From: a virus | IMG/VR virus record: IMGVR_UViG_3300046318_000156 | Span: 1 to 35,263 of that record | Length of the DNA stretch: 35,263 bases | Strand: one strand, 5' to 3' | Shown: positions 1-35,263 of the stretch, one piece after another | Numbering within the stretch: position 1 is the first letter of the stretch | How the letters are laid out: every line of letters starts with the position of its first letter | Made by a program: the position numbers and the translations under genes | Notes under the pieces: model-generated | Seen by the model: only the letters and a program-made list of their open reading frames with translations | Told to the model about the DNA's origin: nothing | Database searches by the model: none

Positions 1-316
1 GGATAGGTGCGTAACACTGCGGGCGGGGTGTCATCCGGTCGTGATCTGGCAGAATTTGACCCACTCCCCCCTATTAGGGTGGGGGTCTATGTTTTAGGTG
101 GGGTTAGGTGGCTTGTAGGCGGTCGTTTAGGGTTGCTTATGAGCGTGAGTTCGTGGCCGTGTTTTCGTGGCGTGTACGGGCATCCTATGGCGTTTTAGGT
201 GCTTAGGGTATAAAAATAGGCCCTTTGGTGGGCCGGTGGTGGGGTTGTAGTGGCTTATCCGGGTAATGCTAAACCCCTAAGCGGTTAGGCCTAGGGGTTA
301 GCGGTGGAGCGGTTAG
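1..316. other. GC-rich non-coding left end
   Basis: I see no convincing gene here. The first 240 bases are G-rich on the plus strand with many TTAGG or TAGGT steps, and contain an imperfect hairpin of C and G runs at about 64-87. At 272-299 an 8-bp perfect stem (AACCCCTA paired with TAGGGGTT, 12-nt loop) lies just downstream of the leftmost minus-strand gene and could end that transcript, but it has no U tract. The stretch could also hold packaging or end sequences, because the terminase genes sit at the other edge of the window. That is inference. Confidence 0.45.
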
Positions 317-676
317 TTAGTCGTCATGGCTCCAAAACTTATTGGAGCACTCAAGACATAGGCCCAGCTCTTCACGGTGTACCTCAGTGCTTATCGGGGT
401 GCTGCACTCGTTACACGGGGTTAGGTCATGGATAAAGTTGCCGCCGTTTTGATATCTCCACGTGGAATTATTCCACTCTTTATATACTGCCGGCCGAATA
501 GCGGCAGCACCTAGTGGCTCAGGGTAGCCGCTATCGAGTAGCTCATCCAGTGCATCCCACGCGGCGGCTTTGGCACTGGTCGCCCACTGGTATACCTCAT
601 GCGAGACGTTAGCAAACTTGACACGGTAATAAGTCTCTTCATCCGTGGCGGTTGTGTTAGTTGAGTTGATCACCAT
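317..676 (-). CDS. Hypothetical protein with C-terminal zinc ribbon
   Basis: This 119-residue protein is of unknown function. The C-terminal third has two CxxC pairs (CNEC and CLEC, about 20 residues apart), which fits a structural zinc ribbon. The N-terminal part (YYRVKFANVSHEVYQW, then an alanine-rich helix and DELLDSGYPEP) looks globular and soluble. It is the last gene of the leftward block of small unknown genes. A weak AAAGGGAATAAAT ribosome site precedes the ATG. Genes at this genome end in actinophages are often early and non-essential; that role is only inferred. Confidence 0.7.
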   Translation of the reverse strand: MVINSTNTTATDEETYYRVKFANVSHEVYQWATSAKAAAWDALDELLDSGYPEPLGAAAIRPAVYKEWNNSTWRYQNGGNFIHDLTPCNECSTPISTEVHREELGLCLECSNKFWSHDD

Positions 677-691
677 TTTTATTTATTCCCT

Positions 692-799
692 TTAGTAATT
701 CTTGCGAATAGTTTTATTAGTTTGGTCGGCCATCACGCCGATAGATACGAGCACGACATATAACCATCCGGCACCTATTGTCTTGAGATACTTATCCAC
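692..799 (-). CDS. 35-residue single-pass membrane protein (GTG start)
   Basis: The reading frame starts at a GTG that shares its first base with the TAG stop of the gene before it, and ends at TAA at 692. It encodes 35 residues: a charged start (VDKYLKT), one hydrophobic segment of about 17 residues (IGAGWLYVVLVSIGVMA), then a basic tail ending KTIRKNY. There is no clear ribosome site, so translation would depend on coupling. It fills what would otherwise be a 120-bp gap. Function is unknown. The gene is plausible but short enough to be a chance frame. Confidence 0.5.
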   Translation of the reverse strand: MDKYLKTIGAGWLYVVLVSIGVMADQTNKTIRKNY

Positions 800-1119
800 T
801 ATGCGATGCTATCTAGTCGAGACTTGATTAGGTCAATAACTAACCCGAGACTTAGGCCCGTGTAATCATCATCTAACAATTCTTGAAATAGCATGATTAG
901 GTGGTCGGTTGAGTAGCACACTCCGAGCTCATCCATGGTGTAATGCAGCTTGTTAGGCTCGTCACCGTTTTCAGTGTCGATGCTATAAATAGCGGTCATG
1001 GTTTCGCCGTACTCTACCCGGTCGCTTGAGTCCCAGTGTTGAGCTATCTGTTCAGCTTCACGTAATGAGTCGGCCTCAATGCTAAAAGTTTCGCCGGTGA
1101 TAAACGTGTAATTGCTCAT
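799..1119 (-). CDS. Hypothetical acidic protein
   Basis: An acidic 106-residue protein of unknown function with no membrane segment. It starts MSNYTFITGETFSIEADSL; this opening and the following ADSLREAEQIAQ resemble short phage proteins with a small beta-alpha fold, but I cannot name a family. It lies one base from the upstream gene, and its stop overlaps the GTG of the 35-residue membrane protein. It belongs to the left-end block with GGCC-rich composition. Confidence 0.7.
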   Translation of the reverse strand: MSNYTFITGETFSIEADSLREAEQIAQHWDSSDRVEYGETMTAIYSIDTENGDEPNKLHYTMDELGVCYSTDHLIMLFQELLDDDYTGLSLGLVIDLIKSRLDSIA

Positions 1120-1120
1120 T

Positions 1121-1402
1121 TTATTTTTTACCCCTTATCTGTTCGCTTATTGTTATTGACTTGAGCCGGCCAATTCCCGGCTCAAATTCGTTGCCACTTA
1201 CGTAATACGATAGGCGGCGTGGTCGGCCGGCCATCCGGTAACTTATCTCGTTGCGAATAACCCGGCGGCATGAGCGGTGGGCATTTTCAGCCACTCTCTC
1301 AGCTTCACCCGTGTTGCCTAGTGGCACGGTAAAGGTTGCTTTAGCATGCCAATTACCAAAACCATCGGCCCAGCTTGTGACCGTGTAATCTTGTGACTTC
1401 AT
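1121..1402 (-). CDS. Hypothetical basic protein
   Basis: A 93-residue basic protein of unknown function. The middle is rich in arginine (ENAHRSCRRVIRNEIS, then RMAGRPRRLSYYV) and the N-terminal part is beta-like (YTVTSWADGFGNWHAKATFTVP). Its ATG overlaps the end of the upstream gene by four bases (ATGA), which indicates translational coupling. Arginine richness would allow nucleic-acid contact, but there is no recognisable motif. Confidence 0.7.
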   Translation of the reverse strand: MKSQDYTVTSWADGFGNWHAKATFTVPLGNTGEAERVAENAHRSCRRVIRNEISYRMAGRPRRLSYYVSGNEFEPGIGRLKSITISEQIRGKK

Positions 1403-1974
1403 GAGTTGATCAACTCACTTTTAGCCACTGCATCACTGCCGAATATGTCACGGCCGGCATCGGCCAGCGTGTAATCGTTAGATAGCGTTACCATTCCGCA
1501 TGAGTCGGTAATCTCCCAGCGTTGCAAAGTGTCGCCATTTTTAGCGTTCACGTAAGTTTCTAGTGATTCGATGGCCACCGTGTAAATGTCACCCCTAAAC
1601 CACGCTTCAATATCGGCGGTTGCATTTTTACTATTTAGCCACTCACCATCTGAGCCGGCATCGGCATAGACAACAATATCGGCCCACTCACCCTGCGAGT
1701 AGCCACGTAATGCCAGCGTTTTATATGTCCGGTTAGATAGGTGCATATATAGGCCGATAGCTCGCTCCCAGCGGCCACGGTCAAGGTATCGGGTTAGGCG
1801 GTCAAGGTCATCCGTACACTGGCCGCCGTTGGTAATGCCTAAATTGCGAGCAATATTAAGCGTGTAAATTCCGACACCTTCACCCGTTAGCTCGTTCCAG
1901 TTGTAACTGCCATGGTCAAGATAAGCGGCTAGGCGTGTTGTCTCGTTTATATCTAGTGTTGCTATTGTCTCCAT
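1399..1974 (-). CDS. Hypothetical protein, 191 residues
   Basis: A soluble, acidic protein of unknown function. It has many tyrosine and tryptophan residues (LDHGSYNWNELTGEGVGIYTLNI is its opening region) and a C-terminal segment resembling a DUF-type phage protein (SNDYTLADAGRDIFGSDAVA). No catalytic motif or transmembrane helix is visible. It sits five bases after the 245-residue gene and overlaps the next gene by four bases, so the block is one operon read from the promoter near 2.9 kb. Confidence 0.7.
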   Translation of the reverse strand: METIATLDINETTRLAAYLDHGSYNWNELTGEGVGIYTLNIARNLGITNGGQCTDDLDRLTRYLDRGRWERAIGLYMHLSNRTYKTLALRGYSQGEWADIVVYADAGSDGEWLNSKNATADIEAWFRGDIYTVAIESLETYVNAKNGDTLQRWEITDSCGMVTLSNDYTLADAGRDIFGSDAVAKSELINS

Positions 1975-1979
1975 TTTTG

Positions 1980-2717
1980 TTATCTCCCTTGTACGATTAG
2001 CGGCTCGTGGTCAATAGGGCAACCGTTACCGGCATGCCATTCATCGGATGGCTCCCACTCACGGGGCACGGTTAGCTCAATAAGCATGTCCGGCGTAGCT
2101 TGTGAGTCGGGTAATTCGTAGTAATTGACTTGATTATCGCAATAGTCGATAAAAAACTCACACTTGCTGCATCTAAGCGATGCATCACTTATGCCGCATA
2201 TTACCGACTCAATATCTCCCGTAAAAATAACCGGCTTAGTATATCCACCACGTACATCGCAACCTCCGTGAACTTGCAAGATAAGATATTCGGCATCGCC
2301 TAAGCTAAACGCCGTGCCCTGGATAGTTTGACTCAATAGGTCACCGTCAAAATTGTAGGTGTTGAACTCCCAGCGGCCACCCTCGTAATATCCTGAGTCA
2401 CTGGCAACCCCTAGTATGTCTAAAAATGTCTCGATGTTGTCACTCCATGATTCATTAGGTCGATCACCATCATATAAACGCCATGCAGCATCTAGGGCCG
2501 GAGCGTACTCCAAACGGTTATTTAGGTAATGGAATAGGTCGACCGTAATCTCACCATATTCATCTACAGTTCCGGCCGGTGCAGCTTCATAGTCTGCAAG
2601 TGTTTTGCCGGCGTTACGCTCCCAGTGACGGCCATAGTAGCCGCCAGAGTCGAGCATCGAGCCGCCGGTGTTTTCGGTTAGCATGTCGGCTATTTTTTGA
2701 GCGGTTATGTTAGTCAT
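1980..2717 (-). CDS. Hypothetical protein with cysteine cluster, 245 residues
   Basis: The largest of the left-end unknown genes. The N-terminal half is rich in glycine, tyrosine and aspartate (TGGSMLDSGGYYGRHWERN). A later segment reads like a folded sensor or inhibitor domain (LGDAEYLILQVHGGCDVRGGY), followed by a cysteine group (CSKCEFFIDYC) that could bind zinc. The start motif (ITAQKIADMLTENTGGSMLDSGGYYGRHWE) appears in other actinophage proteins as far as I recall, always without an assigned role. It follows the 47-residue membrane protein in the same operon. Confidence 0.75.
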   Translation of the reverse strand: MTNITAQKIADMLTENTGGSMLDSGGYYGRHWERNAGKTLADYEAAPAGTVDEYGEITVDLFHYLNNRLEYAPALDAAWRLYDGDRPNESWSDNIETFLDILGVASDSGYYEGGRWEFNTYNFDGDLLSQTIQGTAFSLGDAEYLILQVHGGCDVRGGYTKPVIFTGDIESVICGISDASLRCSKCEFFIDYCDNQVNYYELPDSQATPDMLIELTVPREWEPSDEWHAGNGCPIDHEPLIVQGR

Positions 2718-2720
2718 TTT

Positions 2721-2864
2721 TTATGCCCTAATAGCTAGGCCGATTCCGGCAGCGGTTACGATTACGGCCAGCGTTGCGATGGCGTTTTGGTTAGTTGTGT
2801 TGTTGACGTAAACGATTAGCACACTTAGGCCGGCCACTATGCCGGTAAACTTTAGCAACTTCAT
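2721..2864 (-). CDS. 47-residue membrane protein
   Basis: A small protein with two predicted membrane segments: residues about 4-20 (LKFTGIVAGLSVLIVYV) and about 28-45 (NAIATLAVIVTAAGIGLAIR), joined by a short polar turn with NNTTN. An AAAGGGG ribosome site lies six bases before the ATG. It is the first gene after the strong leftward promoter at 2910-2939, so it is probably the best expressed of this block. It could be a holin-like or superinfection-type membrane protein, but nothing specific identifies it. Confidence 0.7.
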   Translation of the reverse strand: MKLLKFTGIVAGLSVLIVYVNNTTNQNAIATLAVIVTAAGIGLAIRA

Positions 2865-2909
2865 TTTTTACCCCTTTATTCACGCCTAGCAATTTACTAG
2901 GTTATAAAT

Positions 2910-2939
2910 AGGATAGTAAGAAAACGCTACAAGTGTCAA
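2910..2939 (-). promoter_or_regulatory. Leftward promoter of the left-end operon
   Basis: On the minus strand a perfect TTGACA (2934-2939) is followed after 18 bp by TATCCT (2910-2915). The expected start of transcription is near 2903, about 40 bases ahead of the 47-residue membrane protein gene. The 18-bp spacing matches other promoters in this window. Confidence 0.7.
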
Positions 2940-2972
2940 GTTTGAACATTCATTTATTTATAACATTTAGGT

Positions 2973-2985
2973 AACGGTAACCGTT
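2973..2985. promoter_or_regulatory. Operator-like inverted repeat
   Basis: AACGGT and ACCGTT form a perfect 6-bp inverted repeat around a single base, about 35 bp upstream of the leftward promoter's -35 box. It is a candidate binding site for a dimeric regulator such as the winged-helix protein encoded at 7.7-8.0 kb. No direct evidence links the two. Confidence 0.35.
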
Positions 2986-3105
2986 GCTCATAGGGCCATT
3001 TATTGAGCCATCCATCTAGGTAATTGCACCGGCAGCTCGTGGCTATTTTTTGCTGAGATATCCAGCTCAAGACTCAGATAGTGCCACGCCTAGACATGTC
3101 TAAAG

Positions 3106-3126
3106 TTATCCACAGGGTTATCCACA
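3106..3126 (+). promoter_or_regulatory. Two tandem DnaA boxes
   Basis: Two exact TTATCCACA nine-mers start at 3106 and 3118, in direct orientation with a 12-bp period. This is the strongest known form of the bacterial DnaA box. In a phage without a recognisable replication initiator, the pair suggests recruitment of host DnaA to an origin here. Confidence 0.65.
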
Positions 3127-3136
3127 AGGTTGCTTA

Positions 3137-3152
3137 TCGAACACTTGTTTGC
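3137..3152. promoter_or_regulatory. Degenerate LexA box
   Basis: The sequence has an exact left half-site TCGAAC, four bases, then GTTTGC, which differs at two positions from the consensus right half-site GTTCGA. It lies 45 bp from the perfect box and only 11 bp after the second DnaA box. Confidence 0.4.
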
Positions 3153-3181
3153 ATAAAAACGTGTCAAGAGGGGCTTGATAT

Positions 3182-3197
3182 TCGAACACCTGTTCGA
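3182..3197. promoter_or_regulatory. Perfect actinobacterial LexA (SOS) box
   Basis: TCGAAC-ACCT-GTTCGA is an exact match to the SOS box consensus of mycobacteria and corynebacteria, TCGAAC(N4)GTTCGA. A perfect minus-strand TTGACA (3163-3168) lies 13 bp away, so LexA bound here could cover a leftward promoter, though I could not find a good -10 box at a normal distance. Chance occurrence of the full 12 defined bases in 35 kb is very unlikely. Confidence 0.75.
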
Positions 3198-3226
3198 GTC
3201 GTTTTTTCCCGTTTTTTGCGATTTTC

Positions 3227-3271
3227 AACCAGATTTTAACCAGATTTTTACCAGATTTTTAAACCAGATTT
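3227..3271 (+). repeat. AT-rich array of 11-bp CCAGATTT repeats
   Basis: Four copies of (A/T)ACCAGATTT start at 3227, 3238, 3249 and 3262, so the period is 11, 11 and 13 bp, close to one helical turn. The last copy is also the final codons and stop of the HNH gene. More copies lie inside the following genes. The array could be iterons, an unwinding element, or slippage products. Confidence 0.7.
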
Positions 3272-3585
3272 GACCGCTTACGATTACAAGTCCGGTGTGC
3301 AGCTCTCAACTCGGCAGTCGAACCAGATTCTGCCGGAATCACGTGATCTGCCTCCCAAGGATCCCCAGCACGCAGACCCTCACCACACAACCAACACACC
3401 AAAGCACTAGCACGAACAGCCGCAGCTCTAGCCTTATAAGAACCAGAATACTGACCAGAATTTTTCTTAACCTCAGCCCGTTTAATGTCGTGAAGTTTTT
3501 TAACCAGATTTTCGTGATAGTCGCACCGATTACCACCAGAAGTTAGCACACCACAATCGGCACAAGGTTTAGGAAAACGACCCAT
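3259..3585 (-). CDS. HNH endonuclease with N-terminal zinc finger
   Basis: A 108-residue protein. Cys8, Cys11, Cys21 and His24 form a small zinc finger. Residues 64-101 form an HNH motif: CWLC (64-67), DH at 80-81, His97, Cys100 and Asn101. HNH proteins of this size cut or nick DNA; phage ones can be homing enzymes or help packaging. This one lies far from the terminase, at the edge of the origin-like region. Its ATG shares one base with the stop of the FmdB-type gene (TAATG). Its final codons (SNLV) are part of the CCAGATT repeat array. Confidence 0.85.
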   Translation of the reverse strand: MGRFPKPCADCGVLTSGGNRCDYHENLVKKLHDIKRAEVKKNSGQYSGSYKARAAAVRASALVCWLCGEGLRAGDPWEADHVIPAESGSTAELRAAHRTCNRKRSNLV

Positions 3586-3758
3586 TAGTTCTTATCCTTG
3601 CCCCAACCAGATCCCTTAAAGGTTACGGCTCCAACACCGTACTGGCGTGTCATCAATTTGCCACACTCACACCGGCACTGAAACCCATCAATTTCTTTGA
3701 AACCAACGGTTAGCGTATTTGTTTTCCCACACTCACACTTAAAGTCATAGACCGGCAT
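3585..3758 (-). CDS. FmdB-type zinc ribbon protein
   Basis: A 57-residue protein beginning MPVYDFKCECGK with a second pair CRCECGK and ending FKGSGWGKDKN. The opening M-P-x-Y-D-F-x-C-x-x-C-G, the second CxCxCG and the glycine-tryptophan-lysine end are typical of the FmdB/CxxC zinc-ribbon family, thought to be regulatory or structural zinc proteins. The start overlaps the preceding stop (TAATG), and its stop overlaps the HNH start the same way, so it sits in a tightly coupled operon. Confidence 0.8.
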   Translation of the reverse strand: MPVYDFKCECGKTNTLTVGFKEIDGFQCRCECGKLMTRQYGVGAVTFKGSGWGKDKN

Positions 3759-3970
3759 TATTTACCTGCTTGTTTTGGTTTAGCAATGTGTGTGTCTAGA
3801 TGTGCTTGTAAATGATTTTCCGCAATCAAACTAAAACAAGTGCGACAGGTGTAACCAGATTGAGCTTTAGAAACTACTCCACCGGCACCAGTTTTCTTTT
3901 TACCGCCAGAGACTTTGACTAAAAGTATTTCTTCATCAATGTAAAATTTGTTTATTTTTGACTTAAGCAT
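3758..3970 (-). CDS. Small C2H2 zinc-finger protein
   Basis: A 70-residue basic protein starting MLKSKINKFYIDEE. I chose the ATG at 3970 because it lies in the last codons of the upstream gene (eight-base overlap ATGCTTAA); the same frame is open further upstream but would overlap that gene by more than 100 bases. Near the C-terminus, CRTC followed by 11 residues and HLDTH makes a classical C2H2 finger. The glycine-lysine linker (SGGKKKTGAGG) ahead of it is probably flexible. DNA or RNA binding is a reasonable inference. Confidence 0.75.
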   Translation of the reverse strand: MLKSKINKFYIDEEILLVKVSGGKKKTGAGGVVSKAQSGYTCRTCFSLIAENHLQAHLDTHIAKPKQAGK

Positions 3971-4208
3971 TTTGCTTCTTTCCAGCTCGTAGCAACCTTG
4001 CGTAGTGAGTCCCACACAAGTTTTTTGCGTGAACAGGAGCTCCGCACTCGGTACAGGTTTTTGAACCAAATGCTTCATATACAGCCATTTGAATAGCGGG
4101 ATCTAAAGTGATACCACCAGATTTTCTCAAGCGGTAAGCTGCCATGTAGTGTGCTTGACACAACCCACGAGTGTATTTGTTTCTACTGCAATTCTCTACT
4201 GAACACAT
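3963..4208 (-). CDS. Double zinc-finger protein, CxxxxC...CxxHY type
   Basis: An 81-residue protein with two copies of the same zinc motif: CSVENC followed by TRGLCQAHY near the start, and CTECG followed by AKNLCGTHY near the end. The motif (C-x2/4-C, about 10 residues, G-L-C-x-x-H-Y) is found alone or beside HNH domains in many phages. The gene at 6.0-6.2 kb has one copy and may be a relative. An AAGGGGATTT ribosome site precedes the ATG. Confidence 0.75.
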   Translation of the reverse strand: MCSVENCSRNKYTRGLCQAHYMAAYRLRKSGGITLDPAIQMAVYEAFGSKTCTECGAPVHAKNLCGTHYARLLRAGKKQNA

Positions 4209-4221
4209 AAATCCCCTTTTC

Positions 4222-5400
4222 TCACAGTTTATATACAGTTCCCTTAAAATGCAAACCCTTAATCAACTCAAAACAAGTAATGCCCGTACTAGAGTCGTTT
4301 CCTGACATTAGACGGAACCAATCGGAACCGTTATCACTAGTCGAGGCTTGAACCCACCACCGCGATCCGCCGTTGTGTGCCTGACCAATCTCCTCAACCC
4401 TGAGGTGGTGAAAATGACCAGAAATGAAAGTCGTGAAATTTGAGCATGGCCCTTGACCAAATGCTTGCTTCTCCAGCCACTGCTGGACGCTGTTAGGGCG
4501 TTTAGCCTGATGACCGTGTGCCACTGCCAAAACGTGAAAGTTATCGCCCCACACGTCAAATGCCAGCGATTCATCATACGGCTGTGGGATCAGGTAGTTG
4601 ACATCCATACCGAGTTCGGTTGTTAGACGGCGTAACTGCTGAAGAATAACAATGCCCCAATCATCCAAACCTGGCTTACCAACAGTCTGACCGTTGAACC
4701 GAAACTGGCAGTGATTAGACGCTACAGAGGCGTAAGTGACGGGTGCGTATTTGTGAGCAATCTTGATCAGATCCCACATCAGAGCAGCTGCGAGATCCAC
4801 CTGTTGCATCGGGCTTAGGTCGTTCGATTCCAACTGAGCCATAGAAGCTGCGTTAGATACAGACTCGATAATGTCACCAGCGTCAACAATTATGACCTTC
4901 TCATACTTACCCGCTTTAAGTTTTGCCTCAATAGCCTGATACGACTCAAACACACGAGCAACCAGATCTTGAGTGTTACCCCTAGACCCAACCTTGCCAA
5001 CTTGAAAATCAGCAGCAACAATAACAAAAGCCTTACCATTGTTTAAAGTCTTATCCGATAATAACGGCTTCTTTACTGCTCTTTTAGCCTGAGCATACAA
5101 AGTAGGCAAATCAGATTCAAGAACACCCTTCTTACGGAACCGGAAACGGTACGCCGTCAACCACTGAGGATCCAGCGGGAAAGGTCGGGCAACCTGCCAT
5201 CGGCTAGTTCTAGGTTCTCCAACAATCTCAATCTCAGCCGGATCAAATCCAGCCTCAACTAAGAACTTGTCAAAGTCAGGTTTCTCATCAGGTAAAAAGC
5301 CTTGCGTAGTGGCTTCACCCTCAGACCCGTTGAACTCGACAGCAGGTCGCCAGTCTTTAGGAACATCAACCTTAGGGGCTGGTGTCAAATCTTCGAGCAC
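4222..5400 (-). CDS. Calcineurin-like metallophosphoesterase
   Basis: A 392-residue protein with the ordered motifs of the metallophosphoesterase superfamily: DFQ (131-133), DAGD (173-176), SNH (228-230), HGH (295-297) and GHFH (328-331). The first motif has glutamine where DxH is usual, which is seen in some phage members. The superfamily includes Mre11/SbcD nucleases, so a role in DNA processing is likely, but cyclic-nucleotide or protein phosphatase activity is not excluded. The first 110 residues are proline-rich and probably a separate region. I prefer the GTG start at 5400, eight bases after GGAAAG; a TTG two codons earlier is possible. The start overlaps the end of the gene for the HTH-like protein. 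Confidence 0.85.
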   Translation of the reverse strand: MLEDLTPAPKVDVPKDWRPAVEFNGSEGEATTQGFLPDEKPDFDKFLVEAGFDPAEIEIVGEPRTSRWQVARPFPLDPQWLTAYRFRFRKKGVLESDLPTLYAQAKRAVKKPLLSDKTLNNGKAFVIVAADFQVGKVGSRGNTQDLVARVFESYQAIEAKLKAGKYEKVIIVDAGDIIESVSNAASMAQLESNDLSPMQQVDLAAALMWDLIKIAHKYAPVTYASVASNHCQFRFNGQTVGKPGLDDWGIVILQQLRRLTTELGMDVNYLIPQPYDESLAFDVWGDNFHVLAVAHGHQAKRPNSVQQWLEKQAFGQGPCSNFTTFISGHFHHLRVEEIGQAHNGGSRWWVQASTSDNGSDWFRLMSGNDSSTGITCFELIKGLHFKGTVYKL

Positions 5401-5615
5401 GGGCAACGCTTTCCACGATGACGTTCAATCACCGTTCTAGACAAAGTAACTCCCCTAGCACCAAGAGCTGCAACCAAAGCATTAATAGACCAAGCAGGGT
5501 CAGCAATAGCGTTCAGGAGAATCTCCCCATCTTCTTTACTTAATTCTTTTGCTCGTTCAGCAACTGTGCAAACCCTAACCTTCACAGGTGGGGTCATCCC
5601 TTTTAAAATGCTCAT
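5385..5615 (-). CDS. HTH-like DNA-binding protein with CPC tail
   Basis: A 76-residue protein. The region ILLNAIADPAWSINALVAAL followed by VTLSRTVIERHRGKRCPC looks like a helix-turn-helix: the second part is the recognition helix ending in R-H-R-x-x-x-C-x-C. From memory, similar small proteins lie just ahead of metallophosphoesterase genes in other actinophages, as here. AGGG lies seven bases before the ATG. The last 16 bases overlap the phosphoesterase start, so the two are likely made together. Confidence 0.7.
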   Translation of the reverse strand: MSILKGMTPPVKVRVCTVAERAKELSKEDGEILLNAIADPAWSINALVAALGARGVTLSRTVIERHRGKRCPCSKI

Positions 5616-5624
5616 AGTTCAACC

Positions 5625-5813
5625 CTATCGGTTAACAGGAAATTCCTCTAGTAATGCTTCACACAAATTTCTTGTAGCCTCATACGGGGCATAGCTGCGT
5701 TGTTCCTCTTTCAGAATCGCCCACAAATGGTGGCGAATGTGATCAAAGTCTTCTGACCAAACCAAATTAGGTGACTCAAGTAGTTCTATTGCTTGCTCAA
5801 TCACGGGATCCAT
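5625..5813 (-). CDS. Hypothetical small helical protein
   Basis: A 62-residue acidic protein, mostly alpha-helical by composition (MDPVIEQAIELLE, then HHLWAILKEEQR and LCEALLEEF). There is no recognised family. It overlaps the end of the upstream 54-residue gene by 17 bases. Confidence 0.6.
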   Translation of the reverse strand: MDPVIEQAIELLESPNLVWSEDFDHIRHHLWAILKEEQRSYAPYEATRNLCEALLEEFPVNR

Positions 5814-5961
5814 AAATTTCCTTCACAGCCTTCTCCATCTGATCAACAGACTCGGCACACTCATCAATAATCTTGTTCAGGCTTTTCAACCCAATTTCTA
5901 GCAACTGAAGTCGCATCTCTACCATTAGCAGAGCCGCTTCCCTTTCAGTGATGTCTTTCAT
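5797..5961 (-). CDS. Hypothetical 54-residue helical protein
   Basis: The frame runs from an ATG at 5961 to TGA at 5797 and encodes an amphipathic helix-rich protein (MKDITEREAALLMVEMRLQL then ESVDQMEKAVKEIYG). AAGGAGA lies five bases before the ATG, a good ribosome site. It overlaps both neighbours, as is usual in this block. Function unknown; a short coiled coil is likely. Confidence 0.65.
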   Translation of the reverse strand: MKDITEREAALLMVEMRLQLLEIGLKSLNKIIDECAESVDQMEKAVKEIYGSRD

Positions 5962-6034
5962 TGTTTCTCCTTATAAGTTCAATAATTACTACGCCTACAG
6001 CCAGTCCGGTGCAGATCATAAACCAGCCGATCAT
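5945..6034 (-). CDS. 29-residue single-pass membrane protein
   Basis: ATG at 6034 overlaps the preceding TGA (ATGA). The peptide has one hydrophobic segment (MIGWFMICTGLAVGVVIIEL) followed by a basic and polar tail (IRRNNERHH), so it would insert with the tail inside. The end of the frame contains the ribosome site and start of the 54-residue gene. It may be a real micro-protein or simply a coupling leader. Confidence 0.5.
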   Translation of the reverse strand: MIGWFMICTGLAVGVVIIELIRRNNERHH

Positions 6035-6225
6035 GCAAGCCTCAGATGGTTTTTGACCCACAGCCAGTAATCGTCTTTTTCTGCATCGTTTAAAGCGACT
6101 GTTGGTGAGTGCGGTTTAGTTAGGTGTCTGTTCTCACGCATCCAGGCTCCGTAATGAGTTCTACAAAGCCCTCTAGCGTTGTTCTCATACTCGCAACCGT
6201 CTACAGAGCATTTAGGTCTAGCCAT
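6031..6225 (-). CDS. Single zinc-finger protein, CxxxxC...CxxHY type
   Basis: A 64-residue protein with CSVDGC, then ARGLCRTHYGAW, the same zinc motif seen twice in the gene at 3963-4208. The C-terminal half is a charged helix with tryptophans (KDDYWLWVKNHLRL). GGCAGAAACAA precedes the ATG, and the start lies inside the end of the gene before it. Confidence 0.7.
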   Translation of the reverse strand: MARPKCSVDGCEYENNARGLCRTHYGAWMRENRHLTKPHSPTVALNDAEKDDYWLWVKNHLRLA

Positions 6226-6457
6226 TTGTTTCTGCCTTGATAAGTGCGATTAAATCGCTTAGATCTGCAATTGAATTACCTGTTTCATCCAATACCGAAC
6301 CGCTACCCTCAGTGCGTTCTTCTAGCAACTTGATAATGCGTTCCTGTTCTTGGTCTACAAGCCCACCAAAGATAAGTCCACAACAACCATCGCAACCGTG
6401 AACACCCATCTGATGACCTACGCCGTGACAACACTCCAGCTCATGCGGTCTAACCAT
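6218..6457 (-). CDS. Cys/His-rich member of the EQERIIKLLEE family
   Basis: A 79-residue protein. The first 28 residues are rich in cysteine and histidine (ECCHGVGHQMGVHGCDGCCG), suggesting zinc binding. Then comes QEQERIIKLLEERTEG, and a C-terminal DLIALIKAETNG. The motif and the tail recur in neighbouring genes. A GAGGGAGAAACAA ribosome site lies within the last codons of the upstream gene. Function unknown. Confidence 0.65.
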   Translation of the reverse strand: MVRPHELECCHGVGHQMGVHGCDGCCGLIFGGLVDQEQERIIKLLEERTEGSGSVLDETGNSIADLSDLIALIKAETNG

Positions 6458-6728
6458 TTGTTTCTCCCTCTTTAAATACTTTCCAACATCCCTTAGCCAA
6501 TTCTCCTAATGCCCTGGCAGAGTTATAAGCCTCTTGACGCAAAGCCTCAACAGCGTCTTGCCAACCCTTTTTATAAGCCTGTTTATACTCTCTGCTGCCT
6601 TTATTGACAGACCTAGCCTCAACTAATTGTTCCTCTAATTGTGCAATGCGTTGATTACGCTGGGTCAAAGTAGTCTGCAAACCAGCGTTTACAATTTGCA
6701 GATTCTCTAACCTGTCCTCAATTTTCAT
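6450..6728 (-). CDS. Coiled-coil protein, 92 residues
   Basis: I place the start at the ATG at 6728 because it overlaps the preceding stop by four bases and has GGGAGA at a good distance; the open frame upstream is probably shadow. Residues 1-45 form a coiled coil (IEDRLENLQIVNAGLQTTL, then RIAQLEEQLVEARSV). A charged segment and a helix (KKGWQDAVEALRQEAYNSA) follow. Its last codons (FKEGETNG) hold the ribosome site for the next gene. Function unknown. Confidence 0.65.
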   Translation of the reverse strand: MKIEDRLENLQIVNAGLQTTLTQRNQRIAQLEEQLVEARSVNKGSREYKQAYKKGWQDAVEALRQEAYNSARALGELAKGCWKVFKEGETNG

Positions 6729-6907
6729 TTTGTTTCTCCCTTGATAAGTTCGATTAGTTCCTCTGACCCAAAACTTTCCCACGCTGGCGGAAACCATTCA
6801 ATTTGTCTCCAAATAGTGCTGAAATCATATTCTTCTAACAACTTGATAATGCGTTCCTGCTCCCAAGCAAGACCAGCCCTGAATCCTTTGGTGTATTCGG
6901 TATCCAT
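6725..6907 (-). CDS. EQERIIKLLEE-family small protein
   Basis: A 60-residue protein starting MDTEYTKGFRAGLAWEQERI, then IKLLEEYD, with a variable tryptophan-rich middle and a C-terminal ELIELIKGETK. The pattern G-x-x-x-G-x-x-x-E-Q-E-R-I followed by a LIKGE end is shared with at least two other genes nearby. The ATG shares a base with the nrdH stop (TAATG). Confidence 0.65.
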   Translation of the reverse strand: MDTEYTKGFRAGLAWEQERIIKLLEEYDFSTIWRQIEWFPPAWESFGSEELIELIKGETK

Positions 6908-7155
6908 TAATTCTCACCAAGACTCTTGATGTGGCGAGCAAGTGACTGAATCTTGTCCAACCGGAAACCAGACCAAGCCTTAGTATCAGTAGTCACAATA
7001 GGAGCTGCAAGAAGCCCCTGAGCCTTAAAGCCCTCCAAAACTAATGGGTTCTCCTCAAGAGACTGCTCCTCATAAACAATGCCCAACTTATCAAACTGCT
7101 TCTTGGTCATGTCACACTGCACACACATACTCTTAGTCCAAATAGTTACCTTCAT
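6907..7155 (-). CDS. nrdH: NrdH-type glutaredoxin
   Basis: An 82-residue thioredoxin-fold protein. It opens MKVTIWTKSMCVQCDMTKKQ: the active-site CVQC is at 11-14. Later TxAAPIV (with the cis-proline) and WSGFRLDKI match the NrdH signature WSGFRPDKI with leucine for proline. NrdH passes electrons to class Ib ribonucleotide reductase and is typical of actinobacteria and their phages. No phage reductase is present in this window, so it would serve the host enzyme. The start overlaps the preceding stop (TAATG). Confidence 0.9.
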   Translation of the reverse strand: MKVTIWTKSMCVQCDMTKKQFDKLGIVYEEQSLEENPLVLEGFKAQGLLAAPIVTTDTKAWSGFRLDKIQSLARHIKSLGEN

Positions 7156-7343
7156 TAGTTTCCTCCCGAAATAATCTTGTCCCGCACCTGACGCAACAAC
7201 ACAATGTACCCACCAGGCAAATCCTCATGAATCATGTCCTCAACCAAATTAGCGATACGCATACGCTCATCAGCCCTAGCCTCAGACATACCCTCCTCAA
7301 TAGCCCGAAGGAAACCTTGCTTACTTACCTGTAGCAGTTCCAT
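7155..7343 (-). CDS. Small helical protein related to the EQERI family
   Basis: The 62-residue product starts MELLQVSKQGFLRAIEEGMS, followed by EARADERMRIANLVEDMIHE. I chose the ATG at 7343, with AGGAG seven bases before it inside the end of the gene before it. The E-R-M-R-I-A-N-L segment occupies the same place as E-Q-E-R-I-I-K-L in its neighbours, so distant kinship is possible. Function unknown. Confidence 0.6.
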   Translation of the reverse strand: MELLQVSKQGFLRAIEEGMSEARADERMRIANLVEDMIHEDLPGGYIVLLRQVRDKIISGGN

Positions 7344-7506
7344 TTTCCAACTCCTCAATCAAACTCTTTACAGCTGCGGTCTTAGACTTCATAGGCTTCA
7401 ACGTGGTCAACACCTTAGTCTTTATTTCTAGTGTTGCTCGTTGTTCGGCTGAAGCAATAGCGTCATCAAACTGTGCTTTCACAGCATCAAAAATAGGTGT
7501 GCTCAT
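7321..7506 (-). CDS. Hypothetical small lysine-rich protein
   Basis: A 61-residue protein (opening MSTPIFDAVKAQFDDAIASA) with a basic middle (KTKVLTTLKPMKSKTAAVK). The ATG at 7506 overlaps the preceding TGA by four bases and has AAAGGGAG upstream; the frame is open further upstream but would overlap more. Function unknown, likely helical. Confidence 0.6.
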   Translation of the reverse strand: MSTPIFDAVKAQFDDAIASAEQRATLEIKTKVLTTLKPMKSKTAAVKSLIEELENGTATGK

Positions 7507-7709
7507 TTTTCTCCCTTTACAAAATTCCAAGCATCTTTATCATTTACAAGACCTTTGACAAAAGCCAAACGCCTACGCAAAGCCTCCTGAATAGGTTTAG
7601 GATTCTCTGCAATGTATTGCTCTAACAATTTATTTATACGATCTTGTTCTGCCTCAGTACCACGCCAAAAAGCATCAAGTTCACGCTCAGTCATGCCATC
7701 AAACTTCAT
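7503..7709 (-). CDS. EQDRINKLLEQ-family small protein
   Basis: A 68-residue protein of the same family as the gene at 6725: MKFDGMTERELDAFWRGTEA, EQDRINKLLEQ, and a C-terminal NFVKGEK. I chose ATG 7709 because it forms an ATGA overlap with the winged-helix gene; MTEREL five codons later is an alternative. The KGE end doubles as the AAAGGGAGA ribosome site for the next gene. Confidence 0.65.
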   Translation of the reverse strand: MKFDGMTERELDAFWRGTEAEQDRINKLLEQYIAENPKPIQEALRRRLAFVKGLVNDKDAWNFVKGEK

Positions 7710-7999
7710 CGTCTGTGCCCCCAAATCAAAGCCTTACGACCAAAACGAGACTGACCCTCACCAACATCAATAACAAAACCCTTATCAACCAAATGATGAC
7801 GAGCCGTACGAATAGTAGAAGGTGAAGCCAACGGAGCAGTACCAAAATTCATCAGCTGCTCATACTGAGGAACCAAATCCTCATCAATCATCGAAGTCTT
7901 AAGAAGTTCATAAATCACAGTCTGAACCTCAGTAAAATTCTTAACAGACCTAGCTGCATCATGCGATGTGTAAGGATCTGTTTTTCTTGCTCTAGGCAT
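7706..7999 (-). CDS. Winged-helix DNA-binding protein
   Basis: A 97-residue protein. It opens MPRARKTDPYTSHDAA and then has QTVIYELLKTS (helix 1), an ASPSTIRTARHHLVDKGFV recognition helix and wing (IDVGEGQSRFGRKALIWG). This layout, with D-P-x-T-S-x-x-A-A, is common in phage proteins of the MarR/DpnI-type winged-helix class that probably regulate transcription. It is the first gene after the promoter at 8027-8056, so it may control this operon. AAAGGGAATAA precedes the ATG. Confidence 0.8.
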   Translation of the reverse strand: MPRARKTDPYTSHDAARSVKNFTEVQTVIYELLKTSMIDEDLVPQYEQLMNFGTAPLASPSTIRTARHHLVDKGFVIDVGEGQSRFGRKALIWGHRR

Positions 8000-8026
8000 T
8001 TATTCCCTTTCTTTTGCCGTAAACCC

Positions 8027-8056
8027 AATCTACGGTAAGAAAGCGGTGCAAGTCAA
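8027..8056 (-). promoter_or_regulatory. Leftward promoter of the small-gene operon
   Basis: Minus-strand TTGACT (8051-8056) and TAGATT (8027-8032) are 18 bp apart. A short hairpin with the stem CCGTA/TACGG overlaps the -10 box and the probable start of transcription near 8020. It lies in the only gap (8000-8072) between the RusA-type gene and the winged-helix gene. Confidence 0.6.
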
Positions 8057-8072
8057 ACTCCGACACGAGCCG

Positions 8073-8501
8073 TTACACAACCGTTATAAACACCTTGCAA
8101 CCAGGGGTCGGGTAAGTATCAGTAGTCGTCCCACACCAACGCTTCTTAGCCACAATGTCCACGATCAAAGAATCATCCACAATAGCCCCTGCACGAGTCA
8201 ACGAATCACCCACAGCACGAATGTAATGATCAAGATCAGGTTTAGAGCCAGGATAAACAGGATGCTTAGGTTTAGCAGGGCGGGCAATGAAAAACGTAAC
8301 CTCTAAACGAATCGGCTGATCAAACGGAACAATCTGCTCCAACGAGTGCATAGCCTGACGAGCTGCCTCAGTAACCGCCAAACGCCACTCCGGAAGCCTC
8401 TTATTAGCCTCAACGAGAACAGCCCTCCCACCACGCACATAAGCCGTTTTAGAACCTTGTGGGGCAGGAGAGCCGTCAACGAGAAAAAATAAATCCTTCA
8501 A
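8073..8501 (-). CDS. RusA-type Holliday junction resolvase
   Basis: A 142-residue endonuclease of the RusA family, which cuts four-way DNA junctions made by recombination or replication. It opens with the typical VDGSPAPQGSK. The metal-binding aspartates lie in KPDLDHYIRAVGDSL (Asp89 and Asp91) and IVDDSLI (Asp110), followed by the family's lysine pair KK (119-120). It starts directly at the SSB stop and ends the recombination operon, so it would resolve branched products before packaging. Confidence 0.92.
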   Translation of the reverse strand: MKDLFFLVDGSPAPQGSKTAYVRGGRAVLVEANKRLPEWRLAVTEAARQAMHSLEQIVPFDQPIRLEVTFFIARPAKPKHPVYPGSKPDLDHYIRAVGDSLTRAGAIVDDSLIVDIVAKKRWCGTTTDTYPTPGCKVFITVV

Positions 8502-8909
8502 TTAAAAAGGTGCATCATCCATGTTAATAGCAATAGGAGTCCAAGACTCAGGAACCAAATCCTCAGGCTTAAACTCAACCTTCTTCTGCTCCCGTACAAC
8601 ACGCTCAATCTTGTTAGCCACAACATCCAACGCAACACCTAACGATCCATCACGCTTCGCATAAGTCCTAAACACAAACGAACCATGAACCTCAACAGGC
8701 GTACCCTTCACAAACTCAAAAGGATTCAACTCCTCAAAAGAAGTCACATTAAACCACATAGTCTCGCCATTCTCCCACTCACCAGAAGCGTTCTTCTTAG
8801 AAGGAGTAGACCCAACACGTAACACATAATACATTTTGCCAGCCTTAGAAACCTTAGACTCAACATCAGCCCCAAGATTCCCACGCACAACAATTTCACA
8901 CTTAGCCAT
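8502..8909 (-). CDS. ssb: Single-stranded DNA-binding protein
   Basis: A 135-residue OB-fold protein: VVRGNLGADVESKVSKAGK, YVLRVGSTPS, WENGETMWFNVTSF, VKGTPVEVHGSF follow the SSB pattern. It ends NMDDAPF, the acidic hydrophobic tip through which SSBs bind partner enzymes. I chose MAKCEI at 8909, with GAAAGAG upstream; an upstream ATG at 8936 in the same frame would add nine residues. It sits between the annealing protein and RusA genes, as in many recombination modules. Confidence 0.88.
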   Translation of the reverse strand: MAKCEIVVRGNLGADVESKVSKAGKMYYVLRVGSTPSKKNASGEWENGETMWFNVTSFEELNPFEFVKGTPVEVHGSFVFRTYAKRDGSLGVALDVVANKIERVVREQKKVEFKPEDLVPESWTPIAINMDDAPF

Positions 8910-8953
8910 AGCAGCTCTTTCCATAGTCCTGAACAAGTCAGGGTACTACAACA

Positions 8954-9241
8954 CTACTCCCCATCAATGACATCTACAAGTTCAATATGATGCGGATTCA
9001 CACAATCCCGATGACCACACAACCGAACCCCAGGCAACAACAAACCACCATTCACCATCGGATTATCCTCCAAATCAAAATCACCACGCCAAGGCACACA
9101 CCGACTAGACCCATACTGAATACTCAACGCCGGACGCATACGACACGACACACACAACACCACCTGCTGACGGCGTTTAACCAGAGGAACCTCCCAAGAG
9201 AGACCACACCTCTTACACAACACACGATTATCATCCACCAC
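8954..9241 (-). CDS. Zinc-ribbon / HNH-like protein
   Basis: A 95-residue protein with a GTG start. Two CxxC pairs (CKRC at 9-12 and CVSC about 20 residues on) form a zinc ribbon. The C-terminal end, LCGHRDCVNPHHIELV, matches the last part of HNH domains in actinophages (C-x-N-P-x-H-x-x-L), but the first histidine part is weak. It may be a degenerate HNH protein or a DNA-binding protein. No ribosome site precedes the GTG, and a TGA lies five codons upstream in frame, so its start is uncertain. It lies directly downstream of the long non-coding stretch. Confidence 0.65.
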   Translation of the reverse strand: MVDDNRVLCKRCGLSWEVPLVKRRQQVVLCVSCRMRPALSIQYGSSRCVPWRGDFDLEDNPMVNGGLLLPGVRLCGHRDCVNPHHIELVDVIDGE

Positions 9242-9248
9242 ACAAGCG

Positions 9249-9582
9249 TAGCGTAATCACAGGGAAAGGCTCAAGAGGGTAGAAATGGCCATGTTGCGAC
9301 CATCTCAAACCACAGGTATAAGGACTGTCAGGTTTTCTAATGTGCTTATCCTCACGGGTAAAGCCATCTACGCCATATGTTTAATCAGCTACAAGGATGC
9401 TAGGTAGATACGTTTTAGCACCGCCAATTAAACTCTGTTCTACTCTCAAGAACTCTTACCTGATCTAAGGCTTCACAATTACAGGTACGCCAAAGAGACA
9501 CCATCTGACGGCCTCTATCTCCGACTGTGAATCGAGAGCTGGGTTTTAAAGTAGCCCAACGGTTAAATAACCTCTACTTGAA
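9249..9582 (-). ncRNA. Candidate structured non-coding RNA
   Basis: A strong promoter would start a minus-strand transcript near 9582, which then runs about 340 nt without any supportable frame. Complementary segments are frequent: 9574-9579 with 9549-9554, enclosing a 5-bp hairpin (9561-9572); 9555-9560 with 9538-9543, which crosses the first pair and makes a pseudoknot; 9526-9531 with 9472-9477; 9404-9409 with 9366-9371; and a hairpin 9307-9335. It could be a long leader of the downstream genes or a free-standing RNA. I could not match it to a known family, and no terminator separates it from the next gene. Confidence 0.5.
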
Positions 9583-9588
9583 GATTTG

Positions 9589-9618
9589 ATTATAGGTGAT
9601 AAAAAACGAAGTGTGCAA
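9589..9618 (-). promoter_or_regulatory. Strong promoter ahead of the non-coding stretch
   Basis: Minus-strand TTGCAC (9613-9618) and a perfect TATAAT (9589-9594) are 18 bp apart. It sits just after the HNH gene stop at 9620. It is the best -10 box of the right kind in the recombination region and would drive the RNA and the genes from 9241 to 8073. Confidence 0.7.
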
Positions 9619-9619
9619 G

Positions 9620-9958
9620 TTAAAAGTGAAAGTCGTAGTTTGGCAGCTCTGTTCTACCAAAATCATCATCCAGCAAAAACCATTTGCCGTTATGCCAAAC
9701 AGGGATAGCAGCTGCGTCCTGCCAGTGTTCCAGTTTCCAACCCATGCCCTTAGCCAACTTAGCGGCATCAGCGTTCATCTCAATCTGGCAATTAAACCAA
9801 GAACAGAGCACAATTATATTGGATGGCTTGTCCTTCTTATGAGAGCCACCCATACCCCTATTAGAACGGTGCTGAGGAACAAGCGTGTTGTCGTTTGTGC
9901 CACAGTGCAAACACTCAAGATCACGGTCAAGGAACTTAGCCCACTGCTTCTGACTCAT
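9620..9958 (-). CDS. HNH endonuclease
   Basis: A 112-residue protein. CLHCG near residue 18, then LVPQHRSNRGMGGSHKKDKP, NIIVLCSWFNCQIE and further helices match small HNH endonucleases of actinophages (motif P-x-H-R-x-x-R-G-M-G-G). I chose the ATG at 9958, which overlaps the preceding stop by four bases. It probably nicks DNA. It lies directly upstream of the strong promoter and non-coding stretch, so it could be a free-standing homing gene. Confidence 0.8.
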   Translation of the reverse strand: MSQKQWAKFLDRDLECLHCGTNDNTLVPQHRSNRGMGGSHKKDKPSNIIVLCSWFNCQIEMNADAAKLAKGMGWKLEHWQDAAAIPVWHNGKWFLLDDDFGRTELPNYDFHF

Positions 9959-10170
9959 TCTTCCCACGGTGGCTCCGGACTCCTAGCAGGATCAATCAAA
10001 CCAGTAGCCATAAAACCAATCGTGGCAGTCTCAACCCGTGAACTATCAATAATGGCAAGGTTGCCCTCAGGGCGACACTTGTGATTAGTACGCCACTGAT
10101 TCAACAACTTAATCTCATCAGACCGTTCAGCCTGGAAACTAGCACCGCACGAACACGCTTCAGAGATCAT
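9955..10170 (-). CDS. Zinc-ribbon protein
   Basis: A 71-residue protein with SEACSCGASFQAERSDEI near the start and HKC further on, which makes a CxC...HxC zinc site seen in many phage proteins. The C-terminal end is proline-rich (DPARSPEPPWEE). I chose the ATG at 10170, inside the end of the membrane micro-gene; earlier TTG and GTG codons in frame exist. Function unknown. Confidence 0.65.
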   Translation of the reverse strand: MISEACSCGASFQAERSDEIKLLNQWRTNHKCRPEGNLAIIDSSRVETATIGFMATGLIDPARSPEPPWEE

Positions 10171-10291
10171 CAACTTCACCAAAAGTTTCTATGACTTTCA
10201 TCTCGCACCAAAATAGGAAAGCAAGAAAAGATGCGGTTGTAGCCCAGATACCAATTATCAGAGCTGCAATCCACAACAACAAAAGCCACAT
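10160..10291 (-). CDS. 43-residue membrane protein
   Basis: ATG at 10291 shares a base with the stop of the gene before it (TAATG). The peptide starts with one long hydrophobic segment (MWLLLLWIAALIIGIWATTA, SFLAFLFW) and ends with an acidic tail (GEVDDL). This is too long for one standard helix and may span twice. It overlaps the next gene by 11 bases. Its location among recombination genes gives no clue to its role. Confidence 0.6.
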   Translation of the reverse strand: MWLLLLWIAALIIGIWATTASFLAFLFWCEMKVIETFGEVDDL

Positions 10292-10641
10292 TAGCGAAGA
10301 ACCTTGAGTTCCGTTTCAACCATGCGAGCAATAGTTTGAGTGCTCATCTGAGCCAACTCCAACTGCTTCAACTTCAACTTAATTCGGTTGTATTCAGCCC
10401 TAGCCAAATCAGCCATCAACTTATCATCAGCCGACTTCAACTTAGCAATAGCCTCTTTATCTTTTACAGTCCCATCAGTGGTTTCCATAAACGTCAAAGC
10501 CAAAGTTCGTTCATACTTTGCCTCAGCATCAGCCAACTTCACCTCAGCATCATACAAAGCACCAACACCCTTAGCTGCTTCCGCTTGGATTCTCTGTAAT
10601 TCTTCGATGATCCCACTCGGAGTAGTATTCGCCACTTTCAA
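10291..10641 (-). CDS. Coiled-coil protein of the recombination operon
   Basis: A 116-residue, mostly helical protein. It has a long heptad-like segment (LYDAEVKLADAEAKYERTLAL), the sequence TDGTVKDKEAIAKLKSAD and a C-terminal helix (LKQLELAQMSTQTIARMVET). Proteins with the T-F-x-x-T-D-G-T-V-K-D-K-E-A and LKQL-x-LAQ segments commonly lie beside annealing proteins in phages, so an accessory role in recombination is a fair guess. It overlaps the upstream gene by 71 bases. Confidence 0.7.
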   Translation of the reverse strand: MKVANTTPSGIIEELQRIQAEAAKGVGALYDAEVKLADAEAKYERTLALTFMETTDGTVKDKEAIAKLKSADDKLMADLARAEYNRIKLKLKQLELAQMSTQTIARMVETELKVLR

Positions 10642-10786
10642 CCCTTTCTAAACGTTCCATACCAGTTTCGTGAATGATGTCAGCCATAGTTCCGTTAGCA
10701 CCCCTAGCAGGATTAACCAACTCGCCGTACAACTCACGCAGTTCGATAATGCTACTTAGCAGAATCCTTAGATCCTTTATGTCCAT
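10571..10786 (-). CDS. Hypothetical protein bridging annealing-protein and coiled-coil genes
   Basis: A 71-residue frame that fills the gap between its two neighbours, overlapping the first by 35 and the second by 71 bases. It opens MDIKDLRILLSSIIELRELY, a plausible amphipathic helix, and continues GELVNPARGANGTMADIIHE. No ribosome site is clear. The overlaps are larger than usual here, so the start or the gene itself may be wrong. Confidence 0.5.
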   Translation of the reverse strand: MDIKDLRILLSSIIELRELYGELVNPARGANGTMADIIHETGMERLERVESGEYYSEWDHRRITENPSGSS

Positions 10787-11309
10787 TACCCAGTTCCTTG
10801 ATCTTGTTCAGAACGTCCTCTGATGCTTTAAGCCTACTAGCCTCAACAAACAATGCACGTAAGCCGTCTAGGTCTTCTTTCCAAGCCAAATCTTCAGCCA
10901 TCTTTAGCCAGTCACGTGTCGGGGCAGGTGTCACACCACGCTCGGCTTTAGCCATCTCCTCACGAGTAGTCCGGCGGTTACCGCTATACCCAGCGTTAGC
11001 CAAGGCTCGCCCAATCGCACTGCTCTCACATGTTTCGAGTGCCGCTGTCTTTTGTGCCATTCCCACGCCATCAATCTCAAACGCTAAACCAGTGGCTTTC
11101 AGATACCAGCCGTCAGAACGCAAAGCGACCTCAGCCATGTCATCAGGGTAAGGCAACCAAATCTCTGCCTGAACAACCCAAGTAGAAACCTGACGATCCT
11201 GAAGCGTAGTCAGATTCTTTGTAATCACACGCATAAGCGGGTGGTCTTTGTAAGCACGGTGTAGACGTTGCTCAACAGTTTCATAATCTTGCAAGTTAAA
11301 ATTAGCCAT
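10752..11309 (-). CDS. Single-strand annealing protein (ERF/Rad52-like)
   Basis: A 185-residue protein. The core LETCESSAIGRALANAGY matches the signature of phage single-strand annealing proteins of the ERF/Sak group (E-T-x-x-S-A-I-G-R-A-L-A). Ahead of it are VVQAEIWLP and WYLKATGLAFE, the beta strands of the same fold. The C-terminal third is helical and charged, a likely partner-binding part. It works with the exonuclease encoded upstream: the nuclease exposes single strands, this protein pairs them. I chose ATG 11309, seven bases after GGGGGAT; an ATG at 11318 is possible. Confidence 0.85.
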   Translation of the reverse strand: MANFNLQDYETVEQRLHRAYKDHPLMRVITKNLTTLQDRQVSTWVVQAEIWLPYPDDMAEVALRSDGWYLKATGLAFEIDGVGMAQKTAALETCESSAIGRALANAGYSGNRRTTREEMAKAERGVTPAPTRDWLKMAEDLAWKEDLDGLRALFVEASRLKASEDVLNKIKELGNGHKGSKDSAK

Positions 11310-11505
11310 GGTGTTCATCCCCCATAATGTCCTCTAGTATTCCATCAGCAAAGTGCCAAAGATCATTACAAGAATCATCCTTGCCACATTGTTTTAAATC
11401 TTTCATTCTTGCTTTTAAATAATGTATGACCGCAGCTTGTTCTGTAAAACGACCAGCATTGAAACCAGCAGCGAGAATTTTCTGCTCACGCTTTTTAGTA
11501 ATCAT
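11302..11505 (-). CDS. Hypothetical basic helical protein
   Basis: A 67-residue protein opening MITKKREQKILAAGFNAGRF and ending DGILEDIMGDEHHG, with two cysteines (CGKDDSC) in the middle. It overlaps both neighbours by four to eight bases, so it is coupled within the exonuclease operon. Its N-terminal half has the same A-x-x-x-G-x-x-x-G character as the small helical proteins further left. Function unknown. Confidence 0.6.
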   Translation of the reverse strand: MITKKREQKILAAGFNAGRFTEQAAVIHYLKARMKDLKQCGKDDSCNDLWHFADGILEDIMGDEHHG

Positions 11506-11684
11506 CCAAGTCTCAATTCGTTTAAACCTGGGCGGAACTCACGCTTCACAAATCTAAAAATAACAACCTTGCCCAGATCTGTTTCCATTTTTACCAGACG
11601 TTCCATGTCTGTCTCACGAACTTCAATAATGGTTCCCTCAACATTGTTGATAGTGGTCTTTTGACCTACTTCATAATCTTCCAT
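11502..11684 (-). CDS. Hypothetical small beta-rich protein
   Basis: A 60-residue protein: MEDYEVGQKTTINNVEGTII, EVRETDMERLVKMETDLGKV, then a basic end. It has the strand pattern of a small SH3 or OB-like barrel (VEGTIIEVRE, KVVIFRFVKR). I chose the ATG at 11684, which shares a base with the preceding stop (TAATG). Function unknown. Confidence 0.6.
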   Translation of the reverse strand: MEDYEVGQKTTINNVEGTIIEVRETDMERLVKMETDLGKVVIFRFVKREFRPGLNELRLG

Positions 11685-11938
11685 TAGTCCCATTCCTTCA
11701 TCTTTGCCAAACATGACACAACATCGAGTATTGATTCCAGAACTTCTTTTGAGTCAATCTCAAGTTCAAATTTGTGTTTCTGACCTGCCCAACGACCAGT
11801 CAAAAGAAAATAGCTATGAGATGCATCAATAATTTCTTTACCTGCATCAAAGGCAAAATTTAAATCAAAATCAAAAAGACCTGATTCATTTATTGATCTG
11901 GCTAAATCATATAGTCGTTCTATTGTTACTTCTTCCAT
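11684..11938 (-). CDS. Hypothetical acidic protein next to exonuclease
   Basis: An 84-residue protein of unknown function: helix, then strands (FDFDLNFAFDAGKE, SYFLLTGRWAGQKHKFELEI), then a C-terminal helix (SILDVVSCLAKM). The ATG directly follows the exonuclease stop, with AAAGGGAACTAA before it. Acidic partners of phage exonucleases exist, but nothing here shows such a role. Confidence 0.65.
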   Translation of the reverse strand: MEEVTIERLYDLARSINESGLFDFDLNFAFDAGKEIIDASHSYFLLTGRWAGQKHKFELEIDSKEVLESILDVVSCLAKMKEWD

Positions 11939-12820
11939 TTAGTTCCCTTTCTTTTTCCATTGAATGTACGGTGCACCAACACCACGCTGTGTGCGGAACA
12001 AAACAATCTCATCATTGATTGCCCCCCATTTAGCAGACCCCATTGCGTCCAGTGTTCTTGATTGTAGTTCCTGATACTCGGTCTTAGCAACCTCTAATTT
12101 GTCCTTAGCCAAAGCCAAATACATACCCAAATCGCCTAGTTCTTCTATGTCGTCCTCGTGGATTTCAGGCTTGAGTCGTCTCATAGTTTCATAGGTTGAA
12201 TCTGAGCCATCCCACACAGGTTGAGACCCAGCCTCCACATGATCCCAGAAACGGCGTAGAGCTGCCAGATTAGACTCAGCCAAGAACTGGTCAAACTCCA
12301 CATCAAAAGTCTTGTAGCGTCCACCACAGAGGGCTACAACGGTAGCGTGTTGAATTTGGAACAACCACAAATACGACTGGATCTGTGCAATGTAGTTAGG
12401 TGGAATGTCAGACGCTGACTCCCAAAAATCTGCTGTCGTCTTAACCTCAATCAGATGCAACACACCCTTATCGTCACGGTAGAACGCATCAGGATTCGCC
12501 AACAACCAAGGATGATTCTTAGACGTATAAGACCCAGACTTAAACACATCAAAAGTCGGATTCTCCTGCTGAAACAACTCCAACAACGGATCCTCCAACA
12601 ACGTACCCAAACGCATAGCAGTAGACGCTTCACTATTAGGAATCTCACCGCGAACTTTGTAATAACAAGTAATAGGAGACTCCCAAGGGGACAAACCTAA
12701 AGCTGCACCAATCTGCGAACCACCAATACGCCCCTTACGTTGCTCATACCACTCAGGCGACTGATTCTCAAAAAACCCAAGAAACTCAGCCTTCTCCGAA
12801 GTAACTTTGCCCTGTCTCAT
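11939..12820 (-). CDS. YqaJ-type viral exonuclease
   Basis: A 293-residue nuclease of the YqaJ/lambda-exonuclease (PD-(D/E)XK) group. The motif order is RIGGSQIGAALGLSPWESP (31-49), YYKVRGE (53-59), LLANPDAF with Asp111, IEVKTT with Glu125 and Lys127, and YIAQIQSYLW (143-152). Asp111, Glu125 and Lys127 are the expected catalytic residues. It digests one DNA strand to feed the annealing protein. AGGGAAAAATG is a good ribosome site. It is the first gene of the leftward recombination operon, divergent from whiB. Confidence 0.92.
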   Translation of the reverse strand: MRQGKVTSEKAEFLGFFENQSPEWYEQRKGRIGGSQIGAALGLSPWESPITCYYKVRGEIPNSEASTAMRLGTLLEDPLLELFQQENPTFDVFKSGSYTSKNHPWLLANPDAFYRDDKGVLHLIEVKTTADFWESASDIPPNYIAQIQSYLWLFQIQHATVVALCGGRYKTFDVEFDQFLAESNLAALRRFWDHVEAGSQPVWDGSDSTYETMRRLKPEIHEDDIEELGDLGMYLALAKDKLEVAKTEYQELQSRTLDAMGSAKWGAINDEIVLFRTQRGVGAPYIQWKKKGN

Positions 12821-12833
12821 TTTTCCCTTTCAT

Positions 12834-12863
12834 TTGACAACTTGACACTCATCAACATACAGT
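12834..12863 (+). promoter_or_regulatory. Rightward promoter of whiB
   Basis: Plus-strand TTGACA (12834-12839) and TACAGT (12858-12863) are 18 bp apart. The expected start of transcription is at about 12870, exactly the A of the second in-frame ATG, so the mRNA is probably leaderless. A second TTGACA lies at 12842-12847 but has no -10 at the right distance. Confidence 0.6.
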
Positions 12864-12882
12864 ATGGCTATGACATCAGCAA
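12854..12882 (-). promoter_or_regulatory. Leftward promoter of the exonuclease operon (candidate)
   Basis: Minus-strand TTGCTG (12877-12882) and TATGTT (12854-12859) are 17 bp apart, with the start of transcription near 12847, about 27 bases ahead of the exonuclease ATG. It overlaps the whiB promoter, so RNA polymerase could not use both at once. Confidence 0.4.
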
Positions 12883-13169
12883 CCAACGACAGACTTCTAA
12901 TTGCCTTACACAAAGCAATAGAGGAAGAAGGCGATGTCCCGTGCCAGCAAGTCCCGCACATCTTCTATCCAGAAGATCAGCCTAAATGGAACGACAGACA
13001 TTTTGAGACGCGGGAAGCCAAAGCCATCTGTGGGACGTGCCCTGTGCTAAAAGAGTGCTTTACCTACGGCGTGGTCAGTGCCCAACCATACGGTATTTGG
13101 GGTGGTACAAGTGCTGAAGATCGTAAAGACATGAAGTCGAAACGCCGTAAATACAAAACTAACGATTAG
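12870..13169 (+). CDS. WhiB-family iron-sulfur transcription regulator
   Basis: A 99-residue WhiB-like protein, one of only two genes on the plus strand. The four cluster-binding cysteines are at 25, 54, 57 and 63 (VPCQQV; ICGTCPVLKEC), followed by the family turn GIWGGTSAEDRK and a basic tail (KSKRRKYK). WhiB proteins bind a [4Fe-4S] cluster and the principal sigma factor. I chose ATG 12870 because it coincides with the predicted start of transcription; ATG 12864, two codons earlier, lies next to the -10 box. Phage WhiB proteins can act on host or phage promoters; here it may affect the overlapping divergent promoter. Confidence 0.92.
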   Translation: MTSATNDRLLIALHKAIEEEGDVPCQQVPHIFYPEDQPKWNDRHFETREAKAICGTCPVLKECFTYGVVSAQPYGIWGGTSAEDRKDMKSKRRKYKTND

Positions 13170-13216
13170 TCCACCATGCGTGGAAACTCAATAGTTTAAT
13201 AATCGCCCACTGAAGG

Positions 13217-13232
13217 AACCGAGACATCGGTT
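13217..13232. terminator. Terminator between whiB and the lysis genes
   Basis: AACCGA and TCGGTT form a 6-bp stem with a GACA loop. On the plus strand it is followed by TACTTCTTTTCTT, so it would end the whiB transcript. The lysis transcript arrives from the other side; there the downstream run is weaker (CCTTC). Confidence 0.55.
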
Positions 13233-13507
13233 TACTTCTTTTCTTGAGCCTTCTGTACAGCGTCTTTCGTAGCGTCAGCGACAGTAGACGAAGTGGCTTT
13301 ACCAGTAGTAGCAATGGCGTAACCGATTGCACCAACGATACCCAACATTAAAGTCATCCAGGCGATGATTACACCGTCAACCCATGATCCTGTGACGATA
13401 GCACCAGTACCAGCTGCACCGCCAAGGATGAACAGAAACAAACCAAATCCACGCCAAATTAGGGTAGCAAAAACTTCGGCAACAGCCTGTGCACGTTTCT
13501 TAAGCAT
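13232..13507 (-). CDS. Holin-like membrane protein
   Basis: A 91-residue protein starting at an ATG inside the last codons of the peptidase gene (eight-base overlap ATGCTTAA). A basic N-terminal segment (MLKKRAQ) is followed by hydrophobic segments at about 17-35 (FGLFLFILGGAAGTGAIV) and 40-62 (VIIAWMTLMLGIVGAIGYAI), then a lysine-rich polar tail ending AQEKK. Two membrane spans with a charged C-terminus next to the endolysin gene are typical of holins. The sequence alone does not prove it. Confidence 0.65.
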   Translation of the reverse strand: MLKKRAQAVAEVFATLIWRGFGLFLFILGGAAGTGAIVTGSWVDGVIIAWMTLMLGIVGAIGYAIATTGKATSSTVADATKDAVQKAQEKK

Positions 13508-14018
13508 TTGCTTCCTTTGCTTCTTTAGCCGCCTTGCGAGTGGCTGATGATTGATCAATAAGTTTGAATAGGTCTTTTAGAACCTTACGGTCAGCTGCGT
13601 GAGGCTGAGGTGCTGGTGCACAAGAAGCGTGAAGGTGAAACGCACCAGACTTTGAAAGTGAAGTTCCGGTAGCACCAATTTTGCCAATTACAGACTGGTA
13701 GTTGCCCTTAACCTCATCGCCAACCTTTACAAGAGGCTTCTCAAGCATGTGGTTGTATTCGATGTAATCCTTGGCACAAGCCTTGTTCTTACAAACAGAC
13801 TTGATAACGACAGACCAACCAAGTGCAGGGTTGTTCTCAACCTTTGTTACTTTGCCAGCGTGAGCTGCGTAAATGTCTTTACCTTCAGAGCCGTTAGTGA
13901 ATCCCCAGTCCGAACCGCGATGCGGTTGTGTACGGTAAGGGGCTGTGTTGCCCAACTCGTCACGGCGTTCCCTACCAGGGCCACGGACAGGTTCATAGAA
14001 ACAATTAAGAGCAGTCAT
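13500..14018 (-). CDS. M23-family peptidase, probable endolysin
   Basis: A 172-residue peptidase of the LytM/M23 family, which cuts peptide bridges in peptidoglycan. Zinc ligands are visible: HRGSDW (His33, Asp37) and HLH (His128, His130), with AAHAGKVTKV between as in LytM. A pair of cysteines (CKNKAC) may form a disulfide. There is no signal peptide, so it needs the holin-like neighbour. The ATG lies six bases after TAGAAT (14025-14030), so the transcript could start at the ATG itself. The tail is alanine- and lysine-rich. Confidence 0.85.
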   Translation of the reverse strand: MTALNCFYEPVRGPGRERRDELGNTAPYRTQPHRGSDWGFTNGSEGKDIYAAHAGKVTKVENNPALGWSVVIKSVCKNKACAKDYIEYNHMLEKPLVKVGDEVKGNYQSVIGKIGATGTSLSKSGAFHLHASCAPAPQPHAADRKVLKDLFKLIDQSSATRKAAKEAKEANA

Positions 14019-14024
14019 ACGACT

Positions 14025-14030
14025 ATTCTA
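14025..14030 (-). promoter_or_regulatory. TAGAAT -10-like box ahead of the peptidase gene
   Basis: Minus-strand GGTAGAATAG ends six bases before the peptidase ATG, the same distance as the TATAAT before the endonuclease VII gene. There is no TTGACA-like box at the usual distance, so it would need an activator or be weak. Confidence 0.35.
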
Positions 14031-14037
14031 CCTTGAC

Positions 14038-14259
14038 TTAGATGCCGAGCAGTTTGCCAATAAAAGCACCAAGGACACCAGAAAGCCCAACCATGCCAAC
14101 AACCATCCAACGGAACTGCTCCAAAGTGCGAATACGGTTCTCGTGATCTTTAAGGTTGCGTTCAACCCACTCAACGTGTGTCGGGATCTTCTCGTTAAGG
14201 CGTTCAACCTGTTTGATTAGTTCAATAGCCCAACTAGGGATTTGTTCTTGATCTGACAC
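14038..14259 (-). CDS. Coiled coil with C-terminal membrane anchor (XhlA-like)
   Basis: A 73-residue protein with a GTG start. Residues about 10-50 form an amphipathic coiled coil (IELIKQVERLNEKI, VERNLKDHENRIRTLEQ), and residues about 52-72 form one membrane helix (MVVGMVGLSGVLGAFIGKLL). This layout matches the XhlA/hemolysin-type proteins that assist lysis in many phages. It precedes the peptidase gene, so a role in lysis is likely; a membrane anchor for tail assembly is the alternative. Confidence 0.65.
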   Translation of the reverse strand: MSDQEQIPSWAIELIKQVERLNEKIPTHVEWVERNLKDHENRIRTLEQFRWMVVGMVGLSGVLGAFIGKLLGI

Positions 14260-14302
14260 AATCGGTCTTTCTTGTCCGGTTGCGTAGGCCGTTTATCTTA
14301 TT

Positions 14303-14533
14303 TTACTTGAGGGCGGAAATCTCTTCAGCGGTCAAACCGAGAGCTGCAAGTTTCGCCTCAGCAGATGCTTTAGCAGTTGCCTTAGCAGCTTCTTCCGCTT
14401 CTTTGATTGCTTGCTGTGCAGCGTAAGCAGCCGCATCAACTTCACGCTGTGCAATTTCCTCAGCAGTCAAAGGAACAACAGTCTGTTCGCCTGTTGAGCA
14501 ATCTACAACAATCTTCTGTAATACTTCAGTCAT
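14303..14533 (-). CDS. Alanine-rich tail-associated protein
   Basis: A 76-residue protein: MTEVLQKIVVDCSTGEQTVV, PLTAEEIAQREVDAAAYAAQ, then a long alanine- and glutamate-rich helix ending LGLTAEEISALK. The opening VDCSTGE-x-x-x-x-P-L-T-A-E-E is common in short phage proteins next to tail fibre genes, where they may be structural or assembly helpers. A purine-rich AAGAAAG stands before the ATG. Confidence 0.65.
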   Translation of the reverse strand: MTEVLQKIVVDCSTGEQTVVPLTAEEIAQREVDAAAYAAQQAIKEAEEAAKATAKASAEAKLAALGLTAEEISALK

Positions 14534-14562
14534 TTTTTTCTTTCTTTTTCTAGATGGCTAGG

Positions 14563-15096
14563 TTAGGAAACCGAAGCACCGCCGCTACCTTTTAGGATTC
14601 CATAAAGCGATATGGTGCTACCGGCAACATAGTTACCAGCAGTAATAGTAAAGTCAATTTGAGTAATTGCAGAAGTTGATGACCATAATCCGGCTCTAAT
14701 AACTCCTCCAGCAGTTGTAGCATTATTCTCATATACAGAATCAACAGACCAAGATTTATTAGTTGCTCCGGCATAATTTGGAAAATAAATTGAACCATTG
14801 CCAAAAGTAGATGCTGTGGCGTTTGCTGCTGGAATATCTATAACATCCATATATCCGCTTGCGTTTCCAGATGAAGCAGCACTTCCATTTCCGTAAAGGA
14901 ACCTAAAAGAACCATTTGAGTTATTACCATTCAAATACATAGTTATATTTGAATTAGTTGCGGCTGAACTTCCTCGAGCTGAAATTACAGCAACAATATC
15001 GGTATATGTTCCAGTTATTGAAGCAAATTGAATATTTGTAGTTGATGAGCCGCTAACAGTTACGGTGCTAATCAAAGTCATTGTTTCGCCGGGCAT
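14563..15096 (-). CDS. Tail-tip paralog A
   Basis: A 177-residue beta-rich protein with many serine, threonine and asparagine residues. The C-terminal motif LWSSTSAITQIDFTITAG then GSTISLYGIL is shared with the next two genes upstream, which shows that the three are paralogs. Position after the minor tail proteins and before lysis suggests distal tail or receptor-binding function. The start ATG shares a base with the stop of an 18-codon frame. Confidence 0.7.
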   Translation of the reverse strand: MPGETMTLISTVTVSGSSTTNIQFASITGTYTDIVAVISARGSSAATNSNITMYLNGNNSNGSFRFLYGNGSAASSGNASGYMDVIDIPAANATASTFGNGSIYFPNYAGATNKSWSVDSVYENNATTAGGVIRAGLWSSTSAITQIDFTITAGNYVAGSTISLYGILKGSGGASVS

Positions 15097-15152
15097 TAGT
15101 TATCACCTTTCAATGCTTCAGGCTCATAATGAGCAAGGATTTCATTAGCCAT
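15096..15152 (-). CDS. 18-codon micro-frame between tail paralogs (possible)
   Basis: The frame encodes MANEILAHYEPEALKGDN. Its ATG lies two bases after the stop of paralog B and its stop overlaps the next ATG (TAATG). It also carries the AAAGGTGA ribosome site for paralog A. It may serve only as a coupling leader. Evidence is limited to the precise overlap on both sides. Confidence 0.35.
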   Translation of the reverse strand: MANEILAHYEPEALKGDN

Positions 15153-15154
15153 AA

Positions 15155-15652
15155 TTAGCTCGCAATCCCATATAGAGCAAAAGTGCTACCAGCAGCAAAA
15201 GAACCAACACTTGTATAAATTTGAATTGAAGTTATTGCGCTTGTGCTTCCCCAGCGATTTACTATCGCCAAAGTTCCTGCACCAGAATTGTCGCTTCTTG
15301 TAAGACTGGTTTTATGCTTGTCAGTTGCAGAATAATCCATAATGTGCGTAATGGATTGTGCTTGATTTGTTGTATCAAAGTTGCCAGGATTTAGAGCATA
15401 ATATAGAGCATTTATGTTAGAACCTGAAGAACTAAGTGCATTTGTTCCATTGCCGCCCATAAAAACATAGTTGTAAATAGAAGAACCATCGCTGTTATAG
15501 GAGCATACAATTGCTGGTGAGCCAGATGTTCCTTTACCAGTAATAACAAGAACAAGGTCTCTGTAACTTTGAGAAATTGAAGAAAATACAACAGGATTTG
15601 CACTTGAGCCAAGAGTTAAATTAGCCAGCGGTGTATAAGTAGTTGTTGGCAT
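15155..15652 (-). CDS. Tail-tip paralog B
   Basis: A 165-residue protein related to its neighbours on both sides: WGSTSAITSIQIYTSVGSF followed by GSTFALYGIAS at the end, and VVFSSISQSYRDLVLVI near the start. The middle (GGNGTNALSSSGSNINALYY) differs, as expected for a surface-exposed part. Residues are mostly small and polar. AAGGGATAATA precedes the ATG. Confidence 0.7.
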   Translation of the reverse strand: MPTTTYTPLANLTLGSSANPVVFSSISQSYRDLVLVITGKGTSGSPAIVCSYNSDGSSIYNYVFMGGNGTNALSSSGSNINALYYALNPGNFDTTNQAQSITHIMDYSATDKHKTSLTRSDNSGAGTLAIVNRWGSTSAITSIQIYTSVGSFAAGSTFALYGIAS

Positions 15653-15654
15653 TA

Positions 15655-16218
15655 TTATCCCTTGATTCCATAAAGGCTAAAACGGCTACCAGTAATAAAA
15701 TTAGGACCAGTGGTTGGTGCAATAGTTATAGAGGTAATAGCACTTGTTGAAAGCCAGGCTCCACTAGATAACCAAATTCTTTTATTTAAGGATAAATTTG
15801 CAGTTTGGAGCATTCGAGTTGTTTTATTTTTTGCAGTGGAAGAAAAATCTAGAATATCCATTATATGAGCTGAAAATGCGTTAGAAACTCCATCATTAGT
15901 ACCAGATATATCTTCAAGTCTTAAATAAGTATTTGAAGAATATGCTTCAGAAAAAGCACTAGACCCATTTCCAGCTAAATTATGTATTGCATAATTTGCA
16001 CCAGAATCACCATTAAATGTGATTTTTCCACCATCATAAAAATTTCGATCACTTCGAGGCAACATACGTAATTGTAAATGCTTATAAGTAGATGGAATAG
16101 AACTAAAAGTAACGGATGATTGGCTTCCAGTCAATATAGTTGAACTAATTAAATCAAAGGAAGATGTTGCACCGCCACCAGCACCCGCAGTCGCAAAAAT
16201 CCCCAACGGAATTGGCAT
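15655..16218 (-). CDS. Tail-tip paralog C
   Basis: A 187-residue protein. After a glycine-rich start (GIFATAGAGGGATSSFDLIS) it has VTFSSIPSTYKHLQLRML, an AGNGSSAF middle and the C-terminal WLSTSAITSITIAPTTG then GSRFSLYGIKG. This is the most complete of the three paralogs. The pattern S-F-x-L-I-S-x-x-x-x-x-x-x-Q-x-x-V-T-F-S-S-I-P is common in phage tail proteins that bind the host surface. It overlaps the next gene by one base (TAATG). Confidence 0.7.
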   Translation of the reverse strand: MPIPLGIFATAGAGGGATSSFDLISSTILTGSQSSVTFSSIPSTYKHLQLRMLPRSDRNFYDGGKITFNGDSGANYAIHNLAGNGSSAFSEAYSSNTYLRLEDISGTNDGVSNAFSAHIMDILDFSSTAKNKTTRMLQTANLSLNKRIWLSSGAWLSTSAITSITIAPTTGPNFITGSRFSLYGIKG

Positions 16219-16820
16219 TAGACAGCAATCTTTCCAATGACACGGTAAGAGTTAGCAGCAACCTTCTGAATAGTCGCACCATTGTATTGCTGATCAATCT
16301 TAAAAGTAACAGCAGTTCCGGCAGTACCAGCACCAGCCCAAGTAGTAATACCAGTACCAGCTGCAATAGTTACAGTACCTGCACCATCACGGATGATGTC
16401 TAGGCGGTCACCAATGTTGTAAAGGTCAGGCACTGTAATAGTAAACGCTGATCCGCTGTTAGCCACGATAGTCTCGTTACGGTCACCAACAACTGCTGTG
16501 TAAGCCGCTGTTACGTTATTTACAGTTGTAGTTAGTTGACCTGAATCAATGCTCTTATTGGTAAGAGTTGCTGTGCTAGACGCTGTAATAAAAGTTGTAG
16601 TGTCAACAAGAGCTTGCCAAGAAGTACCGTTGTAGCCTTCCCAAGCAGTACCATCGGTACGGAACGACACCATACCAGCCGAAACACCAGTACCCAAGGC
16701 AGACGAACGAGCAGTAGCATCAGCAAATTTCATAACCGCCTGATCCATCAGGTAGCCATTCATGTCAGCAGCTGTCAGAACGTCAAGAGCGTTCCAGGTC
16801 TTTTTACCCAAACCAGCCAT
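16218..16820 (-). CDS. Minor tail protein
   Basis: A 200-residue protein starting MAGLGKKTWNALDVLTAADM, NGYLMDQAVMKFADATARSS. This opening is widespread at the start of phage tail-fibre-like proteins (W-x-x-x-D-V-L-T-A-A-D-x-N-x-Y-L-x-x-Q). The rest is beta-rich with threonine and glycine repeats (AGTGITTWAGAGTAGTAV). It is likely the trimeric stem to which the paralogous tip proteins attach. TAGGAGATAA is a good ribosome site. Confidence 0.75.
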   Translation of the reverse strand: MAGLGKKTWNALDVLTAADMNGYLMDQAVMKFADATARSSALGTGVSAGMVSFRTDGTAWEGYNGTSWQALVDTTTFITASSTATLTNKSIDSGQLTTTVNNVTAAYTAVVGDRNETIVANSGSAFTITVPDLYNIGDRLDIIRDGAGTVTIAAGTGITTWAGAGTAGTAVTFKIDQQYNGATIQKVAANSYRVIGKIAV

Positions 16821-16830
16821 AATTTATCTC

Positions 16831-18057
16831 CTAAAACCCAAGGGTGTTATCTGCATCTAGTCTACCAAAGGTTGGGTCATCCAAAATAAAGTATAGGAAG
16901 TCCAAACGAGCCAAACCAAGGGTGACACGGTGAATTTGTAAATCAGCACGGTGATTAATGTTGATAATCTCCGCATACTGTTGAATAGCAGGGCCAATGC
17001 CATTAGGGGTGAACTTCACCTTAACCACATCGTTCAGTTCAAGGTTTAGCACCTTGTTCTGATCTTCAAGTGACAGGTCATCCATGATGATCTCAACAGC
17101 GTCAAAACGGTACTCTGGCTGAGAATACTTGTTAGCCAAGAACACAGCCAAATCCTCAACCTGCTCATCGCTATTCATCAACAGGTCAGACAGGGTAAGG
17201 TTTAGCACACCGTAAACACCCTGAGAAGCTAGGTCAATAGCCGTCACAGTGCTTGTAGTGATTGCGGAAGTAACCACAATCTCATTAGCAAGCTGCTCAG
17301 AACCATAAGTAATACGAATGTCGCTATAACCGATACCTGTGCCGTCATCAGTCAACTCAACAAGCCCAGTGACCGGCTGAACCACGGTACGGTCTTTGAA
17401 AGTCGCATAACCGTTCTTAGCAATAAAGAACGCACCAAACTCAGTCTTTTCGACCAACTTCAAATACGCCAAAGCGTTTGTATTCTCAGCAATGACATCT
17501 GCACCGACAGTCACAACACCAGTATCAATGTTGCGGAAAGTCGAAGGCCAAGCCACCTGCGGATCATCCAACACAGCCTCAATACGCTCACCAGTAGTCT
17601 GCACAGTAGCAGTGCCAGGAGTCAAAGTCTGGTTATTGAACTTGTAAAAACCATCAGAAGTGGCAAAAGAAACATTGGACTCACCCTGAATGTTGTAAGC
17701 AAGGTTCCAGTCGTCAATAGTGCCAAAATACTGCTGAATACCATTGCTGCTGATACGCACCTCACGGCGAGGAATAATGTTTCCATAAAACGGGCTTGCT
17801 TGAAAAGTAGGGTCAAAGTAGCGGTTGTAGTTGTTCATCGTCACAATAGACTCACCAGAAGTGTACGAGTCAATGTCACGGTTCTTACCACGATTAATTG
17901 TGATCTCTTTCACATACTGAGTCACATCATAGAAAAACGTTCCAGCCAAAGTCCAAGCAGTGTTATCTAGAACACCACGCTCGGCATCATCCAACACGAA
18001 GAACGGGCCAGCACCACCGGCAAGGTCAAAACCAATCTCAACTTTTTGTGTAGGCAT
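16831..18057 (-). CDS. Minor tail protein (baseplate-like)
   Basis: A 408-residue protein directly after the tape measure gene, the usual place for the distal tail / tail-lysin group in actinophages. The N-terminal part (IGFDLAGGAGPFFVLDDAERG, then VTQYVKEITINRGKNRDIDS) and the phrase YTSGESIVTMNNYNRYFDP match actinophage minor tail proteins that have a gp27-like beta fold. The gene has no visible peptidase motif. The C-terminal LGLARLDFLYFILDD is also typical. Confidence 0.8.
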   Translation of the reverse strand: MPTQKVEIGFDLAGGAGPFFVLDDAERGVLDNTAWTLAGTFFYDVTQYVKEITINRGKNRDIDSYTSGESIVTMNNYNRYFDPTFQASPFYGNIIPRREVRISSNGIQQYFGTIDDWNLAYNIQGESNVSFATSDGFYKFNNQTLTPGTATVQTTGERIEAVLDDPQVAWPSTFRNIDTGVVTVGADVIAENTNALAYLKLVEKTEFGAFFIAKNGYATFKDRTVVQPVTGLVELTDDGTGIGYSDIRITYGSEQLANEIVVTSAITTSTVTAIDLASQGVYGVLNLTLSDLLMNSDEQVEDLAVFLANKYSQPEYRFDAVEIIMDDLSLEDQNKVLNLELNDVVKVKFTPNGIGPAIQQYAEIININHRADLQIHRVTLGLARLDFLYFILDDPTFGRLDADNTLGF

Positions 18058-18059
18058 GA

Positions 18060-20774
18060 TTAAACTGTAATACCATTCGCTTTAGCAAAGGCTTTCAATT
18101 CACTGTAAATAGCCTGACCAACAGCCTTACCGTTAGTACCAGGGCTTGTATTTACATTAATTGTTGTAGTCCATGCAGTAGCCTTAGGGCTTGCAATCAA
18201 CTTAGCTGCAAGAGCAGTCGTTTTAGCATCGTAATTAGCCAACTTAATTTCACCCAAACGGAAAGACTGCATCTGTTCTACCGGCATTGTCGGAGGGCTG
18301 TAAACAGGTGCACTTGGGGCAGATGGCATAGGCAAAGCCTTAGTAACTTCAGCGTTAAACGCATCGCTAAAGTCACGAGCCATCTTAGTTGCCTGTTCTA
18401 CAAGCAACTGCTCTTTAGACAAAATACCGGCAAGTAGGCCATCAATTAGGTCAACACCAGAGCCATACATGACTTGTGCGGCTTCTTCTGCCATAGCAGC
18501 ACCAACATCGGACAGTTCAGTAAACAAGCCGTTGAGTTCGCTGACAGTGCCAGTACCACCCTCAAGAATAGCCTTAGCAGTTAAGCCACCAGCATCCACA
18601 CCGGCAGAAACAATCTGCTGATAAAGGTTCTTATCAAGACCAAGAGCACGAAGATCCTTTAGTTGCTGTGCAAAAGCCTTAGTCTTAGCCAAAGTCTCAG
18701 TAAATGAGGCTACAAGACCGGCAGAACCACCAGTGACACCCTTAATAACCTTAGAAGTAGCGACCTGAACATTGCCAACCATCTTAGTAATGGTCTGAGT
18801 GACATCAGTAGTGTTCTTAGCCAGCAATTCAGTGACATTGCCCATACCCACAATGGTTGACTTAATGTCATCCATAAGGGCTTTAGCCAGGCTACGCTTA
18901 GTAACGAGATCGTCACGCTGACGCATAAGATCTTGAATAGTCTCTTGCTCGGTTTTAGCATAAGCAGTTAAGCGATTAGCTGCTTCCTTAAGCAAAGTAC
19001 CGTCAGCAAGACCCTCAGCAATAGTGTCGGCAATGCTTTGGAATGAATCAATTACTGCTTGTTCAAATTGACCAATTTCACGGACAGCAACAGCCAAAGG
19101 TGTTGTACTAGCTGCAACCTCTTTTAATGCCTTTTTTAAGTTATTAATAGATTGAACTTGATCATCAAAGATTCTTTTCTGCTCTTTATAAGCATCTTCA
19201 AGAATTGCAAAATCTTCGTCATATTTTTTAACAGCTGCGGCATGAGCTTCTTGTATTTCTTTAATACCAGCAGCGGTTTTACTGAAATCTTTTTGTAGCT
19301 TTGCAACGCCTTTAGTGCCAAGTGCGGAGATTTTATTGAAAACTTTACGCCAGTCTTCACCTGAACCAACAATAGAATCAATAAATGCTTCAGAAGCACC
19401 CATGTTGGCTAATTTAAGGCGAGCAGACTGCTTTTCCATTTCGTCAGCAAGTTCTTTATAGAACTCAGCAACAGCATCTTTGGGTGTAGTGCCTTTACCA
19501 TCTGCACCGCCACCATTGCCGTCTTTATTAAAGACACCCTTTTTGATCTGCATATTGCGGATCTTGCCCCAGTTACGATCTTGAGTACCACCAGTACCAA
19601 AGTCAGCAGCTGTGGTTTCGCTAGGGAAGAATGTTTTAAGAAGCGATAGACCTTTAGCAATAGGGTTGATCTTTTCTAGAACAAGATTAAGGCCCTTAAG
19701 AATATTGGCAAAGAAGTTAGTTATAGGGGCTTCGTCAGGTGTTGCATCAGCAAACGAATCAAAGAACCCAACCAGTTCTTCAAGACCCAAAGAAACATGG
19801 TAGACAAGCCCATCAATAGCATCAAGGGCATCTTTTAGTCCAGGTGCAATAGCATCAGTTAATCTAGAAACACCAACAATTACGCCATTGATAATGTCCA
19901 AAAGGTTGACAAAAATTTGACCAAGAGGATTGATAGTCGTAGACAAGTCATCAATAACATCGCCTACAGCTGCAAAAGTAGTTTTCAAACCCGGGGTGAT
20001 GTCTTCAACAAGAGGAGTCAACTGCTTCATCAAATTAGCAATAGCAGGAGTCAGTTCTTTACCAACCGCCGATTGCATATTGCTGAAAACAGCAGTAAGT
20101 TTCTTCTGCTCAACGAACAAAGTTCCAGACTGGCGAGCAAACGCACCAGCAGCATCAGCCGAACGTAGGAACAACTGCTCCATACGAACAGTCTGTTGAG
20201 CGTTAAGGAGTTCCTGACCAGTAAGGTGACTTAGACCTTTAGCTGCAACAAGGGCGTTAACTTCGTTCTGCTTAAGAGCAACACCAAACTTTTCAATGGG
20301 GTCATACTCACCACGGAACAAAGCCGTCATAGCGGTCAACGCTTCAGATGTGTCATAGCCGTAAGTAGTTGCCAAGTCCTGAGCGAGAACAGTTAATTGC
20401 TCAGTTTTATCCGCAACCTGATCCATAGGCAGACCGGCTTGCTTAAGAACAGAACCCAAGAATGTGCTAGTGCGAGCTGCTTCAACTTGGCTGAGACCCA
20501 TTTTGTACGCATTGTCAACAAAATTGGTCATACGAGGGGTCAGGTCTCTAAAGACTGTGCCCAAAGCCGCCATGTTACGTTCTAGATCGCGGGCTTCAGA
20601 AATAGCATCGCCAGCAAACCTTACAGATGCTTGCAAAGCATTAAAACCACCAACAGCCGCACCAATAGGGCCAGCCAAGCGACCCAACGACTTACCAAGT
20701 GCACCTAAAGATGCCTGAGCCGACTTAACACCAGCCGCATTAAAGGTGGAGAGAATAGGTAAAATAACAGCCAT
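18060..20774 (-). CDS. Tail tape measure protein
   Basis: The longest gene, encoding 904 residues. It is helix-rich with a hydrophobic alanine/glycine start (LGRLAGPIGAAVGGFNAL), a TP901-type region (ARTSTFLGSVLKQAGLPM, LTAMTALFRGEYDPIEKFGV) and an N-terminal conserved part at about 60-230. At about 1.5 angstrom per residue it predicts a tail near 135 nm, an estimate only. Membrane-like segments occur near 280-300 (FVNLLDIINGVIVGV). A coiled-coil stretch follows near 480-540. It is coupled to the upstream gene by TAATG. Confidence 0.92.
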   Translation of the reverse strand: MAVILPILSTFNAAGVKSAQASLGALGKSLGRLAGPIGAAVGGFNALQASVRFAGDAISEARDLERNMAALGTVFRDLTPRMTNFVDNAYKMGLSQVEAARTSTFLGSVLKQAGLPMDQVADKTEQLTVLAQDLATTYGYDTSEALTAMTALFRGEYDPIEKFGVALKQNEVNALVAAKGLSHLTGQELLNAQQTVRMEQLFLRSADAAGAFARQSGTLFVEQKKLTAVFSNMQSAVGKELTPAIANLMKQLTPLVEDITPGLKTTFAAVGDVIDDLSTTINPLGQIFVNLLDIINGVIVGVSRLTDAIAPGLKDALDAIDGLVYHVSLGLEELVGFFDSFADATPDEAPITNFFANILKGLNLVLEKINPIAKGLSLLKTFFPSETTAADFGTGGTQDRNWGKIRNMQIKKGVFNKDGNGGGADGKGTTPKDAVAEFYKELADEMEKQSARLKLANMGASEAFIDSIVGSGEDWRKVFNKISALGTKGVAKLQKDFSKTAAGIKEIQEAHAAAVKKYDEDFAILEDAYKEQKRIFDDQVQSINNLKKALKEVAASTTPLAVAVREIGQFEQAVIDSFQSIADTIAEGLADGTLLKEAANRLTAYAKTEQETIQDLMRQRDDLVTKRSLAKALMDDIKSTIVGMGNVTELLAKNTTDVTQTITKMVGNVQVATSKVIKGVTGGSAGLVASFTETLAKTKAFAQQLKDLRALGLDKNLYQQIVSAGVDAGGLTAKAILEGGTGTVSELNGLFTELSDVGAAMAEEAAQVMYGSGVDLIDGLLAGILSKEQLLVEQATKMARDFSDAFNAEVTKALPMPSAPSAPVYSPPTMPVEQMQSFRLGEIKLANYDAKTTALAAKLIASPKATAWTTTINVNTSPGTNGKAVGQAIYSELKAFAKANGITV

Positions 20775-21391
20775 TAGGCGTTCCTTTGAATTTCAGCGTT
20801 AATCTTTTGGGCAGTTTGTTCCAACAAAATGTTCATTTCAGCATTAGCCTGAGGCACAGCACTCAGACCAGAAGGCCAAATAACACGAGACCTACTAACC
20901 TGCTTACGGGCTGGGCTACGATCCATAGCCTCAACCATGTATTTACCCTGCTTATTACGTTTGTGCTTACGGAAACCATCCACCGCACGGCTGTATTCGT
21001 AGTAGTTAGTGTCTTGACCATCAAACTTGCCGTACTTACGAGCAGTATCGAAAATAGCCACAGCCGGAGACATAGCCCAAATAGAGACAATAGACTTGCC
21101 CTTTTTACGCATACGAGTATCAACACGCAACTCAGTCTTTTTAGCAGGTACAGTCGCACCCCAAGTCAAACGCCCAGGAACAACCTTTTGTTGCATACCC
21201 TTAATAGCAAATCTATTAGTAATACCCTGCTGAACTTTCTTCTCAACCGGACGACCAATACGGAAAGCATTACGTTGCAAAGTGGCAATACTGGCAGGTT
21301 CAATTTTGCGAGTCTCACGCACAAGGTAACGCCAATCCGTTAGCTGCACCTCAACACGGTTACCAGCATTAACCTTAATAGTTTTAGCCAC
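20774..21391 (-). CDS. Hypothetical structural protein between chaperones and tape measure
   Basis: A 205-residue basic protein with a GTG start and AGGGA upstream. It is rich in arginine and lysine (RMRKKGKSIVS, FRKHKRNKQGKYMVE, DRSPARKQVSRSR). The position between the tail chaperones and the tape measure is unusual, since these are normally adjacent, and a terminator lies just upstream. A late neck or minor tail role is possible, as is an inserted gene. The basic nature could allow DNA contact. I cannot name a family. Confidence 0.7.
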   Translation of the reverse strand: MAKTIKVNAGNRVEVQLTDWRYLVRETRKIEPASIATLQRNAFRIGRPVEKKVQQGITNRFAIKGMQQKVVPGRLTWGATVPAKKTELRVDTRMRKKGKSIVSIWAMSPAVAIFDTARKYGKFDGQDTNYYEYSRAVDGFRKHKRNKQGKYMVEAMDRSPARKQVSRSRVIWPSGLSAVPQANAEMNILLEQTAQKINAEIQRNA

Positions 21392-21437
21392 GAATCCCTA
21401 CCAATCTCTAACAACCATTCTACCCGCAAAACGAAAA

Positions 21438-21455
21438 CCCCCTCTTTCGAGGGGG
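21438..21455 (-). terminator. Terminator after the tail chaperone genes
   Basis: CCCCCTC and GAGGGGG form a perfect 7-bp stem with a four-base loop. On the minus strand it is followed by TTTTCGTTTT. It lies just five bases after the fusion stop at 21461, so it would reduce transcription of the tape measure region. A -10-like TAGAAT (minus strand) follows about 20 bp further on. Confidence 0.75.
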
Positions 21456-21460
21456 CTTCG

Positions 21461-21858
21461 TTAACGAGCTGTAGCCTTCGCTATCAACCAACGGTTCATA
21501 GTCCAAAGCATACGGTCATCCAGCAGCATCAACTCACGCGGAGAAATGCCAGTTTCGCAAGCTAGGCCAGCGATAAACCAATGTGCTGAAGTCTCGCCTA
21601 GACCAACTATTTTGGGTCGAGATCACTCGATCCAACAGTTACAACTGTTTCTATCCAAGGCTCAAACTCTAGAGCAGTCGCTTTAGTACGCTTCTCTGAA
21701 GCCCATGCTAGGTATAGAAGGTGAGTCAACTTAGTTTCTTCACCCAGTTTGGTAACGCTTAGGTTGAACTTTGTTTCAAATGCTACTAGGTCGCTTGCAG
21801 AGCAAGTAACTTCTTTAGCACCTGTTGTGATGTATTCAATGCGTAGATTGAGTTTCAA
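21461..21858 (-). CDS. Tail assembly chaperone, -1 frameshift fusion (G/GT type)
   Basis: The short form is 83 residues (21607-21858, TTG start after AAGGA) and ends SSDLDPK-TAG. A -1 shift on CCCAAAA at its last codons adds 49 residues: IVGLGETSAHWFIAGLACET, GISPRELMLLDDRMLWTMNR, WLIAKATAR. The second part (helical, with the G-x-S-P-R-E-L motif) is typical of the downstream chaperone. Both products wrap the tape measure during tail assembly in siphoviruses. The fusion frame has no start of its own, so the shift is the only route. Whether the ratio is low, as usual, cannot be seen. Confidence 0.88.
21610..21616 (-). promoter_or_regulatory. Slippery heptamer for -1 frameshift
   Basis: C-CCA-AAA followed directly by TAG. 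Slipping by one base gives CCC-AAA-ATA and enters the long second frame. A shift site right at the stop codon is common for tail chaperones. Confidence 0.85.
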
Positions 21859-21871
21859 TTTATGTCCTTAA

Positions 21872-22285
21872 TTAAGCGGTTGCTTTTGTGATAACGCCTG
21901 ATGTAGGCCAGGTCACTGATACGGTAGATAGGTCACCTACGGCCCCTGAGACTGGATTCCAGTTGTTCACCAAAACGGTTGCGGTGTACGCAGGTGTCGC
22001 TGATGAAGCAGCAGTACCGTTACCAGCGATGATAACAGCAGTTGCGATAGAACCCAATAGAGGGAAGATTGTTGCTTCGACTGAGCCAGATGCGTAATCC
22101 TGGTGGAAGTCGATTGATACAGTGCCAGACTTTAGCCCACCGATAAGTTCGGTGTAACCTGCTGAACCAAAATCAGTAACGTCAACATCTGCAACGTTCA
22201 TAGCGATTTCGGCACGGGCAACTGAAGATGATAGGTCAGTACCATTGATAGTGACCTTGTTTCCTGTGACTACATACTTAGCCAA
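21872..22285 (-). CDS. Major tail (tube) protein
   Basis: A 137-residue protein with a TTG start after AGGAG. It opens MAKYVVTGNKVTINGTDLSS, then VARAEIAMNVADVDVTDFGS, LIGGLKSGTVSIDFHQDYAS and ends with VSGAVGDLSTVSVTWPTSGV. The motif T-D-F-G-S-x-G-Y-x-E-x-I-G-G-L-K-S-G-T is typical of small tail tube proteins of HK97-like and actinobacterial siphoviruses. It sits directly before the chaperones, as expected. Confidence 0.85.
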   Translation of the reverse strand: MAKYVVTGNKVTINGTDLSSSVARAEIAMNVADVDVTDFGSAGYTELIGGLKSGTVSIDFHQDYASGSVEATIFPLLGSIATAVIIAGNGTAASSATPAYTATVLVNNWNPVSGAVGDLSTVSVTWPTSGVITKATA

Positions 22286-22294
22286 TTTATACTC

Positions 22295-22708
22295 CTAGCT
22301 TGCATACACAACAACCATAAATTCGGCTGCTGTGTATTGGATTTCATTTACAGAGATTGAGCCATACGAACTAATCTCAGTCACTCGGCAATCGTTTACA
22401 ACGCCACCAAGAGTCCTATCATATTCTACCGCCTGTTTTACCGAATAATCGCCCGATCCTGCACAGTAAGAGTCCAACTTATTCTGTGCACTGCGTTCGT
22501 CTGCTCGGTGAGCCAAAACAGTGATAATAAATCTAAATTCGTCCAGTCCACGGTTCATTGCCACGTCAAACTTGACTGGTGTTGAGTCCGGTTGCACGAT
22601 TGCCATAGGCGGGTTTACTAGATCAGGTGCTTGCGATGCTGTGCGAAGCCCTGGAATACGCTTGAGGTTATTCTCAAGCCCAATACGAATGTCGGTAATG
22701 CTTGCCAT
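22295..22708 (-). CDS. Tail terminator-like protein
   Basis: A 137-residue protein starting MASITDIRIGLENNLKRIPG and ending SVNEIQYTAAEFMVVVYAS. Length and position just ahead of the tail tube gene fit the tail terminator / tail completion family (lambda gpU-like). The phrase RTASQAPDLVNPPMAIVQPD and the beta strands that follow are typical. It is coupled with the connector gene by a TAATG overlap. Confidence 0.75.
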   Translation of the reverse strand: MASITDIRIGLENNLKRIPGLRTASQAPDLVNPPMAIVQPDSTPVKFDVAMNRGLDEFRFIITVLAHRADERSAQNKLDSYCAGSGDYSVKQAVEYDRTLGGVVNDCRVTEISSYGSISVNEIQYTAAEFMVVVYAS

Positions 22709-23307
22709 TATGCAAAGTTTCGCATAGAACGGTAAGGATCTACCAAGTGCTGAACGTCAGGATCAAGACGTGCACCAACACGAACAACACCCATGTCGCC
22801 AAAACCAGCCACACCCAAAGGTGAATCATTGCGTTTAAAGATACGAGCTGCTTGCAGAATCGTTGCTTGCTTCACAGCCATAGGAACTGAAGCCCAGCCC
22901 CAAACGCCTGTAACCTTCACCAGGGCCCTGTCAGCCAAGAATGGGAACACGTACTGCTTCACGGCTCTAATGCTCGTGTACGGCTGTGTCATGCCTCCTG
23001 AGAGCCCATTTAGAGGCTCTAGTTGGTAGTCGTTTGTAGTCCAAGTAGTGTACGAGTTACCAACCTCGTCAGTTGTCGCCAATTCGCTCAAACTCTGCAA
23101 ATCATCAATGAAACACATCCAACTGTCAGAAGCTGCATAGTTGCGTGTCGCAGTGCCACCGTTGTAAAAGTAGCGACCAGTGTAGCCGTCAATCAGACGA
23201 GAAGCAGACTCTACAGCGATCTCCAAAAGAGAGTCATCCATGTTGTCTGTAATTTTTAGCGAATTTTTAACATCCGCTAGAGTTGCGTATCCGTTGGTAA
23301 TTGCCAC
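22708..23307 (-). CDS. Head-tail connector (HK97 gp6-like)
   Basis: A 199-residue protein with a GTG start and AGGAG upstream. It opens MAITNGYATLADVKNSLKIT, DNMDDSLLEIAVESASRLID, GYTGRYFYNGG: the YATLADVKNSL-x-I-x-D-x-x-x-D-x-x-L-x-x-A-x-E-x-A-S-R-x-I-D-x-x-x-G-R-x-F-Y pattern is the hallmark of the gp6 / DNA packaging adaptor family. The protein forms the ring under the portal. A helical C-terminus (ILQAARIFKRND) follows the beta core. Confidence 0.88.
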   Translation of the reverse strand: MAITNGYATLADVKNSLKITDNMDDSLLEIAVESASRLIDGYTGRYFYNGGTATRNYAASDSWMCFIDDLQSLSELATTDEVGNSYTTWTTNDYQLEPLNGLSGGMTQPYTSIRAVKQYVFPFLADRALVKVTGVWGWASVPMAVKQATILQAARIFKRNDSPLGVAGFGDMGVVRVGARLDPDVQHLVDPYRSMRNFA

Positions 23308-23322
23308 AAGAAACTCCTAAGT

Positions 23323-23758
23323 CTATGAGTCTATTCTACCGTTGAAACGTAGTCTTTCTTTGATAGCCGTACTGGAGATGCCCTTAGTGTACGGAATGTA
23401 AACCAGCCCAATACCACGCTCATCTAACCAGTCCTGGTCGAACTGCATTTGGGCATAATAGTCACGCCTAGCCCAATCCGAGCCAATAACAATCAAATCA
23501 GGATTACAAAGGCTGATAGCAACCCGACTATCAACGCCACCCACGTTAGGCACAACCCGATCAACCCAGCGACATCCCAATAAGACATCTTTGCGTTCTT
23601 GATAAGAGATAACAGGTCTTTTACCTTTGTATTTTTCAATGAACTCATCCTCGTTTAGCGAAACAGTCACAGAGCCAAACTCTGCACATCTCCTCAGGAA
23701 CTCCACGTGTCCCGCATGGAACAGGTCAAAACGTGCCTCCGGTGTACACCTTAAGCAT
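23323..23758 (-). CDS. Cytidylyltransferase-like enzyme requiring a +1 frameshift
   Basis: The gene starts at ATG 23758, inside the last codons of the endonuclease VII gene. It reads MLKVYTGGTF and meets TGA (23726-23728). Shifting +1 at TTT-TGA-C continues DLFHAGHVEFLRRCAEFGSV, so the join recreates the nucleotidyltransferase motif TGGTFDLFHAGH with the catalytic HxGH. The rest has NPDLIVIGSDWARRDYYAQM and ends with the signature ISSTAIKERL. The 144-residue product resembles TagD-type glycerol-3-phosphate or related cytidylyltransferases, which activate a small polyol or sugar phosphate with CTP. It precedes two glycosyltransferases in gene order. Without the shift the enzyme lacks its active site; an assembly error or a pseudogene is the alternative. 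Confidence 0.8.
23725..23740 (-). promoter_or_regulatory. RF2-like +1 frameshift signal
   Basis: On the minus strand GGAGG (23736-23740) lies four bases before TTT-TGA-C (23725-23731). In the bacterial RF2 gene a Shine-Dalgarno-like run lies three bases before CTT-TGA-C and drives about 30-50% shifting. The geometry here is nearly the same, and the tRNA can re-pair perfectly because TTT slips to TTT. Confidence 0.6.
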
Positions 23759-24269
23759 TGGCATCACCCCCTCTAGCACCATTCAAATAATTAATGGCAC
23801 TTGTTAATTTATCGTCTACTCTACCTAAAAACGAGTTGCATGATTGACATAGTAATCCCCTGACGCATTTGCCACAAGTTTTTGTACCAGGGCAACAAGA
23901 GTGGTCATGGTCTACTGACAAATATGTGCGACTAGGTTTTTTAAAGCAAATAGCACACACTCCATTTTGCGTTTCTAGCAACTGCATGTACATATATTTA
24001 GTTAATTTATACTTTTTATAAATTGTTTGCCAGCGACTTTTTTCTGGATCTTTAGCAAAAGATTTTTTCTTATATTCATTATTTTTACGTTTTAACTCAG
24101 CAAACTTTTCAGGATTATTCTCTTTTAACCGCTGTCTATAGGATTTTTGATATTCCCAAGCCTTACTTGATGCGTATTGCTTACGTTTTATTGATTTTGC
24201 TTCACGGCAAATGTCGCATCGGCAACCAGCGTTATAGCCGCCAATTCCATGTGTCCTTATAATGTCCAT
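23751..24269 (-). CDS. Endonuclease VII-like recombination endonuclease
   Basis: A 172-residue protein, AT-rich compared with its neighbours. Its N-terminus (RTHGIGGYNAGCRCDICREA) is a zinc finger seen in phage HNH proteins. A basic helical linker (30-90) follows. The C-terminal part has CAIC (105-108), DHDH (120-123) and LLCQSCNSFLG (139-149), the His-Me finger of the endonuclease VII family, which cuts branched DNA. Its low GC and position between glycosyltransferases suggest a mobile insertion. The ATG lies six bases after a TATAAT, so the transcript is probably leaderless. Confidence 0.88.
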   Translation of the reverse strand: MDIIRTHGIGGYNAGCRCDICREAKSIKRKQYASSKAWEYQKSYRQRLKENNPEKFAELKRKNNEYKKKSFAKDPEKSRWQTIYKKYKLTKYMYMQLLETQNGVCAICFKKPSRTYLSVDHDHSCCPGTKTCGKCVRGLLCQSCNSFLGRVDDKLTSAINYLNGARGGDANA

Positions 24270-24275
24270 AATGAA

Positions 24276-24284
24276 ATTATAGCA
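24276..24284 (-). promoter_or_regulatory. Extended -10 promoter for the endonuclease VII gene
   Basis: TGCTATAAT on the minus strand is a perfect extended -10 motif, with no good -35 box. The predicted start falls on the ATG at 24269. It lies in the 29-bp gap after the glycosyltransferase stop, so the gene brings its own promoter. Confidence 0.65.
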
Positions 24285-24298
24285 TTACTTCAGGCTGG

Positions 24299-24946
24299 TC
24301 AGTCCCATCGGTTAGCCCTTCGCACTTTGAGACTCCACTCGCCTTGAGTAAAGTCATCTTCTCTGCCCTTAGTTTCATAAAGCGTGTGATTTGCCACAAA
24401 AGACCTCTGGTTCTGTACCTGATACCCACTATTGAGCGTTGAGGAGTTCTGGTGAAAGACCTGAGCTGCGATGTGATTCTTCGGAACCTCGGCGTAATCC
24501 ACTCTACGTTCCAAGTCGTTGTCATCAAAATAAAGAGGGTAGAAACGCTCATCGTAAAGACCAACTTTTTCAACCATGCCTTCACCGAATACCACACAAG
24601 ACCACGGCGGATTAATGTCCACAAAGTTGAGAGCATTGGTGTCCACACCTTCTTCGATTTTCTTCAATGAACCTGGGGCAAACCAAGCATCATCGTTTAT
24701 AAGCACCCAATACGGTGCGTATGGTGTTGATTTTACTATCAGGTTCCATGCACCAACAAGACCAAGGCCAAATGGCACACGGATAACCCATAAATTCCGT
24801 ACCAAATCAGGTTTGATAGGGTTCCATTCCTGAGTTCCCGAATTATCAACCACCACGAGATGTTCCACAGGGTAATCCACGGAACGAAGAAGGCGATCAG
24901 CAAGATCAAATCTTTTGAGTGTGGCAAAACCAAGTACCGGAATCAC
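24299..24946 (-). CDS. Family 2-type glycosyltransferase
   Basis: A 215-residue protein with a GTG start overlapping the preceding TGA. It opens MIPVLGFATLKRFDLADRLL and has the GT-A landmarks: VVVDNSGT (Asp34), GLGLVGAWN and WVLINDDAWF (Asp85, Asp86), then FYPLYFDDNDLERRV. These resemble rhamnosyltransferases and other family 2 enzymes. A sugar transferred to a virion protein or a wall component is likely. No membrane helix is present, so it acts in the cytoplasm. The neighbouring collagen-like and capsid proteins are candidate substrates, which is inference. Confidence 0.85.
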   Translation of the reverse strand: MIPVLGFATLKRFDLADRLLRSVDYPVEHLVVVDNSGTQEWNPIKPDLVRNLWVIRVPFGLGLVGAWNLIVKSTPYAPYWVLINDDAWFAPGSLKKIEEGVDTNALNFVDINPPWSCVVFGEGMVEKVGLYDERFYPLYFDDNDLERRVDYAEVPKNHIAAQVFHQNSSTLNSGYQVQNQRSFVANHTLYETKGREDDFTQGEWSLKVRRANRWD

Positions 24947-26121
24947 TTAAGTAACTTCTTCAACACCGGAACCCAGTGCTTATCAAAGACAGTATCCACA
25001 TCGAACTCGGTAGCAAAATCAATAGCCACCTGAGATGCTCCGCGATCTGCTTTATAAGCCTGTTCCAAAGACTCAACAATAGACGGAATCAAAGGAACCT
25101 GCCAAATAGCGTCCTGTCCAGAATCCCACATAGGCTGACCGTCAACCAACCAACCATCGTCAGCCACTAGGTCAGGTGTCGCACCCCAATTGGAGCCAAT
25201 GACACGAGTACCACACGCCTGAGCCTCAATCGTACCCAAACCAAAACCCTCACCGTAAGACGGAGCCAAGAACACATCCATAGCCGAGTAAAGGCCAGCC
25301 AAATCAGACTGAGGCATACCATACTTGTAATCAACATACGGCGGGAACATGATGGCTTCCTTAGGAATACCAAAAGCCTTCAACATCTTGATCAGGTTCC
25401 AGCCACCAGCCGAACCCAGCGGGTCAGTGTGAATGTAAAGCACAGCGTCAGGGTGACGTTCACGGAAAATAGCAAAAGCCATTAGGTTTTCAGAAAATGC
25501 TTTACGATGAACCAACCCAGAAGCCTTATTAGCTGCGTTCATACCCACAACAAACTCATCAGTGATACCCATAAACTCACGAGCATCCTGACCGTCAATC
25601 TTGTCAGTAGGTTTAAAAATCTTTGTATCAATTGCGTGAGGCACATACTCACAAGCAATGCCATTTTGCTCCATCTGACGCACACCATTCGGAGCCATAG
25701 CAATCGGAGTCACATTCGGCTTCTCCAACCAATCCTTAACCTTAGGTGGCATAGTCACGTGATCCAGAGGAACCCACGAAGCAATGTTCATCTTGTCAAA
25801 CGCCGGATTATTTAACACCCAAACGTCATACAACGAAATCCAAACATCTTTCTTGCCAGGATTCTTAGACTTCCAATGAGCATGGTGCATAGGAGCTACA
25901 TCGTTAGAGTACGGATCCATACCACGAGGGTAGTGAGGTATCTCACCATAAGGTGACTTGTAAGAAACAATGTTTCCCTCAACACCATAATTTGACATTG
26001 CTGCCACATCAGCACCGTCACGCTTCAAACGATCAATCAGGTAAGCCGCTTGCTGACCATAACCAGTAGGTTGAGTTGGACTATTAGACCAAACTGAAAC
26101 GACACCATTAATCTTTGCCAT
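24943..26121 (-). CDS. Family 4-type glycosyltransferase
   Basis: A 392-residue GT-B enzyme. The N-terminal domain begins VVSVWSNSPTQPTGYGQQAA; the C-terminal domain has VVGMNAANKASGLVHRKAFS (GMN in place of the usual nucleotide-sugar loop), LYIHTDP and the retaining-enzyme motif PSYGEGFGLGTIEAQACGTR, with Glu291 and Glu299 in the E-x7-E spacing. It would use a nucleotide-activated sugar. AAAGGGAAAC is the ribosome site. It follows a terminator and is translated with the GT2 enzyme. Confidence 0.9.
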   Translation of the reverse strand: MAKINGVVSVWSNSPTQPTGYGQQAAYLIDRLKRDGADVAAMSNYGVEGNIVSYKSPYGEIPHYPRGMDPYSNDVAPMHHAHWKSKNPGKKDVWISLYDVWVLNNPAFDKMNIASWVPLDHVTMPPKVKDWLEKPNVTPIAMAPNGVRQMEQNGIACEYVPHAIDTKIFKPTDKIDGQDAREFMGITDEFVVGMNAANKASGLVHRKAFSENLMAFAIFRERHPDAVLYIHTDPLGSAGGWNLIKMLKAFGIPKEAIMFPPYVDYKYGMPQSDLAGLYSAMDVFLAPSYGEGFGLGTIEAQACGTRVIGSNWGATPDLVADDGWLVDGQPMWDSGQDAIWQVPLIPSIVESLEQAYKADRGASQVAIDFATEFDVDTVFDKHWVPVLKKLLK

Positions 26122-26143
26122 GTTTCCCTTTCGTAGTTATACT
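26115..26143 (+). promoter_or_regulatory. Rightward promoter for the HNH gene
   Basis: Plus-strand TTGCCA (26115-26120) and TATACT (26138-26143) are 17 bp apart. The start of transcription would be near 26150, ahead of a hairpin and then the HNH gene. The -35 box lies in the first codons of the GT4 gene on the other strand. Confidence 0.55.
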
Positions 26144-26159
26144 GACATTAGCAGAAAAA

Positions 26160-26188
26160 CCCCTGCGATACCAGCAAGTATCCAGGGG
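26160..26188 (-). terminator. Leftward terminator between the HNH and GT4 genes
   Basis: CCCCTG-GATAC pairs with GTATC-CAGGGG (11 bp with one bulged C, six-base loop). On the minus strand five T follow. It would stop transcripts coming from the capsid side before the glycosyltransferases, so the latter need their own or read-through transcription. On the plus strand it is a leader hairpin. Confidence 0.75.
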
Positions 26189-26216
26189 CGTGACCAAACT
26201 AGGGAAAGTAGTCCGA

Positions 26217-26768
26217 TTGGAACAGTCTAAGGCTTGTAGCCGATGTAAGCAAATTAAACCACTAAGTGAGTTCGGCATACATCGGAAGACCACCGATGGT
26301 CACTATTCGCAATGCCTTATTTGTCACAGAGAAGCCAGATCTGAATACCGTAAACGTCAAGCCAAAAACATTGCTATTCAGCAAGCAGATAATTACCAGC
26401 GAAATAGAAAAAAACGCATTGCTGATGCAACTGCTAGGGTTTACGCCAACATGGAACGCCATAAAAGATACAATTCTGTTTCTAAAAAGCGTAATCATTT
26501 ATCTATTGCGGCAACCACTCGAAGGCGGAATGCTAAGCGAAAAGCCAATGGTGTTTTTTTAATTACAAAAAAGGAATTGCAGCGACTAAGTCGTGGCCCG
26601 TGTTTTTACTGTGGTTCATCTAATCAAATAACTATTGATCATGTTGTTGCTATTGCTAAAGGTGGCGTAGATGGAATTGGAAATTTAGTTTCTGCCTGTA
26701 AATCTTGTAATAGTCAAAAGCGAGATTTGACAATCATGGAGTGGAGAAAGAAAAAACTGGGCCGGTAG
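26217..26768 (+). CDS. HNH endonuclease on the opposite strand
   Basis: A 183-residue protein. The N-terminal finger is ACSRCKQIKPLSEFGIHRKT...CLIC; a long arginine-lysine linker follows (about 42-112). The HNH core is CFYC (129-132), DH (141-142), Asn156 and CKSC with Asn165. AGGGAAAG lies about nine bases before the TTG at 26217, which I prefer; GTG at 26190 is an alternative that adds nine residues. It is read against the capsid and glycosyltransferase genes, has its own promoter and terminator, and is AT-rich. This is typical of a free-standing homing endonuclease. Confidence 0.85.
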   Translation: MEQSKACSRCKQIKPLSEFGIHRKTTDGHYSQCLICHREARSEYRKRQAKNIAIQQADNYQRNRKKRIADATARVYANMERHKRYNSVSKKRNHLSIAATTRRRNAKRKANGVFLITKKELQRLSRGPCFYCGSSNQITIDHVVAIAKGGVDGIGNLVSACKSCNSQKRDLTIMEWRKKKLGR

Positions 26769-26788
26769 CCTACGCACTACCGACCCAG
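26757..26788. terminator. Bidirectional terminator between capsid and HNH genes
   Basis: CTGGG-CGGTAG pairs with CTACCG-CCCAG (11 bp, one mismatch, eight-base loop). On the plus strand TCACTTTTTC follows, on the minus strand TTTTTTC. The HNH stop codon lies inside the stem. It ends both the capsid transcript and the HNH transcript. Confidence 0.85.
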
Positions 26789-26816
26789 TCACTTTTTCTC
26801 TAAAAGAGGCTAGTTA

Positions 26817-35263: not shown

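Follow-up and report, generated by a model that had tools for sequence, protein, structure and literature searches.

In E. coli, DnaA and LexA boxes are intermingled at uvrB, and the two proteins both regulate this gene and jointly repress it (PMC6015884). In the Betatectivirus GIL01, as outlined in the abstract of the published study, host LexA silences the phage together with a partner protein, gp7, and a LexA-repressed promoter has been mapped (PMC4551915). A search of the literature retrieved no paper in which a phage origin is described with both LexA and DnaA boxes. To our knowledge, the replication start of small phages of freshwater Actinobacteria that lack a detectable polymerase, helicase or initiator is not known. 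The element analyzed here lies in a viral record of 35,263 bp (G000), which was used whole and is called the window below. It is best read as a host-factor control element with two to four putative boxes for host DnaA and two to three for LexA. Such a compact pairing of host oriC and SOS sites is a concrete, testable candidate for a link between phage replication or expression and the damage state of the host.

Genome and probable host

The window is an essentially complete actinophage genome. Fixed linear ends were considered and rejected because the sequence of a relative of nearly equal length (L003) continues over the junction, where the window ends meet to within a few bases; therefore, the record represents a near-closed circle cut at one point. 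The structural genes encode an HK97-type terminase, portal, protease and capsid, tail proteins and an endolysin. The tail region also carries a cluster of sugar genes (23323-26121), comprising a nucleotidyltransferase-like gene, a galactosyltransferase and a glycosyltransferase. The early block encodes a YqaJ/RecE-type exonuclease, an SSB, RusA, a second exonuclease (phrog_284) and HNH proteins. The preliminary description had seen no polymerase, primase, helicase or initiator gene, and searches of the window with Pfam and PHROGs agreed, finding none of these families and no helicase loader. The same searches gave no match to Rep, O or replisome families, so the initiator that an iteron-type origin would bring with it was not found, and no integrase family scored above the cut-off. 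A non-coding GGGTCAAATTCTGCCA stretch adjoining terS (window 30-70, minus strand) is strongly conserved at the end of L002 and in L046 and L221, and it is probably the cos region.

A WhiB gene in the window indicates an actinobacterial host, and relatives of the phage sit in Microbacteriaceae MAG bins; from these two observations, we infer a host among the freshwater Microbacteriaceae. This assignment is likely, with a single genus-level match that falls short of proof. A nucleotide search of phage records with the element region gave zero matches.

Composition of the element

The element is housed in approximately 390 non-coding bases between the early block, whose last gene encodes an HNH protein, and the right-arm block (Table 1). 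The change between two gene blocks noted previously at this position is real, and both blocks share one strand.

Table 1. Features of the element and its neighborhood, with positions in the window
Feature	Position	Strand	Remarks
phrog_11344 gene, function unassigned, opens right-arm block	1980..2717	-	family match
Short membrane-protein-like ORF (47 aa), first ORF past the element	2721..2864	-	read from sequence
Predicted promoter of next leftward block, TTGACA-18-TATCCT	2910..2939	-	partly conserved in relatives
GTTACC-N5-GTTATA pair upstream of predicted promoter	2957..2975	-	matches GTTATC-N5-GTTATC pairs before relatives' promoters
DnaA box 1, TTATCCACA, exact	3106..3114	+	conserved in L002, L003 (degenerate copies) and L046
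DnaA box 2, TTATCCACA, exact	3118..3126	+	starts 12 bp after the start of box 1; pair matches dnaA-dnaN pair of likely host genus
LexA box A, CGAACACTTGTTTG, one mismatch	3138..3151		perfect in L002 and L003
Imperfect inverted repeat TGTCAAG-N5-CTTGATA, between LexA boxes	3162..3180		TCAAGCCCC part invariant in four relatives
LexA box B, CGAACACCTGTTCG, perfect palindrome	3183..3196		45 bp from box A
11-bp-phased array (CCAGATTT), minus-strand unit AAATCTGGT(C/T)(A), 4 copies	3220..3271	-	TRF; copy number differs among relatives
Small HNH endonuclease gene, last of leftward early block	3259..3585	-	more scattered repeat copies within gene

The pair of exact DnaA boxes and the two LexA-type sites claimed in the preliminary description were both confirmed. 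In 200 Markov simulations of the window, exact DnaA boxes occurred 0.29 times on average, and two within 40 bp were never obtained; a third exact box, at 32858, is solitary. The pattern TTATCCACA-N3-TTATCCACA is present, in one copy each, in 6 of 23 genomes of one Microbacteriaceae genus, and all six matches are oriC, located between dnaA and dnaN. Over 23 bp, the phage pair AGTTATCCACAGGGTTATCCACA and the pair between dnaA and dnaN in a Microbacteriaceae MAG, AGTTATCCACAGAGTTATCCACA, differ at one base. The cluster of boxes matches that of the likely host, as would be expected of a DnaA-dependent origin.

The window has no GAAC-N4-GTT[C/T] sites other than LexA boxes A and B, and two LexA-like sites within 60 bp arose in 1 of the 200 simulations. 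Boxes A and B are 45 bp apart, as in L002 and L003, and the distance is 44 bp in L020 and L054. The LexA consensus CGAACANNTGTTCG was found, almost always once, in 22 of the 23 genomes of the same Microbacteriaceae genus, and in 21 of the 22 loci examined it precedes an SOS operon consisting of a small ORF (orf104) and dnaE2. In another Microbacteriaceae bin, this consensus is placed upstream of an imuA/imuB-like pair. The phage sites match the LexA box of the likely host, the feature by which a site of the host SOS regulon would be recognized. Judged by the oriC and the dnaE2 and imuA/imuB contexts, the phage element therefore combines the motif type of oriC with that of the SOS mutasome promoter.

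The array lies 100 bp from the DnaA boxes, and its final unit falls within the 3' end of the HNH gene. The AT-rich, helically phased stretch of four repeats described previously stands only in part. Four copies of ACCAGATT within 45 bp were not produced in any of 200 Markov simulations, and A/T-tract phasing at 10.8-11 bp peaks genome-wide at the array; therefore, curved DNA is predicted there. However, the repeats start at 3229, 3240, 3251 and 3264, with spacings of 11, 11 and 13 bp that are not strictly 11, and the AT content is only moderate (67%; 2.5% of 75-bp windows are equally or more AT-rich). A second AT-rich stretch, with 75% AT, is located at 2895-2969. The array has the phased direct repeats expected of an iteron-type origin. 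The ACCAGA motif has 34 plus-strand and 5 minus-strand occurrences, 11 of which fall in the 3-4 kb interval. Degenerate DnaA boxes were rejected as an identity for the array since the core conserved across phages is TGACC, not the DnaA consensus. Arrays phased at 11 bp with a TGACC/GGTCA core are present in unrelated phages (L218:1125-1151, L219:1354-1380, L220:5075-5101, L217:1650-1676 and L048:9915-9941; coordinates after orienting the array forward), and L218 additionally has a DnaA-box pair nearby.

The GC-skew analysis suggested in the preliminary description as a check on the origin went against it. Detrended cumulative skew has its maximum, which is the polarity of a terminus, at 3302 and its minimum at 12911, and no minimum is placed at the element. 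The relative G004 shows the same polarity (maximum at 32327 beside the element, minimum at 22640), and in G007 the skew changes at the array, not at HNH. Coding-strand third-position GC skew is +0.41 for 3259-12820 and -0.22 for 317-2717; the two blocks are co-directional, and the flip occurs at the element. The skew extremes in the window coincide with the end and the start of the leftward early block; therefore, transcription may cause them. They offer no support for a bidirectional origin at the element.

Conservation and recurrence

In all three close relatives that reach the element (L002, L003 and L046), the array, LexA boxes and DnaA boxes occur in identical order. The non-coding DNA beyond the DnaA boxes is far less conserved than the element, above all in L002 and L046, and array copy number is variable, most so in L003. 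L002 has three exact DnaA boxes, L003 one exact box and three with one mismatch, and L046 two exact boxes and two with one mismatch. With up to one mismatch allowed, DnaA-box clusters with oriC-like spacing recur only at this element across 534 kb of family sequence. In distant relatives, the array still directly follows the final stop codon of the block that precedes the right-arm promoters, and LexA boxes are retained in some; none of these distant members has DnaA boxes, although the early-gene set is largely shared. Many family members (L020, L025, L026 and L047 among them) have GTTATC-N5-GTTATC pairs approximately 20 bp upstream of TTGACA-type right-arm promoters, and the pair is a putative conserved phage promoter element. 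L002 carries an insertion of approximately 0.5 kb after the exonuclease gene, with an HNH homing-endonuclease-like ORF, which is absent from the window and L003.

The combination of LexA and DnaA sites was also sought in a viral collection. A scan for LexA pairs gave 38 stretches, five of which have exact DnaA boxes within 600 bp. Further scans, for tandem DnaA boxes and a LexA core no more than 30 bp to one side or the other, recovered 23 and 31 stretches. The composite stretches form approximately 16 groups, between which similarity around the element is undetectable. At LexA consensus positions outside the search pattern, 88 of 114 match, compared with approximately 27% expected (the p-value is nominal because some of the phages are related to one another); therefore, the LexA sites of the composites are real LexA-type boxes. 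Around an unbiased sample of 120 DnaA-pair loci from all hosts, LexA sites were not enriched over control motifs. The composite is therefore a minority type confined to a subset of phages, presumably actinobacterial ones. Association of DnaA pairs with iterons is only modest: p is approximately 1e-14 against random positions and approximately 5e-5 (17.5% versus 5% above threshold) once the controls were intergenic and the boxes had been masked. Absence of DnaB or PolA is not significantly commoner in composite-bearing phages than in controls (3/17 and 0/17, compared with 11/31 and 5/31).

Several individual loci may be mentioned. An unrelated 36.6-kb phage has four exact DnaA boxes and six LexA boxes in approximately 200 bp (L067:10124-10300). 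In L109, L189, L312 and L314, a composite lies approximately 0.5 kb upstream of a terminase-like gene and is divergent from an unknown gene. L052 and L079 have near-identical LexA-pair regions, one with and one without DnaA boxes, and form a natural presence/absence pair.

The recurrent pairing of a host oriC-type site with an SOS-type site across many phages is a more interesting result than the claim of an origin. It suggests that viruses bearing the composite might tie replication or gene expression to the replication starter and the damage alarm of the host. The composite also provides a sequence signature to look for in metagenomes. A bolder proposal, which we regard as unlikely, is that many unrelated actinophages share a portable oriC mimic with an SOS switch. 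It would allow an extrachromosomal, LexA-silenced carrier state without an integrase or a repressor of their own, and SOS cleavage of LexA would start host-driven replication.

Possible functions and comparison with known systems

The most likely reading, held tentatively, is a DnaA-dependent, SOS-gated origin or initiation-assist region. Host DnaA would bind the phage boxes, open the DNA at the element and load the host helicase; LexA would block this initiation until the host SOS response, and the array may bend the DNA or aid its opening. The origin under host DnaA proposed earlier keeps the arrangement of the host-family oriC, its conservation in relatives, the match to the SOS box and the lack of a detectable initiator or replisome. 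It loses on the polarity of the skew, on the DnaA boxes missing in distant relatives and on an array that is not outstandingly AT-rich for an unwinding element. Because of the skew and the missing boxes, a purely transcriptional switch is a serious, though less probable, contender. In such a switch without origin function, DnaA and LexA would regulate intergenic promoters and time the right-arm genes, and perhaps an antisense transcript, to the SOS and replication state. The co-regulation of uvrB is a precedent (PMC6015884), the intergenic element precedes both a sigma-70-like promoter and the right-arm block, and the compositional change at 3302 falls at the end of the early leftward block. 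The composites of other phages, located between divergent genes or upstream of terminase, are also in keeping with a switch. However, the boxes are approximately 165-290 bp upstream of the recognizable promoter and do not overlap it. Only one promoter-like match has a LexA box in its spacer; it is on the plus strand (TTGCTT-N16-TATAAA in L002, a weaker CATAAA in the window) and is not conserved in L003 or L046. A simple operator needs fewer than two to four DnaA boxes with oriC spacing.

Titration loci such as datA offer another model. Replicating phage genomes would act as decoys for host DnaA, shutting down host initiation, and for LexA, raising the SOS response. Consensus-quality sites for both proteins do occur in one place, and both the oriC pair and the LexA consensus are near-unique per genome in the likely host genus, so tens of phage copies would be expected to compete strongly. 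Each phage genome, however, has only two to four boxes, and in close relatives these keep a fixed spacing and stay next to the array, which points to an assembled complex more than to a sponge. We consider a decoy improbable. It is also improbable that the array is a separate device (a packaging site for the small terminase, a fork barrier or an end-of-operon signal), with only the DnaA/LexA part directed at the host. The idea of a packaging site came from L218, L219 and L220, three unrelated phages whose TGACC-core arrays directly precede terminase genes. In the family, the array comes after the final stop codon of the early block, and this position, like a skew maximum that fits a terminus, would also suit a separate device. 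Packaging is weakened by the distance of approximately 3.5 kb from the array to terS and the likely cos region beside it, and by L217, whose array is approximately 10 kb from terminase. Moreover, the HK97 small terminase recognizes one 15-bp site close to cos instead of an array (PMC11331095).

Among the described systems, GIL01 resembles the window in that its control region also carries several host LexA boxes, and no integrase was found in the window. In GIL01, gp7 and a mapped LexA-repressed promoter are described, whereas LexA control in the window is predicted from the sites; the abstract on GIL01 makes no mention of DnaA boxes, which the window element has (PMC4551915). The uvrB promoter region likewise has DnaA and LexA boxes in one region; however, it is the promoter of a chromosomal SOS gene, and the window element is a phage intergenic region with a repeat array (PMC6015884). 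Direct repeats accompanied by DnaA-box sequences are shared with the ori/pO region of lambda (PMC3985674) and with the origins of iteron plasmids (PMC4980987). Lambda ori needs the phage O protein and iteron plasmids need a Rep initiator gene, whereas neither was detected in the window. Compared with the Microbacteriaceae oriC, which is of the dnaA-dnaN type, the phage element is without a dnaA gene, has two boxes instead of a larger set, contains inserted LexA boxes and shows a GC skew of the wrong polarity. Nevertheless, the two have in common tandem exact DnaA boxes, a 12-bp spacing and near-identical flanks.

Follow-up and report, generated by a model that had tools for sequence, protein, structure and literature searches.

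Locus organization

What a stretch of 378 bases without an evident gene encodes in a phage genome is the question raised by positions 9242–9619 of the window, the complete 35,263-nucleotide viral DNA analysed here (IMG/VR record IMGVR_UViG_3300046318_000156). An initial annotation made from this single sequence had described the stretch as non-coding, rich in complementary segments, beginning with a strong promoter and flanked by two HNH-type genes. Overall this observation is confirmed, and the comparison with homologues makes the case for an RNA stronger than a single sequence allowed; from that sequence only, the case would be weak.

The boundaries 9242–9619 are right, and no plausible gene was found between the stop codon of the upstream HNH gene (HNH1) and the downstream ORF (HNH2). 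A coding gene in the gap was rejected, as indels of 1, 2 and 5 nt among the homologues break the frame and no ORF is kept across the alignment. The HNH character ascribed to both flanking genes stands for HNH1; the product of HNH2 is recognizable only as a small zinc-ribbon protein with a weakly HNH-like C-terminus (Table 1). The HNH2 ORF spans 8954–9241 (minus strand) with the GTG at 9238 as likely start, and its AlphaFold model is of moderate confidence (mean pLDDT 75.7) and has no match in the PDB. The genes ssb and rusA come after HNH2. Neither tRNA nor tmRNA was detected in the window by ARAGORN. On the opposite strand, an ORF at 12864–13169 (+) looks WhiB-like by eye, which fits an actinobacterial host.

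The predicted RNA is encoded on the minus strand of the gap and is about 300–330 nt long: its start is placed at about 9583–9581, helices cover 9578–9282 and conserved sequence reaches to about 9249.

Table 1 Features of the RNA locus (positions in the window)
Feature	Position	Strand	Basis or remark
HNH1, upstream gene, HNH endonuclease	9620–9967	-	PHROG 740, E 3.7e-20
TATAAT, -10 box of putative RNA promoter	9589–9594	-	Sequence; identical in L003, L004, L005
Structured RNA gene (predicted)	9249–9582	-	Nine-phage A4 alignment, pair counts, model matches
Pseudoknot 1	9539–9578	-	Helix 1 (9578–9574/9554–9550), hairpin 2 (9572–9569/9564–9561) inside, helix 3 crossing
Helix 3, crossing helix 1	9559–9555/9543–9539	-	Pair counts
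Hairpins 4 (9538–9530/9526–9519) and 5 (9516–9510/9502–9494)	9494–9538	-	Five pairs changed on both sides
Helices 6 (9486–9482/9462–9458) and 7 (9453–9449/9441–9437)	9437–9486	-	Pair counts
Long hairpin, helices 8–10	9433–9429/9383–9379, 9427–9423/9389–9385, 9422–9416/9402–9396	-	Pair counts
Pseudoknot 2, loop of hairpin 8–10 with downstream strand	9410–9404/9371–9365	-	Pair counts
Helix 12, after pseudoknot 2	9364–9361/9347–9344	-	Pair counts
Terminal hairpin 13, GAGAUGGUC/GGCCAUUUC (9306–9298/9290–9282)	9282–9306	-	Invariant in A4
TACGCT, -10-like TANNNT box for HNH2	9245–9250	-	Exactly 6 nt before GTG 9238
HNH2, downstream gene, small zinc-ribbon/HNH-like protein, 94 aa	8954–9238	-	Weak HNH-like C-terminus, E 0.011

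Distribution and conservation

Protein and DNA-pattern scans of IMG/VR recovered the stretch in eight contigs beyond the window (L002, L003, L004, L005, L010, L011, L014 and L038), giving nine viral contigs that carry the RNA at 74–87 % identity. Many others (L021–L023, L025–L028, L031–L035) were found by these scans to possess the HNH2 gene and to lack the stretch. A covariance search among related phages added a tenth copy in contig L024, which is unrecognizable by sequence and was missed by a sequence-only profile: the model of the 5' domain matched L024 at 2622–2716 with 36.5 bits (E 8e-8 in 138 kb). Helices 6, 8, 10 and 13 as well as pseudoknot 2 have counterparts there in the same order (by eye), and the model of the middle domain detected hairpin 10 only, weakly. 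The sequence-only model yielded one copy per record in nine records and no second site within those records. Named phage and plasmid records gave no match to the RNA.

Between the window and L010, L011 and L014, the RNA is 79–81 % identical while the flanking genes share only 50–61 % identity in DNA (44–62 % in protein), which argues for selection on the RNA. Natural selection has maintained it in at least ten related viruses, the hosts of which are probably actinobacteria, since the named relatives of the neighbouring genes sit in phages of Pontimonas, Arthrobacter, Microbacterium and Mycobacterium. The genome of a cultured relative, Pontimonas phage phiPsal1, contains two unannotated gaps of about 500 nt (about 1536–2076 and 8441–8943), neither with a match to the RNA models, and an unannotated HNH2 homologue at 6756–6998.

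Secondary structure and covariation

In the nine-sequence A4 alignment, a model of 13 helices with two pseudoknots is paired in 98.6 % of 698 cells. Changes on both sides were counted in 26 pairs (61 such cells), and the covariation score, calculated from a small set of nine sequences from few lineages, amounts to 0.314 as compared to a shuffle mean of 0.158, with none of 500 shuffles reaching 0.314. Upon sliding the partners by 1–3 columns, the score drops to at most 0.065 and the model collapses. The complementary segments noticed initially are real, and so is the crossing pair close to the 5' end, which corresponds to helix 3 crossing helix 1. Minimum free energy was dropped as evidence for the fold, the folding energy of the single sequence being unremarkable (z -0.56 on the minus and +0.64 on the plus strand).

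The exchangeable 5' domain comprises pseudoknot 1 and hairpins 4 and 5. Within the former, both-side changes are found in four of the five pairs of helix 1 (AGNNG/CNNCU), in two of four pairs of helix 2 and in two of five pairs of helix 3, which has U-U in four phages. A long-range pairing of this domain with 9368–9361 looked compensatory in some phages, failed in L010 and was dropped. Further downstream, the loop of helix 7 (UGAGAGU) is invariant, and the region of helices 8–12 (9344–9433, minus strand) holds about ten pairs changed on both sides, with a helix order still recognizable in L024. The pairing AUCUAC/GUAGAU of pseudoknot 2 is replaced by AUCUGC/GCAGAU in L010 and L011, and hairpin 13 reads AAGGCUGGCU/AGCCAGUUUU instead in L024.

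The strand of the RNA follows from its G-U pairs, which account for about 61 paired cells (summed by hand) and would become A-C mismatches on the opposite strand. As G-U is conserved in all nine sequences at alignment pairs 31–56, 297–317 and 302–312, the RNA strand is the minus strand. Conservation of the fold, together with compensatory changes on one strand, points to a structured non-coding RNA gene. Of the previous interpretation, a functional folded RNA that has a pseudoknot close to its 5' end and starts at a promoter-like -10 box is supported.

Promoter-like elements and the start of HNH2

The combination TTGCAC-18-TATAAT, originally taken for a strong promoter, is present on the minus strand (9618–9613 and 9594–9589). 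Its perfect -10 box is placed some 10 nt ahead of helix 1, at the same distance in the window, L003, L004 and L005; the description as strong holds only in part, given the poor -35 box and 12 promoter-like sites in the region versus 11.5 expected, i.e. no excess over chance. In the other RNA-bearing phages, a TANNNT near the same place occurs close to chance level because the stop codons TAA and TAG fall there, and L024 has no -10-like box before the RNA. The assumption that each copy possesses its own -10 box was rejected, conservation being restricted to four. A search for a canonical terminator at the RNA 3' end gave none, so that read-through into HNH2 is possible.

A TANNNT box followed after six nucleotides by ATG or GTG precedes HNH2 in all 10 RNA-bearing phages and in none of 11 RNA-less ones (background 1.5 %); the sequences of L010, L011, L014, L038 and L024 read TGNTANNNT at this box. 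No Shine-Dalgarno sequence was detected before HNH2 in the RNA-bearing phages (best duplex +0.6 to -0.9 kcal/mol); the RNA-less phages, by contrast, do have one (duplex -3.4 to -8.5 kcal/mol). TANNNT is the dominant promoter element of Mycobacterium tuberculosis, about one quarter of the genes of which are leaderless, and both traits are characteristic of mycobacteria as well as of other actinobacteria (PMC3898074). Based on the box and the lack of a Shine-Dalgarno sequence in all RNA-bearing phages, HNH2 is probably leaderless and separately promoted. A start of HNH2 driven by the RNA in a Shine-Dalgarno- or IRES-like manner was considered for the fixed distance, and the simpler leaderless TANNNT promoter was preferred. 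With a box of its own for HNH2, the RNA need not belong to the HNH2 mRNA, and a free-standing RNA gene becomes more plausible than a leader of ssb and rusA.

Cargo slot and mosaicism

The boundary between HNH1 and the RNA constitutes an insertion slot which is empty in the window, L004 and L038. Elsewhere it harbours a gene for a Dcm methylase in L003, L010 and L014, for a Mom-type modification protein in L005 and L011, for an HNH_3/homing-type nuclease in L002 and for a GIY-YIG nuclease in L024. The slot is a hot spot for cargo. The association of the RNA with HNH elements proposed at first finds a counterpart in the nucleases of L002 and L024; since the slot also takes Dcm, Mom or nothing, there is no fixed link between the RNA and a nuclease.

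The RNA itself is mosaic. The 5' domain of the window is 88–90 % identical to that of the distant L010 and L011 and only 66–74 % to that of the close relatives L002–L005, while the middle of the RNA displays the opposite pattern, which shows an exchange of the 5' domain between lineages. The backbone of L024 corresponds to that of L010/L011 (85–93 %) as far as the upstream HNH gene and once more from the final bases of the RNA region onwards; the intervening cargo and RNA have been replaced. Recombination at the hot spot, either of homing type (cf. PMC2988022) or ordinary homologous, explains this mosaic without a role of the RNA in mobility.

Several further observations concern the slot. The Dcm cargo comprises two ORFs that overlap in different frames, alike in two diverged phages (L003, 6369–7728; L010, 4928–6248; minus strand), with the N-terminal catalytic part preceding the target-recognition/C-terminal part; this possibly reflects a programmed frameshift or a two-subunit enzyme. 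A conserved leader precedes the different nuclease cargo of L002 (6349–6430; HNH_3) and L024 (2050–2125; GIY-YIG), consisting of a hairpin CCCC(A/T)G...C(A/T)GGGG, then GACCGACTAAnAAGGAGTCAGTATG, with the Shine-Dalgarno sequence within a GACU/AGUC hairpin. The RNA 5' domains of these two contigs have UAUAAGUCAA in common, and nuclease, leader and 5' domain may travel together. Among RNA-less contigs (L021, L023, L022, L025–L028, L031–L035), the gene before the HNH2 homologue varies (SAM-synthetase-like, Mom-like, acetyltransferase-like or DnaB-like by eye), indicating a variable slot in the wider phage group. An arrangement without RNA or cargo is represented by Microbacterium phage ValentiniPuff (2040–2788), in which an annotated HNH endonuclease overlaps the HNH2 homologue, followed by SSB.

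Proposed role of the RNA and alternative explanations

The explanation favoured here, with somewhat better than even confidence, is a free-standing structured phage RNA with a two-pseudoknot body and its own promoter, acting in trans, HNH2 being transcribed separately. Transcription on the minus strand would start from the promoter with the TATAAT box, the transcript would fold into the two-pseudoknot body, and HNH2 would give rise to a separate leaderless mRNA, driven by its own TANNNT box. The conserved fold, its strand, the promoter-like boxes, the exchange of the 5' domain and the cargo slot are computational results. From these we infer that the RNA accumulates as a discrete molecule and has a partner; its most likely mode would be to act in trans, as RNA or ribonucleoprotein, during the early or recombination phase. 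The nearly invariant 3' half may represent the body that meets a conserved partner (a host or phage protein, or the ribosome), with the exchangeable 5' pseudoknot domain as the variable part. Several points speak against a free-standing RNA: read-through into HNH2 is possible, good support for the promoter is confined to the window and its nearest relatives, the set of nine sequences is small for covariation, and all copies found adjoin the upstream side of HNH2, which would fit a role in cis too.

The main rival, rated as rather unlikely, is a cis-acting leader, i.e. a 5' UTR controlling the HNH2-ssb-rusA transcript; such control might involve attenuation, put-like antitermination or an interaction with SSB or the zinc-ribbon protein HNH2. 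It would account for the position of all ten copies directly upstream of HNH2 at constant distance, for the lack of a terminator after the RNA and for ssb and rusA coming next. However, HNH2 homologues exist without the RNA, no alternative terminator/antiterminator structure is visible, and dependence of HNH2 translation on the leader was not found: the leaderless-type box and the lack of a Shine-Dalgarno sequence indicate independence from it. The initial suggestion of a leader for SSB and RusA is weakened likewise; the RNA does adjoin HNH2 with ssb and rusA beyond, but HNH2 possesses a promoter box of its own.

A mobile element of ribozyme or intron type, whose upstream slot would carry homing endonuclease genes, is considered improbable. 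Nucleases located immediately upstream of the RNA in L002 and L024, the exchange of cargo and RNA as a block in L024 and the mosaic 5' domain would agree with it, but the element is intergenic, after a stop codon and without a split exon, most copies are accompanied by Dcm, Mom or no cargo, and intronless homing with co-conversion explains the mosaic without RNA activity; moreover, it matches neither group I or II introns nor HEARO or self-cleaving ribozymes in Rfam searches, including those with permissive thresholds. The least probable alternative is an element acting as DNA (origin or recombination hot spot) with incidental RNA folding. Recombination and replication genes are nearby and neighbouring cargo has been exchanged repeatedly; the G-U pairs conserved in nine of nine sequences, however, are possible only for a minus-strand RNA, and the long-range pseudoknots covary.

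The RNA represents a compact, well-delimited structured RNA family with strong covariation in actinobacterial phages, beside recombination genes. Its natural domain swaps point to what to test in the RNA, and the locus marks the exchange of DNA-modifying and DNA-cutting cargo beside a conserved RNA. A far bolder and correspondingly improbable proposal is a new class of RNA machine whose invariant body and exchangeable 5' domain, the latter conferring specificity, would cooperate with the nuclease or modification genes of the slot; if true, RNA and swapped cargo would, beyond mere adjacency, serve inter-phage competition, anti-restriction or defence.

Relation to known RNAs and systems

The RNA family is absent from RNA libraries: covariance searches of Rfam with the window, L024, L038 and the nine short copies yielded nothing above chance. 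For group I and group II introns, no match was obtained in these sequences at gathering thresholds or at E up to 5–10, nor for HEARO and self-cleaving ribozymes at gathering or permissive thresholds, nor for the models of GOLLD, ROOL, OLE, tmRNA and RNase P. Group I/II introns, HEARO, tmRNA and known ornate RNAs were rejected on these grounds, and the remains of an intron, as once contemplated for this element sitting after a stop and before a start codon, find no support.

The only resemblance noted within Rfam concerns EGFOA-assoc-1 (RF02970), the 3' part of the consensus of which aligns with the 5' domain of L038, sharing a GGUU/AACC hairpin, an AUAAA linker, a C-C-CGCUU..AGCG-G-G hairpin and GGC-GUUAnAG-GCy. 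The score of 9.2 bits (E 3.6) versus a gathering threshold of 224.5 is at chance level and covers only positions 145–250 of the 250-nt model; a profile test reached at best about 1 in 1000 against shuffles prior to correction for 4227 families and was not significant thereafter. There was no match in the window or the nine copies together, pattern scans of genome and viral contigs with the consensus gave unrelated coding or intergenic matches or nothing, and BLAST in phages and plasmids produced short chance matches only. Membership was rejected, the resemblance of the 5' domain being not significant and a lead only.

To our knowledge, large structured RNAs are rare in phages, and the known examples, GOLLD and ROOL, are still without an assigned function. 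Like the present RNA, GOLLD and ROOL are large, intricate, phage-encoded RNAs with pseudoknots, and GOLLD likewise combines a conserved 3' part with a variable 5' part (PMC12286853). Unlike these RNAs of 660–800 nt, the present one is half the size or less (about 330 nt) and is not located near tRNA genes.

In the T4 gene 32 leader, SSB autoregulation works through a 5' pseudoknot of the gene 32 mRNA, to which gp32 binds. Here, too, an H-type pseudoknot lies ahead of an SSB gene; in contrast to T4, an extra gene lies in between, the RNA is far larger and a leaderless-type promoter box belongs to the next gene itself. The slot, in turn, resembles T4-like intronless homing, in which free-standing HNH or GIY-YIG genes lie beside conserved sequence and flanking markers are exchanged (PMC2988022); here, however, it is an RNA that forms the conserved neighbour, and the slot accepts Dcm and Mom just as well.
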